NCBI GenBank assembly: GCA_017506865.1
Contig: JAFCMP010000090.1
Coordinates: 806,001-870,000, forward strand
Source of the DNA: Tribonema minus
Lineage: Eukaryota > Sar > Xanthophyceae > Tribonematales > Tribonemataceae
DNA: 64,000 nt
Reading direction: 5' to 3'
Numbering within the stretch: the first letter of the stretch is position 1; each line of letters opens with the position of its first letter. This document shows positions 1-64,000 of the stretch, one piece after another. A program made the position numbers and the translations under genes. Under the pieces are notes generated by a model. It had not been told where the DNA came from. It did not search any database and saw nothing but the letters and a program-made list of their open reading frames with translations.

Positions 1-2546
1 GGAGAAGCCGTCCCCCTGGAGCCCTAGTATAGTCTCCCACGAGTCCACACGCTCCCCAGTGCCCTCGATGCGCAGGGGGCGCTTCACGATTATGCCGGTA
101 TCGCGCACCTCCCATATGCCTCCGCTGATGAATGACGTGGCATCGTCACGCAGCTTCATCCTAGCGAATGCTGCACACTCCACATCGCCACCTCCTGCGC
201 AAGCGTTCTCAGCGTACGCCATCCATTCGGCTTTGCCGCCGCGAATGACGAGCTCGAGCCGCGTTCCGCTTGATGGTGATGTGTATACCACCCGCCAAGC
301 GACCGTGCGCTCAAGGGTGGTAAAGTAGAAGTGGCCGCCGAGAGCACTGTAAGCGTCTTCTGTGAAGTCAAAGCAGACAATCATGGGGATGTAGCGGATC
401 AGCATCTTGCGAAAACTGTCAGGCGATACCCTCTCTACCTGTACCTCAGTGTAGGTATGCTCCGGGCGTCCGGCGCACCGCGAGCAGCACGTGTGGCCGC
501 AGTCGGAGCAGAGCAAGATGGAGCTGTCGCTGACGCTGTCCCTTCCCTCGCAGCAGCACATCCTCGCACTCCTGCACGCCATTTCGAAGATGGGAGCTAG
601 AGGCGACAAGTCCGCAGGGCGCAGGTCCAACGACATTTTGTGCGTGGCACCATGTTCCTTGATCAGCAGCTGCGTCTGAGCACCATCAATCTCCATGGCA
701 CTCTCAGCAGCTCGTACGGCTGCATTGGCCCAGGGGGCTGCCCTCAGGCCCTCAATGCACAGGCTGAGCGCCGCCACCATCACGGTTCCCACCACAGTTG
801 TGGTCATGGCGTTGCCGGCAAGATCAGCAAGGTAATCCTCTGTCTCCCTCGTCAGGATGAGGTCATCAACAGGTATGCCCTGCAGCGACAGCGCCTCCAG
901 CCCGATGACAGGGCCCCCACGGTTGGTTATGTACGGCACCATGGACGGCGTCAGGCACGGGCATATTCCCATCTTGCTGCTGGCAGTGCTCCTGTCGACG
1001 TTCTGCGACAGGTTCCACACCAACGTCTTGTAGCATGAATCCACTCCGGTCTTTGCCATCCTGATGTGATTGATGTCCATGAGGTCGAGCACGCGGTCTG
1101 TCTGCAAACCAAGCGAAATCGAGCAAAAAATGTACACAAGAGGGGAAGGGGGCTACGTCAGGAATGATCAAAACATTAAATTACGGTTACGATGGTGCAT
1201 GCTCTCTGAACGTGACTGGTTGCTTGAGTGTGAGGGTACAGCGATTAGATGAGCGTATGGCATGTGTATACTTTGTTGATGTGAATGGACAGGAAATTTC
1301 TCCTCCTGAAGCGTACGATATGGTGTGCTTACCACAGCTGACACCAGCTGCATATATGCAAGACAAGTTCATCATCATGAGAGACTGCACTTATGAGCTT
1401 CGACACGATGGCCACTGCGCCATCAAATTCTCACCCTCGCACCAGCACGTGATCGAATGTGCAGACAATGATCTGCACTTTTGATATGGAACTCACCTGT
1501 GCTAGCCCCCAGTCATGCCACGCAAAGTCAGGCAGTGTGCACAGTCCACCCTCCTCCCACCCAGTCAGTGGGCGCTTGGAGCCGAGCTCCTCCTCCAGAC
1601 GAGCCCTGTGGTGGCGGCTCTCGCACCTCGACCAGTCGACGCGAGCTCGCGTCTTGTTGGCATCCCAGGTCTTGGTGAGGTTGGCACGAGCTGTTGCTAT
1701 GCGCGGGTCGTCGTTAGGAAGCAAGAAAGCCTCCAGCGTGCTGTTGCTGGGGAACTCAAGCTTCTTGACCATCGACTTCCATGCACCAGGCACATCAGCG
1801 TCCCCCCCAAGGCTCGCGAACAGGTAGCCGCGAGTCCTCGTGTGGGGTATGTAGTAGTTCTTGGTGTCCAGGCGAGCAAAACCGGCACTGTAGCCGTTCT
1901 TCTTGAAACGCTGCACGACGCTCTCCCAAGGGGCAGAGCAAACATTCTCCAAAATCACAATGGGAGGCTGGTGCTTCTTTACCCAGTTGAGCATACCGTG
2001 AAAGGTCTGTCCCGACTCACCTCCACCGTCAATGCTCTTCTTCTCATTGTTAAGATTGCTGTAGTCGACACATGACGTCCCCGCAATGAGCATGTCCACC
2101 TCACCTGGAACACCCATCATAGCGCCATAGGCAGTGGTAACCTTCTCATTCCCCAGCTCGCGCACGTCGCGGAACAGGAGAGGAGGCGCAAAGTTGCGCT
2201 GGATGTAGGAAGCTTTGAACGGCTCAATCTCGCAGCTGAATATGTGCTCGATCTTGAAGTCGACCCCATATACCTCCTTAGCTGCTCTGCTTATCATGCC
2301 CAGGGCCAGCAGGGGGGACTCCGTGCCGCTGCACATGGTGGCGACGCGCAGGGGGCGCCCGAGGGTTGAGATGGCCTCCACAAACTCGGGGCAGCGTGTC
2401 ACCAGATCCTTGAACATGTCGTACGGAGCCGTCAGTATCTTAGAACTCACATCGCTATCCGCCTTGCCAGCCCTCATAGGACGCGCGCGACCGATAGCCC
2501 TGGCTTTAGCCACCGCTCCAGACTTGACGCCACCAGCCTTGAGCAT
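1..2546 (-). CDS. Cytosine-C5 DNA methyltransferase with RING-like Cys cluster (DNMT5-like), two exons, 3' end outside window
   Basis: Transfers a methyl group from SAM to cytosine in DNA. The exon at 2546-1497 carries the SAM-binding motif (ATMCSGTESP), the catalytic-Cys loop (AGTSCVDYSNLN, where the usual PCQ is replaced by TSC) and the ENV motif (ILENV). It ends at a GTGAGT donor. The acceptor TTTGCAG leads into the exon at 1101-1, which keeps frame (phase 0) and supplies the family's C-terminal motifs, LEALSLQGIP and LAGNAMTTTVV. After these comes a Cys-rich cluster of about 45 residues (CCCEGRD, LLCSDCGHTCCSRC) that resembles a RING or treble clef. Reading continues open to base 1. Methyltransferase followed by RING is the order seen in DNMT5, where an SNF2 ATPase follows; whether one follows here lies beyond the window. 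The start at 2546 is a guess, and in-frame ATGs at 2603 and 2609 are alternatives. Methyltransferase identity is sure; the DNMT5 label is an inference. Confidence 0.88.
1164..1484 (+). CDS. Possible nested ORF inside the methyltransferase intron
   Basis: A 106-residue open frame on the opposite strand lies entirely inside the 395-nt intron (1102-1496) of the methyltransferase gene. The predicted protein has ordinary composition, with Cys and acidic patches and no repeats, and no family was recognised. An intron filled by one antisense frame is unusual, but 106 codons can arise by chance at this GC content. It may be a nested gene or a chance frame. Confidence 0.3.
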   Translation: MIKTLNYGYDGACSLNVTGCLSVRVQRLDERMACVYFVDVNGQEISPPEAYDMVCLPQLTPAAYMQDKFIIMRDCTYELRHDGHCAIKFSPSHQHVIECADNDLHF

Positions 2547-2771
2547 CTTGAGCAGATCACGCAAGCAACACACTAGCAACAGTGCCAGAGGTTGTGAATG
2601 CATGTGCATGTGGTGTTGCTGCCCAATTAAATGCTGAATCTTCGGGGATCGGCAAATAATAATCAAACTCCGGACCCCGGGATTCAAGCGTTGGAATGCA
2701 ACTGCGTTCTAACGCATCCGACCGTTTGCTTCCAGCAACAAATTCATTGCAGCAGCAGCACCCTGAAGCCA

Positions 2772-3630
2772 TGGAGGTGACAAAGACCTACGATGCGGTG
2801 AAGATGGAAGAGAGACTGCGCATCGCACTAAAGGGGTGCGGCGGCGCCACGGGTACGTGGTGCGATCGCTCGCTCTGTTGTTGATTGCCGAAACACACAT
2901 GCCAGCCATACTAACGCCGTGACCCTCTCTCCTTGCAGAGGTCGTTTACAGTGAAGGGCATATGGACCAGGATGAAATAGCCTTCTATGAAAAGGTCCGA
3001 CGCACGGGCAAGACAGACCGGCTTCTTCTGCCATCATACTGCGGGCTCCGACCTATACCTGCAACTTTGATGTGCGAAGAAATGAGGAAACGGTGCGAGG
3101 CGCACCAGAGTTTTGTGTTGGAGCACAGGGACGCACATTACTTTTACACTGCTGACATTATCAAGACAATGTGCAAAGCTGTGAAGCTTAACCCCGGCAC
3201 AGTTATGGCAAAGATTACAATGACTCAGTGCAAGGAGTGCACAGTCAAAGAAGCGATGGAAGCCATTGCGAGCCAGGAGTTGCGAAACACCATGTGGAGT
3301 CAGGTGCTTCAATGCATTAAAGATTTTGCATCGCTCGGCGGCTTTCACTGTGGTGAGACCCTCCTCCTCGATCACTTCGTCCTATCCAACGGCCGTGTCT
3401 ACATGGACGTTGGTACGACATGTTTTGACCTCAGCAACTTTGCATATGCTCCTACACCGCATGAGGTGTATGAGTTTCATGTTCAGGTCATGATGCCGCA
3501 AGTGCAGGAATTTGTCTCTGCAGAGTGCTTGCAGGGTCTGCTCCAGCCTGGCAGTGAACAGAAGTTCAAACAGATGCAGGAGCTGCTGCCAACACTGACG
3601 CCGTTGGGGCTCACAGATATGTGCCGATAA
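2772..3630 (+). CDS. Unrecognised protein, two exons
   Basis: The ATG at 2772 opens a 27-codon first exon. A GTACGT donor at 2853 and a TTGCAG acceptor at 2937-2938 remove an 86-nt intron, and the phase-1 junction restores a Glu codon. The protein continues to a stop at 3628-3630, giving about 257 residues. It is Cys- and Met-rich (MTQCKEC, HCGET), with no recognised domain, signal peptide or membrane segment. It diverges from the methyltransferase, sharing a ~225-bp intergenic region. Its last 20 bases overlap the 3' end of the convergent gene at 3611-4189. Function unknown; the intron call rests on consensus ends and frame closure. Confidence 0.6.
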
Positions 3631-4189
3631 GTACAAGCACGTCAGGCTGCAATCGCGAAAATAATGCATCACCGTCAACATGCTTCTTTTTTCTCTTTTT
3701 CGATTTTGTCTGGTTGTCTAGTTGCCATGTAGTCTCATCTATGTTGCAAATTCGCCCGTGCACGCCAGTCACCCATTTTCGATATGCCTTGTAAAAGTTT
3801 GACCTGTCTGCACGTAGCTCAGATGCGCGTTTAAGGTGAGCTGCCATGACGTTTTCAGGTTGCATGTGAGCGTAACGGTTGAGCTCAGGATAATAATACC
3901 AGAGGTAGGGGTGAATTCGAAAGACAGCATCACGCACCCAAGCTTTGAGCGTCTCCTCATCGAAAATGACGCCTTGCTTCAGCAACCAATTACGAGTGTT
4001 CCAGCTGCAGAATGGTGCTCTATGCGTCACTGGATTGCGCATCACATGCAATGGAACGCCACGAAATTCATTAAACTTCTTGAGCCGTTCTTTTGTCAGG
4101 AATCGCTTGACATCCATAGGACGATCAGCGTAGGCGCATAGGAGGAAGCAGACGGGATCGTGGTGTGTTAGTTCAAGCAGCACTGACAT
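3611..4189 (-). CDS. Unrecognised basic protein
   Basis: An intronless 192-residue frame from an ATG. The middle is rich in Trp, Tyr and His (PYLWYYYPELNRYAH). A lysine-rich, NLS-like stretch (KSKKRKKKHVDGD) follows near residues 164-176, then a hydrophobic tail (LQPDVLVLIGTYL) that resembles the start of an F-box-like helix. No family was recognised. The basic tract suggests a nuclear or nucleic-acid-associated role, which is an inference. Confidence 0.55.
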   Translation of the reverse strand: MSVLLELTHHDPVCFLLCAYADRPMDVKRFLTKERLKKFNEFRGVPLHVMRNPVTHRAPFCSWNTRNWLLKQGVIFDEETLKAWVRDAVFRIHPYLWYYYPELNRYAHMQPENVMAAHLKRASELRADRSNFYKAYRKWVTGVHGRICNIDETTWQLDNQTKSKKRKKKHVDGDALFSRLQPDVLVLIGTYL

Positions 4190-4353
4190 GTGTCAACTGC
4201 CCTAGAGTATATGACATATTATATCGTTGCCTTGAGCTTGCACGCACATGTAGCTGCAGCAGGTCAACGAAAGAGCTGCGGTGGTCACCTGTTGAGGGTG
4301 CAGAGACGCCTGCATAGTTTATATATTTATACATATTGAGAGCTGAAACACAG

Positions 4354-4587
4354 ATGGATGTTACGTACAATGCAAATATCGAAGGCTATCGATTTATCAC
4401 TTTCGATCTTCAGGGTTTTGGTCATGTGATAGGCGTTTTCCATACACCAAGTCAAGCTAGACTAAACCTGCCTAAAGGGGACTTTATTTTTCAGACCTTG
4501 AGAGTCTGCACTGTCGAAGGACATGGTAGAACACAGAGTTGGGAAGCGTGGGTGAACGACAGTGTGGAGGTGCTCAAGATGGCATGA
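4354..4587 (+). CDS. Small unrecognised protein
   Basis: A 77-residue frame starting at the ATG at 4354; an upstream TTG was not used. A TATA-like stretch (TATATATTTATACATATT) lies just upstream around 4320-4340. The composition is that of a compact globular beta protein (YRFITFDLQGFGHVIGVF). It overlaps the convergent gene at 4574-5344 by 14 bases. No family was recognised. Confidence 0.5.
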   Translation: MDVTYNANIEGYRFITFDLQGFGHVIGVFHTPSQARLNLPKGDFIFQTLRVCTVEGHGRTQSWEAWVNDSVEVLKMA

Positions 4588-5344
4588 AATACTCATCATC
4601 AGAAGTAGCATCATCGTCTAACACAGACAGCGCCCAGGAGGCCAAGCCATCGTCCTCACACTCAGTTTCGATCACAGCACGGGCAAATGCATAATGCTTG
4701 TAATCTCTGCTTACAGCACTTTTGAATATCGTTATCAACTGCTTAAACAGTGCAGGTTCCGCAAGTCTCATCACTGCCTCAATGATAGCGTGTGTTTCGT
4801 GCTGTCGCATCACATATTGCTGCTCAGGCTGCATGACATACGTAAGCCACGCAACAAAGCCGTGTTGCATCGTCCACGTCCTTTTTGCATACTGGAAATA
4901 GTATTCATCAAAACACTCTTGATTAGAGTCAAAACATGCATGCACAAGCTCACCCAGTTTATCGAAATACATGATGGCATCTCGTTGACACAGGTGTTCT
5001 ATCAGCGCAGGTCGGCACACGTACTTGATGGCAGCAGACACCAGGGGCATCTGCTGGCACACAGCGTCAATGAGATCGTCCAAGGTGTCTGGGAGCATAA
5101 CTCTAGGCACATTCTGGACTGCATGAGCGCGGTTCCACTCTTTGCACACTAAGCACGTAGTCGGGTGCCAAACAGGCTGCACATGGAGCAGGAAGTCGCT
5201 CTCCAATGCTATCTGCACTGCAAGTGATGCCATCAATGTATCGTCTTGTACGCTGATAACATATATTTGCAAATGAACAGTATCTTGGTGCAAAAGCAGC
5301 AAGAAGGCACCATCAATAGCAGTGGTTGGAGTTGAGATTTGCAT
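4574..5344 (-). CDS. Unrecognised 256-residue protein
   Basis: An intronless frame from the ATG at 5344. It is mostly alpha-helical in appearance, with a CLVCKEWNRAH segment near residue 65 that could bind a metal or be an F-box/ankyrin-like remnant. The C-terminus is strongly acidic (LDDDATSDDEYF). There is no signal peptide or clear membrane span. It is divergent from the gene at 5529. The intergenic DNA between them is AT-rich with TATATATTAAGG. Function unknown. Confidence 0.55.
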   Translation of the reverse strand: MQISTPTTAIDGAFLLLLHQDTVHLQIYVISVQDDTLMASLAVQIALESDFLLHVQPVWHPTTCLVCKEWNRAHAVQNVPRVMLPDTLDDLIDAVCQQMPLVSAAIKYVCRPALIEHLCQRDAIMYFDKLGELVHACFDSNQECFDEYYFQYAKRTWTMQHGFVAWLTYVMQPEQQYVMRQHETHAIIEAVMRLAEPALFKQLITIFKSAVSRDYKHYAFARAVIETECEDDGLASWALSVLDDDATSDDEYFMPS

Positions 5345-5528
5345 TCAAAAGGACCAGTGCTATTCGGTTTCACGTATTTAAATGGAATATGGGCTGTGCA
5401 ATATATATTAAGGATGAGATTCGTATATTCAAATATTGTGCGCCCCGGTGCGCGCAATAAATATGTGGATATCAAGCGTGCACGCACTGTTCACTCTCAC
5501 ACACACAATAACCGCTGAGACGCGCAAC

Positions 5529-6890
5529 ATGGTCGCCACACAGTCCAAGACACGAGACAAGGTGAACAATGAGCGCAATGCGCGCAAGCACTCAAGGAAA
5601 AAGAAGCGGACAACAGAGGGGCCGTACACATATGACAAGGCTGTCGAGGAGGCAAAGAAACGCGGGTTCAAAGTCATAGAGGACGAAGCCGCCTGGGATG
5701 CCCAGGCACCGGTTCCGCCCAGCAAGCGGATGCTTCGCATCGTCGGCAGGAACCCGATAAGATTGAACGACATCATGAGTGGCAACCACCGACCAGATGC
5801 TCCGTCAAAGGAAGAAAAGGCGGCAACAAAGGCAAAGAAGTCAAAGACCATGGAGGATCTTGACCTGGGCCAGAAAAACTGGCACGAATCGAGTGCTATC
5901 GCAGCCGCGATGCTCATGCTTGACCCAGACGGACTCGTGGAGACCACACCACTGCCGGACGGTTTAGGAGCTGATCTTCAGATGCGATTGAGGACGAGCG
6001 AAAATCCACTGTACGCCGGCTGCCAGGTCAAAAGTGGTACTGGAGGACAGGGCAAACAGGTTAACTTGAATGTAGACAGAAAAGACGGCAAGGAAGGAGG
6101 GTGTTATGAGGGACACATCCTTCTCGGCGTAGTTTTCACGATCGCCGACAGAGATGCAGCGCTGGAAGAGATGAACACGTTTGACGCTGTCCCCGAGGTG
6201 GTGGTAGAGCAGATATTTCTATACAGATCTGCCGCCGACTTGCCTTGCCCCAGCCTAAAACCTTGTCCTCGGAAAGACAAGAATGACAAGTACGGCGACA
6301 ATCGCTACGTCGTCGGCTTTGATGATGATGCACGGCTTTGCCGTATGCGCGTGATGTTTATCAACTTCGTGCAGGAGAGGGCGGTCTGGGAGAGTGAGCA
6401 ATTGTGGTTCGCCATGGGGCCCAAGACTCCAAACACATGCGTGGCCTTAACCCATGCATCAGAGGTGCTCAACATCAAGGCTCTGGCTGCGCTTGTTGGC
6501 TTTCAGTCGCTGCGAGCACCGGAGCGACAGAATGAGACAGTGGACATAGTGTGGAGATTAAACAATGAAGACATCCGCATCAGTGTGAAGACGGCCTCCA
6601 TTACCAAGAAAGTATTTCAGATCAAACTCAAGAAACACCCCCATCATGAACACTGTGATCTGGTGTTTGCATTCTACAAGGATGCCAGTGGAAATCGCAC
6701 ACACGTGTCAGTCATATCAGCCGCACGTGTTTATGCGGCACGTAATGTCAAAGTAAAGCACGAGAGCTTCAACTGGTCCAAAACCAACAATGAGGATATT
6801 CTGTCCGACACTACAACGGTCGACCTTTTCAAGCCTGATGCCCAGGAGAGATTGATCGCGCTGGTGATTCGCCTCAAGCTTGAGATGTAA
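5529..6890 (+). CDS. Large unrecognised protein with possible tandem PD-(D/E)XK-like folds
   Basis: The start was set at ATG 5529, where a basic leader of about 30 residues begins (HSRKKKRTT, NLS-like). About 453 residues follow. The middle contains GADLQMRLRT followed by YAGCQVKSG, a D...QxK arrangement. The last third repeats the pattern as VDIVWRLNN...IRISVKTAS followed by HCDLVFAFYK, a D...xVK arrangement typical of restriction-endonuclease-like folds. This suggests two nuclease-like lobes, one possibly inactive. The call rests on motif spacing only; a structure-based search would decide it. An upstream ATG at 5463 would add 22 mostly hydrophobic residues and seems less likely. Confidence 0.6.
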   Translation: MVATQSKTRDKVNNERNARKHSRKKKRTTEGPYTYDKAVEEAKKRGFKVIEDEAAWDAQAPVPPSKRMLRIVGRNPIRLNDIMSGNHRPDAPSKEEKAATKAKKSKTMEDLDLGQKNWHESSAIAAAMLMLDPDGLVETTPLPDGLGADLQMRLRTSENPLYAGCQVKSGTGGQGKQVNLNVDRKDGKEGGCYEGHILLGVVFTIADRDAALEEMNTFDAVPEVVVEQIFLYRSAADLPCPSLKPCPRKDKNDKYGDNRYVVGFDDDARLCRMRVMFINFVQERAVWESEQLWFAMGPKTPNTCVALTHASEVLNIKALAALVGFQSLRAPERQNETVDIVWRLNNEDIRISVKTASITKKVFQIKLKKHPHHEHCDLVFAFYKDASGNRTHVSVISAARVYAARNVKVKHESFNWSKTNNEDILSDTTTVDLFKPDAQERLIALVIRLKLEM

Positions 6891-7093
6891 TGGACCAATC
6901 AAGGACATATCACAGTCAATGATTCCCCCTCAATATGGTGCCAGGAAACACGTATACCATGCAGTAAATTTCTACATGGTGTTCTGCCTTTCTTACTGCC
7001 GACTGCTGACACAGTACTTGTTACCTGCGAAGCATCAGAAATCAGTTGGAGAGATGCCTTCTTCGTCACTGTCATTGCAATGCACGCACAGCG

Positions 7094-7801
7094 CTACTCA
7101 TCAAGCATGAAGATCTTGCTTGTCAGCCGCTTCACTTCGGTGACGGGCGTTGACGTAGTTAACCTCCGCAACATGTCTCGATGACCGCGCTTTTCCACGT
7201 CTACAAATGCCAGGGTAATCCATGGTGCAAAAGCAGCAAGAAAACACCATTGAGCCCCCACAGTCTTTGTAGGTCCGTATACATAGTAGCTGAAGGCGTA
7301 GCTGATGAAATTCATAGAGGTGAAGAACAGGGCATACTCGAGGCCATATGCAGCCATCATGCCTAGGCAGCACAAGAAGAACATGTAGTATACCCTCGAG
7401 TGAGCTGCATTGTTCCATGCCCAGTACAAGTGACCACCTGAGTCTGGAGTAACCACAGTGCAGCCATTATTGGTGACAAAGCTCGTATAAACTGCAGACA
7501 CCACAAGGAAGATGCACATTATGATGTGTACAAAAGCCGGCATGGTGCGACGCCTCGCCAGCAGTATGCCGATCCAGAGTGATATCGGCTCAAAGTGGTT
7601 GACCAGGATCAGACAATGTGTCGTTATCACATTCAAGTCGTTGCAAGAATTGTTCATGTGCAAGATGAACTCACCGAGCTGCATTTGAACTACACATGCG
7701 AAAAACATTGCTTCAGCATAAAGTCTGTACCTGTACAGCGCATAGCAGCCGAGCATGCCAATGGTATACGTTGCCAGTGAAGTTTCAGCGTTATAGCACA
7801 T
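7094..7801 (-). CDS. Multi-pass membrane protein of the MCW/YNAE-start type
   Basis: The ATG at 7801 gives a protein beginning MCYNAETSLATYTIGMLG, about 235 residues, with roughly six or seven hydrophobic spans separated by short loops (MFFACVVQMQLGEFILHMNN, YYMFFLCCLGMMAAYGLEY and similar). The last ~35 residues are charged and probably cytoplasmic. The Met-Cys-x-x-Ala-Glu start followed by a transmembrane segment resembles an uncharacterised membrane family (DUF5765-like) that I associate with giant viruses and some bacteria; this is from memory. It lies 47 bases downstream of the SPRK protein on the same strand and may be co-transcribed with it. Confidence 0.7.
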   Translation of the reverse strand: MCYNAETSLATYTIGMLGCYALYRYRLYAEAMFFACVVQMQLGEFILHMNNSCNDLNVITTHCLILVNHFEPISLWIGILLARRRTMPAFVHIIMCIFLVVSAVYTSFVTNNGCTVVTPDSGGHLYWAWNNAAHSRVYYMFFLCCLGMMAAYGLEYALFFTSMNFISYAFSYYVYGPTKTVGAQWCFLAAFAPWITLAFVDVEKRGHRDMLRRLTTSTPVTEVKRLTSKIFMLDE

Positions 7802-7848
7802 GTTGTGTCCATAGTTAACATTTGATTTACTCAAATAGGCACTTTGCA

Positions 7849-8139
7849 CTACATGTCAGCCATTTGAGCTTCTGCATGCTTGATCACGGCCGCACTGGCG
7901 TTCTGTAATTGGTCTGACATGGCCTTGATGTTTTTAGGGTTCTTGAGCTCCTTGCTGAGCTCATGCGCGACGGCATCAGCTGCTTCCTTCGCCGCCTTTG
8001 TCAGCATGGTCACGGCGCTATGAGTGCGAGGGGTGGCGTTTCGACCCTTACGTGATGACTTTGGTGTCTTGCGAGAGGACCTGCTGGGCTTGCGGGGTGA
8101 CTTGCTGGCTAATCGGCGAGGTGACTTGCGCGGCGCCAT
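7849..8139 (-). CDS. SPRK-rich histone-H1-like basic protein
   Basis: A 96-residue protein from ATG 8139. Residues 1-36 are almost all Ser, Pro, Arg and Lys, with repeated SPRK/SPRR-type motifs (RKSPRRLASKSPRKPSRSSR) as in H1 tails and DNA-minor-groove-binding proteins. Residues 40-96 form a likely amphipathic helical segment (AAKEAADAVAHELSKEL). It probably binds DNA and compacts viral or host chromatin; this is inferred from composition. No core histone fold was recognised. Confidence 0.7.
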   Translation of the reverse strand: MAPRKSPRRLASKSPRKPSRSSRKTPKSSRKGRNATPRTHSAVTMLTKAAKEAADAVAHELSKELKNPKNIKAMSDQLQNASAAVIKHAEAQMADM

Positions 8140-8224
8140 TCAGCATCTACTCTACTGCAACAATATTTTGTCTACAAAGCGTGTTATGAGGCAATTTCTC
8201 TTGCGGAATTGACAAGTACCGGTC

Positions 8225-8449
8225 ATGAGCTTGAATAAGGCATGGCCAGCAGTTGCAGCACTGGTAATCAGCGAGCTGATGCCCTTTTTACCAAGTGAAG
8301 CAAACGGCGTCATAGATTGCGCCGTCAAGTATTTGACGGATGCAAAGCTGGAGTTGCAACCCACCACTAGCCACACGACACCAGCAGCACCAGAGCAGAA
8401 AAAAGCTTTGATGAGAATAGAATATGAAGGAGTCAAAATTTACATCTGA
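8225..8449 (+). CDS. Doubtful small ORF
   Basis: A 74-residue frame from an ATG with a hydrophobic helix (AWPAVAALVISELMPFL). A 94-residue frame on the other strand overlaps it almost completely, so only one of the two, or neither, is real. No family was recognised. Confidence 0.3.
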   Translation: MSLNKAWPAVAALVISELMPFLPSEANGVIDCAVKYLTDAKLELQPTTSHTTPAAPEQKKALMRIEYEGVKIYI

Positions 8450-9081
8450 CCTGAGCTCCGTGTGCCACGTGCAATGCCACCGCCATCTCAGCTCGAGCGG
8501 TCGCTCTCTGGCACTAGCTGATGGGGGGTATGTGGTACATCTTCAGGCTGTACCATCTGATGCAGAGAATACTACAGCGCCACCACCTGCCGCAGCAGCA
8601 GCCTCATGTAGGGGATGGCGTTACTGTAGATAACGGTGCCGAGCGCACAGACTGGCGCCAGTGCTTGAGGAGGTAGAGAGCTGCCTAGAATGTCAAAGCC
8701 TTGCACTAGCAGCAGTGTTTGTTGTGCACCGCGCTTCTACTGGTGTTGCTTCTCTGCTGCTTTCGTGGTGAAGTTTGGAGGTTCTGAGGTGTTGAGGTTT
8801 GGAGGTTTGGAGGTTTGGAGGTTTGAGAACAAAGTGGGTATGGTGGTGTGTGGTAAGGCCACAAACAACCAAACTGCTTGACTAGGCATCAAGGGACAGG
8901 AGGCGGAAGGTTTGGAGCAGCGGCATTCAGTGGAGCCTTGAAGGAGGGGTCGCGCACTGAGAGGGTTCTGCAACTCGCTAGGTAAGATGAGTCGTGTAGC
9001 AGCATAGAATGGCAGCTGCAGACGCCAACATCCAACGCCTATTGCGCTTTTGCATCTGATTACCCAGGCTGCAAGGGGGAC
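8450..9081. other. Intergenic region with a short G-rich repeat
   Basis: No convincing gene. About seven imperfect copies of the 9-mer GGTTTGGAG lie between roughly 8770 and 8826. They are purine-rich on the + strand and could be unstable in copy number. Confidence 0.6.
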
Positions 9082-9663
9082 ATGCCGCCATGGTCGGCCA
9101 GCCGAGATCAGTACGAGAGGGAAACAGCGGCCACATATGACGCTGCACTACCACTGCTGGCACAGCTCAAGCCGGTCTCTGCCCTGGGTATGATGCGACC
9201 GTTCCTCTTTCATATTTTGCAACTCAGGGTGTCAGTGCAGGCGGGATGGTACGTGCACTGTGCATTTACTACAGATGACGGTGTCCGGCATTCATATCCG
9301 TTCCTGCCAGCAATGACAGCATGGCCTGCTGAGCAACCGCCATACGAAGTGATGCGGTCGTCTCACCTAGAGATTATGATCTCAGACACAGGTACTGGTG
9401 CAGCTATCAGGCCAACCTCCATCAGCCACCTGTTGGAAGATGGCCTATCTGATAAGATCGACCAGTACTGGAACGACAATGTGCTGTCGTTTGTGTCGAT
9501 GCAAGATGCTACAGATCTGTTGAGAGTCTTGGCAAGGCGCGACAGCCTTGAGGAGCAGCAGAGCAGGAGTCGTACAACAGAACGGCTCAAACTCTATGAG
9601 GAGGAGCTCATGTCTGTGATGTGGCATCCTAGCCGACACAACAAATGGAAGCATACCGTTTGA
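9082..9663 (+). CDS. Unrecognised 193-residue protein
   Basis: A frame from ATG 9082 with normal codon composition. The N-terminal half looks globular (VSVQAGWYVHCAFTTDDGV). The C-terminus is a charged helix (LARRDSLEEQQSRSRTTERL) that may form a coiled coil. The base before the start is preceded by a CCCAG|G acceptor-like site, so an upstream exon is possible. No family was recognised. Confidence 0.5.
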   Translation: MPPWSASRDQYERETAATYDAALPLLAQLKPVSALGMMRPFLFHILQLRVSVQAGWYVHCAFTTDDGVRHSYPFLPAMTAWPAEQPPYEVMRSSHLEIMISDTGTGAAIRPTSISHLLEDGLSDKIDQYWNDNVLSFVSMQDATDLLRVLARRDSLEEQQSRSRTTERLKLYEEELMSVMWHPSRHNKWKHTV

Positions 9664-10089
9664 CTCTTATTCAATGCTGTGTCTCTGCTTGTCTTGCATT
9701 TTGCACTTATCTAGATCAGCATTGTGATAGCTAATGCAGAGGAAGGTTTGATGTATCTGAGTTGATAAAACAGCAGGTTTGAAACTGCATTCCCACAGGC
9801 AACTGCACCATACCAGCAGCTTCACCCAGAAGCAGCAATTGCTGTAGGAAAGCACAGGAGGATAGTGGTTGCTGTTGGACACGGCTGTCAACATTACCAC
9901 AGGATAAGCACTTGTAGAGCAGCACCTTCTGTTAATTTGAGCGTTTTCCCCTCTGGGCTTCAGGAGTTATTGTCTGCTGGTAACGTCAATGTCATCCGAG
10001 ATCAGGCCTGTATCGTCACTCGTTGCTTCGCCAGCGCTGCCTATCCTCAAGTCTCTCAGCAGAATCTCAAGTTTGGGTCATGAGGCTTA
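9664..10089. other. Intergenic, no gene seen
   Basis: A stretch of about 430 bases leading into the satellite. Only short overlapping frames are present and no structure stands out. Confidence 0.5.
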
Positions 10090-13000
10090 GCATGGCTACA
10101 CACAGTGTGGGGTAAGTTAGATCCTCTCTAAGGCTGACCTCACCTACACTTTCGATATTGAGATATAATAACTTGCTGATCTTGACAGGCCCAGCCTCAG
10201 GGACTTCAATCTTAGAATAAGTTCAACTCTGTGCTGTATGACTGAGCAAGGTGGCAGCGTCAAGGACTTCAAGTATACACTCAAGTGCAAGTGTGGGCCT
10301 CAAGGCTCAGTATGGTCGCTGCTCGTGTAGGGAAAGCTTGAACCCGCACTAGACTGATCTCACCTACACTTTCGATCAGGAGCCTGATTTATTTGCACTT
10401 TACGAAAATCTAGCGAGCGTCGTACCGACCCCATTTAGGGTCAGCCTCTGAGAAATACCTTTTTCGACAGGCCCGGCCTCATGAAGTTCAAGTTTAAAAA
10501 TAACTTCAAGGCTTAGAATGGCGAGTACTCATGTAGGGACAGCTTGAACCCGCATCAGACTGATCTCATCTACACTGTTGATGTTGAGCCATAATTGTTG
10601 GGCATTCACAAAAACTTCAATTACCCACACAAGTGCAAGTGTGGGCCTCAAGGCTCAGTATGGTCGCTGCTCGTGTAGGGAAAGCTTGAACCCGCACTAC
10701 ACTGATCTCACCTACACTTTCGATCAGGAGCCTGATTTATTTGCACTTTACGAAAATCTAGCGAGCGTCGTACCGACCCCATTTAGGGTCAGCCTCTGAG
10801 AAATACTTTTTTCGACAGGCCCAGGATCAGGAACTTCAACTTTCAACATATGTTCAATTGTGGGCCTCAAGGCTCAGTATGGTCGCTGCTAGTGCTGGGA
10901 GAGCTTGAACCCGCATCAGACTGATCTCACCTACACTGTTGATGTTGAGCCATAATTGTTGGGCATTCACAAAAACTTCAAGTATACACTCAAGTGCAAG
11001 TGTGGGCCTCAAGGCTCAGTATGGTCGCTGCTCGTGTAGGGAAAGCTTGAACCCGCACTAGACTGATCTCACCTACACTTTCGATCAGGAGCCTGATTTA
11101 TTTGCACTTTACGAAAATCTAGCGAGCGTCGTACCGACCCCATTTAGGGTCAGCCTCTGAGAAATACTTTTTTCGACAGGCCCGGCCTCAGGAACTTCAA
11201 GTTTAAAAATAACTTCAAGTTTGTGTCACAAGGCTTAGAATGGCGAGTACTCATGTAGGGACAGCTTGAACCCGCATCAGACTGATCTCACCTATACTCT
11301 TGATGTTGAGCCATAATTGTTGGGCATTCACAAAAACTTCAATTACCCACACAAGTGCAAGTGTGGGCCTCAAGGCTCAGTATGGTCGCTGCTCGTGTAG
11401 GAAAAGCTTGAACCCGCACTACACTGATCTCACCTACACTTTCGATCAGGAGCCTGATTTATTTGCACTTTACGAAAATCTAGCGAGCGTCGTACCAACC
11501 CCATTTAGGGTCAGCCTCTGAGAAATACTTTTTTCGACAGGCCCGGCCTCAGGAACTTCAAGTTTAAAAATAACTTCAAGTTTGTGTCACAAGGCTTAGA
11601 ATGGCGAGTACTCATGTAGGGACAGCTTGAACCCGCATCAGACTGATCTCACCTACACTCTTGATGTTGAGCCATAATTGTTGGGCATCCACAAAAACTT
11701 CAATTACCCACACAAGTGCAAGTGTGGGCCTCAAGGCTCAGTATGGTCGCTGCTCGTGTAGGGAAAGCTTGAACCCGCACTACACTGATCTCACCTACAC
11801 TTTCGATCAGGAGCCTGATTTACTTGCACTTTACAAAAATCTAGCGAGCGTCGTACCAACCCCATTTAGGGTCAGCCTCTGAGAAATACTTTTTTCGACA
11901 GGCCCGGCCTCAGGAACTTCAACTTTCAACATAAGTTCAAGTGTGGGCCTCAAGGCTCAGTATGGTCGCTGCTAGTGCTGGGACAGCTTGAACCTGCATC
12001 AGACTAATCTCACCTACACTGTTGATGTTGTGCCATGATTGTTGGGCATTCAAAGTAACTTCAAGTACACACACAAGTGCAAGTGTGATCACAGAGGCCC
12101 GGTGTGGTCGCTGCTCATATAGGTAAAGCTTGAACCCGCACTAGACTGATCTCACCTACACTTTCGATCAGGAGCCTGATTTATTTGCACTTTACGAAAA
12201 TCTAGCGAGCGTCGTACCGACCCCATTTAGGGTCAGCCTCTGAGAAATACTTTTTTTCGACAGGCACGGCCTCAGGAACTTCAACTTTCAACATAACTTC
12301 AAGTGTGGGCCTCAAGGCTCAGTATGGTCGCTGCTAGTGCCGGGACAGTTTGAACCTGCATCACACAGATCTCACCTACACTGTTGATGTTGCGCCATGA
12401 TTGTTGGGCATTCAAAGTAACTTCAAGTACACACACAAGTGCAAGTGTGATCACAGAGGCTCGGTGTGGTCGCTGCTCATGTAGGTAAAGCTTGAACCCG
12501 CACTAGACTGATCTCACCTACACTTTCGATCAGGAGCCTGATTTATTTGCACTTTACGAAAATCTAGCGAGCGTCGTACCGACCCCATTTAGGGTCAGCC
12601 TCTGAGAAATACTTTTTCGACAGGCCCGGCCTCAGGAACTTCAACTTTCAACATAAGTTCAAGTCTGCGTCACAAGGCTTAGTTTGGCGAGTACTCATGT
12701 AGGGACAGCTTGAACCTGCATCAGACTGATCTCACCTACACTGTTGATGTTGCGCCATGATTGCTGGGCATTCAAAGTAACTTCAAGTACACACACAAGT
12801 GCAAGTGTGGGCCTCAAGGCTCAGTATGGTCGCTGCTCGTGCAGGGAAAGCTTGAACCCGCACTAGACTGATCTCACCTACACTTTCGATCAGGGACCGT
12901 ATTTATTTGCAGTTTACGAAAATCTAGCGAGCGTCGTACCGACCCCATTTAGGGTCAGCCTCTGAGAAATACTTTTTTCGACAGGCCCGGCCTCAGGAAC

Positions 13001-13620
13001 TTCAAGTTTAAAATAACTTCAAGTTTGTGTCAGAAGGCTTAGAATGGCGAGTACTCATCTAGGGACAGCTTGAACCTGCATCAGACTAATCTCACCTACA
13101 CTTTTGATGTTGAGCCATCATTATTGGCAGTTTATGGAACTTCAAGTACACACACAAGTGCAAGTGTGGGCCTCAAGGCTCGGTATGGTCGCTGCTCGTG
13201 TAGGGACAGCTCGAACCCGCACTAGACTGATCTCACCTACACTTTCGATCAGGAGCTTGATTTATTTGCACTTTACGAAAATCTAGCGAGCGTCGTACCG
13301 ACCCCATTTAGGGTCAGCCTCTGAGAAATACTTTTTTCGACAGGCCCGGCCTCAGGAACTTCAAGTTTAAAAATAACTTCAAGTTTGTGTCACAAGGCTT
13401 AGAATGGCGAGTACTCATCTAGGGACAGCTTGAACCTGCATCAGACTGATCTCACCTACACTTTTGAATTGAAGCCACGATTGTTTACACTGCGTGGTTA
13501 TTCTGCAACTCCAGGTTCATCACAAGTTCAAGTTTACTATGGTGACAAACAGTTTAGGGACAGCTTGGAGCTCTGCAAGCCTGACCTCACCTACGCTTTC
13601 GATCCAAGCCACAATTGATC
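10090..13620 (+). repeat. ~360-bp satellite, about nine tandem units
   Basis: The landmark TAGCGAGCGTCGTACC recurs at about 10410, 10759, 11119, 11480, 11841, 12202, 12563, 12923 and 13282, a period of about 360 bp. Each unit has two related halves, both containing TCTCACCTACACT. Each unit also carries two inverted repeats: ATCAGG-AG-CCTGAT, and GACCC-CATTTA-GGGTC. The ends of the array are degenerate. Frames of about 73 residues recur inside it as a by-product of the period. The array ends about 90 bp before polB. Confidence 0.93.
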
Positions 13621-13754
13621 TGGTACAGTAAAGTACACCTTTCGAACCAGGATTCGATGGTGAATCTGGGCGCAATTAGCAGCGCAAAATTCGAATCACC
13701 GTAAATATGTGTGGTACCATATGTGCAGCACAGAGTACGTCCATCACAACCCAA

Positions 13755-16700
13755 ATGAAACTCTTCTTGCTTCATGCAGCTTATGAGAAGGTGCTGAGGC
13801 AGGATGGGACGCTGAGTTGGGACCGCAACATACAAATTGTTGCCAGGACATCGGATGGTGACACAGCTCTGGTCACTGTCTGCGACTGGTCCCCGTATGG
13901 ATACATCAAAGTGCCACAGTCAGACCTCAAGTGCGCCAAGCTGTTCTCCAAGAAGGTGCAGGAGAAGTTCAAAGCTGAGTCGGTGAAGGTGGTCGAGCGC
14001 AAGCAGTTCATTGGTTTCACCAATCTCAAGCAGCAGAAGTACATCATGTTCAGGACAAAACGGTGGCCAGTGTGGCAGTGGGAGCGTGAGAATGTGCTAG
14101 AGGGTGGCGTGAAACCCTTCCACAAGTTTTTCCATGAAACAGGGTTGCGCTCGGGGGCGTGGTTCGAAGTACCTGATGCAACATTGCAGATCAGGACCCG
14201 TGATAACCCACAGAGCACGTGCAAGCGCCACTATGAGTGCAGAGTGGATCAGCTTGTCCCCCGTACAGAGGACACAACACCACCTAAGCTTACCATCATG
14301 GCATACGACTTGGAGACAACAGGCCTTGACCCGGAAAAATGCACCATCAACCAGGTGTGCCTCATTTTCTGGGACACAACGCAAGCCCAAATACCGGAGA
14401 TAGGCGACCACGGCGAAGGACGCTCTGTTGTCATCTGCACGCAGCCAACTGCTGCAGTGAAGGGCACCAATGTCGTAGAGGTCAAAAATGAGAGGGAGCT
14501 GTTGATCACAATGAGGCAACACATCTTGCAGCACGACCCCGACATCATGACAGGCTACAATTTGACTTTTGACAACAAATTCTTAATGTTGAAAGCGGCT
14601 AAATACAAGAGCGAGTGGGAGAGCCGTTCAGGAGCAGCAAGGATGACAGACAAGTTCAGCTTCTACGACGCTGGCAGATTTCCGCATATCGCGTCATACT
14701 TTCAAGAGTCTCAGATCACAAACGCCGCCATGGGCTGCAACGATCGCGTCCTGTGGACAGTGTCTGGCAGGGCTGTGATTGATCTCATGATGTACGCGAA
14801 AGCAAACTTCACGTCCATGCCCGACTACAAGCTCAACACCATGTCCGACATGTTCATCCACGAGCATAAAGAGGACATCGTCTTTGGCCAGATCTTCGAG
14901 GGGTTCAACAATGCAGACAAATATGACCTGCGGGGCGAGGTGAGAATAACGCCAATGCTGAGCTTGTCAAGCTGACGTTTCGATACACCGTGACATGCAA
15001 AACTAACACTGTTCAAATTGTTGTCGTTTTGCTGCTGCAGATTGCTTACTACTGTGCCATCGATGGACGTCTGTGCCTTCAGCTGATGAAGCACTGGTCT
15101 GCCCATGTGTCGTGCATGGAGGAGGCGGCGGTGGCGTGCATGAACTATGCAGACATATCCACCACAGGGCGGCAGATCAAGGTGGTGTCTATGATCCAAG
15201 GTGATATATACGGAGAGTGGGTGTTCAACACTCCACCACCCGCTGCGGCAGGAGGATACCAGGGCGCCACAGTCATCGAGCCCACAACAGGCTTCTATGG
15301 GGGTCCCACTGACCAAGTCGTGCTTCTTGACTTTGCATCGCTCTACCCCAACTTGATGCGCTCTCATGGCGTGTGCCCCTCGCGATACGTGAGAGATAGC
15401 ATGCCAGATGAGTTGGCGGCATCTGTGGAGGAGGGTGTTGAGATCGTGCGTCACCATGTCGGCGAAGGTAAGGTGGTGAAGCTGGCAAAGCCTTCAGACA
15501 AGGCTGACGTGCCGGTCTTCACAAAGATTCTGACGCGGCTCCTCGAAGAGAGGAAGAAGGTGCGCAAGCAGATGAAGACAGTGACAGACCCAGATGAGCT
15601 CAACGTATTGGACAAGCGGCAACTCGCCAAGAAAGTTGCATGCAACTCCGCCTACGGAATTCTGGGCACAACGACCGGCATGATGCCTCTGCCTGACCTC
15701 GCAGCGGTGACTACCTACCAAGGGCGCATGGCTCTGCAAAACACCATTGACATTGCCAGCAACCAGTATGGCGCGAAGATCATTGGCGGCGACACAGACT
15801 CTGTGTTTGTCCTCCTTCCACACCCAGATGTTGTGCCAGAGCACCCAGATGACGAGTGGCTGGCAAAGCGCATGGAGTACGTGTTCAAGATGTCTGACAT
15901 CATCGGCAACCACGTGACCAGCTACCTGCACGATACATTGGGAAGCGATGCCATGTGCCTGGAGGGTGAGGGGGTGATGTGGCCTATGCTTTACTACAAG
16001 AAGAAGGTAAGCACCTTCAGGTGGATGAAATGCATTTCCTCAACCACTTATTCCTCCCCCCCGCCGATGCAGATTACTTACGTGCTTGCACTTGTGTGTT
16101 GTGTTTGCTGTTGTTGCCATTGCAGAACTATGCGGCCATGCTCTACGAGCCTGGCAAGCCCCCCAAGATGAAGATGCGTGGCGTGGTGGCCATTCGCAAT
16201 GACTGGAGCCGTCTCACCAAGGAGCTGGCGGGAGATGTGCTGCGCATGGCCATACAAGAAAACAATCCCACCGGAGCGCTGGCCCACTTGCGCGAGACAC
16301 TGACCAAAATGAGAAATGGTGAGATCCCCAGCGAAATGTTTGTCATCAAGAAGCAACTGCACAGCTATGAGCCAAAGACAAAGTCACCCCATACGCAAAT
16401 GGCTATTCGCATCAGGAAAAAGGACCCCGCAGCAGCGCCAATTCTGGGCAGCAAGGTTGCTTACGTCTTCAGGAAGGGACCTCAAGACATCTCAGACCGT
16501 GCTTACCCGCCAGAGGATGTTGCGCCTGCAGATATCGACACAACTTACTACTTTGAGCGCCAACTGCTGAAGCCAATGTCAGAGCTGCTGTCGCCGATGA
16601 TAGCAGGAGGCATCAACAAGCTGCGGCGTTTGCTGGAGAATGAGCAGGCACGCCAGCCGGAGATATCCGGGTTCATTGAGGGATACACTGACAAACATGA

Positions 16701-16935
16701 ACAAGACAGCACGAGGCATATGGCTGTGCTGGCGCCTCCAGAGGGAGAGGAGTCAAAGAAAAAGCCACGTCAGGCAGGGTTGGGGATGTTCGGAATGACA
16801 AGCAGCAGCGGCGCAAGCAAGTGGGCAGTGGAGGTAGGCAAGCCCAAGCGCAAGTCGGCACAGTCCAGCGGAGGGGGGCCAGCCAAGAAGTGTAAGCAGC
16901 AGACGACCTTGGTGTGGCGCACCGCCCCGAATTGA
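13755..16935 (+). CDS. polB: DNA polymerase family B (delta-like viral), three exons
   Basis: Replicative DNA polymerase with 3'-5' exonuclease. Exons are about 13755-14939, 15041-16006 and 16126-16935. Both introns have GT-AG ends (GTGAGA...CTGCAG, 101 nt; GTAAGC...TTGCAG, 119 nt) and both junctions are phase 0. Exonuclease motifs are YDLETTGLD (Exo I), GYNLTFDNKF (Exo II) and YYCAID (Exo III); the last lies just after the first junction, which confirms the splice. Polymerase motifs are DFASLYPNLM (A), KVACNSAYGILG (B) and GDTDSVFV (C). The second intron sits just after YYKKK and is followed by NYAAMLYE, reconstituting the conserved KK-Y block. The C-terminus is basic and Ser/Lys-rich. About 986 residues; an ATG at 13707 would add 16. 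All catalytic Asp residues are present, so it looks functional. Confidence 0.96.
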
Positions 16936-16945
16936 CATTTGCACT

Positions 16946-18070
16946 TTACTGCTCCTGTGTGCTCTCACTGCTGCTATCCTCACGCTCTAGTTGCCGTGCT
17001 GTAGTCAATTGCCTGAAATTATGCAGTCCGTTGATGAATGCTTGCACTTCTCTTGAAGTATGCAGGTTCCAATGCCTCTTGCCTCCCTTGTCCTCAAGAA
17101 ACCAGTTTACAATAGTGATCTTGGGAAAGTAAACGGCCAAGTCGTGCCAAGCATCATATACCCACTTGGCCTTGTCGAGGCCCTTGTCAGTACACGACAC
17201 CTCCCCAATGAAAATCGGCTTGCCGAACTGTGTGAGCTGAGAGTAGACATTGTCCTGTAATCGAAGTTTTAGGGACACCAGGCGTGAGCCGGCGTTGACG
17301 TATACGTCGACCCCTACTTGATCCACATATTTGCTACCCGGGTATAAATGCGCAAATGGCATGTCATCATTATGAGGGTTCTTGGCCATGAAAGTCAGCT
17401 GAAACTTCACAGGAGCATTCTCTTGCCGGTATATGTTGACCAAACGGCGCCATGCGCGCTTGAATGCTCTTATCTTGGCATTTGTGTAAGGGTATAGGCA
17501 GTATGGGTACGTGTTTTCAGAGTTGAACTCGTGAAGCTGACGTATCCAGACCATTTTGCCCTTAATTGCAATGGCCTTAGCTAGTTTGCGCACTGCGGAA
17601 TCGAAACGTCCATTGGCAATCTCTTCTATGGTGCCATCGAATTCTGTCACAAGCTGCAGTCGCTTGCCATCTGTACGTATGTACTTGTAGCCCACATCAC
17701 CGATGGGACGATAAACAGTGACAGTGTCAAATTGTATCTCCCAGTCTCGCTGTTTTTCGAACACTGTGCTGTCACCATGAAAGTATGCACCAGCATATGT
17801 CTTGCTCTTCACACCGTTGCCTTGTCCATATTCAATCTGGCTACTGTGACTATCATAGTACGTGCTGCTGCTGCCATTGATGAGGTCATTGTACAGTGCT
17901 TCTTGAGACGTGCTGCTGTCACCACCGCTATCACTGCTGCTATCACTGCTGCTTGACACACTTGCGGCGGCCTCATCTGATGTTGATGTGGTCGTTGTTG
18001 TGTAAGGCGGCGACAGCGCGCGCATGCATGGCAGACCGAACGCAAGTAGTAGCACAGACAAGCGTATCAT
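16946..18070 (-). CDS. Secreted GH26-like endo-beta-mannanase/glycosidase
   Basis: A 374-residue protein. Residues 1-19 form a signal peptide (MIRLSVLLLAFGLPCMRALS). A Ser/Thr/Asp-rich linker runs to about residue 70, and the catalytic domain follows. GH26-type landmarks are WIRQLHEFN (acid/base Glu181), LYPGSKYVDQVGVDVY, and FIGEVSC near residue 290, where Glu290 is the likely nucleophile. It probably cleaves beta-1,4-mannan or mixed beta-glucan outside the cell, for example algal wall or matrix polysaccharide at entry or exit; the role is inferred. It diverges from the HSF gene, with 138 bases between them. Family assignment is by motif, so another clan GH-A family is possible. Confidence 0.75.
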   Translation of the reverse strand: MIRLSVLLLAFGLPCMRALSPPYTTTTTSTSDEAAASVSSSSDSSSDSGGDSSTSQEALYNDLINGSSSTYYDSHSSQIEYGQGNGVKSKTYAGAYFHGDSTVFEKQRDWEIQFDTVTVYRPIGDVGYKYIRTDGKRLQLVTEFDGTIEEIANGRFDSAVRKLAKAIAIKGKMVWIRQLHEFNSENTYPYCLYPYTNAKIRAFKRAWRRLVNIYRQENAPVKFQLTFMAKNPHNDDMPFAHLYPGSKYVDQVGVDVYVNAGSRLVSLKLRLQDNVYSQLTQFGKPIFIGEVSCTDKGLDKAKWVYDAWHDLAVYFPKITIVNWFLEDKGGKRHWNLHTSREVQAFINGLHNFRQLTTARQLEREDSSSESTQEQ

Positions 18071-18208
18071 TGTGCTTAGCTGCTTGACTCTATCGAAATA
18101 AAAAAGACATTTGCAGTTTAGCGCAGTTACATTGTAGCGTGCACACGCTGTTGTCCACCAGTGACATTGTTTATTCTATTATATTTGCTGTTTCACAGCA
18201 AGCAAGTG

Positions 18209-19036
18209 ATGCCACGCCCTCAAACTTTCTTGGTGCAGCTGAAGAAGTATGCAGATGAGGGGCAGCACGTCAGGTGGATACATGTGCCTGGCCAACCCTT
18301 ACACTCGTGCGACGGCATCGCATTTGTTTTGAGCGCGGCCGCTAGTCAGCCAGGCATTACCAGTATAAAGCGAAGCCTCAATCTGTACAATTTTGAGCGT
18401 GTCACCAATGTGCAAGGTTTGCGTGCCCGTGAGATTGCTTACCATCATCCAGGGTTTCAGCAAAGAGGAATTGAAATCAACAATGTAAAGCGACAAGTCC
18501 AGCCTGCCAGTGTGAAAGCCAACAATGCTAAGACGCTGCGAAGGGCAGAAGCGAGAGCAGCTGCCGCTCAGCGAGGTGCAGCTCCAATGGAAGTTGGTGA
18601 TGCAGCCATGGCTGCACTGCGGGACCCATTGCCAGCTGAGGCGCTCGGGCTGCATGAGCATGGAGAGCAGCCCATGATTTTGCCACATGAAATACACGAG
18701 CAGCACTTGGGCATTGATTTTGCTCATGTAGGTTTAGCACAGGATCACGTGCCTCATGACCTGCATGCAAATGACGACTTTCATGCATTGGCAGGAGCTG
18801 TTGAAGCTGCAGGGTTGCACTTTAACGAGGATCAATTCGATCTGGCTGAAGACATAGTGCATGATGACGAGATCAATGCCCTGCTAAACGAGGGTGAAAT
18901 GTATGCGCTCATTGCCAATGTGCCGCAAGTTGAGGAGGCGTTAGGGGGTGCCGATGCTGATGAGCTTCAGAATATATTGGCCGTTATTTTCGATCCACGA
19001 GATGAGATACCGACGCCAACACAATACGATCCGTGA
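18209..19036 (+). CDS. Heat-shock-factor-type DNA-binding protein
   Basis: From ATG 18209 the first ~90 residues match the HSF winged-helix plan: FLVQLKKYAD, then VRWIHVPG, a recognition-helix region ITSIKRSLNLYNFERV (the SFVRQLNxYGF position), and YHHPGFQQRG before a basic stretch. The remaining ~185 residues are acidic and His-rich (HEHGEQPM, EDIVHDDE, GGADADELQ), which could be an activation domain. No clear coiled-coil trimerisation region was seen. It likely binds GAA/TTC elements as a transcription factor. HSF-like domains are common in stramenopile and haptophyte algae. The HSP70 gene lies 21 kb away in the same window. Confidence 0.82.
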   Translation: MPRPQTFLVQLKKYADEGQHVRWIHVPGQPLHSCDGIAFVLSAAASQPGITSIKRSLNLYNFERVTNVQGLRAREIAYHHPGFQQRGIEINNVKRQVQPASVKANNAKTLRRAEARAAAAQRGAAPMEVGDAAMAALRDPLPAEALGLHEHGEQPMILPHEIHEQHLGIDFAHVGLAQDHVPHDLHANDDFHALAGAVEAAGLHFNEDQFDLAEDIVHDDEINALLNEGEMYALIANVPQVEEALGGADADELQNILAVIFDPRDEIPTPTQYDP

Positions 19037-19217
19037 CGAATTATAGACTCCAAATTCAAAAGTAAAAAATTCGATAATTCATTACATTATAAGCTATGTA
19101 CAAGCCCACTTTCGATTTCTACTTCAGGTTCGTGGTTCTTGAATTCGACATTGAATCTTGATACCACTTAATTATATAGACCACTGACGGCAGCGGCTTG
19201 TTATCACTTAGCGTGCA

Positions 19218-20540
19218 ATGCTCAGATTCCTGAAGCCCCAACCGCCACCATTACCGGTCCAAGCTCCAGAAGATGACGAAGGGGGGCTCAAGGTCACCGA
19301 TGCGCGCAGCCGCAAGGCCTTTTTGTCCACAGATTTGAGTGACACAAAGGCAGTAGTCAGCCTGCAGGCGTGCCCGGGGGCAGGGAAAACAACACTGGTA
19401 CTTGACATGATGCAGCGAAACCATGACAAAACCTTCATCCTACTGTACTACAACAAGGCCATGGCCGTTGATGCAGAGGCAAGAGTCAAAGAGCGCAACC
19501 TGGTAAACGTGACGGTGCGTACGCTGGACTCCATCGCATATGCCGTGTACAAGGGCCTCCTGACCAAACGTGCACCAGCAACAGCACGTGAGCTGGATCA
19601 GTTTTTCAGCGCAAAGTTCAACCATGCTGGAGCACGTCTTACCTGGTCTAACTTTGCAAGGTCATCTAATGAGCTTCCTGCTTTCAATCCAAGCGCCGAA
19701 GAAAACGACGGCAATAACCGCATCTCAGAAGTTGTTGAGTACGCCATCAGCGGTGTGAAGACAGGAGCATGGTGGGACTACTCATCACTCAGGAAAATGA
19801 TGCATATCGAAAATCAGTGGCCGGAGGCACTGGCAAACTATCAATGCGTGGTGATTGATGAAGCGCAGGACATCAAGCCAGCAGTGATGGCAGGGCTGTC
19901 ACGCCTGCACGGCACCAAGCCGGTGTTTTACGTCGGTGATACTGACCAGGCACTATATGCATATGACGGTGCAGTGAATGCCTTGGAGTCGCTGTCCGAA
20001 TCCTTCACCAACAAGCTAGTGCTGCACGGCAGTTACAGGTGCGGGCAGCAGGTGTGCAATTTGGTCAATGAGCATGGCTGGGCTAGTCACGATATGGTCA
20101 GCCTGACGGACCGGTGCACCGTGATAGCTCCTCAGCTTCCACATGCCTTCAGTGCCTCATACACCTATCTATTCCGTTCAAACATGGCCATGCTGGAACG
20201 AGCTGCAATCACACCAAACTGCTACTTTCCGGACTTCAACAAGAAAGTGGATCAGCTTCTGAGCAGCAAACGGCAAGCGCTGGAGAGTGCGCTGCAACCA
20301 GACTGGGCAAAGTACCTCACGTTCAAAAGGAAGGTCACAGAGCTAACAAAGCGAGTAGACCGGATGCGAGTCAAGCGGCGGCGAAAGGATCAGCAGTGTG
20401 TGGTGTTCTCAACAGTGCACGGCTTTAAAGGGTGTGAGGCGGATGTAGTGCGCCTTGGCGCAGACATCATGGCAGATGAAGACCGGAAAATCAAGTTGGT
20501 GGCAGCAACAAGGGCCAAGAAGATGCTCATAATGACATAG
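19218..20540 (+). CDS. Superfamily 1 DNA helicase (UvrD/F-box-helicase type)
   Basis: A 440-residue ATP-dependent helicase. Motifs in order: Walker A ACPGAGKTT (Lys57), motif Ia around YYNKAMA, Walker B VVIDEAQD, motif III VGDTDQALYAYDGA, motif IV-like GSYRCG, motif V VHGFKGCEAD and motif VI VAATRAKK. All ATPase residues are present. The 1B/2B insertions of full UvrD are short, giving a compact enzyme like the UvrD-like helicases of large DNA viruses and the F-box helicase core. It probably acts in viral recombination or repair. The flanking DNA at 19037-19217 is AT-rich with TTCGAT/ATTCGA words. Confidence 0.92.
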   Translation: MLRFLKPQPPPLPVQAPEDDEGGLKVTDARSRKAFLSTDLSDTKAVVSLQACPGAGKTTLVLDMMQRNHDKTFILLYYNKAMAVDAEARVKERNLVNVTVRTLDSIAYAVYKGLLTKRAPATARELDQFFSAKFNHAGARLTWSNFARSSNELPAFNPSAEENDGNNRISEVVEYAISGVKTGAWWDYSSLRKMMHIENQWPEALANYQCVVIDEAQDIKPAVMAGLSRLHGTKPVFYVGDTDQALYAYDGAVNALESLSESFTNKLVLHGSYRCGQQVCNLVNEHGWASHDMVSLTDRCTVIAPQLPHAFSASYTYLFRSNMAMLERAAITPNCYFPDFNKKVDQLLSSKRQALESALQPDWAKYLTFKRKVTELTKRVDRMRVKRRRKDQQCVVFSTVHGFKGCEADVVRLGADIMADEDRKIKLVAATRAKKMLIMT

Positions 20541-20780
20541 GGGTGTGTGATACACCTGTGTACCGTGTGCACACAAGCAACAAGCTTACACGCACAACAG
20601 CAGAATGAAGCAATAATGAATTCAATTGTCTGACAAATGCATCGTATATAAACTTGCCGAGCCTTTGCTGCCTCGCGCTGTGCCCTCCCTATCTAAGTCG
20701 AGCATGCCTTGCACATGCCACCCCCCATGCATTTTTTGACCTTGCTGAGTGCGTGCTGCCTCGCGCTGCGACACTGTGGG

Positions 20781-22913
20781 TCAAGTGTCCTTGTTGCTGT
20801 GGTATCTCAACTTAGTAGAGCATGCCTTGCACAGGCCAGGGCCACGTTTGTACAAGCACCTGACCATCTGCCCGCAACCCCCCTCAGCATCACACGGATA
20901 CTTGGGGTTCTTGGCGCGCCGCATTGCATGTGAGCGGGTGAAATCAACTGGTGGCGACGCGCCGAACCTGTGCCTTCTACAGTTTGTCGCTTTCCTGTTC
21001 ACTTTGAGCAGGCAACCCCTCACTGAACACCAAGGCGTCCCCTCCCCCACTGCCTCATCTGCTGCGGGCCCTTGATCCCCCCCCTGCTGAGCCACTATTG
21101 TTTGCTCGGGCTCGCTTCCGCTGTCGCTGTCACTAAAGCTGTCTCTATCACTGTCGCTGCTGTGGTGGCGACGGGCGCCGGCATTGTGATTACGCCCCCG
21201 GCTGCTCCCACTGCCTCTGTATGCTGCACCCTCCTCCATATCGGTGTTGAAGCTGTACGCCTCATATCCCGGTGAGCTGCCTAGTAGGCCCCCCTCGCCG
21301 CTGTTGTAAACTGCCCCCCCTGCGTTCATGCCTGAACCGGCATCAGCACCAGACAGCACGCCTCCTGTTGCGCTCCTTAAAGTCCCTCCGTCGCCGCTGC
21401 AGTAGCCTGCGACTCCCGCACCGCCCTCTGCGTCTGTATCGACGCCGCCTCTGTTATTCGAGTTGCGCCCACCACGGTCGCTGTAACCTGCATCTCCTGT
21501 GCTCCTTCCCGCACCTGTGCGAGAAGGATACCCTGCACAGGCCGTTGAGCTGCTTAAGGTACCCGCCTCGCCGCTGCTGTAAACCGCAGCCCCTCCTGCA
21601 CTCCTTCCCGCACCGGCGCCAGCACTATACAGTGCATCTCCTGTTCCGCTGCTGAAGTTGCCAGGCTCGCGACTGCTGTAGTCAGCCCCTCCAGCGATTT
21701 TTCCCGCACTGGTCCCAGTGCTATACCCTGCATCTCCCGTTGAGCTGCTTAGTATACCCGCCCCACCGCTGCTGTAGCCGGCCGCTCCTACGCTCCTTCC
21801 CGCACCGGCGCCGGCGCCGCTCCCCCCACTGCACGCCGCAGCTTGTATCCCGCTGCTGAAGTCGCCCTCCGAACGGCTGCTGTGGCCTGAACGACCTGCA
21901 TTGCTCTCTGCGCCGTCGCCACATCGATCGCCCCCCGCGACGCTGCCGTCAGTCCGGTCACCCATGCTGGCACCGGTACTGTCCATGCTCGCCTGTTCAG
22001 CTGGTAGTAGCTGGGCCTGGCACAGCAGGTTGACTGGGGGAGGCGGTAGGGGCTCACGCGCGGCCTTGTGTAGCACCGAGAGGCACCGCTGCACGTCCAG
22101 GGCCGCGATCTGCATGTTCTGAGCAGCATCTCGTATGTGCTCCTGTCGTTCCACCGACTGCTGCCACTGCTCACTAAGCTGCTTGCGTGTATTGTGCACC
22201 TCTTGCTGTCGCTGTTGGCTCTCCTCCTGCATAGAGAGCAGCTGCAATTTGAGCTCATCGATGCGGCGGCCCTGCTGACTGGCCTTGACTTGCATCTGCT
22301 GCTCTAGCTGCTCACGCTCGTGTAGCGCTGCCTGAAGCTGCTGCTGCTGCTCCTTCTCTCTGCCGTGCGCTGCCTGAAGCTGCTGCTGCTGCTGCTGCTC
22401 CTTCTCTCTGCCGTGCGCTGCCTGAAGCTGAAGCTCCAACCTCTCTTGCTGCTGCTGCTGCTGCTCCTTCTCTTTGTTGTGTGCTGCCTGCAACTTCCCC
22501 AGCAGCTTCTCTTGCTGCTGTTGCTGCTCCTGCTCTCTGTTGTGTGCTGCGTGAAGGTGCCGCTCCAGCAGTCTGCGCTCGTTGTGCGCTGCCTGCAGCT
22601 GCTGCTGCTGCCCCTCCTCTCTGCTGAGTGATGCTTGAAGCGCTGCGTGCAGCTGCTGCTGCTGCACCTGCTGCTCCACTTCGCTGCGTGCAAACTGTTC
22701 CTGAAGATGGGCTAGTGCCATGTTCTGCTGCTCCTCTCTGCTGTGCGCTGCCTGCAGCTTCTTCTGCAGGTCCAGATTGCGCTTCTCCAGCTGATCCCAC
22801 ACACCTTGCAGCTGCTGCCGACGCTCAGCCTCCACTAGCTCGTGCCTAAGCCGATGCTCCTTGATGTTGGCCTGCGCTGCCTCATGATCCGACACCAGCG
22901 CGTGCTGCTCCAT
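20781..22913 (-). CDS. Gln-rich coiled-coil protein with Gly/Ser repeats and Cys-rich tail
   Basis: About 710 residues from ATG 22913; an open frame continues upstream to ~23084 without an ATG, so a 5' exon is likely. The N-terminal ~280 residues are a Gln-rich coiled coil built on the repeat LQAAHxREKEQQQQ, encoded by CTG/CAG-like tracts. The middle ~300 residues hold imperfect ~30-residue Gly/Ser/Tyr repeats (GAGRSxGGAxYSSGEAG). The C-terminus has CSVRGC...NCRRH (C-x4-C-x10-C-x2-H) and further CxxC-type pairs, probably binding zinc. The first spacing recalls the EsV-1-7 unit but is shorter. It could be a scaffold or virion protein. Lineage-specific; function unknown. Confidence 0.7.
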   Translation of the reverse strand: MEQHALVSDHEAAQANIKEHRLRHELVEAERRQQLQGVWDQLEKRNLDLQKKLQAAHSREEQQNMALAHLQEQFARSEVEQQVQQQQLHAALQASLSREEGQQQQLQAAHNERRLLERHLHAAHNREQEQQQQQEKLLGKLQAAHNKEKEQQQQQQERLELQLQAAHGREKEQQQQQQLQAAHGREKEQQQQLQAALHEREQLEQQMQVKASQQGRRIDELKLQLLSMQEESQQRQQEVHNTRKQLSEQWQQSVERQEHIRDAAQNMQIAALDVQRCLSVLHKAAREPLPPPPVNLLCQAQLLPAEQASMDSTGASMGDRTDGSVAGGDRCGDGAESNAGRSGHSSRSEGDFSSGIQAAACSGGSGAGAGAGRSVGAAGYSSGGAGILSSSTGDAGYSTGTSAGKIAGGADYSSREPGNFSSGTGDALYSAGAGAGRSAGGAAVYSSGEAGTLSSSTACAGYPSRTGAGRSTGDAGYSDRGGRNSNNRGGVDTDAEGGAGVAGYCSGDGGTLRSATGGVLSGADAGSGMNAGGAVYNSGEGGLLGSSPGYEAYSFNTDMEEGAAYRGSGSSRGRNHNAGARRHHSSDSDRDSFSDSDSGSEPEQTIVAQQGGDQGPAADEAVGEGTPWCSVRGCLLKVNRKATNCRRHRFGASPPVDFTRSHAMRRAKNPKYPCDAEGGCGQMVRCLYKRGPGLCKACSTKLRYHSNKDT

Positions 22914-23233
22914 CTGCTGTTGAGTGCTGCGCTGTGTTGCGTTCAAGTGCTGCTGCAGCCCATGCTGCGAAGATGCTGGTAGTAAGGTCGATGGCTTCAC
23001 ACTGGCGGCTCCAAGGCAGACGCCGTGAGCACTATTGGGCTTTAGAGCATCAGCACTGCACCTGGTACATGCAGCACACCACAAGCAGCAGCAAAGGTTG
23101 CGTCGAAGACCGCAAAACAGTGGGCGAATCGATGACAGGGCAAGTGCTTATTACGCGCATCAGCACTGCACCTGACAAATGCGGTACATCACACATAGCA
23201 GCGAGGTTGATCACCATTATTAACTTAACGTTA

Positions 23234-23250
23234 AGGGGATTTGAGCCCCT
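23234..23250 (-). other. Hairpin 30 bp past the Fanzor stop
   Basis: AGGGG-ATTTGAG-CCCCT forms a perfect 5-bp stem. The palindrome TTAACGTTAA lies 6 bp away on its outer side. The position fits the 3' guide-RNA scaffold or element end expected for Fanzor, but a simple 3'-end signal is equally possible. Confidence 0.4.
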
Positions 23251-23281
23251 GTGGTGAAACATTCCTCTTACACACTGCCTA

Positions 23282-25708
23282 TCACACTTCGATATCCCAC
23301 TCTTCCTCGTCCTCCCCGGCATCTTGGTGAGTCTTCATCGCTTGTAATGCGTTTCCTCCGATGCCGGTAGCGCCAGTGCGGTCTCGATTTGTAACAGTCG
23401 TGTGAAGAGGACAAGTGGTAGTTTCGCACACCCTTTGTCGTATGTCTTCTTCGGTCGACACCATTTTGCCCCCACACTTAGTAGGGCAGTACTTGCTGGA
23501 CCCAAACTCCGATGTCATGCCAGTAGGAGCTCTGCGAGATATCGCTCGTACCAGCGACTTTCGGGGGGCAGCGCAGTGCCCGCGCTGAGCTCTGAACGTG
23601 GCCCTACCGAAGAAGACCACTCGCCTTTGTACCCCTTTGAGCCTCATAGGGACTATGCTCTCCGCAATTTTCTCCATCGCCGACTGCATGAGTCGGAACC
23701 TCCTGAAGGCAAACATCCGGCGTGCGTCAGTGAGAAGCTCACTGCTTATGGCCTCGCTGGTCTGATGCCACACTGAGCAGTACGCCTTGAATGTCTCGGA
23801 GCACGTCGTCCTTCTGCGCTGGCAGAGGCGTGCCTTACATGCGTCGCCGTAAGGCGTATTGTCCCTCCTGCGCTCCTCACGGCTCTGGGTTCTCTCCCTT
23901 TCGATCATGTCACCGTAAGCTCGCCCGGTCACAAACATCTCGGTTACCCTGTCTGAACCGAGCGCCAGCTCGACTTCATTGCCTGCAACAAACAGCTCTC
24001 CAGGACAGGACACGCTGTGGATGATGTGGTCTTGCCCCGGGTCAACCATGAACACCTGCGCACCTGAGAGATCACCGTCTGACCTTGTGAGGTTCTCCGT
24101 GCGATAAACGCCGTCACCGTCCGAGATTATATCCCGCAGGAGGTGCTTCTTGCCCTTCTTCCCCACGTTGTAACCCGCTTTCATGAGCTGCCTGAAGCCA
24201 TGTGCACCGGGGTGTGACTTGACGCTGGTGACCAGCTGGATGCGCAGCTGTCTTCCGTCTGTCTGTATACTAGCGCCGACGATCCAAGGACACTTCTCGA
24301 AACTGTCGACGTCTTCGATCGCAGAGAACATCCCTTTCTCGCTCATAGCGCAGTGATTCTTGGTAGCCATCAAGCACGGGATGTTCGCATCCTTCTTGAA
24401 AGGATTCATAAAGTATCGCCACCACCATACTCCGGCTAGCTTGTCCTTGTCTTCTGGAAACATGCTCTGAAGGACTTTCTTGTCCAGTCTCACAAAGTAC
24501 GCACCCTCCTTATTGAAGGACAGTGGAGGCAACTCCCTCGGTGGCTTCGAGCTCAGCTGCCATCCCTCACGGATGAAGTTGCCGCGCAGCTTCTTCCGAT
24601 CCTCATCAGTCTCGTCGCTGGGAAACAATTCGAACGCCTCTGCTACCACGCTTTCGTAGCGACGTCTGTCGTCCCTGACGTATTCATTGAAGAAGTCAAT
24701 CAGAAACTTTCGCCTATAAGGGTGGTCACAGTTGGCCACCCTTGCATGCTTGGCGAGTTCTGCATCGGCTGCCTTTATCACCTTTACATCCAGTTGCAAC
24801 CGTCTGATGCAGTGGGCAATTACAGCTGTAGCCGGCACACATGTGGCTGGAAAACCCAGTTCTTGCAGCTTTGCGCTGACCAGCGCCTCCACGTCCTCTT
24901 CTCCCCATTCTTTCGTTATGAGAGTGACGAGAGATGCTAGTCTGTCTCTGAATGTCTTCTTGTTCATGGTGACTTGAGGGAAGATGGACGTACGCAGTGC
25001 CCAGCTCACAAGGCTCTTCATCCTGCTCGAGAAATGAATTTCGATGAAGTTTGTGGCGTCTGTCGCCATCTCTGAGGCGACATAAACCAGCACCTGGTCA
25101 AGGGTGCCAGGGCCGGACCACTTGCCTAGAGAGGGTATCCCCAGCTCCTGGAAAGCCGCCTTAACCTTTGTGTCACTCACCGAGACCCCCCTGAAAGCGT
25201 TGAGGCACTGCTTGAAGAAAGTGACATCTGCGTGTGGGAGCGGAGTTCCAGCTTCCACAGCTTGTATGCATACCAAATTGGCAAGCAGCGATGCCGGAGC
25301 TCTCACCTGGGACACGTAGTCGGATATGTTAGTGAACAGTTCGATGAACTCCTCCTTGACCACTTTCCTGAGACCGGTGGGGACTGTCCTGTGGCGGATT
25401 TCTATGCCGTCGCCTTCGGCAACGCCCCGCACCCTTTCGAACACTCTGCAGAGCAGTTCTTCTTGGTTGAGCACCTCACTGGGCAGGGACCCGTCCTTCT
25501 TCCGCACGTTGTCACGACCGAATGCATTGATGAGCCGGTTTCGAAGGTTGTTGCTGTCCAATTGTGCCTTTGCCTTCGCTCTCGCCTCCACAGCCTTCCT
25601 CTTACCCTCTTCTATCTCTGCTGGAGTACGCTTGGGCCTGGCCTTGACTGACTTTTTCTTAGGCGCCGGCGCTGCGCCTGCTTTGAGCTTGACCTTTCTC
25701 GATTTCAT
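23282..25708 (-). CDS. Fanzor RNA-guided nuclease (eukaryotic TnpB homologue)
   Basis: 808 residues, intronless. Residues 1-50 are Lys/Arg/Ala-rich and NLS-like, and a long helical region of about 500 residues follows. The split RuvC domain shows VFMVDPGQDH (RuvC-I, Asp556) and RRVVFFGRATF before the zinc site. Next come TSEFGSSKYC (Glu734 in the rearranged RuvC-II position typical of Fanzor), a four-Cys zinc finger (C741, C745, C761, C766) and NRDRTGATGIGGNAL (RuvC-III, Asp776). All three catalytic acids are intact. Fanzors are RNA-guided DNA endonucleases that share mobile elements with transposases, and their guide RNA usually starts in or just after the 3' end of the gene. Here a frameshifted IS4-type transposase lies 288 bp upstream on the same strand. 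The subtype is not determined. Confidence 0.87.
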   Translation of the reverse strand: MKSRKVKLKAGAAPAPKKKSVKARPKRTPAEIEEGKRKAVEARAKAKAQLDSNNLRNRLINAFGRDNVRKKDGSLPSEVLNQEELLCRVFERVRGVAEGDGIEIRHRTVPTGLRKVVKEEFIELFTNISDYVSQVRAPASLLANLVCIQAVEAGTPLPHADVTFFKQCLNAFRGVSVSDTKVKAAFQELGIPSLGKWSGPGTLDQVLVYVASEMATDATNFIEIHFSSRMKSLVSWALRTSIFPQVTMNKKTFRDRLASLVTLITKEWGEEDVEALVSAKLQELGFPATCVPATAVIAHCIRRLQLDVKVIKAADAELAKHARVANCDHPYRRKFLIDFFNEYVRDDRRRYESVVAEAFELFPSDETDEDRKKLRGNFIREGWQLSSKPPRELPPLSFNKEGAYFVRLDKKVLQSMFPEDKDKLAGVWWWRYFMNPFKKDANIPCLMATKNHCAMSEKGMFSAIEDVDSFEKCPWIVGASIQTDGRQLRIQLVTSVKSHPGAHGFRQLMKAGYNVGKKGKKHLLRDIISDGDGVYRTENLTRSDGDLSGAQVFMVDPGQDHIIHSVSCPGELFVAGNEVELALGSDRVTEMFVTGRAYGDMIERERTQSREERRRDNTPYGDACKARLCQRRRTTCSETFKAYCSVWHQTSEAISSELLTDARRMFAFRRFRLMQSAMEKIAESIVPMRLKGVQRRVVFFGRATFRAQRGHCAAPRKSLVRAISRRAPTGMTSEFGSSKYCPTKCGGKMVSTEEDIRQRVCETTTCPLHTTVTNRDRTGATGIGGNALQAMKTHQDAGEDEEEWDIEV

Positions 25709-25996
25709 GACATTGTGCTCTCTGTTGATCTCAGCGCAACATTTTAAATCATCAAAGCTGACCGCAGTGCGGTCGCCGGTATATGCGCGTCGTGAGCGCG
25801 AGAGTGATTGGGAGTGACTGTGAGGCAGCCTCTGAGGATTGTTTGTTTGTGCCCTGCGAATCAGACATTTAATTTATTACCGAATCTTGTGCCTCGAATC
25901 TTGCATTTCGAATAACACCTTAAATCTGACCTTGAATCTGGATACAGAACACCAGCTTCAACTTGAAGCAGCACCCTTGTCATGCATACAATATTC

Positions 25997-27104
25997 TTAG
26001 CGTGGTGTTAACTCTGAATCGAATAATTGCCTCAGCAGTTTGAGAAATGAAACTCTTCTCAGTTTCAGCTCTCTGCATACCTTCACCAAGTAGATGACGT
26101 GAAGGACATCATCCAGTGCTTTCAAGTAGCTCTTGACCGAGCTGATGTTGACTTGCCCTGACTGCAGATGAGATTGTAGGTTACTGTATCTGAGGGATAG
26201 CACTGCTACAGTGTCATATAATATACGAGCTTGGAGTTCCTGTACAAAGGCCTTTGAAGTCATGGAATGAGCTGTCTCCAAGTTCAGATCGGACTTGAGC
26301 CTTCTAAAGCTGGTCTCTACTCGCCAACGCATGCCATAGAGCTGCTTGATTTCTGTTGCGCTAGCGAAGAAATTGGTGAGGCACACATATGCCTTGCCAT
26401 CTATGAAGTACTTGAACCAGGTTGGCGTGTAAAAGCTTGCCACCCAGAGTTCTTACCACTGTGCATGCTGTTGTAGCAGTTGAGTTGAAAAACTGTTTGA
26501 CACCTTTGAATGCATCCCTTTTGAGCCTGAAGACCACCTTCACCTGAAGCTCATCAGCTCGCTCCAGCAGCTTTGATGAGTAATAACCCCTATCGAATAT
26601 CATAGTGTCCCCTGCCTTAGCCTTGGTCATGTGCTGAAGCGCAGATTTACGTTCATTGAAATGGTCAGACACTATGGCATCAAAGCAAGTCCTAGTCTCC
26701 ACATCTAACATGGATGACAGCATTGCCAGAGGTCGCTTGGCAGGACGCGACACAGGTTTATCGTTGGTGCGACTCCTGAACCCTTCTTTCACAAATGAGG
26801 GATGCACATGCACTTTAGAGCCGTCCACAGCATAAATGCGGTGGCCAGTTTGAAAAGGCTTTTGCATGGACTTGTTGATTGCTGCAAACACGTCATTGGG
26901 CAACTTGGCTCGTGCTTTGCAAAGTGCTTGAGGAGTGAACGCACTCTTGTCAGCGTCTACTATGTGTCGTAGGCCCCTCTTATTTACTGATGCAGCACAG
27001 AGAGAAGCAAAGATAGATGCTGTGTTAATTTTACGATTCCTTTTCTGCCATAGACAATCCGAGTGTGACAGCAGGGAGAAGAGGTGTTTGAAAAGGTCTT
27101 GCAT
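25997..27104 (-). pseudogene. IS4-type DDE transposase, frameshifted
   Basis: About 370 residues in two frames. The first frame (27104 to ~26450) has IYAVDGSKVHVHP (first Asp) and TMIFDRGYYSSK (second Asp). The second frame (to 25997) has YGMRWRVETSFRRLKSDL (catalytic Glu in the IS4 Y-x2-R-W-x2-E pattern). The reading frame changes near 26450, within the DNA read as VVRTLGG in one frame and LWVASFY in the other. All three DDE residues survive, so the break is recent or an assembly indel. Terminal inverted repeats were not found by eye. It sits next to Fanzor on the same strand. Confidence 0.85.
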
Positions 27105-27203
27105 TGTGTTGCAGTGTGTTTGTATTGATTACTAATGATTTTTTTTAGTGGATCCTTAAGTTACCAGCAGCCTAAGTTACCGCCATTGAGGTTGATGGGT
27201 GGA

Positions 27204-27654
27204 TCATTTCATGTTGATAAAGGCAGGTGTGCATGCACCACCTACATCCCACCTGGAGCTTTGACTGGGTGTATTGTGATGTGCGCGGCTCATCCATGAT
27301 GACTCCAACGCATCTGTACAGTAAGAACGTGGCGGCAACAAGGTTATGGTGAGACACGAGGCTTGGCTTGTGACATGGCCGTTGTTGTCAAAATCAGACA
27401 ACTCACTCACCGTCGAGTTGTGAAACACCGCCTGCTCGCATCCTGTCAGTCAGGGTGGCGCTGTAACTCCTCTTGCGTGGGTCGCTATCAGCCTTAGGCG
27501 TGCGGTGCTCTGACCTGCCGCGCCGCTCACAACTGCCACCTCTGACTTTTGTTGTGGTGGGAAGGAGCGCAGCTGGTGCCTCGATATCGTTGAGTGCTGC
27601 CAGGTCCTTGAGATACTTGCACTTGGCTCCAGGGCTGGCAACCTTACACTCCAT
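27204..27654 (-). CDS. Small spliced unrecognised gene
   Basis: The ATG at 27654 opens an 81-codon basic exon (Arg/Ser-rich, CERRGRSEHR) that ends at a GTGAGT donor (first intron base 27410). The acceptor CTGTACAG at 27315-27314 gives a 97-nt intron, and the phase-1 junction reads on to a stop at 27204, about 117 residues. No family was recognised. Support is limited to consensus splice ends and frame closure, and an upstream exon is possible because the frame stays open to 27816. Confidence 0.4.
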
Positions 27655-28375
27655 CTTCAACGAGCACAGCAGCGCGCAACGAAGTGTCTTTGCTTGCAAT
27701 GTGAACGTTGGGTCATTTCTGCCCCCCCTCCATCTCAGGTACAGCCCCCGGCGGACACACGCAAGGGTACACGTGGCAAGACCCCCTAGCGAACGATGTA
27801 TATTCCCCCCGAGCAAGCTGCTGCTGTTTGAGTTTCACTTGCCTGGTGGAAACAGGTGGCGGCGACGAAGCAGGAGGCAGGCGGTGCGACAGGCTGAGGA
27901 TTGTGCAGCAGCATGTCACGTGAGTGTAATTTTGACCGCTCGTGACCTCGTGTCGGTTTGTTTAGCCTGTTTCGGTGCCTTGTGATTGCAAGATGCATGA
28001 GATCGGGCAGCGTCTACGCTGCAGCGTATGTCTCTGTCGCAGAGAATGCTTCTAAGACTAGTGATCAGCTAACACTTATCTACTACTCAGTGTACGCGGT
28101 ATCGCTCAGTGCTCGCTCGTGTTAGATGTCCAAGCGGTAAAAAAGTCGGCACTACTGCAATCAACGAGCTCTGCCAATCCGTAGCTCAGGCAAAGGATAT
28201 ATGCGCAGAGTGTTGCTGCTGCTCTCATCCTGATTCTTTTGTTCTTTAGAATTTAGCTCTCCTTTGTTTCTCGCGTTGACAGATCACGCGTGCACGCCAC
28301 CCCGATCATCCCTGCCAACAGGCAGGGGTATCATCAACTCAACCTTACTTGCCCACTCCTGATGTTAACGCAGGC
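27655..28375. other. Intergenic, no gene seen
   Basis: About 720 bases between the small spliced gene and the RGG gene. Only short overlapping frames are present. It probably holds the promoter and 5' UTR of the downstream gene; GCAG just before ATG 28376 could be an acceptor. Confidence 0.5.
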
Positions 28376-31300
28376 ATGGAAGCCGTTGTCAATCTTCGAG
28401 GATGGGTGCTGTCTAGGCTGCAGTCATTGTGTGCAGACGAAGATGAGCTTATACCCGACATTGACGAGGCCATCGACGACGCACTCAAGGCCGGTACCGC
28501 TGATGCAAAGCAGCGTGCCTCTGCTGCAAAGCAGCGTGCCTCTGCTGCGGTCACAGTAATCAGATCGACCCTTCGCGGCAAGTGTGGCTCCAAACGTGAT
28601 GTTGTCAAGCTCAAACTGGAGAACATCCAGAACGCCTTTGGGCGTGCCAGCAACGCTGCACTCGAGCAGATCAAGATCAGCAAGGGCAACCAGCAGGGTG
28701 CACAGGATTGTGTCCTTGTGTTGAGGCACATTGTGCAGCCCCTGAAAGCGACAGACTTCGTGGAACCCAAGCGAGCGCGCGCGAGCGCGCAACGCACTGC
28801 ACAGAAAAAGGTTAGTGTCAACAGTATCATGCATTGTGATGGCCTGTGTACACAAAACACATCCAAACATGCTCTTTGACCCCCTAAGTACTGCGTGGAA
28901 TCATGGATCATGTTATTATCTTATGAGATCTCTGTTGCCAACTGGCCCGTGCAACTTTTGAACACAATCATATGCATGGTCACACATATGTAGCTTAAGC
29001 TCTTTGACCCCCTAAGTACTGCGTGGAATCATGGATCATGTTATTTACTTATGAGATCTCTGTTGCCAACTGGCCCGTGCAACTTTTGAACACAATCATA
29101 TGCATGGTCACACATATGTAGCTCAAGCTCTTTGACCCCCTAAGTACTGCGTGGAATCATGGATCATGTTATTATTTACTTATGAGATCTCTGTTGCCAA
29201 CTGGCCCGTGCAACTTTTGAACACAATCATATGCATGGTCACACATATGTAGCTCAAGCTCTTTGACCCCCTAAGTACCGCGTGGAATCATGGATCATGT
29301 TATTATCTTATGAGATCTCTGTTGCCAACTGGCCCGTGCAACTTTTGAACACAATCATATGCATGGTCACACATTTTGAACACAATCATATGCATGGTCA
29401 CACATATGTAGCTCAAGATCATCGCAAGTCGACCAAACTGAGCATATCAATGCCTGCAGTGGATGAAGTCTCAATGTTCTGCAGTTTTGATCAAAACCTC
29501 CAAATTACTTGAATTTGAGATTATTGAGACACATTGTTTTTTTCGATGTGTTGCCTGTGTAGGCCAAGACGGACGCAGGCGGTGGTGGCGCAGCTGATGC
29601 CTACGAGCGTACAGCTGCTCAGGCCAGTGGAGCTAGTGTTGGGGATGATGGCGCTGCCCCTGATGCTGTTGGCGGTGCAGCTGCTGACGCTCCCGCGGCT
29701 GAGGCGGGCGCAGCTGGCGCTGCTACTGCCGGTGGTGCTGCTGCCGCTGAGGGGGAGCCCATGGAGTTGGACGGGGCGGTTAATGGTGCGGACGCTGCAG
29801 CTGCTGACGCAGAGCCTGCTGCTCAGCAGGCTGCTGGTGCTGCGGGCGCTGCCATTGGCGCTGCAGCTGCGGAGGCGGAGCCCATGGAGTTGGTGGAGGG
29901 GGGTGCCGGTGCGGATGCTGCCATAGCTGTGGGCGTGGAGCGTGCTGCGGAGGAGGGCTCTGCTGCGGCTGAGCCCGCTGCTGAGGCGGAGCCTGCTGCG
30001 CCCGCTGAGCTTGTTGCTCAGGAGGCTGCTGCTGCTGCTGCCGTGGAGGACGCTGCCGCTGCTGCGGTGGAGCCTGCTGCGGCCGCTGCCATTGGCGCTG
30101 CAGCTGGGACGGAGCCCATGGAGTTGGACGGGGGGGCTGGTGGTGCGGATGCTGCAGCTGCTGCCGTGGCCCCCGCTGCCGCTGACGCAGCTCAGGAGGC
30201 TGACGCTGCTGCTGCCGTGGCCCTCGCTGCCGCTGACGCAGCTCAGGAGGCTGACGCTGCTGCTGCCGCTGCTGCGGTGGAGCCTGCTGCGGCCGCTGCC
30301 ATTGGCGCTGCAGCTGGGGCGGAGCCCATGGAGTTGGACGGGGGGGCTGGTGGTGCGGATGCTACAGCTGCTGCCGTGGCCCCCGCTGCCGCTGACGCAG
30401 CTCAGGAGGCTGACGCTGCTGCTGCCGCTGCTGCGGTGGAGCCTGCTGTGGAGGAGGTCGCTGCTGCCGCTGCTGCGGTGGAGCCTGCTGCGGCCGCTGT
30501 CATTGGCGCTGCAGCTGCGGCGGAGCCCATGGAGTTGGACGGGGGGGCTGGTGGTGCGGATGCTGCAGCTGCTGCCCTGGTGCCCGCTGAGGTGGAGGCT
30601 GCTGCCGCTGCTGCGGCGGATCCAGGCGCTATGCCACCGATAAGCCTCGAGGTCTTCACTGTGGTTTATCGGTTCACGGTGTGGCAAGCACAGCAGCAAG
30701 GCCATCAGCCGCAGCAGCCGCTGACTCAGCAGCAGATACATGCGCGCTTTCAGCAGTTTCGCGCATGGCACCACAATCAGGAGCACAATGACTCCGACTC
30801 CGACTCAGACATTGAGATCGTCGATCACAACGTAGTGGCAGCAGCTCAGCAGGCGGCAGCAGCGCAGCAGGCGGCAGCAGCGCAGCAGGCGGCAGCTCAG
30901 CAGGCGGCAACTCAGCAGGCGGCAGCAGCAGCTCAGCAGCACGCGGCAGCTCAGCAGGCGGCAGCTGAGCAGGCAGAAGCAGCAGCGTGGCTCAATAGCA
31001 GCGATGATGACAACTACGCACCATCAGGCAACAGCGGTGACGAAGAAGAAGTTAGCGACTTGGACTCCATCGTCGAAGGCGAACTCGGCTCCAGCGATGC
31101 CGAAGGCGGCAGCGACGGCGAAGGTGGCAGCGACGGTGAACTCAACGCTAGCGACCATGAACTCTGGGGGATACCGCATGCTGGTGGGCGTGGCGGCGGC
31201 CGCGGTGCCGGGCGTGGTGCCGGGCGCGGGCCTGGGCGCGGGCCTGCTGCTGGCGGCGGGGGGCGTGGTCTAGTGCCTGCTGCGGCTATGGGCGCCGGGC

Positions 31301-33944
31301 GTGGCGGTGGACGTGGTTGGCCTGGGCGCGGGCCTGCTGCTGGCGGTGGGGGGCGTGGTCTAGTGCCTGCTGCGGCTATGGGCGCTGGGCGCGGCGGGCC
31401 TGTTGCTGGGCGCGGCGGAGGGCGTGGCGGGCCTGTTGCTGGGCGCGGCGGAGGGCGCGGCGCAGGGCGCGGCGCAGGGCGCGGTGCAGGGCGCGGTGGG
31501 GGGGGAGGGGGGGGAGCTGCTGCCGGGGGAGCTGGTGCGCACAATGTTGAGGTTGACATCGTAGGGGATGCAACCTGGGACAACATCCATCAGATCAATC
31601 TTCAGAGGGGAAACCTGTCTGCTGGTCGCCACATGGTGAAGCGCACACTGGATGACTACTGCAGCCATAACCAAATGTGGCCAACGGCCGGAGCAGAGGA
31701 TGCCAATGGCCAGTGGGTGTATACCGACACGGCCGGCACTCAGTTCACGGATCTGAAGGTGAGGTACTTATTAGTGACACCGCGCCATTTGCAGAGAGTT
31801 GACTTGCATAGAGTGTGTCGATGCTCACAAGCTTGCTCATGTTTTGCCACATGTCAGCTTGTCCAGCCAGCCATTTGTGAGCGCGATGTGCACATGCTTC
31901 TTGCAATGAGTTTGGTGACGGCCGCCAGTCCATGTTCTACTGTGTCTTTTTGTTGAAGCTTGACTTGTTGTAGCGAGAAGTCTGTGCTGATGATCGCTGT
32001 GCAGAGGGATGCTGCATGGGAGCGTTGCGCACATGCCACTGCAAAATATTTGTGGACAAGTATCCGCCTGCTCACATCAACCATCTTGTGTGCGGTGTCT
32101 TTTATGTTGCAGGTCAACCTGTCCGACAACAAGGAGTTCGTGTCCACAGTGCTGATGATCGGCTGCGTGCAGAGGGGGTTCTGCAGCATGACTGAGGAGC
32201 AGCTCACGGACATCTGGTCGAAAGGGCTCTCACTGACAAACAGCACCGTACACCTCTACGACAGGGTGAGTTCTCACTTAGGTCTCTTGCCAACATGATT
32301 GCACGCCTACATAACAGTGCATTAATGTGCATATATTGACAATGCTTTATAGTGCGCATGGCACCAGGGCCATATACTTCAGATCACATCAGTGTCCAAC
32401 ATCTCTGCATGATGCTTTGTGCTGTCTAAGGACTCGAAAGATCTGCCAGCATTTCCCTCAACTATGAAATCTGCCCTAAGGCCCTTTTTGTCGACACTGC
32501 CACAGCATGGCAAGAGCGAAGCAGCCCTCACCTCATCATCGTGTTACACCTTTAGAATATATCTATGTGCTGCACCGCACACTTCAATGCAGGCGGGATA
32601 GTCCACATGACGAGCAGACAAGAGCATCATTAGAGAGCGAGCTTCAGAGCGGTTGGATGTTGTCTTACATACAGAGCGAGAAACTTCCTGTACCTTAGAA
32701 TCATTGACGGCATTGGTTCTTAAGCCTGTCTTGCATGGCCTTTGTAGGCTGCAGTTGAGCTCATACGAGCTTTGGACAAGGTGTGGTCCCTGGATTGCAC
32801 GCACCAAGCCCACAATACCCTGAGTTGACAGCAGCGGTCCGCTCACTTATCCCTGTGATTGAACTTGATGGCCTTGCGCAGGACCTCGTGGCCGGTGCAC
32901 GCACTCTGGTGGTGCCGCCCTTCTTCGTCAGTGGGGACAATTACGTGCCCAATTTGCTGTACCCAATGACAGCACACGGGCAGCTCTTTGCTGGACGTGG
33001 TACGCAGAAGAACTGCAAGGGCCGTGTGCAAGCCCTTGCCACGATCACATGGAGCGACGCCAATCGTTCATACATCAGCGGGGCTGCCTTGCAGGCGTAC
33101 TCGGCAGCGCTGACTACTTGTCAGGGGGGGAGTGCAGCTGACGACACACTGATGCTCGTCGGCCTACTGCAGAACATGGGGCAAGGTAAGCAGCTGTTGA
33201 AATTCCTAGTGATACATTCTCATTGGTGCTTATGCTTAGCATAGGACATTCATTGCTCCCTCTGTATGCTTTTGATTACGCTTGCCGCGTTGTTTGACCG
33301 TCATGTAGATGATGGTGTTGCTTCTGTCAAGTGTGTTGTTGTGTATCATACATTGCAACCAAGCTCTTGATATAAGTCACATTTGTCTTTATAATATTAA
33401 GTTTTGGTTACATGGTGCTGCTGTTTTCGGTGCTCACATGTAACTGCGACCCTAGTGGTACATTCTTGTTGATGCTTATGCTTAGCATAGGACATCCATT
33501 GCTCCCTCTGTATGCTTTTGATTACGCTTGCCGCGTTGTTTGACCGTTATGTAGATGATGGTGTTGCTTCTGTCAAGTGTGTTGTTGTGTATCATACATT
33601 GCAACCAAGCTCTTGACATTAGTCACATTTGCCTTTTTGATATTAGGGTGTGAGTGATTACATGGTGTCCATACTTTAAGAAGTGGTTACATTCCGATGC
33701 CATCGCAGCACCTCACCTTGCATCCGTGGTCAGAATAGAATGGAACAATACTAGGCATAGGTGACCTCACGTTCCACAGCATGGCGCTTGGCAACCGTGC
33801 AGCTGACTTGTGTGTGCATTGCTTGTTGCATCGTGTCTCAATGCAGCTGATGTGCTGACTGGCGATACGGTGATCCATCATCTGGAGATTAATGCTCCTC
33901 CCGTTGCGGCCGAAGCGGATGGAGCTGAGAACGGGGAGAACTGA
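28376..33944 (+). CDS. Ala/Glu-repeat and RGG-domain protein, five exons, one frameshift
   Basis: Exons are 28376-28810, 29563-31758, 32113-32265, 32748-33185 and 33847-33944, all with GT-AG introns. Exon 1 encodes a helical domain ending in a basic tract. Exon 2 has repeats of EPMELDGGAGGADAAAAA, Gln/Ala tracts (QQAAAAQQAAA), an acidic patch and about 130 residues of GRGGGRGAGRG-type RGG sequence (RNA or G-rich DNA binding), then a globular part (VEVDIVGDATWDNIHQ). Exons 3-5 complete that part. Exon 4 is one base short: it reads AAVELIRALDKVW, hits a stop near 32826, and the protein-like sequence resumes in the next frame (LTAAVRSLIPVIELDG). Introns 1 and 4 contain repeats. The final exon closes phase correctly. 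Function unknown; a structural or RNA-binding role is inferred. Confidence 0.65.
28872..29412 (+). repeat. ~129-bp tandem repeat, four units, inside intron 1 of the RGG gene
   Basis: Units start with CTCTTTGACCCCCTAAGTAC at about 28872, 29000, 29128 and 29259. They are nearly identical apart from small indels, and the last unit carries an extra partial copy of its end (ACACAATCATATGCATGGTC). Confidence 0.93.
33220..33625 (+). repeat. Direct repeat of ~160 bp inside intron 4 of the RGG gene
   Basis: The block TGCTTATGCTTAGCATAGGA through TTGCAACCAAGCTCTTGA occurs at about 33227-33370 and again at about 33475-33618 with few differences. Confidence 0.9.
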
Positions 33945-34671
33945 GCGCGGCGGCTAACAGCTCAAGGAGGGCTTCACAATGGCGGAAGGGTGGCTTCACC
34001 TTACAGCAACGCGGTCGGGTTCTTGCATGGTACAACATGGGGGGGGGCATGGTGGTCTGGTGATTGCATTGTACAACATGAGGGGCTTGCGTGGTAGACA
34101 TTGCCGCAAACTCGTGCATCAACGTGCATCAGCACCATTGGCGGCATCAGCGGCTTGTCATTTGGACTTGTCATTTGGACTTCTAGCGAAGCCACTACAT
34201 TGCACCATAGCCACGACCGAGATGCTGATGTTTTCATATGAGGCAGCAAGCGTGTAGTGACCGATTCTCAAATTGTATCTGAGGGGGAGGGGGGAGGGGG
34301 TGATCGCACGCGTGTGAGCGGATGACAGGATAGGTGTTTGCATTGTAGGATAGCGCTGCACGACCCCTGCATGCATCATCAGCATGCGCCATCAGCATGC
34401 TTTGTCGTTTGCGCATGCGGGGCACTACTATTGCCTTTCGGGGGCGACGCGCCGTTGTGCCTCGTTGCGAGGGGCCGTCTAGTAGATGTCTCTGCATGCA
34501 AGCTGGAACGCACTGCTGCGTGCAAGTAGTGTAGTCCGACAGAGGCTCGCTTCATGTAATGCATAGCATCGATTTGCATATTGCACACGTCCCTACACCT
34601 CCGTGATGACCTGTGCTGCTTGCTTTTGACCATGCGCATTTCATATCATGCTTCTTCTGTACTTGGGTAGT
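33945..34671. other. Intergenic, no gene seen
   Basis: About 730 bases after the RGG gene. It contains short imperfect repeats (TACAACATG, CATCAGCA/GCATGC words) and a G-run near 34280-34300. Overlapping short frames do not look coding. Confidence 0.5.
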
Positions 34672-35574
34672 TCACAGTGCAATGTGCTCGCAAATACTGT
34701 TCTTGAGGTCAAATTGCGTAGTTGTCACGAGGTGAGCGCATTGTGGCACTTCGATGACTGTGCAAAATGGCATGAGACTTTGTAGATATTTGGCTTCCTG
34801 TTGTGATGGAAAAAGTGCATCACTGCCACCTGCAACCACGAGAGCTTTCACAGGGAAATTGGCCAGCTTTCTTTGTGTGACATGATTGACGCCTTCAACG
34901 AGCCAGTTGTCAACCCTATGAAGCAGCGTATCCTTTTTCCATAGCAGCATGTTGATTATCATGTACAACATGATCTGAGTGTTGACTGATACTCCTGGTG
35001 CATTGAGTGTCATCACCTGCAGAATGGCCAACTTGTACTGCCACTCATCCATTTCACGAGCCTTGACAACAGCCGCTACTACTGGCGACCTTGGGTAGGC
35101 TGTGGCGGAATTGAGCAAGACAACCCCTCTCGTCTTGTGTGGCCTGCGAGAAGCAGCCTCAATTGCTAGCAATGCGCCGAAGGACTCGCCAACAATCACC
35201 ACCTTTTTGTGACAACTCACATAATCTGTGACAGCAGCTGCCAATTGAGTGAAATGAGTGCTGTCGTCGCTACCGGAACAAGCAAATGCCAAATTGAAGT
35301 GTGGCGACATTGCTTCAGTGTATTGCACTAAACTCAAGCTGGAAAACTCAAGACCCGGTAGAAACACCACGGTCGACTTTTGATGATCAAATGTTTGCTC
35401 TTTTGGTGTGCAAAACGTCAAGTCAGCATATGCATAGTAGGTACTGTTTGCATATTCTGGAAGATCTGAGATGGTCCTTCTCTGTAGAATGTCGTTCGTT
35501 ACTGGCAGCTGGGGTGCAGGCATGAAAGCTGCTGCACCGCACACCAAGGCCGTCAATGGCACCAGAATGTACAT
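34672..35574 (-). CDS. Secreted or ER-directed alpha/beta hydrolase
   Basis: From ATG 35574 (300 residues) the protein begins with a signal peptide (MYILVPLTALVCGAAAFMPA). The hydrolase fold shows an oxyanion strand VVFLPGLEFSS, nucleophile elbow VIVGESFGALLA, acid-strand VAGGSDALFPS and the catalytic His in VPQCAHLV. Ser, Asp and His are therefore all present. The overall order resembles esterase/lipase and plastid-type phytyl-ester-synthase hydrolases. The substrate is unknown but is probably a lipid ester. An open frame continues upstream to 35640 without changing the domain. A host origin is possible. Confidence 0.82.
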   Translation of the reverse strand: MYILVPLTALVCGAAAFMPAPQLPVTNDILQRRTISDLPEYANSTYYAYADLTFCTPKEQTFDHQKSTVVFLPGLEFSSLSLVQYTEAMSPHFNLAFACSGSDDSTHFTQLAAAVTDYVSCHKKVVIVGESFGALLAIEAASRRPHKTRGVVLLNSATAYPRSPVVAAVVKAREMDEWQYKLAILQVMTLNAPGVSVNTQIMLYMIINMLLWKKDTLLHRVDNWLVEGVNHVTQRKLANFPVKALVVAGGSDALFPSQQEAKYLQSLMPFCTVIEVPQCAHLVTTTQFDLKNSICEHIAL

Positions 35575-35815
35575 GTCACTTGCAAAGGTGGATGCACATA
35601 AAAACGAAACTGCGCTTTCCACACCCGGCTGCACGCACATGCGAGCTGCTGCATCTCACAATTGCAAGCGTACACAGCATGCAAATGTACAAGCAATGGT
35701 CACCTCGGGAAATGCATACATGAGCAGACAAACATTGAGGCGGAGAGATGATCAAGGCGCACGCTCAATAATAGCTCACACAAGCTTTATGTGCAGGTGA
35801 CATTTTGCATCCAGT

Positions 35816-37207
35816 TCAAGTTCGTCTCGTAGTGAAGTGCACCCATGCTGTGTTTGCCGGTCCACCAGCACTGATATGCTGCTGCAACCGCAAGTACGCT
35901 GCGTTGACAAGTTCTTCATTGCCGTGCAGTCTGCGTACCTCGTTCAGCTGCTCTAGAGTGAGACTGTGGTCTTTGATACATGACAAACTTAGTACGTGCA
36001 ATGGACACTCGCCACCCTGCTCAGCTGGGCGCTTGGCCGAGTCATGCATGAACTTACAGCACTTGGGGCATCCGTTAGTCAAAGAATTGATCGGAGCAGC
36101 TGCCGTCACTTGAGCTTTAAACAATCTTCTCTGCTCGTTATGCCGCTCTTGAACCTCGTCTTCTTCTTGCTGTCTTAACTGTGAGCGGCGCCGTCTTTCC
36201 CGCTCTTTGCGCGCTCTAGTGTCTGCCTCCTCTGTTGCCCTAGCGGCAGCCTCCTGTGCAGCCTTAGCAGCGGCAGCCTCCCGTGCGGCCTTAGCAGCGG
36301 CAGCCTCCTGTGCAGCCTTAGCAGCGGCAGCCTCCTCTGCCGCCTTAGCAGCGGCAGCCTCCCGTGCGGCCTTAGCAGCCGCAGCCTCCCGTGCGGCCTT
36401 AGCAGCGGCAGCCTCCCGTGCGGCCTTAGCAGCGGCAGCCTCCTCTGCCGCCTTAGCAGCGGCAGCCTCCCGTGCGGCCTTAGCAGCGGCAGCCTCCCGT
36501 GCGGCCTTAGCAGCGGCAGCCTCCTGTGCGGCCTTAGCAGCGGCAGCCTCCCGTGAGGCCTTAGCAGCGGCAGCCTCCCGTGCGGCCTTAGCAGCGGCAG
36601 CCTCCCGTGCGGCCTTAGCAGCGGCAGCCTCCTCTGCCGCCTTAGCAGCGGCAGCCTCCTCTGCCGCCTTAGCAGCGGCAACCTCCTGCATACGCCGCTG
36701 TATAGTGCCCTTGGCAACCTGCACAGCCCCGTCGTGTGCCGATTTAATGTCGTTGACATGTGCTGCTTCGGCTTCCCGCATGAGCGCCTGTGCACGGTGC
36801 TCCTTCTCCTGCTGGTACCGTTGTGTGGCCTCGTTGCGGGCTGCGTCCACGTCTGCACGGCGCCGCTCACGGATGCGTGCAAGCATTGCTTCAAGCTCGT
36901 CCTCCTGCCGCTGATACACAGCACCTGCCGTTGCGGCCGCAGCATTGCCGATGAAGGCCAATGTGTCGTGGTCGACCGCTTGCATGCTTGAAGCCTTTGC
37001 TGCAGCGACGGTGCGGTTGCGGTCGGCTGCAGATGTTGCGCGATCCAAGGCGTCCGAGAATGCGCGGCTAGCTTCTTGTAGTATGGTGGGGGGTATGCTG
37101 GTATCGCCTGCCAGGCCCATGCATTCGATGAAATTGTGCATGGTTTCATCCCCTTCGGCGCCACCTGCGTGCAAAGCGGACGTCATCACCGAGCGAGCTA
37201 CAATCAT
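35816..37207 (-). CDS. Ala-rich single-helix repeat protein with C-terminal Cys motif
   Basis: About 463 residues from ATG 37207 (ATG 37186 is an alternative). The N-terminal ~100 residues are globular. The middle is a TolA-like, uninterrupted helix built from 9-residue repeats EAAAAKAAR/Q/E (about 16 copies), flanked by charged helix (ARIRERRRADVDAARNE). The C-terminus has NGCPKCCKFMHDSA and ECPLHVLSL, a probable small zinc site. It is likely a rigid spacer or scaffold protein. Function unknown. Confidence 0.65.
   Translation of the reverse strand: MIVARSVMTSALHAGGAEGDETMHNFIECMGLAGDTSIPPTILQEASRAFSDALDRATSAADRNRTVAAAKASSMQAVDHDTLAFIGNAAAATAGAVYQRQEDELEAMLARIRERRRADVDAARNEATQRYQQEKEHRAQALMREAEAAHVNDIKSAHDGAVQVAKGTIQRRMQEVAAAKAAEEAAAAKAAEEAAAAKAAREAAAAKAAREAAAAKASREAAAAKAAQEAAAAKAAREAAAAKAAREAAAAKAAEEAAAAKAAREAAAAKAAREAAAAKAAREAAAAKAAEEAAAAKAAQEAAAAKAAREAAAAKAAQEAAARATEEADTRARKERERRRRSQLRQQEEDEVQERHNEQRRLFKAQVTAAAPINSLTNGCPKCCKFMHDSAKRPAEQGGECPLHVLSLSCIKDHSLTLEQLNEVRRLHGNEELVNAAYLRLQQHISAGGPANTAWVHFTTRRT
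36235..36690 (-). repeat. 27-bp coding minisatellite (Ala-rich helix)
   Basis: About 16 copies of the 27-mer around GCGGCAGCCTCCCGTGCGGC (given on + strand). Variants encode Arg, Gln, Glu or Ser at one position. The period is a multiple of three, so copy-number change keeps the frame. Confidence 0.95.
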
Positions 37208-37366
37208 ATCACAAATCAGCAAGTCAGACGACTTGAAGTATTGGGGATCACCTACATGGTTGGGATGACAAGAGAGAGCATTGGCAGCTAATGGAGCGCG
37301 ATGATCAAACGCAGTTGAACATTTGGTCAGCGTGCGCCATTAAGGTGCTGCAATTGGGAGTGTCAG

Positions 37367-38340
37367 CATCAGTGTGAGTGTCCGCGTCAGCGGGTGCAAG
37401 TGTAACTGCAGCTGGAAGTGTGGGTGTCAACGTAAGAGTGAGTGTCAGGGTAAGCGGGTGCAAATGTCAGCGCAAGCAAGTGTCGCTGCAGCTGGAAATG
37501 TGGGTGTCAGCGTAAGCGTGAGTGCCAGGGTAAGCGGGTGCAAGTGTAGACCTGCTGCGTGTGTGAGTGTCAGCCTGGAGCCGGTCCGAGTGTGAATGCT
37601 GAAGCAAGTGTGAGTGCAAGTGTAAGTGCTGATGCAATTGTGAGTGCAAGGTGTGATGATGCAAGTGTGAGTGCAAGTGTAAGTGCTGATGCAATTGTGA
37701 GTGCAAGGTGTGATGATGCAAGTGTGAGTGCAAGGTGTGATGATGCAAGTATGAGTGCAAGTGTAAGTGCTGATGCAAGTGTGAGTGCAAGTGTGAGTGC
37801 TGATGCAAGTGTAAGTCCTGCGTGTGTGAGTGTCAGCAATAAGCGGGTGCAAGTGTGAGTGCAAGTGTAATCCTGCTTGCAAGTATGAGTGCAAGTGTTA
37901 AGTGCTGATGCAAGTGTGAGTGCAAGTGTAGGTCCTGAGTGTACAAGTGTGAGTGCAAGTGTAAGTGCTGATGCAAGTGTAAGTGCTGATGCAAGTGTGA
38001 GTGCTAGGGTGAGTGCAAGCGTGAGCGCTGATGAGTACAAGTGTGAATGCTGATGAGTAAATGTGAGTGCAAATGTGAGTGCGTGCAAGTGTGTATATGC
38101 TGAAGTGTTGATGCCAACAAGTGTAAATGCTGATGAAAGTGTGCTGAAGCGGCAATGCTAACAAGAATATGTTCTGACGTAACTGTATATGCTGAAGTGC
38201 TTATGCTAACAAGCATATCTGCTGACGCATGTTTATATGCTGAAGTGCTTATGCTAGCAAGTATAAATGCTGCCAGTGCAAGCGTGAGTGTCATGTTGCT
38301 GCCGGTGCAAGTGTGAGAGTAATGTTGCTGCTTTTGCAGG
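37367..38340 (+). repeat. Splice-donor-like satellite 1 (GTGAGT/GTAAGT words)
   Basis: About 970 bp made largely of GTGAGTGCAAGTGTAAGTGC-type units, with longer ~28-bp periods that add GCTGATGCAA, and decaying at the right end. Apparent long reading frames here (Ser/Val-, Cys/Lys- or Leu/Thr-rich) are by-products of the repeat. Confidence 0.93.
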
Positions 38341-40247
38341 TGAGGGTTGCAATTCTAAGGGTAAGGGTCGGTGCAGATGCGTGCATCTCGACCCGTAAGC
38401 GCTCATGCCTTGCACGCGCAACAGCCACTCACCTTCGCTATTGCTGTTGTTGATGTTGCCACCCTGCCCCCCACTCTCCACACCTCCATCTGCTGTACTG
38501 GCAGCGCCACCCCCGCTGGTGTCTGTACTAGCAGCACTGCGCCGTACATCACCGGTCACCCCCCCATGCGCTGCAGTGCTAGCCGCTCCTCCATGCGCTG
38601 CACCGACACCCCTATCCGCGCCGCTCCTGTTGCTGCGTCCGCCTGCGCTGTGCCCCCCGCCATCTCCATGGTCTTCGTCCTCCGCATCGGTATCGTCGCT
38701 GGCCAAATTGACTATGTCAATATGTGATGTGGCAGTGGAGCCTGGTATAGGCGAGGGGGTGCACTGCTCCCCATGATCGGCCAGGAGGTGAGAGTCTCCA
38801 CCACCACCGCCGATGTGCTGCCCCCCTTGCACAGCCACGTTATGCTGCACCCCACGGCTGCCAACCAGGTGCGGCGGCCCGCGCCCCGCCAAGATACGGG
38901 GATCCCTGGTGCGCTTGACCACATGGGAGGCCCCTCCCTGGCTGCTACCCCCTGCATCTTTGCCTCCACCCCCATTCCCGTTATCTGTGCTCGACCCTCC
39001 CTGTGCATGAGCACCAGCTGCTGCATCGCCATGAGCACCGCCCGCTGCATCGCCATCAGTGTGATGGACAGGCTGTTTCAGCGCGCGCTTTCGCTGTGCG
39101 GCGCTGTGATCATCACGTTGAAGGAGCGCTTCAATGTAAGTCATGACAGACCTCACGGCGCCCTTGAGCGTCGCCTGAAGCCTCTCATCACTGTGCGATT
39201 TGCTTGCGGCGGCGGCTATCAAATGATGATCCACGGCCCTTATGGCACGCATACTGGGCAGGTTGGTTGGAGTAGCCGGCAATGTGGTGGTGCCCACAAG
39301 CCTCATGGTGTGTGTGAGGCTGAACTTGCTGACAAGCTGTTTGTGTTCGCTGCATGTGACACGCGCGTACTCCAAGCCAAACTCGCTGAATATGGCTGCC
39401 GCTCCCGCTCTGAATGCACATGACCCATGCACCACCTGCCCACAGCCTGGTGCGGAGCATGGAGCGGTCAAGCCACTTCTGCCGCACTCATGGCAGGCCT
39501 TGTCGAACATACCGTTCTTGGCTTTTGCGAGATTGCAGCGGTGCAACCCACCCTCCGCCACCTGCTCCAGTGGTATGACGCATGCTAAGATGCATGTGCT
39601 ATGAACTGCGCCGTCTATTCTAGGCCGTGATTTCAAGCGCGAAGGCAGTGCGGGCTCGCCTGCGGCTATGCGGCGCTTGCAGGCTCGGCAGCTGGCGAGG
39701 TCAAGGCCACGTTGCTCTCTGCACTCATCACTGGCTTGCCAACAGCGAAAGCAGATGAAATCACGCGCCTCGATCTGCCCACAGCAGGCCAGCACCTGTG
39801 TGCAAGAAAGTATTTGACACAGGTATTTCAGCATATTTGAAATGTCACACAGCTTCAAGTAGTAGACTTTCCTGCAGCTGTTCAGCATATAAGCTAGGCA
39901 GGCAGCAGTGGAGCGTTCTTTGAGTATGGCGCTGGTGTTAACGCTCTCTGGTTTTACGTATGATGATGATGTTCAAGCTCGAGCTCCCTGACTACACACA
40001 ATCTGCAAGGCCAGAAATTGCGCATGTCCGGTTGCAATGGCAAAGGCAGATTACATTACAAGTAGATAACGATGTGACGCACCTTCACAAACGCCGAGTT
40101 GCAAACTTTGCATGCAACCTGAGCCGGCTGTGGGTCGCCTCCATCTCCACGTTCTGCAGCAGCACAGCACGCGCACAGTATGAGTTGAAGATGACACAAG
40201 ACTCCCAGGCACCAGCAAGCTGAATGACTCCGAGTACCACCAATCAT
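38254..40247 (-). CDS. Extended PHD (ePHD) zinc-finger protein, at least two exons
   Basis: The first exon ends at 40083 with CKVCNSAFVK before a GTGCGT donor. The acceptor TTGCACACAG leads to an exon from 39795 beginning VLACCGQIEARDFICFRC. The join builds one Cys-rich finger (C-x2-C-x8-CC...C-x2-C) with the frame kept (intron 39796-40082). Further on comes an ePHD unit: CHECGRSGLTAPCSAPGCGQ, VVHGSCAF and VTCSEHK. A low-complexity Gly/Ala/Ser/His tail follows. A GTGAGT donor at 38432 suggests another downstream exon; otherwise the frame runs to 38254 inside the satellite. ePHD fingers read histone tails or bind nucleic acid, so a chromatin role is inferred. The start is uncertain (ATGs at 40247 and 40271). 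Confidence 0.65.
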
Positions 40248-40663
40248 GCCTAGCCGAGTACCACCAATCATGCTAGGCATGAACAATCCCTATGAGACGT
40301 ACCAAGGATATTCATGGTGGACGACTGCAGCGATAGCGAGTAACTTTGATCAACTGAACTTGAAGTGCATTTACACGCCCTCTAAGCAGCGGAGCGCGGT
40401 TGAGATTTCCACACTGGTCAATGCATATCAGGCCATCGCTCACCTGCCATTTGAAGTCAGCAGCAGCGTCGACGGGTGTGCGGCAGAGTAAAAATGCGGC
40501 GGATAATTTCGGGGCGTCACAACCGACGTGGTCAACGAAAGGGCTTCGGAGCCTGGTTCAGGTGTGCTCGGGTTTCCGTCACGTTTTTCGGAGCTCACTT
40601 TGGTCAGCCCACCCGTTTGTATCCAGTCTAGCAGAGCAGCGCCATCGCCTCCTTTCTCGGCAG

Positions 40664-43600
40664 ATGATGAGCGTTGCAGCCAGTGGAGATGGGGCCAGCG
40701 CCAGCGCCAGCGCCAGCGCGTGGAAGAACTGCAAAGGCGGCGTCATCGGGCTCGACCTCGGCACCACAAGGTCCTGCGTTGGCGGTGCTTCCATGGCTGA
40801 CAACGAGCCGGCTGCGCATATCCTCGACCTTGAGGGCGGGCTCACCACCACACCGACCTGCATTGGCTTCATGCCCGACAACACCATGCTCTTCGGCAAC
40901 CAGGCCAAGGAGGAGACGCTCCTGGAGTGCCCCCAGAATCTGATCTACAACGTGAAGCGCATCATCGGCAGGAAGTACAGCGACAACGCAGTGCAGGAGG
41001 ACATACGTGCTGGCACCATCTCATTCACCTTGAGGGCTGACGACAATGACGACATCCTCATCAAGGTCAGCAGCTCACTATTCTCCGCCATATCGCGCTT
41101 CGCTGTAGCTGATGCTTCTGCTGAAGCGTTGCATCCACGATGATGCCTTCCGGCGCCGTACGGTGCACGCTCTCTGCTGGTTGTATGTCTAGGTGAAGTG
41201 GTAGCATCATGACGGACACTACTATGCTGACCGGGCTGCCATGCTGCTGCTGGTGGTGTTCGTATTGGTATGCTGCTGCTGGTGGTGTCGGTACTGTGCC
41301 GCACTTGCTGATCCTTACTTGCCCCATTCTCTTTGCTGCTTCAAAACTGTCATGTTCATGTGCTAGGACACAAGTGTCAGCATATGGAAACAAACTCTCT
41401 ATGTTTACAAAAAAGCTGCTTCAGAGTAAATTACACATGGTTGCATATTCTGTAACCTAACAGTTGTGCTCATTGCACTTTTGTTGATCGCGTCCAGGTG
41501 ATGGAAGAGAACGGGGAGCCAGTCTGGATGTCGCCCATAGTCTACACGTCAATCTTCATCCGCCACTTGGTGGAGTGGGCCGCCCAGAAGCTCGGGACCA
41601 AGGTCCGCACGCGGTCATTACTGTGCCGGCCAACTTCAAGGACGCTCAGAGGACGGCCACCCTCCAAGCCGCCTATTTGAGCGGATTCGAGGAGAACCAT
41701 GTGCGCCTACTTCAAGAGCCCACCGCCGCCGCATACGCCTTTGGCCTCGACAAGAACGGCACTTCTACCAACGTCGTTTTCGACCTCGGCGGCGGCACGT
41801 TCGACGTGTCGGTGGTCTTCAGCGACAACGGCGACTGCACGGTGAAGGCCACCAAGGGGGACATGAACCTGGGGGGGGACAACTTCACGCAGGACATTGT
41901 TGATTGGTGCCTCAGCGAGATCAGGGTGCAGGCCAGCGCTCAAGTCGCCGAAAGCGTCAGGACCAACGCGGAAAGCATGGCGATGCTGCGGGAAGCTTCC
42001 AACAAGGCGAAGCACACCCTATCCGACAGCACGACCGCAACCATCCAGGTCCGCGCGCTGTGGGAAGATGCAGACGGCAAGGCAGTCAACTTCAAGTTCA
42101 CCATCAGCCGTGCAGACTTCGAGGACCGCAACAAGCTGCTCTTCGATGAGTGCCGCGAGACCGTCACCGCTGCGCTCAAGGACGCGGGGCTCAACAAGGG
42201 CGACATCGACCACGTCATCCTGGTCGGCGGCAGCACTCGGATCTGGGGCATTCGCCAGCTACTGTCAGACTACTTCGGCAAGCCCCCCAACCGCCAGGTC
42301 CACCCCGACGAGGCAGTGGCGATGGGAGCGGCGACATATGCTCTCAGTCTCGCCAGCAGCCAGCTCAGCACTCCTTCGCTGAAGGACGTCATCCCACTGT
42401 CCCTGGGCATCGCCCTCAGCGACGGCTCCATGAGCTTCATCATCGAGCGCAACACGCAGTACCCCATCTCCGTCCGTCATCCCGTCACCAACAGCGAAGC
42501 CAACCAGAAAGCCGTGCGCATCGACGTGTACGAGGGCGAGCGGAGCTGGGCGGAGCAGAACACCTTGCTCGACTCCTTCATCCTGCACATCACACCACTG
42601 CCGCTGGCGACTGCCAAACTCATGGTGACCTTCACCGTGAACGAGCACGGCATCCTAATTGCTTCAGCGGAGGAGCTCTTCAGCGACAACAAGACGGAGC
42701 TGCGCGTCATCAAGCGCACCAACAGCATATCTCCAGAGAGACTTCAGCTGATGCTCGAGCAGGTGGGATGCAGCAGCATAAATGTTTCATGTGTTTGTAT
42801 TTTGTTGTAATTTCAACTTGGCATTGCCAGCACTCTTGAAACCCGCTTTTCTTATCATATGACATTATCGCCAGAGAGACTTCAGCTTATGCTCGAGCAG
42901 GTGCAAAGCAGCAGCAGGTTCTTGCATCTCACTTTCCTATGACATGTAAGTTGCAAGTTATAATTCATGCACTGTATGTTGCTGCATATGATGTAGATGT
43001 GTTCATAAGCCTATGCACTGTTGTAGAACAGAAGCGCTTGTGCCACCAATTTACGTTCAGCTCCCTTGCCTACTTGTACTTCAATGCAGAAAATTGTCTG
43101 TTTATGTAAGGGCTATTGCATTCCCGTCACATATCATAGCCATAGGATAGATCTTTCCTACCTTGCCACGATGCTCAACTCTAACCCCGACCTACCCAAA
43201 GATACCATTCATTTCGATTCGATTCCTCTGTCTTATTGTATTTGATTGCAGCAGCAGGTTGTCTGTTTTATACGTGTTCTATGTGCATGATCATCATCAA
43301 TCAAGCCATGCAACAAAACCTACTGGTTTAATGTTGCTTGTCGCATGTTGTTGTATGAAGCATACCTCAGCCTTTGCTTTGAGCAATTATGGTTGTGATG
43401 TGAGTGAATTACTCTCCTCCTTGTCTTGCAGGTTCATGATGCCATCTCATCTCTACATGCTGCCACCTCACTGTACATTTCTGATATATACCTTGCTTCA
43501 GTTTGTATTTGGCAAGTGTCTTTTGGATGTTGTTCTGGTGCTCATCACCTGATACATGATCCACCATTGACACTGCCCGTTTTCGATGCACAACACGCAC

Positions 43601-44174
43601 TTGGGATGGCGTCATGCGTACTCATTCGTGCTGCCTGTGCTCGTCTCGTGTTATGGTCCTGCAGGCCCAGCACTTTGCCGAGAGGGATGCTGCTGCAGTA
43701 AGGCTGACCCTCGCCAAGCGTGACCTTGGCAGCATCATCTCCGCCAGCACGAAGCTGATCCCGTACGCCTCAACGGACCAGAAGTCTGCCATCGCCGAGG
43801 TGCGCGACTGGCTTGCCGCAAACAAGAACTCCACAGAGCTGGAAGCGGCGGACGTCGACACCAAGATCGCGGAGCTGACGCCCGTACGCGATCAGCTGGA
43901 GGGCGCTCGTGCTGCCACGTGCGTCAAGGTCGAGAAGGACTCCGGCAGCGGCGCAACTGTTGACGCCAAGATGGACGACGGCACCAGCGATAATGATGAC
44001 GCAGACAGCAGCGACAATGGCGATGGGGGGGAGGGCGAGCAGCAGCAGACACTGACACCTCGCAAGCGGGCCACGCGCGCAAAGGTGGTGAGTGATGAGT
44101 CAGGGGGTAAGCGCGCTACACGCAGTGCACAGACCACGTCCGCAGGCAAGCGCACTCGCGCAAGCTGCCACTAA
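40664..44174 (+). CDS. hsp70: HSP70 chaperone, three exons, one frameshift
   Basis: Exons are 40664-41065, 41498-42762 and 43665-44174, with GT-AG introns of 432 and 902 nt and phase-0 junctions. The ATPase domain shows IGLDLGTTRSCV, FGNQAKEE, HAVITVPANFKDAQR, EPTAAAYAFGLD, FDLGGGTFDVSVV and ILVGGSTRIWGIRQLL. A divergent substrate domain follows (VIPLSLGIALSDGSMSFIIE), then a lid with an acidic/basic tail ending in Lys/Arg-rich sequence rather than EEVD. Exon 2 is one base short: the frame breaks near 41605 between KLGTKV and HAVITV. It is therefore either a recent pseudogene or carries an assembly indel. Intron 2 holds a second copy of the exon 2 end (42869-42900). Folding ATPase; probably host-derived. 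Confidence 0.93.
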
Positions 44175-44959
44175 CTGCCCCCCGCTGTAGTCACAGCAAC
44201 CAACATCACTGCATCATGCATGCATGGCTAGCGCACGTCATTATCATGCTGCACTTCAAGTGCACGGAAAAGGGTACCTAGTGGGGTTAAGTCAGCAACG
44301 CCGCATGCACGCCGGTGGGGTGGGTCCTACAATTTATACCGGTACGTTTGCAGCAAGGGGCATCTGTAGTAGTATCGCAAGAATCGCGTGCGTGTCATCG
44401 CTGGATAAAGCATAGCGAGCGGCTATCGAGATGTGCGTTTGCAGCATTGTAAAATACATGCATCGCTGTCAGTAAGTCTGACATGTGCACCAGGCTCTCT
44501 TCTGCCTGTATGATGCTAAATGTGTTTGTTGTTGTATTGCATGCATTTGAGTGCTGGTGTCAATGGCCTTGCGCAAGTGAGTGTGGATGTGATGCTGCAG
44601 TCTAGACCTTACGCAGTCATTTCTGTTTTACACGCTCATCATGCAGTGTTGGTGTACTATTGAGTGTGTTAGGAGGTGTAATCACATGTGTCGGCACTGG
44701 TGTGTGAGTGGCAAGTACCACCAGTCTTTTCAATTTTGTGCACATAGTGTCAGTGTAATAGCCACGGAAGCGCAAATAGTACCAGCCTTTCAATGTTTGT
44801 GCACGTAGTGTCAGTGTAGCAGCCAATGAGCGTGTATCAGTGTTCATGAAAGCTGAAGTGCAAATATATGTGGCAGAATAACTACAGATCGCACATCACC
44901 AGAATGAACTGCCAAGCAGCTTCGATTTATCCGAGATCGGCCTCACTAACTGAAAGCGT
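44175..44959. other. Intergenic, short duplication
   Basis: No gene seen. A ~60-bp block (AGTACCACCAGTCTTTTCAA / AGTACCAGCCTTTCAATGTT with flanking GCACRTAGTGTCAGTGTA) occurs twice, near 44716-44760 and 44778-44822. Confidence 0.6.
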
Positions 44960-46960
44960 CAGTGATAGTATGAGCGCAAGTGTCAGTGTGAGAGTGACAG
45001 GGAGGCTTTGTTGAGTGTAAGTGTGAGAGTGTACACAACAAGTGTAAGCGCTTACGCTAAGTATGATTGTCAGTATCTGAGGGAGTGTAAGAAGAGGGTA
45101 AAAGTAGGTGTAAGTTTTAAGAGTGTGAGTAATACATCACGCATGCACGTGTGTCAGTGTGTCTGAGTGTGAGTGTGGACATAGGAGTGATAATGTAGGC
45201 GGTGTAAGTACAATTGTGAGTGCAAGTATAAGTGTTGGTGCATCCAAGTGCAAGAGTGAGATGTAGGTGTAGGTAAAGTGCGAGTGTCAGTGTAAGTATA
45301 AGTGTCAGTGTATTGTGTAAGTGCAAGTGCGAGTGTGAGTGCGGTGTAAGTGTGAGTGTAGGTGTAGTGTTGATGTCAGTATGAGACTAAGTGTAAGTGT
45401 GAGTATAAGCGCTAGTGTAGCTGAAGTGTGTGTAAGTGTAAGTGCAAGTGTGAGTGTAAGTGTGAGTGTGAGTGCGGAGTAAGTGTGAGTTCATGTAAGA
45501 ATGAGATTTAGAGTAAGTGTGAGTGCGAGGGTAAGTGTAGTGTGAGTGTAAGTTTAAGTGTAAGTATAAGTGCTAGGTTAAGTGTGAGTGTAAGTATAAG
45601 TGTTGGTGTCAGTGTAGGTGTAAGTGTGAGTGTTGGTGTCAGAGTGAGCTGAAGTGTAAGTGCGAGTGTAATTGTAACCGCGAGTGTAAGTGTATGTGTT
45701 GAGTGAGTGCGAGTGCGAGTGTCAGTACGAGTGTAAGTGCGAGTGTAAGTGTAAGTGCGAGTGTAAGTGTGAGTGTGAGTGCGAGTGTGAGTGCGAGTGT
45801 AAGTGTGAGTAGTGTCAGGGTGCGATTATGTGTAAGTGCAAGTGTGAGTGCGAGTACAAGTGTCAGCGAGTACAAGTGTCAGGTTGAGATAAGTGTCAGG
45901 TTGAGATTAAGTGTAAGTGCAAGTGTGAGTGCGAGTACAAGTGTCAGCGAGTATAAGTTTTAGTGTAAGTGTAAGTGTAAGTGTAAGTGTGAGTGTAAGT
46001 GTACGTGTAAGTGTGAGTGCAAGAGCAAGTGTAAATGTGAGTGTAAGTGTCAGTGTAAGTGTGAGTGCAAGGATGTAAGTGTGAGTGCAAGGATGTTAGT
46101 GTGAGTGTCAGAGTAAAGTTTGCAAAGTGTAAGTCAAAGTGTAAGTGTGAGAGTAAAGTTTACAAAGGAAGTGCAAGTGTAAGTGTCAGAGTAAAGCAAA
46201 GTAAGTTTAAGTGCAAGTTTGAGTGTGAGTGTAAGTGTGAGTGTCAGTGTAAGTGTCAGTGTAGGTGTGAGTGTGAGTGTGAGTGTAAGTGTGAGTGTAA
46301 GTGTGAGATTGAGCTGAAGTGCGAGTGAGTAATTTAAGTGTAGGTGTAAGTGCAAGTGTATGTGTAAGTTTAAGTGCAAGTTTGAGTGTGAGTGTGAGTG
46401 TGAGTGTGAGTGTGAGTGTGAGTGTGAGTGTGAGTGTGAGTGTGAGTGTGAGTGTGAGTGTGAGTGTGAGTGTCAGTGTAAGTGTAAGTTTAAGTGCAAG
46501 TTTGAGTGTGAGTGTAAGTGTGAGTGTAAGTGCGAGTGTAGGTGGAAGTGTGAGTGTAAGTGCGAGTGTAGGTGGAAGTATAAGTGTAAGTGTAAGTGTA
46601 AGTGTAAGTGCGAGTGTAGGTGTAAGTATAAGTGTAAGTGTAAGTGTAAACGCAGGTGTAAGTATGAGTGCAGGTGAGTGTGAGTGTGAGTGTCAGTGCG
46701 AGTGTAAGTGTAAGTGTAAGTGCGAGTATAGGTGTGGATTAAGTGTGAGTGTGAGTGTAAGTGCAAGTGTAAGTGCAAGTGTAGGTAAGTGCAAGTGTAA
46801 GTGCAAGTGTAGGTGTGTGTATAAGTGTGAGTGTGAGTGTAAGTGCAAAGTGTAAGTGTGAGTGTAAGTGCAAGTGTAAGGGTAAAGTTTGCAGAGGAAG
46901 TGGAAGTGGTAAAAGTTTGTCAGTGTAAGTGTAGTTGCAAGTATACTATTCTTTTTGCAT
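44960..46960 (+). repeat. Splice-donor-like satellite 2, ~2 kb of GTAAGT/GTGAGT words
   Basis: A near-continuous run of 6-bp words, mainly GTGAGT, GTAAGT, GCAAGT, GCGAGT and GTCAGT, all in the same + orientation. A pure (GTGAGT)n stretch lies at about 46383-46470. GTRAGT is the eukaryotic 5' splice-site consensus. The array ends just before the 3' end of the histidine kinase gene. Confidence 0.95.
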
Positions 46961-46982
46961 TCTGAAGTGTCGGCACTGCGGA

Positions 46983-48842
46983 CTATGTCACCTGAGGAAG
47001 CCAGCGCAGAAGCATGGCCTTGAGCGCCAACATGTCAAATGGTTTTGAGAGGTGATCGTTCATACCACTATTCATGCTGTTTTGCACATCTGCATCTAAA
47101 GCGCTAGCACTGATAGCAATGATGGGAACAGTCAGCCCAGCCTGCCGTAGCTGTTGTGTAGCTTGCAACCCGTCCAGCTTAGGCATCTGAATGTCCATCA
47201 GGACTACATCTACTTTCTCACCATCTTCAAAAAATGCTATGGCTTCCAGCCCGTCCCTAGCCGTATGCACTTTTAAGCCCAATGAAATGGCCATCTTGCT
47301 TGCGATGGCCAAATTGATTCGATTATCATCGACGAGCAAAACACTCCCTCTTAACTTTGCAGCGTGAAGCTCTGGACGCTTTACAACCAGCTCACCACGG
47401 CTTAATGGAATGCAGCATCGAAATGATGAACCAGTCAGCGGTGTGCTCTTGTACGACAAGCTTCCATTCATCAACTCTACCAGATTTCTGGCGATTGCTA
47501 ACCCCAAACCAGTGCCTCCATACTTTCTATCATTAGAGTGGTCCAGTTGAGTAAAAACTTGGAAAATGAGTTCGCTGTCACTTTCAGCGATTCCTATTCC
47601 AGTATCCTCGACTGTGATGACAAGGCATGGTGCCTCCACCGCATAAGTAATTCGCACGCTTCCTCGTTCTGTAAACTTTATAGCATTGCTGACCAGGTTC
47701 AAAATCACTTGGCGTAAGCGCTCAAAGTCCCCCATGATAACAAAGGGAGTCGGTAGGTCCACCTCCTTGCATACTTGGACTGGTTTGCCCCTTGCAAGCA
47801 CTGTTGCAATGTTGTGGACTGTGTTGATGAGATCATGCAAATCGAAAGCCCCCACGTTGAGCTCAAACTTACCTGAATCCATCTTTGAAACATCAAGAAT
47901 GTCGTTAATGATTGTCATTAGGGATGAAGCGCTCTGCTGCAAGTTACTGAGACACTGCTTTTGCTCCTCGTCAACAAGCTTTTCACTCAGTATGTCCGCC
48001 CAGCCGATGACACCGTGCATTGGAGTGCGAATTTCGTGAGACATGTTTGCAACAAATGCACTCTTAGCGTTTGATGCAGCGACTGCCTCTTCGCGCGCCT
48101 TCAGCAGCTCTTGCTCATATTGTTTTTGCATGGTGACATCTCGCACAATAGCAATAGTATGGGTCATGAGGTCAATCTTGACGGGTGACAGTGAGACGTC
48201 AACATCCATGATGCGTCCATCTTTGTGCTGGCCGATAAGTGGCATGCCTGCACTCATCATCTTCCGCCTGCTGGGCTCGCTTGCATATTTGACACGATGT
48301 TTGACGTGTATATCACGGTACTTGGGGGGCATGAGCATCTCGACTTTGGCGCCCATCATTTCTGTCTTAGTGTATCCAAAGATGTTCTCCATCTCTGTGT
48401 TCGTCAGGACAATGTGACCCTCTCTGTCAACCATGGCCACCCCGTCCGGAGCCGCTTCCAGTACACTGCTGAGGTTCTGCTCTAGTACACGGCGGTCTGT
48501 TATGTCACGGATTACTGCCATGGTCACATACACACCAGCAGACAGGATCTGAGGGGAGAGTGAAATGTCAACAGGGAACTCACTTCTGTCTCTTTTCAAC
48601 CCAGAGAGCGCCTTGCCAAGACCCATGGGGCGGCGCTTCGGACACGATGAGTATTGCACCCTGTGAGCCACATGCACTGTACGAAATCGTTCTGGTATCA
48701 GGTCTTCCAGTAGCATACCCACAACCGTCTCATACCCAAACATTGTGTCAGCCAAGTGATTAGAGCACACCACATGCCCGCTGCTGTCTATTGCAATTAC
48801 TGCATCAGGAGAGAGTTCTAGAAATGAGGTAAGTGCTGGCAT
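46983..48842 (-). CDS. Hybrid sensor histidine kinase, PAS-PAS-HisKA-HATPase-REC
   Basis: 619 residues from ATG 48842; upstream in-frame sequence lacks ATG. Two PAS domains (residues ~5-120 and ~125-245) are each followed by PAC-like ends (VIRDITDRR, IVRDVTMQK). HisKA has FVANMSHEIRTPM (phosphorylated His269). The ATPase shows LNLVSNAIKF (N box), VEDTGIGIAE (G1) and YGGTGLGLAI (G2). The receiver has LLVDDNRIN and VVLMDIQMPKLDG (Asp550). There are no transmembrane segments, so it is a soluble sensor, perhaps of light, redox or a small ligand. Every catalytic residue is present. Hybrid kinases are known in brown-algal phaeoviruses. It may feed a host phosphorelay. Confidence 0.95.
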   Translation of the reverse strand: MPALTSFLELSPDAVIAIDSSGHVVCSNHLADTMFGYETVVGMLLEDLIPERFRTVHVAHRVQYSSCPKRRPMGLGKALSGLKRDRSEFPVDISLSPQILSAGVYVTMAVIRDITDRRVLEQNLSSVLEAAPDGVAMVDREGHIVLTNTEMENIFGYTKTEMMGAKVEMLMPPKYRDIHVKHRVKYASEPSRRKMMSAGMPLIGQHKDGRIMDVDVSLSPVKIDLMTHTIAIVRDVTMQKQYEQELLKAREEAVAASNAKSAFVANMSHEIRTPMHGVIGWADILSEKLVDEEQKQCLSNLQQSASSLMTIINDILDVSKMDSGKFELNVGAFDLHDLINTVHNIATVLARGKPVQVCKEVDLPTPFVIMGDFERLRQVILNLVSNAIKFTERGSVRITYAVEAPCLVITVEDTGIGIAESDSELIFQVFTQLDHSNDRKYGGTGLGLAIARNLVELMNGSLSYKSTPLTGSSFRCCIPLSRGELVVKRPELHAAKLRGSVLLVDDNRINLAIASKMAISLGLKVHTARDGLEAIAFFEDGEKVDVVLMDIQMPKLDGLQATQQLRQAGLTVPIIAISASALDADVQNSMNSGMNDHLSKPFDMLALKAMLLRWLPQVT

Positions 48843-49400
48843 GTCTTTTACACTCGCCAAGATTAAAGTGCAGAGCGGCGGAACATAGCAACTACAGGGC
48901 GCCACTTTCGATTTGTACAATTTCTACCAAGATGAGTATCACTTTCGATTTTTGTACACATTTGACACAATGACAGATTCGATATTTGAACACCTATTAC
49001 AAACTTCGATTTGACAATTTTAGATTAGGCAACAACTTGGTTGTATTCGATAATGGTGCATTTGTACTTGCACTGACAACGGTGTATCAAAATTTAAGTG
49101 TGAGTTTCGAATATTCTAATGTCAAAGTATGCTGAGGATGAAATTCGATTTCTGCAGGGGCTGAGCTTGAAACAACACAAGGCACTTTAACAACGCATAC
49201 ATATGGCCCAATCGATCTGATTCAATTAAGTTCAAGGTTGTTTCGATCTGCACACCCTCAGTGTCAAATAAATTGAAATTCGATAAGATTCGAGTTGCCA
49301 AAGTTCACAACACGAATAAAAGAGATTCAAGGCAGAGATTCGAACATTAATTGCTGCTCTCAAAGTAGAGGTGCTCACACTCACTTCACTCTTTGCAAAT
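48843..49400. promoter_or_regulatory. AT-rich divergent intergenic region rich in TTCGAT/ATTCGA words
   Basis: About 560 bp between the leftward kinase and the rightward coiled-coil gene, with no gene. At least ten TTCGA/TCGAA-core words occur (for example near 48907, 48935, 48981, 49005, 49048, 49105, 49142, 49272 and 49342), often as ATTCGAT. It is a probable bidirectional promoter region; the function of the word is unproven. Confidence 0.5.
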
Positions 49401-50135
49401 ATGAACACTCCGCCGCAGTGGCCGCCGTGTGCACCATGGCCTGATGTGTCTCAGCACATTGGCAATACTTACCTTCAGGTTGCTTCTATGCAGCCCATCA
49501 TAACAGACCTGCAACAGCAAAAGGAAGCTGCAGAGCTCAAGGTGAACGGCCTGAGGGCATCAATGGAAGCACTGGCCAAGGATGTGACGTTCACTGAAGA
49601 TGCTGTAGAATACCTTTCACAGAAGAGAGATGTGCTGGGTCTGGAGATGAACAACCTTGACACTTGTGTGTCGCAGATTACAGAGCAGCGCATCAGCAAA
49701 CAGAAGCAACTAGCCGAGGCCAGGGAGCTGTTCAGCACAGCTCAGGATGATGTTCAGTCTCTGACGTCAAAAGTGAAGAGCGAGCAGGCCCGTTTGGCGC
49801 AGGCACAGGGCGAGCTGACGGCAATGACCATGGCCCGGCTGCAGCTTCAGACTGATATTACAAGTATCTCAGAGGAGATTAAAACGCTGCGAAACACCTT
49901 GGAACAGGTACGATGCACCAAACAAGAGCTTGCTGACCAAACTGCTGGAGTGTCCGCAGGGTTACTTCCGGGTGTGGGAAAAACAGCGGCTTTCACAGAG
50001 GTGCTGAATACAAACCCCACGTGTGGTGCTGTCGTGGCCCCGAGGACGTGGCGCAATAATAACAAGAAGGGGGGGAACTACCGTTCTCGAAACAAGCAGC
50101 GCAAGGACACTGCAGCGCCTGCGGTGCCTAAATAA
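49401..50135 (+). CDS. Coiled-coil protein with basic tail
   Basis: 244 residues from ATG 49401. A Pro/Trp-rich start is followed by a continuous coiled coil at about residues 30-180 (heptads such as LRASMEALAKDVTFTEDAV). The C-terminus is Asn/Lys/Arg-rich (RNNNKKGGNYRSRNKQRKD), probably binding nucleic acid or serving as a nuclear signal. No family was recognised. It may be a virion or scaffold protein. Confidence 0.7.
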   Translation: MNTPPQWPPCAPWPDVSQHIGNTYLQVASMQPIITDLQQQKEAAELKVNGLRASMEALAKDVTFTEDAVEYLSQKRDVLGLEMNNLDTCVSQITEQRISKQKQLAEARELFSTAQDDVQSLTSKVKSEQARLAQAQGELTAMTMARLQLQTDITSISEEIKTLRNTLEQVRCTKQELADQTAGVSAGLLPGVGKTAAFTEVLNTNPTCGAVVAPRTWRNNNKKGGNYRSRNKQRKDTAAPAVPK

Positions 50136-50160
50136 ACCTTGCAAAACTGGTGTTTGGACC

Positions 50161-50535
50161 ATGCAAATTTTAATGCTGCTCTTGTTGAAGCGCATGGCAA
50201 TGATGCTGGATGACTTGATGTGCTTATCACCAGAAGTTGTAAATGTAATTACCTCCTACTGTGACATAGACGCCAAACGCAACCTTGGCATGAGTCCATC
50301 GCATCTCTGTGCACGTCATCCTTCGCTCAAGCCTGTTTCCAATTGCATTGTGCGAAATCGCAGATGCACCGCAGCAGGGAGACTGCGCACATATCGACTG
50401 CTTTACCTGCGCGGAACGAGCAAAGCGCTATGCACTTTGGTAACGCACAACTACACGGCACATTGGTTGCGCATTTGGCAAGGCGGCACACTCAGTTTGG
50501 TAGATCAAGACGAGATCCAATTTGAGCATGCATGA
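50161..50535 (+). CDS. Small protein with F-box-like segment
   Basis: A 124-residue frame from ATG 50161, 25 bp after the coiled-coil gene. It contains LDDLMCLSPEVVNVITSYCD, which resembles the L-x2-L-P-x2-hh-x2-I start of an F-box, then a beta-rich, basic remainder. Short host-like F-box proteins are common in large DNA viruses. Assignment is tentative. Confidence 0.45.
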   Translation: MQILMLLLLKRMAMMLDDLMCLSPEVVNVITSYCDIDAKRNLGMSPSHLCARHPSLKPVSNCIVRNRRCTAAGRLRTYRLLYLRGTSKALCTLVTHNYTAHWLRIWQGGTLSLVDQDEIQFEHA

Positions 50536-50642
50536 TTTCGATCACCACTTCACAATGTGAGCATGCAGCAAAGTGGAGATGGAGACTCAAAAAATTGAAT
50601 GTGTAACACACACTGTATTGAAGCAAACAACACCAACCCCAC

Positions 50643-52205
50643 TTACTCAAAGAAATCGTCGATGCTCGTCTGGCGTGACTGCGCGTACCGGTCACCAAGC
50701 TTGAGGATGGCGCGATTGGCGAGACTCTCGGCCCGACGCCACATAGCGGGCCAATCGCTGTCACTGACCCCCAGTGATGTAGCGAGGTCATGCGACACCT
50801 CCTTATGCCCCTTGTTTGCGTTGACAGAGACGTTGAGCACGCCAGGCACTTGCAGATCCGGCAGTCTGTCACGTGTGCGTGTTACTGTGTACCCTGCACC
50901 CAACAGCGCCACCGCGTCAAGGGCGTCCTTGGGCTTGTGCGCATGGTATCTGTGTCCATCATGGAAGAAGGCCTGCTTGTCTACAAGCATGTCTGGCATG
51001 ATGCACAAGTCGCCAAGCTGGAGGCGATGGCTGAGGGCATGTATGAATGTCTCGATATCGTCGCCTCCTGTCCACTGAATGAAAGCTGTTGCGTCCGGGA
51101 ACATTTCCTCGATCGACCTCGTGCCAATGTTGTTGATGTGGCAAATCTGACCCAGGCAGTGCTCAAGTCTCCGGCCATGTGTGCATCGCTTGTGTATTAC
51201 ATCAATAGCGTCGTCGCCTGCGCAAGATCTGCAGTACCGAATGCCTGGCTCCCCAGGCTTCTCGTAGCAGGGTTGGACATTACCACATGTGGCGCACATT
51301 TTGTATATCTTTTCATAGATGTAGACAGCATCAGGTCCCCCACACACGCGACAAAATCCGAGCCCTGGGAGCTCAGGGATTTCGTAAGTGGCATGCTTTA
51401 CATCACACATTGAGCACATCTTATTGATAACATCCACTCCCTGTGGGCCCGCGCAACGACGGCAGTACTTGACACCAGGCTCATCGGGCTTTTCAAAGTA
51501 AGGTTGATGGTCTCCGCATGTGGGGCACATGTTGTTGTGAACATCAAATCCCTCTTTCCCTGCGCAGCCTCTGCAATACTTCACACCTGGTTCCCCAGGC
51601 TTCTCATAATATGGTAAATGGTCTCCGCAGATTGGGCACATTTTGTGAGTTTTGTTGAAAGCGTCCTCTCCCCCACAGGGTCTACAGTACCAGACGCCAG
51701 GCTGGTCAGGCCTCTGATACGCGCCGCTTTTTCCACAGGTATGGCAGCGGGGGGCGGTGGCAGAGATCATGTCTGATGTCTTGTGGTCACCGCACCATTG
51801 AGGCGCCCAAAAGGGAAAGCTGTAAACAGAACGCTTTCCACATCCGTCTTGACGGCATATGAAGTGTGTCTTGTGAGCATCGCAATACTTGGTTTGCCTC
51901 TTGCCTGTGTTGCCTTTGACCTCACCATCGCAGCCAGGCACAAAACAAATCCTGGCAGCAGGTGGGGCAGGACCAGCTGCGAGAAGGGTTGACTCAAAAG
52001 GAATGCTAACCTCACTGGGGTTGAGCTGCTCCCAGAAGCGCATGACGTAGTGGCGAACAGCAAGCTTCTCCCTCAGGCGCAATATGGTGAGCGCCCGCTT
52101 GTCAATCTGCGGAGTCTCATATGCGCCGTCATCAATGCGGGCTCGCTTCACAGGCTGCTCGTCATTGTCTCCAAAAGCACATATGGTGGCATTGATAGGC
52201 GCCAT
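50643..52205 (-). CDS. EsV-1-7-like zinc-repeat protein with Vsr-like nuclease domain and C-terminal PIP box
   Basis: 520 residues, intronless. Residues 87-345 form a chain of about seven Cys-rich units. The first two are C-x4-C-x15-C-x2-H (C87 to H111, C117 to H141), close to the EsV-1-7 repeat. The next five use C-x2-C-x16/17-C-x2-C, with 12 residues to the next unit and a YxxPxxPGxxYC core. Residues ~360-450 look like a Vsr/restriction-type nuclease: IMPDMLVDKQAFFHDGHRYH, with Asp405, Asp416, His421 and Asp427, then LLGAGYTVTRTRD. The last residues, RQTSIDDFFE, are a canonical PCNA-interacting (PIP) box, Q-x2-I-x2-F-F. A PCNA-tethered DNA nuclease is the simplest reading. The repeat, nuclease and PIP calls are by eye. 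Confidence 0.72.
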   Translation of the reverse strand: MAPINATICAFGDNDEQPVKRARIDDGAYETPQIDKRALTILRLREKLAVRHYVMRFWEQLNPSEVSIPFESTLLAAGPAPPAARICFVPGCDGEVKGNTGKRQTKYCDAHKTHFICRQDGCGKRSVYSFPFWAPQWCGDHKTSDMISATAPRCHTCGKSGAYQRPDQPGVWYCRPCGGEDAFNKTHKMCPICGDHLPYYEKPGEPGVKYCRGCAGKEGFDVHNNMCPTCGDHQPYFEKPDEPGVKYCRRCAGPQGVDVINKMCSMCDVKHATYEIPELPGLGFCRVCGGPDAVYIYEKIYKMCATCGNVQPCYEKPGEPGIRYCRSCAGDDAIDVIHKRCTHGRRLEHCLGQICHINNIGTRSIEEMFPDATAFIQWTGGDDIETFIHALSHRLQLGDLCIMPDMLVDKQAFFHDGHRYHAHKPKDALDAVALLGAGYTVTRTRDRLPDLQVPGVLNVSVNANKGHKEVSHDLATSLGVSDSDWPAMWRRAESLANRAILKLGDRYAQSRQTSIDDFFE

Positions 52206-52503
52206 GGTCTCCGGTATTGTGTTGTGGTGACAAAGCTTGGTGGTAGCTTTGAGAGGTTGTGAAGGTGCTGCAGCTTCTGACCTTTATTGCACATTATTAA
52301 ATCACAGATTCGTACACGCGAATCCTGTTAAAAATATCACATGATTTGGTATCTTGTTTCTATATTCAAATCACGTTGCAAGCAGCAATTTGTATGATCC
52401 TTGTCAAACCACTTGTAACACAATAACGAAATCGAATACGGAAGCAGTCGCCCTTGTACAAGTGTGCATCAACATATGCTGACGGTGAAAAAAGCAGTCC
52501 GGT

Positions 52504-53391
52504 TCACAACGAGTACATGCTACTTTTGGATTGCCACGTTCCGTTGCTGCGAGTTTCGAAGTGAAGCGAAGTGCTGTTGGCCAAGCCACCACCACCATAC
52601 ACAACTAGTCTCCATGCCCCATCTGCATCAGAGCCAAACTGCAGTGACATGGCGGGCGTAGTGTTACTAAGAGTGGCGAGATTGCGGTCATCAAGCACAA
52701 TGGCAGCGAGGTCATCTCCTGTTGTGCTAGTCGTCCCCCCACTGAACGTCTCAGGGGCAGTGAAAGTGATGGCCTGACCGCGTATCGCCTCCACAGTCAT
52801 TTGACTAGTAGCGGCCCCGAGAGCTCCTACGTAACGGTAGAACGAAATCTTCGGAGGGGCAGCAGCAGACACACCAGTTATGGTCGAAATGGTATAGAAT
52901 GTCAAGGTCCCCCCCTCACAGTCCACGACCCAGGCCCCGGACCCAAACGGTATCTGTGCTCCTGTGCTCTTGTATACAGTGACCATGTAACTCCCTGCTG
53001 AATCGTAATTGAAAGGAACACTGTTCTGCAGGACTCGACCATAAGTTGCATCCAGAGGACATTCATATGCAGCACCGTTAGAACCAGTAACCTCTGTGAG
53101 AGTAACTTTCGAATAGCGCTTGATCTGTGGGTAGAGGGTGCTTGACTTGCCGACGAGCGACCCATCGAGTGAAGCACCTACGTCATCAAGAGTTACGTTG
53201 GCGAGGTCAGATGGTGCGACATCAGGAATGGCCTCGCTGTAGAACTGCGATTGAAACACGGCGGGACGGCTGGGCCTGCTGGGTTCAGAGTAGAAAGCAG
53301 AATTTTCATTGGTGGACGGCTTGCCCATCAATTTCTTGAACAACAGCCCAGTCTGCTGCGCAGTGCTGAACGATGTAGCCGTGGTGCTCAT
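52504..53391 (-). CDS. Probable virion protein of the IKRYSxxxLTEVxGSNG type
   Basis: 295 residues from ATG 53391. The N-terminus is Ser/Thr-rich. From about residue 90 the protein is all-beta (LYPQIKRYSKVTLTEVTGSN, YGRVLQNSVPFNYDSAGSYM, IPFGSGAWVVDCEGGTLTFY). This resembles a beta-rich module I associate with structural proteins of algal giant viruses, from memory. A T-rich tract (GTATTTTTTTTGTTTGT on the coding strand) lies just upstream of the start, as also seen before the fibre gene. It is likely a virion component expressed late. Confidence 0.6.
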   Translation of the reverse strand: MSTTATSFSTAQQTGLLFKKLMGKPSTNENSAFYSEPSRPSRPAVFQSQFYSEAIPDVAPSDLANVTLDDVGASLDGSLVGKSSTLYPQIKRYSKVTLTEVTGSNGAAYECPLDATYGRVLQNSVPFNYDSAGSYMVTVYKSTGAQIPFGSGAWVVDCEGGTLTFYTISTITGVSAAAPPKISFYRYVGALGAATSQMTVEAIRGQAITFTAPETFSGGTTSTTGDDLAAIVLDDRNLATLSNTTPAMSLQFGSDADGAWRLVVYGGGGLANSTSLHFETRSNGTWQSKSSMYSL

Positions 53392-53559
53392 GATGACACA
53401 ATCGCCTTGTATAATACAGGACAAACAAAAAAAATACACCATATCATGCACAGGTTGATGTATTACATGTACGGATCTTGAGTGGTGATACAATCGAACT
53501 CTTATGCCACTGCCTCCTACTGCCCGCTCATACACGCAAAGCGAGGCCAACATCGGCAT

Positions 53560-53750
53560 GCGGAATACCCCCCATGATACCCTCCCTGCTACCCCGTACA
53601 CACAAAGCCCATGTGGGCATGCTTATGGCACTACACTCATCATACATACAAGGCGACCTGGGCGTGCTTATGGCACCACCCTCATCATACACACGATGGC
53701 GACCTTGGCGTGCTTAGGGCGCCACCCTCAACACCCTGCTGGCACGTACA
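53560..53750. repeat. ~45-bp tandem repeat, about four units
   Basis: Units share GGCGTGCTTATGGCACCACC followed by CTCATCATACACAC-type sequence, with decay at both ends. The right end overlaps the last codons of the Zn2Cys6 gene. Confidence 0.75.
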
Positions 53751-56734
53751 CAGAGGGGTGCAGTGCACTGCTCTGGTACACAGTTCAGGTATTCGATATC
53801 CGGAATTCTGTCACGCACAGGTCGGGGCTGTGGGATATGCCGGTGAAGGTGGAGGCGGATGGTGCCGAAGCAGTGAGGCGTCTCGTCGGTGCTCTCCATT
53901 TTCTTCAGAAGCATCAGAGCAGTGTGGCAGCCATGCTTGACAAGAGGGATGCGGCACAGACCTGGCATGTCCCTGATGGACTCGCGGAGTCCGTGGATGG
54001 TTTTCCAGGTGTCCTTGGCGTCCTGCCACACAAGAGAACCAAAACTGCAGTCAGTAAATTGAACATGTGGCAACGGTTGCACTCTCAGGCACGGTCAGCA
54101 GTGCTCATCCTTGCCATCAGCTCAAGCGCCAGCAGTAAAGTCCGATTGAACATTTAGCAATGAATGCATGCACCTTGAAGCATGAGAAACAGAGCTCATT
54201 TACTTACCAATTCACCAGCACGCGAGGTGCCAGCGGTGATGAGGGACCAGGAGCAGACAGCTCCCCTGATGGCAAGGTTTGTCGGGCTGTTTGCCTTGAG
54301 CATCTCCAGCAGGCATTCAACGTGTTGGAGACCGTCCTTGAACTCTGCTGTGGTCTCGTCAACGCTTTGTAGTATGGCCATCAGCAGCAGCTTTGGGTAG
54401 CTGCCAGCTTCTTCGGGCGCGGTCGACGCCTCCTTGATCATCCTCCTAATGTCTGTGAGCAGGACGCCTGGGGGCGACAGATCACAATACAATGTTCACA
54501 TGAGCGCATAACACCAACAGCTCAGAAAGAACAAGCGTGGTCGGCAGCAACAAACAATCGCAAGCAATCACCAAACACCAACAGCAAGGCTGATCAAAAA
54601 CTTACCACTAGTCCCCGAAGCCACCCGCTTCAGGATGTCGGAGACCTGCTTGGTGTTGACTGCGCCGTGCATGCGCAGCATCGACCAAAACATGACGTAT
54701 GACAGCAGTAGCCCATCGTGGCCATCCGGCAGGCCGACCCATATCGAAATGGACTGTCCCACCCAGTGGAGAGCGGTGCTGATGTTGTCACACATCATGT
54801 AGTAGATGGCCTGCGGACACACAATGCACAAGCGGTATTGTGTAAGGGATGATACACTGCGCAGGGCATGTTAGAAGCATCAACATTCACGCATCCGACA
54901 TGTATGAATCGGCCATCTGCATGGCATGCATGAGAACACTCACCAACAGCATGTAGCACTTGCCCACGAGCAAATGACTCTGTGCGTGGAGCGGGAGGTC
55001 ATCCCTCACAATGTCTTGTGCTCTCTTGATGTATGTGGCTGCAGAGCTCGGGTCGGATTCGCATAGCAAGACGCCCAGGCCGTATGCGCTCTGGATGGCC
55101 ATGCTGCGCCTCGTCGCAGCGTACTCGTCTGAGAGAAAGCACGGCATGACAGCACGTGCATGTCAGCACAGGCACAGAAGCACAGGCACAGAAGCACAGG
55201 CACAGAAACACAGGCACAGGATGACAGGACAGGCAAAGGAGGACAGGTACACTTGGAATGTCATGTGGACGCTGACTCAAATCACGACCTGTGTTGAAGC
55301 TGCTGCTGCTGCGACAAGTAAGTGGATTTTTTACCTTCTTCGTTGTTGTCTATCAGGTCGTTGGTGGTCATGACAGGGAAGACGAGACTCAGGTTCTTGA
55401 CAACCGTGAAGAGCACCCTGCTGCGCCAGTTTGTGTCGGCGACGTCGGGGACCTGTACAACGGCAAGCGATGACCAGGGCACAGGGGCTGCTCCGGCCAA
55501 CGAAATGCCGCGCCAGGGGCCATTCTTCTTCAGTTCCATCATCGCTCGAGCTGCCGCAGTCTGCTGAGGCAGGAAGAATTCTGGGTCGTCCTGCACCTGC
55601 GGACCTGCGCCCGCGCCCTCCCCAGCCGCATTGGCGCCCACATCGTGCTCAGGTGCGGCAATGTACTGCAGTCCATGGTCGGGCTCAATGTGGATCTGTG
55701 GCTGGGCCGCCTGAGGTGCAGTGGCCTGCTGAAAGGTGGGCTCAAGTGGTTCGCGGCGGTTGAGGACGGCCTGTCGGGGGGCGGCCTGTCGGGGGGCGGC
55801 TTGTAGGGGGGCTGTGTGCTGGGGGGCAGATCGCTGAACGCAACGCGCATAGGCTGAGCGGATGCCCTCGGCGGCCTCCGTGAATGCCGCCATGTCGCCT
55901 GCATTTCCATGGCGTGTGCCGGAGCGCTGAGGCTGAAACGGGGGGGTGAAACCGTGAGGACCGGCAGCCTGGTGTGCAAAGTTTTCCTGGCTGCTGTGAG
56001 CGCCGCCGCCGCCATTGTAGGCTCCTCCAGGCGCCATGGAATGGTACATGCGTTCACCGAATCCCTGAGCTGATGCCATGCTCAGATCAATCGGGCACTG
56101 AGGCGACTGAGGCGGTAGCGGAAACCCCGTGTGCGAAGCAGCTGCCGTTTGGCCCTGCTGGGGATAGGAGGGGTGGGCATGCGCACGTGTCGCTAGCGTG
56201 AGCATAGGCACGCTGTGCTGAGGAAAGCCCAACGCCGCAGCTTGGTGAGCCGGTGCGACGGGTGGAAATGGCATGACTGAGACTGTGGGCTCGGCCTTTG
56301 CCGCTGTGCGGCGACGCCTCCGAGGCTGAAGCTCTGCCTTCACGGAGGATCCATTTGGCCTGGGAGACTTTGCTGGCTTCTTGCGTTTCTCAGAGAGGCA
56401 GGCGCGCCCCACCTTTTTCATGCACTGGTTGCAGGGCCGCTGGCCGTTGCACCTCAGCTTCTTCTTAAAGCAGTGGTTGCAAGACTGCACAGAGCAGGAT
56501 GAAGTACCATGTGGGTCAGAAGAGATGTGACAAAGGGAGCGTAGACTTCCAACACAAGTTATCTTACAACAATCGGTGCCTCACCTTTCTCTCCTCGCCC
56601 TCGGAGGATTCGGAACCTGAATCGTGTCCGCTGCCCTCACCGCCACCGCTTCCATCTTCGTCAGGGGAGTGCTGGAGCTCCTGCTCGGGCACAAAGGCTG
56701 GTACCCCAGTCTCATCTTTGACTAGACCGCTCAT
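53714..56734 (-). CDS. Zn2Cys6 (GAL4-type) transcription factor, six exons
   Basis: Exons are 56734-56585, 56484-55335, 55128-54944, 54810-54606, 54467-54208 and 54022-53714. All introns are GT-AG, and the summed length is exactly 753 codons including the stop. An acidic, Ser/Gly-rich exon 1 precedes a binuclear zinc cluster (residues ~52-79: C-x2-C-x6-C-x5-C-x2-C-x7-C, SCNHCFKKKLRCNGQRPC) and a Lys/Arg linker. A long Gln/Pro/Ala-rich region follows, then from about residue 415 a helical C-terminal region (YAATRRSMAIQSAYGLGVLL, VKHGCHTALMLLKKM) reminiscent of the fungal-type regulatory domain. It should bind CGG-type half sites and act in the nucleus. The dense intron structure is that of a host gene. 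Confidence 0.85.
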
Positions 56735-57889
56735 GTCACTTCAACTTCGAGAGCTTTCAATGTCTCGTGTGTATTGGTTTGGCTTTAAGCCAAAGGCACT
56801 CTCTGTGAGCACTGCTGAGCGCCCGAAGTGACATGCCTCCTCGCAAGACGACGACGTCACAGATCGTTCTAGCGTAGTGAACCATCCCCGAAAGGTCGCG
56901 ATGGTTGAGCTCAGAGACCCTGAGCTGAAGTATTCTGTATAGAGCACCCCTTGGTAACGTATTAGGGGTCAGTTGAGCACAACGCAGAGTGCATGACTGG
57001 CCATGCCCGACGCATGCTCCAGTACACCCTGAGCTGACTAGTATAATTTGCAATTACACCGCATTTTTTAAATGCCCTGAGTCAGAGAGACATCAGAGAT
57101 CTGAAGTCCGTCACACTGCTTCTGGACCTACGGCAGCTGTCAATGGCGCTCGAATTCGAAAAAGAGGAGATGGGCCGACCCCCCGCTGCAGTTGCAACTT
57201 CAACGTTGAAGCGAATTCAACAACTTGAGAGGTTGTGCGTGGTGGGCGGCGGACAGAATGCAAATGAAGCCAGCCCATGCTGTCATAATGGACGATGTGC
57301 CGGGCAGGGGCGCAATGAGTGATGATGATATCATTGCTGAGCTGCACAGGCTTGGTCACATTGCCACATCACTGCTGGCGCATACAACGCTACAGGCGCA
57401 TACAACGCTGCAGGAGATGCGGAACGCTGCAATAAGAAGGTGAGCATCCAAATCCAGAAGCTCACCTGGATGGTGATGCTTTCATGAAGAGACGTCACCC
57501 CAAGCACAGCTGACTGTGTTGACAAGTGGCATGCACCCTTTCCACAACAATGAGATACAGCGAATGCAAGCTCTGGGGAGTTCGACTGTAATACACACAG
57601 CTGCAACAACTTAATAGCAGCATGCATCAGACACAAGAGTGCAGAATGCAGAAAGAAACAGTCGACAGGGCTTGTATAATGGAGTGTTATTGAACACGGA
57701 CATCAAAGTGCCAGTGCTGCATTCTTTGCATTGCGCTATACATGTAGTGGGGGACCGTCAATGTGCGCCTGCATCATTGCGATTACATGAAGGATATCTT
57801 GCGCACGTGGACATGGTAGGAGAGCGGGGATATTAAGTGACACTAGCACAGCAGCCTCCGGTCGAAAAATCGATTGCGAAATGACGAGG
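56735..57889. other. Intergenic region, no firm gene
   Basis: About 1.15 kb. A 72-residue + frame at 57225-57443 contains MSDDDIIAELHRLGHIATSL and a tandem AHTTLQ, and ends beside a GTGAGC donor-like site, so it could be an exon. Nothing else is convincing. Confidence 0.4.
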
Positions 57890-58200
57890 TCGTTAAATTG
57901 TAAGCTGTAAGCAAATCGATGGAGAACATTGGAGTTGGCGAGCCGGTGATCAAGAGTCTCTGGTGCGAGTCTCGTTTGCTTACAGCTTACAAATTAACCA
58001 GGTCGCTCAGAGGCAATCAATTTTGAAGCCGGCGAGCACGAGTCTCCGGCGCGAGTCTCGTTTGCTTACAGATTACGAATTAACCAGGTCGCTCAGAGGC
58101 AATCAATTTTGGAGCCGGCGAGCACGAGTCTCCGGCGCGAGTCTCGTTTGCTTACAGCTTACGAATTAACCAGGTCGCTCAGAGGCATGCAATTTTGGAG
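57890..58200. repeat. ~85-bp tandem repeat, three units, with an inverted partial copy
   Basis: Units contain GAGTCTCGTTTGCTTACAG, then CTTAC(A/G)AATTAACCAGGTCG, then CAATTTTGGAGCCGGCGAG, at about 57968, 58053 and 58138. An inverted partial copy (AATTGTAAGCTGTAAGCAAA near 57896-57915) precedes them and could pair with the first unit as a ~19-bp stem. Confidence 0.88.
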
Positions 58201-58279
58201 CCGAGAGAACACAGCAGCAGCATCATGGACACGGCGGTAGGTCGCGGTAATCGTGAAACACATTTCATTCACGTGCGGA

Positions 58280-59356
58280 TCACACATAACTCCAAGAGTA
58301 CCCGTACGCCGTCTTCTGTCTTCCCGCGCAACAAGCGGAGATGTTGCTGTGACCACCCTCGTTACCGACACTTCGAGCGGCAGCGCGTACGCTCACAAAG
58401 TCCTCTGTGAACGCACTGCCACAGAGCGATGTGCGCCTCACCGCCGTTCCAGGAGGCGGTGGCATCAACCCGGTACGGACGGCGTGCTGTGTGTTCTCCG
58501 AGTACGTGACCCTCTCCAGGTTGGACACGACATTACAGAGCTTATCACCATTGATGTGGTTCACCAATGGTCTCGATGAGTCTTCGGGCAAGTGAGCGTC
58601 GGCTATCAGACGGTGCACTCTGTACTCCGACCGCATGATGTTGACGACCCGGTACTCCTTGTACTTTCCCAGCGTTCCCCGAGTCACCGCCCCTCATGGA
58701 GTCTTGATGAATCCCGTGTCGGACGCATAATAACCTGTCGCTCCCTTGATAGACGTAGGCGGAATCTCCTTCCACACATGCGACGACCCTTCGAGTAAGT
58801 CACTGGGAGCATACGCAAATGTGTATCCGTATGCGGTTCCACCCGTCTTCATCGCCGCGTACACCTTGCGCATGGCCGTCGTCGGGTTCGATGTGGGTGC
58901 TATCGACCTCAATAGCGTTTCGTCCATTCTGGGAAACACTGACACGGTGCCGCCTTTACTGACAGTGATGGCGCGGTGCATGATAGGCCGGGAGCGACCC
59001 ACTCTGCTCTCCGAGTTGGCCACCTGTTGAACTGCTGTCGCCAGTCGCAGATTGACGAGTCTATTGTCGTCTCTCACTCGGTTGATGTGGTCAATGCTCA
59101 TTCCACGGGGAACTGGTCGGTAATTGAAAGCTGTCCATACCAACACGTGCACGGCTCGGGGGACGGCTTTTCCCTTAACTTTGAAAGTTACTTTTGAGTA
59201 ACCGCATATCCGTCTCTCCGCGAGACGCTTGCCCGTTCTATTGTTGATGATATGACCATCGGAGGTGGCACTGTATGTAGACGATATCATCAACACCCGG
59301 GTGTCTCTGTGCTCATCACCAACCGCTTTGGTCACCAGCGGCTTTGGAGACGCCAT
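58280..59356 (-). pseudogene. Tandem NUMOD4-HNH-NUMOD1 homing-type endonuclease, interrupted by one in-frame TGA
   Basis: One reading frame of about 359 codons with a single TGA at 58696-58694. Module 1 (59356 leftward) has an HNH_3-type core, VHVLVWTAF...MSIDHINRVRDDN...NLRLAT, then a NUMOD1-like tail (SNPTTAMRKVYAAM, TAYGYTFAY). Module 2 starts before the stop (KEIPPTSIKGATGYYASDTG, NUMOD4-like) and continues after it with YRVHRLIADAHL, VNHINGDKLCNVVSNLERVT and a second NUMOD1-like tail (VRAAARSVGNEG, KTAYGYSWSYV). The two halves appear to be a duplication. The stop falls between GFIKTP and GAVTRG. It is free-standing, with no visible host intron. It is either a one-base pseudogene or a readthrough gene. 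Confidence 0.85.
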
Positions 59357-59849
59357 AGCGGCGAGGTTGTGATTGTGAACACCAGTGTCTCAATCGCATA
59401 GCAACAAAAATAATTCGGAGCAGAATTCGCGTCAATTGAATCCAATCAATATCATTACAGCCGAGACGGTGCACAACGCCATGATGCGCTCGGAGATACC
59501 ATAATATCTCAGCTGTACGCTGGTTTGGAGAGTAATGTTGTGTGTGAGCGTGGTGGGTTTGGTTCTCACAATATTCAGTCGAATCTGCGCCAAATGCTTG
59601 AATCACCGCAACAAATCGAATACTTTCGAATCACCGCAACAAATTGAATACTTTCGAATCACCGCAACAAATCGAATACTGTCGAATCACCGCAACAAAT
59701 CGAACTCTTGAATCTCCACATCACATGCCAAATCGAAAAGGGTCCAATGCATAAATAAACAAATCGAAACATCTTGAATAAACAAACTCTTATTAAGAGA
59801 TGCCACGCCTACAAGAGTCTAACTATGTCAAAAGCAGTAACTCACCCCC
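59357..59849. other. Intergenic region with TTCGAA-rich short repeats
   Basis: No gene seen. It contains the 28-bp repeat listed separately and AT-rich DNA (AATAAATAAACAAATCG, 59750-59790) that may hold 3'-end signals for the fibre gene. Confidence 0.5.
59599..59706. repeat. 28-bp tandem repeat, about four units
   Basis: The unit is GAATCACCGCAACAAATCGA followed by ATACTTTC, with small variations, and contains the TTCGAA/ATCGAA word. Confidence 0.93.
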
Positions 59850-61577
59850 TCAAGGACTGATCGAAAATTTTGTCGAATACGACGTGCCTCCGTCAGCACT
59901 GAATTGCATGCTGAAATAGTCCACACCACCAACATTTTCGATCACCAGCTTCCATTGCGAGGAGGCACCGAAGGTCACAGCGAAATCATCCGAGAGCGCC
60001 CCGAGGCCATCCTTGGTGATAACAGCCGCCGTGCCGAATGCAATGGCGGCATTGTCAGAGCCGAAAGAGATGCCAGACTCATTGATAGTGACTCCACTGT
60101 CTGTGGTAGTGTTAAAGCCACCCGCGATCGTAATGTCCTTAGCAGTTGGGATGTTGAGACCAATGTTAGAGTCCCATGCAACCAACGTGTTGTTGTAGTC
60201 AAAGGTAGCAGCGGACGCGCCCGTGCCCACGGAAATACCACCGCCATCGAACAGCGAGGGGTCCGAAACATTGTAAGCCATCGTAACGTTCTTGTCCTCC
60301 ACCTGCACCGTAGCAGTGTCAAGCGTCGTAGTGACACCGCTGACCACCAGGTCACCAGTGATGGTAAGATCACCACCGACACGGGAGTTGCCGCTCACAT
60401 CGAGGCGGTACGTCGTGGTAGGCGTGGTGTTGACACCCAGGTACGAGTTGGAGAACTGGACAGTCTGCTGCCCGGCAGCGGCACCCGCCCCCATTGCCAG
60501 GAGCGTCTGATTAGCGCCGTCAGCGTCATAGGACTTGAAGGTGTAACCACCAGCGCCCATAGTGTTCAGAGAGGCATTCTGGGCATCGAGGTTGAAGTTC
60601 ATGTACCCGGTCGAGGTGTTAGCAGTGCCTGCATTGTGGACGTAGTTGTACTCCACGTTAGCCGCTGACTTGCGCGCAGCAGGGGTGCCTCCTGTGGTGC
60701 CTGCCTGGTACCAATTAGCACGGTTGCCTTGCACTGTGATCTCCCCCGTCGTGTCAACATTGGAGGCCTTCAGCTTCAGGTTGTCTGAAGTGGCGGTGAG
60801 AACGACATCACCAACGCCGCCAGACGCCGTGGCAAAAGTCTGGACAACTGCGCCTCCCGTGCCAGTGGTGGACACTGCGTGGTTCGAGCCAAAGTCCGAA
60901 ACGACCTTTGCAGTGGTGGACTTGATCTCGCTGGCCGCGCTCACGTTGAGCTTGTTAGCGGTAGCCGCGAGCGTGACGTTCTCAGCGCTCGTGGCGCTCG
61001 TGCTGATGGTCTGAGTGACCGCGCCAGCCGTTCCGATAGTGCTCACAGCATGGCTGCTGCCAAAGTCAGAAGTCACCTTAGCAGTAGAGGACTTGATCTC
61101 CGCCGCCGCGAGGATCTGGAGGTTGTCAGAAGTAACCTTGAGCTGGACATCATTGCCCGACGTGGCGCTCGTCTTGAAAGTCTGCGTGACAGCTGCACCG
61201 CCGCTCGTGATGTTCATAGCATAGTTGGAGCCAAAGTCAGCAGAGAGCGTGGCAGCAACAAACTTGGCATTGGCGGACGAAAGCTCCGCAACCTTGACAC
61301 CTGCAGTGGCATTGGTGCCGTCATTGATTGTGATATCAAGGCGACCGGCGAGGCCATCAGCCGCGCTCTCAACAGCTTGCATCTTGACGAGCTCAAACTG
61401 AGTCGAAGTGCCGATGGCATTTACAGAGTTGGCAGCCGTGATGCCGTAGAAAGAGTGATTGACGCTGACTGCGCTTGCCTTGTCGCTCGCTGCAGCTACC
61501 TGGTATGCGTTGCGGTGGAAGACATCGCGAGTGCGGCTGTCACCGAACGTTTGCATGTCAGCGACAGTGATCGACAT
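59850..61577 (-). CDS. Tail-fibre-like virion protein with three 57-residue repeats
   Basis: 575 residues from ATG 61577. Three tandem 57-residue repeats start at about residues 112, 169 and 226 (SDFGSxHAVSTxGTxGAVxQT ... EIKSTTAKV), suggesting a beta-helical or trimeric shaft. Later sections include YRLDVSGNSRVGGDLTITGD, LVVSGVTTTLDTATVQVEDK and GGGISVGTGASAATFDYN, patterns common in tail fibres of marine T4-like phages and also in algal mimivirus-group virions. It is probably an outer fibre for host attachment. The upstream coding-strand sequence has an A-tract (GAAAAAAAATATTGTTTACA) near the start, as in late viral promoters. Confidence 0.8.
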   Translation of the reverse strand: MSITVADMQTFGDSRTRDVFHRNAYQVAAASDKASAVSVNHSFYGITAANSVNAIGTSTQFELVKMQAVESAADGLAGRLDITINDGTNATAGVKVAELSSANAKFVAATLSADFGSNYAMNITSGGAAVTQTFKTSATSGNDVQLKVTSDNLQILAAAEIKSSTAKVTSDFGSSHAVSTIGTAGAVTQTISTSATSAENVTLAATANKLNVSAASEIKSTTAKVVSDFGSNHAVSTTGTGGAVVQTFATASGGVGDVVLTATSDNLKLKASNVDTTGEITVQGNRANWYQAGTTGGTPAARKSAANVEYNYVHNAGTANTSTGYMNFNLDAQNASLNTMGAGGYTFKSYDADGANQTLLAMGAGAAAGQQTVQFSNSYLGVNTTPTTTYRLDVSGNSRVGGDLTITGDLVVSGVTTTLDTATVQVEDKNVTMAYNVSDPSLFDGGGISVGTGASAATFDYNNTLVAWDSNIGLNIPTAKDITIAGGFNTTTDSGVTINESGISFGSDNAAIAFGTAAVITKDGLGALSDDFAVTFGASSQWKLVIENVGGVDYFSMQFSADGGTSYSTKFSISP

Positions 61578-62047
61578 TGTAAGGAGTCAGGTAACCTATT
61601 GAGTGTAAACAATATTTTTTTTCACCTGATTTACACATAGGGCCTGCGTACACAATAAGACAACTCTTGAAATGCAACATTCGTCACACGACATCGTCTT
61701 TAGGTTGCCATCCACAACACGCGGCAGGTGTTGTGCTTTCTATCAATTGTAGCAACATGCATTATGGAAAGCAGTTGCGCATGTGTACACAAAGGGCAAT
61801 GCACCAGTTCTGCCGCAACAGCGGTGTGCAGGTACATTAAAGATGATGAGCCACCAAGCGCGCATCTCAGCATACGCATTTGCAAGACAGGAAGCATCAG
61901 GATTGGCATGAAGCAAACAACACACGGGTCAAAGCACAGGCCACAGGCAGCTTGCATACACAGCAGCAAACATCAAACACAGCTGAGATCTCTGGACAAC
62001 AACGTCAATGTCTTATTTACATCCTCCCGCTTCGTTTTGCCCTAAGT
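61578..62047. other. Intergenic, no gene seen
   Basis: About 470 bases. It holds the presumed promoter of the fibre gene at its left end; overlapping short frames in the rest do not look coding. Confidence 0.5.
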
Positions 62048-63649
62048 TCACACACCGAGCATCTTGGCATATGCGCATTCGATATTGCCAAACATGGGGC
62101 GCCTGTTTGGCGTCTTTGTCCTCAGCTCGGAAGTATGGTCCAGCGCGACATACACCTTGCACTTGCCACAGATGGCCTTCAGGTTGGTGTGGTGAGAAAA
62201 CGCCGCCGTCCACGCGTCCTCCAGAGGCACGCATGTCCAGAAGCCCTTGCCTGGAACTTTGACGCAGCAAAGGAACATCAGTATGCTCTTCAGCTGGTCC
62301 TTGTCACCGCTGAACTCGCTCATGTATCGCTCGGCCTCTCGGAGCGAGTACCTGACAGGTTTCTTATCAGGAAACAGTCGCAGCACTTGCACATATTCCT
62401 CCGGGTTACGCGGGAAGTCGCCCCCCATGATGCCGCTGTGGCCGCAGTATGATGTCCACGTAAGCACATCATTGTGGAGAGGGGGTGCAGTGCCGTCGAG
62501 GGTGCCAACAGCATTTTCTGACGCCGCATCACCGATGTTCCTAGGCTGCGTGGTCACCGTGGGCTCAATCTGCATATCAATCGCACTTGGCCTCACCTCA
62601 CTGTCTGTGTGCTGCACGAGGTTGCCGGTGGGCGCAGTATCCTGTGCCATTGTGTCCTGCTGCGCTGGTATGTCCGCATTGCGTTGCTGAGTTGCCGTGT
62701 GCAGGTCCTGAAAAGCTGCGTCCCTCTCCTTGAGTGCCGTCTCTCGCTGCTGCAGCAATATATCACGCTGCTGCTTCAGGACATCGACCTCCTGCAGTGC
62801 CATGTCCCTCTCTGTTAGTGCTGTCTCCCTCTGTTGCATCAATATGTTTCGCTGGCGCACCACAGTGTCCATATCCTCTGCCATTGTGCGCCTCTCGTTG
62901 GTCAGGCAGGCCAGCTGCTGCAGTGCAGTGTCCCTGTCGTTGAGGGCGGCCCTAAGTTTCTGCTCAAGGTTTGTTGCACGCTGCATTGACCGGTTAAGAT
63001 CGAGTCGTACGGAGTTCACCTTGTCTGTGGTCATCTGGTCCTTGTTGTGCAGCTCCCGCGATATGCCTTCTAGTGAGTTCTCCAGTTCGACGATGACTCT
63101 GTCCTTGTCTGCAATATCGGTGGCCAGTTTCTTGTAGCGCTGCTGCATGGAGGCATGCAAAGCTTCGAGACCCTTTACCTTGCACAGCGCTGCATCCAGC
63201 TGTCCCCTGGCGCTATCTCGCTCTCTCCACATGCGCATGCTATCAGCTTTTGAGCGCTGCGCGTCTCTCAGAGCCGTCTTGCAAACATCGTCGATGCGTG
63301 CCACCTTACCCTGCAGTTCCCGCATCTCACGGAGACCGGAGTTTTTGTCGGTTATGGCGCGCTCGAGCCTCATGCGAGTCTCTTTGTGCTGCTCCTGCTC
63401 CTGATTGATCCTCTGCACCATCGCGGTCCTCTCACACAGTAGAGCCTCTTTGCCCTGCACTGCGGCTGCCTCGGATGCCTCCTTCGCGGCCACGTATTGG
63501 GACAGTTTGCCGAACATGTCCGTGAGGACGGCTGGGCCTTGAGCGCGCTCTTCGGATCTGGTGGTAGTCATGTCTGCTGCTGCTACAAGTGTGCTGTTGT
63601 TGGTTGTGATGGGTAGGTCACGAGTGAAAGTGGTGCCAATTATCTGCAT
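62048..63649 (-). CDS. Long coiled-coil protein with a C-terminal globular domain
   Basis: 533 residues from ATG 63649. Residues ~50-330 form an almost continuous coiled coil, including 14-28-residue near repeats (LKQQRDILLQQRETALKERD, ILMQQRETALTERDMALQEV). A Thr/Gln-rich linker leads to a compact domain at about residues 395-533 (TSYCGHSGIMGGDFPRNPEE, LMFLCCVKVPGKGFWTCVPL, ICGKCKVYVALDH) with scattered Cys, possibly a small zinc site. No family was recognised. It may be a scaffold or virus-factory protein. It diverges from the deaminase gene across 93 bp that contain a CCGGG/CCCGG inverted repeat. Confidence 0.75.
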   Translation of the reverse strand: MQIIGTTFTRDLPITTNNSTLVAAADMTTTRSEERAQGPAVLTDMFGKLSQYVAAKEASEAAAVQGKEALLCERTAMVQRINQEQEQHKETRMRLERAITDKNSGLREMRELQGKVARIDDVCKTALRDAQRSKADSMRMWRERDSARGQLDAALCKVKGLEALHASMQQRYKKLATDIADKDRVIVELENSLEGISRELHNKDQMTTDKVNSVRLDLNRSMQRATNLEQKLRAALNDRDTALQQLACLTNERRTMAEDMDTVVRQRNILMQQRETALTERDMALQEVDVLKQQRDILLQQRETALKERDAAFQDLHTATQQRNADIPAQQDTMAQDTAPTGNLVQHTDSEVRPSAIDMQIEPTVTTQPRNIGDAASENAVGTLDGTAPPLHNDVLTWTSYCGHSGIMGGDFPRNPEEYVQVLRLFPDKKPVRYSLREAERYMSEFSGDKDQLKSILMFLCCVKVPGKGFWTCVPLEDAWTAAFSHHTNLKAICGKCKVYVALDHTSELRTKTPNRRPMFGNIECAYAKMLGV

Positions 63650-63742
63650 TTTGAATCTCCGGGTGGCTCCGAAACCCGGATCCCCGAGAGTTGTTGAATT
63701 TTTTGATCCGGATGCTTAAAGCAGACCTTTAAGACAGTGGGC

Positions 63743-64000
63743 ATGACACGGGTTGCGCTCACAGCCTGCGGAAGTATGGACTTGCTGGAGCTAGCTCACC
63801 AAGCAGCAGTGTTTTCTACGGACCCTGTGACACAGGTCGGAGTGGTTTTTGTGAGGGACGGCATTGTCCTGGCGTCGGGATCATGTTTCCTGAAGGGGTA
63901 ACAATTACCGCTGACAGAACTGGAGGTGCAGCGAAGGCTTTCTACCAGGAGCACGCAGAGCGAGATGCAATCTATACTGCGGTAGCACGTGCATATCTAC
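63743..64000 (+). CDS. dCMP/cytidine deaminase-like gene, frameshifted and cut by the window edge
   Basis: ATG 63743 starts MTRVALTACGSMDLLELAHQ, then VTQVGVVFVRDGIVLASGS, the VGavhV-xxG-xhhasG beginning of the deoxycytidylate-deaminase fold. The frame breaks near 63880: the initial frame stops at 63894-63896 (TAA), while the +2 frame continues as FPEGVTITADRTGGAAKAFY and QEHAERDAIYTAVARAYL. HAE is the zinc/catalytic motif of the family. The PCxxC pair would lie beyond base 64000. dCMP deaminase makes dUMP for dTMP synthesis and is frequent in large DNA viruses. The indel is either a real lesion or an assembly error. Confidence 0.72.

Follow-up and report, generated by a model that had tools for sequence, protein, structure and literature searches.

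A predicted EDxHD nuclease with an EsV-1-7 zinc array and a PIP-like tail in giant-virus insertions of Tribonema minus, and its displacement between co-linear insertions

A 520-residue open reading frame of the xanthophyte alga Tribonema minus (P0001) joins an array of EsV-1-7 zinc repeats to a predicted EDxHD nuclease domain and a PIP-box-like tail, and its nuclease is replaced by another at the corresponding site of a co-linear viral insertion in the same genome. Based on sequence comparison, P0001 may well be a DNA endonuclease of viral lineage that is guided by its zinc array and acts as a mobile, polymorphic cassette, a reading we hold with middling confidence.

Architecture of the protein and its family

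The window, that is, the whole stretch of DNA analysed, comprises 64,000 nt of T. minus contig JAFCMP010000090.1 (positions 806,001-870,000 of the forward strand, assembly GCA_017506865.1). Contigs of the 158.18-Mb genome (554 contigs) are labelled such that the window is C90:806001-870000. Features of the locus, in window coordinates, are as follows.

50643..52205, minus strand: open reading frame P0001, 520 aa, ATG start; EsV-1-7 array, predicted EDxHD nuclease and PIP-like tail
51951..52205, minus strand: N-terminal residues 1-85, which include KRAR (by eye an NLS-like motif) and are retained in both the C90 and C179 alleles
51783..51947, minus strand: two classic EsV-1-7 units, C-x4-C-x15-C-x2-H, residues 87-141
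51222..51746, minus strand: five all-Cys units, C-x2-C-x16/17-C-x2-C, residues 154-328
51138..51185, minus strand: terminal Cys cluster, C341, C350 and C355-H356, from the family alignment
50817..51137, minus strand: predicted EDxHD (Vsr/DUF559-type) nuclease core, residues 357-463, from hhalign, paralogue Pfam matches and conservation
51105..51107, minus strand: E367, 35/35; by-eye counterpart of Vsr E25
50991..50993, minus strand: D405 (Vsr D51), 35/35
50958..50960, minus strand: D416 of DG-x3-H, at the position of Vsr H64, 35/35
50943..50945, minus strand: H421 (Vsr H69), 34/35, one gap
50925..50927, minus strand: D427 (Vsr D97), 35/35
50649..50672, minus strand: QTSIDDFF, PIP-box-like C-terminal tail, residues 512-519
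50926..50999, minus strand: stretch with an orphaned remnant in C179 (L102 2183-2256; 89%, 74 bases)
52504..53601, minus strand: neighbouring open reading frame, no function assigned
49373..50537: left flank of the swapped cassette, conserved in C179 at 94.6% identity

A preliminary description of the sequence had reported two C4H units followed by five all-Cys units, and both sets were borne out (residues 87-111 and 117-141; 154-177, 190-214, 227-251, 264-288 and 304-328). The 12-residue spacer it ascribed to the array held at five of the seven gaps, counting the gap to C341, while the other two measured 5 and 15 residues. The PD, DG-x3-H and D block and the RQTSIDDFFE tail were likewise present as described and are common to relatives of the protein.

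P0001 matched 111 stretches of the genome (E up to 10). The family set analysed here consists of the window and 40 further fetched loci (41 in total) and omits a few matches limited to the N-terminal or array part. Protein searches returned five database relatives (two from T. minus, two JGI proteins and one ENA protein), and none were found in scans of IMG/VR.

Cassette displacement between co-linear insertions

Between C90 and C179, six marker/nuclease pairs are shifted by 621-646 kb, which indicates that the viral insertions on these contigs are co-linear; the window appears to lie in, or at the edge of, the insertion on C90. Compared in 250-base steps, the flanks of the window locus were mostly 90-99% identical to C179, with dips to 55% (49001-49250), 80% (49251-49500) and 82% (52251-52500). 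The first of these is a second strongly differing stretch between the contigs, beside the nuclease. The left-flank match stops about 105 bases beyond the P0001 stop codon. The neighbouring protein was 97% identical between C90 and C179 (dS 0.12) and the N-terminal ~85 residues of P0001 were kept (85% DNA identity over 51950-52349); the nuclease domains were 53-54% identical (dS 1.75). Between the stop codon of the new gene and the conserved flank, C179 retains 74 bases that are 89% identical to window positions 50926-50999 and read as the old catalytic core, PDMLVDKQALFHDGHMYHAHKPKD. In the gene tree, the window sequence joined those from C21 (97/92) and C112 (99/93), not the co-linear C179 copy.

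We compared the five nuclease loci of the C90 insertion with C179. The nuclease was replaced at the window locus (C90:857 kb), conserved at C90:1120 kb (95% aa identity, dS 0.10), where the left flank aligned and the right flank did not, and strongly diverged between alike flanks at C90:1166 kb (80% aa identity, dS 1.16). The tree places the alleles at 1166 kb close together, and both divergence and exchange with a close relative are therefore possible there. The C179 site matching C90:1106 kb had no nuclease; an unrelated frame of 328 aa stands there, bordered by flanks with 95% and 97% identity. Likewise, no nuclease was found at the site matching C90:936 kb within 2.6 kb past the left flank, the one flank compared (92-94%). 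The gene at C90:936 kb is itself a mosaic: its N-terminal part, and a C-terminal remnant that lies downstream, are like those of a dispersed lineage of the family (described below), with a different nuclease in between. The uneven flanks (49001-49500, and the right flank at 1120 kb) show that parts other than the nuclease change too.

Recombination between paralogues could suffice for such swaps without any cleavage. The swaps might reflect no more than ectopic recombination between repeats of viral insertions that are decaying, with no biological function behind the mobility. Such a view is compatible with the other explanations considered below and agrees with the broken family copies (L113, L124, L125, L132, L134), the repeats in the flanks and the divergent or unalignable stretches besides the nuclease. 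We nevertheless consider it unlikely, because open frames have been kept with dN/dS below 0.4 and the neighbouring gene at the window locus, at the identity and dS given above, was not replaced. The pattern of displacement is closer to that of homing endonucleases or polymorphic toxins than to repair by Vsr. Polymorphic toxins (CdiA/Rhs) are secreted bacterial toxins with immunity genes; they share with the P0001 locus a kept N-terminus, a swapped effector part and an orphan remnant downstream, but the neighbour of P0001 at 52504-53601 has no assigned function.

Relationship of the C-terminal domain to Vsr and DUF559

Conservation was assessed on an alignment of 35 C-terminal domains, and hhalign comparisons used a profile of 32 family sequences. 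E367, D405, D416 and D427 were invariant (35/35) and H421 was present in 34 of 35 rows; together they match the EDxHD residue set, in the order which we take to be that of the motif. Loss of Asp405, Asp416 and Asp427 in homologues, which would have counted against the preliminary description, was not seen in any of the 35. Among the terminal Cys cluster, C350 and C355 occurred in all 35 rows, C341 in 33 and H356 in 19.

The 32-row profile matched Vsr at 94.6% (E 6.9e-8) and DUF559 at 86.2% (E 4.9e-6), each E-value referring to one comparison, with reversed controls at 0.1% and 0.2% and maxima over 60 permutations per target of 1.8% and 4.4%, respectively. A six-sequence profile gave 82.5% for Vsr and 50.8% for DUF559, scores that none of 200 permutations reached, while a profile of P0001 and its T. 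minus relative P0002 alone was weak (5.1% and 21.7%). P0001 had no Pfam nuclease match of its own, and no Vsr family match was obtained in Pfam for it or any other protein scanned. Two divergent paralogues are at or over the DUF559 (PF04480) gathering score of 20.6: L115 at 22.2 and L123 at 20.6 (equal as printed). One weak MTES_1575 match among the paralogues fell under its cut-off. AlphaFold models were of low confidence (pLDDT 53.5 and 46.1). dN/dS was 0.08-0.36 in all 11 pairs compared, which share members, and the domain is under purifying selection. Taken together, the profile comparison, the invariant catalytic set and the DUF559 scores of two paralogues support the relationship of the C-terminal domain to Vsr/DUF559-type (PD-(D/E)XK, EDxHD) nucleases, and with it the Vsr-like assignment first made from the window.

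In the hhalign alignment with E. coli Vsr (PDB 1vsr, 1cw0), P0001 matches the positions of D51, H69 and D97 in the same register, PD...DG-x3-H...D...L-x2-GW/Y-x-V. E. coli Vsr has H64 where P0001 has D416, though four of the nine Vsr proteins used also have D-G. Vsr, which is paired with Dcm in E. coli, further differs in that its H69 and D97 stand about 20 residues further apart (the segment between them is mostly absent from all six rows compared, with at most a few extra residues in the 35-row alignment) and in lacking a zinc array or PIP motif. The DUF559 and MTES_1575 families share with the P0001 family E-x-D-G and the spacing of the next D, although F414 stands in place of the E of E-x-D in 20 of 35 rows, P0001 included; YcjD, the DUF559 protein compared, has 117 aa and neither EsV-1-7 units nor a PIP motif. 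The EDxHD phage homing enzyme I-Bth0305I (PDB 3r3p), unlike P0001, also has no zinc array or PIP motif. An Rfam scan, as a check for intron context, gave no matches. Vsr-like nucleases are already known from eukaryotic viruses, since the available text of a mirusvirus study reports 16 intron-borne Vsr-like genes (PMC12768974).

Conservation of the PIP-like tail

P0001 was the only one of 470 window frames (stop to stop, at least 60 aa) with a canonical Q-x2-[ILMV]-x2-[FY]-[FY] motif in its last 20 residues. Of the 30 family rows that could be used, 28 carried a relaxed form (Q-x2-[ILMV]-x2-[FYWH]-[FYWILMVA]) and 11 the canonical one; shuffling the tails over 1000 rounds yielded at most 8 relaxed and 1 canonical, a test that overstates independence because the rows are related. 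The x positions vary (TS/DD, SL/TD, GF/TE, RT/DD) while the Q and hydrophobic positions are kept, and the final position is often non-aromatic (WL, YM, FL). In a set of six sequences, the window included, the aromatic ending noted at first is kept in four (Q-x2-h-x2-F-F), and the remaining two end in Q-x2-I-x2-W-L; a conserved PIP-like tail is supported by the relaxed count. The P0001 tail is a canonical PIP-box motif, by which the protein may dock on PCNA, and the genome holds both host-like PCNA (C508 and C31, the stronger matches) and divergent PCNA genes.

Such a tail, with Vsr among the closest profiles and a C5 methylase open reading frame in the window (1431-2687), would also suit a repair nuclease of virus or alga that is coupled to replication, a counterpart of Vsr in eukaryotes that PCNA would bring to mismatched or damaged DNA. 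We regard this as distinctly improbable, given that a single genome holds 41 loci, that alleles are swapped and some sites carry no nuclease, that most of the Vsr H69-D97 segment is missing in six of six rows, that ~48 kb separate the methylase from P0001, and that arrays reach 15 zinc units, which in our opinion would be unexpected for a repair enzyme. The preliminary description had proposed either replication-coupled repair or degradation of host DNA, and as stated neither is supported: the family is large, partly mobile, allele-swapping and in good part situated within endogenous giant-virus DNA, such that a selfish or competitive nuclease fits better than housekeeping repair.

Viral setting and distribution of the family

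Much of the nuclease family sits in endogenous giant-virus DNA. MCP genes were found at 10 genome places (including C90:1095 kb, C179:470 kb, C112:1104 kb, C21:307 kb and C40:414 kb), VLTF3 at eight (including C90:1016 kb and C179:388 kb), and divergent PCNA genes at C90:1241 kb, C179:595 kb, C112:1509 kb and on C223, C1, C144 and C278. Several contigs with divergent PCNA also carry MCP or VLTF3. Nineteen of the 41 loci share their contig, or their part of it, with MCP or VLTF3 (C90 5, C179 3, C223 6, C21 2, C112 1, C9 1, C40 1); VLTF3 is ~110 bases from one member (C21) and 2.4 kb from another (C223), and MCP is ~1.3 kb from a third (C40). The neighbouring open reading frame is the sole marker at four loci on C346, and divergent PCNA at one on C1. 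At 17 of 41 loci none of MCP, VLTF3, PCNA or neighbour-ORF markers was found. The neighbouring frame (52504-53601) occurs at ten genome places, grouped from 13 matches, and adjoins a family nuclease at seven of them.

Among the matches listed, many of the marker-free loci belong to one dispersed lineage, which has repetitive flanks in common and is perhaps borne by a transposon-like carrier. Its members (L104, L105, L109-L114, L124, L132) share flanks and repeat arrays, and many of their tails read KQSLMT[DN]FF. The 17 loci away from the viral markers searched, including this lineage, would suit a host-encoded antiviral or genome-defence nuclease family that is by chance in or near viral insertions. 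That explanation is no better placed than the repair nuclease, and we think it similarly improbable, as 19 of 41 loci are on MCP or VLTF3 stretches, three of them within ~2.5 kb, the nuclease pairs with the neighbouring frame at 7 of 10 of that frame's places, and one orthologous pair is shared between the co-linear insertions.

Three copies (L126, L127, L129) are 98-99% identical over 3.5-5.4 kb, which indicates recent duplication; the C40 copy (L129) is near MCP. Matches to the P0001 N-terminus also occur at C112:983450-983635 (residues 16-82) and C179:1003022-1003327 (residues 15-124), near which the P0001 genome search gave no nuclease match, and the N-terminus may thus occur alone. One study (PMC13236599) cites a previous proposal of xanthoviruses as the sister clade of phaeoviruses and itself describes phaeovirus-like tyrosine recombinases in Tribonema.

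The EsV-1-7 zinc array

In the Pfam scan P0001 matched EsV_1_7_cys (PF19114) with E 3.1e-5 at 24.2 bits, below the gathering score of 25 bits, as did P0006 (24.4 bits). Relatives with the same C-terminal domain exceeded 25 bits (P0003, P0004, P0005 and all eight paralogues scanned), the best reaching E 8.2e-173. The drift from C4H to other ligands first noted in P0001 recurs in the family: 16 of 26 ORFs of at least 350 aa had one or two C4H units with an array of other ligands, mainly C1C, C2C, C3C, C4C or C2H. Six of the 26 had C4H units only, L103 had a mixed array with four C4H, L100 and L122 had no C4H unit within the open frame, and L121 had no unit by the search pattern. The C4H unit came first in the proteins whose order was inspected (P0001-P0004, C179:231 kb, C90:1106 kb).

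Arrays in the family reach 15 units. In two of them, at C90:936 kb and C179:231 kb, variation was concentrated at few unit positions, namely position 9 (2.3 and 2.8 bits, respectively), position 11 (2.1 and 2.0 bits) and position 35 (2.7 and 1.9 bits); a third array, of C1C type, had different variable positions. So few variable positions per unit are compatible with reading of DNA sequence by the array. There is precedent for EsV-1-7 units with a DNA-acting enzyme, since an Ectocarpus Tc/mariner transposase carries an EsV-1-7 domain according to the accessible part of its description (PMC12477816). This transposase, TcMar-2_Ec32, and the IMM and other EsV-1-7 proteins of Ectocarpus have EsV-1-7 units in common with P0001, and the former shares its predicted action on DNA; the portions of the sources available mention no such nuclease or PIP motif in them. 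In the accessible text of the EsV-1-7 literature searched, outside which most subscription papers fall, no nuclease fusion is described. Least probable of all is a catalytically dead, array-based DNA-binding regulator, akin to the zinc-finger transcription factors that EsV-1-7 proteins are hypothesised to be in the available text of PMC12629598, because the catalytic residues are invariant or nearly so in 35 domains and the domain is under purifying selection.

Proposed function

If P0001 is a zinc-array-guided endonuclease of viral lineage, the EsV-1-7 array would read DNA sequence, the PIP-like tail would dock the enzyme on host or viral PCNA at replicating DNA, and the nuclease would cut viral genomes in which its own allele is missing or different. 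Repair of the cut could then spread the allele in a homing-like manner, or the rival virus could be excluded. A possible functional analogue is the intron endonuclease of phage PhiPA3, a viral nuclease that acts against another virus in interference competition in the account available (PMC11620839), but its system and host are different and the likeness is one of role only.

More tentatively, and with considerable doubt on our part, the giant viruses of xanthophyte algae may carry a polymorphic arsenal of clamp-tethered, array-guided EDxHD nucleases whose cassettes are displaced in contest between co-infecting or co-resident viral genomes. New array-plus-nuclease cassettes would then displace old ones behind the kept N-terminus and leave orphan catalytic fragments, in the manner of bacterial polymorphic toxins, and EsV-1-7 repeats would form a novel type of modular zinc repeat that reads DNA.

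The family would be one of viral nucleases in which an EDxHD domain is united with a zinc array and with a tail that binds the clamp. The displacement of cassettes from one co-linear viral insertion to the other would be a record of conflict or homing that is testable allele against allele. EsV-1-7 repeats gain a direct biochemical setting, since as many as 15 of them stand in one array joined to a probable nuclease, and their DNA binding and specificity can thereby be tested in vitro.

Other features of the window

Pieces of a DNA polymerase B lie in different frames at 13707-16935 (plus strand), and its exonuclease part is weakly like Pol delta (E 7.4e-10), which suggests that this polymerase is divergent and probably viral. 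It follows a 361-bp tandem repeat of 8.9 copies (10266-13467), whose relatives were found by DNA search in the window, C179, C65, C312, C434, C515, C268 and other contigs. A 27-bp repeat has 16.5 copies that are 94% alike (36242-36686), and a long AGTGTA-type repeat with strong GC skew (0.29-0.37; 45283-46885) is adjoined by a hybrid histidine kinase (46983-48920). Besides the C5 methylase, the window holds a GH26-like ORF (16946-18070), a DDE transposase (26361-27104), HSP70 sequence in two separate ORFs (40400-42810) and an HNH endonuclease (58694-59356).
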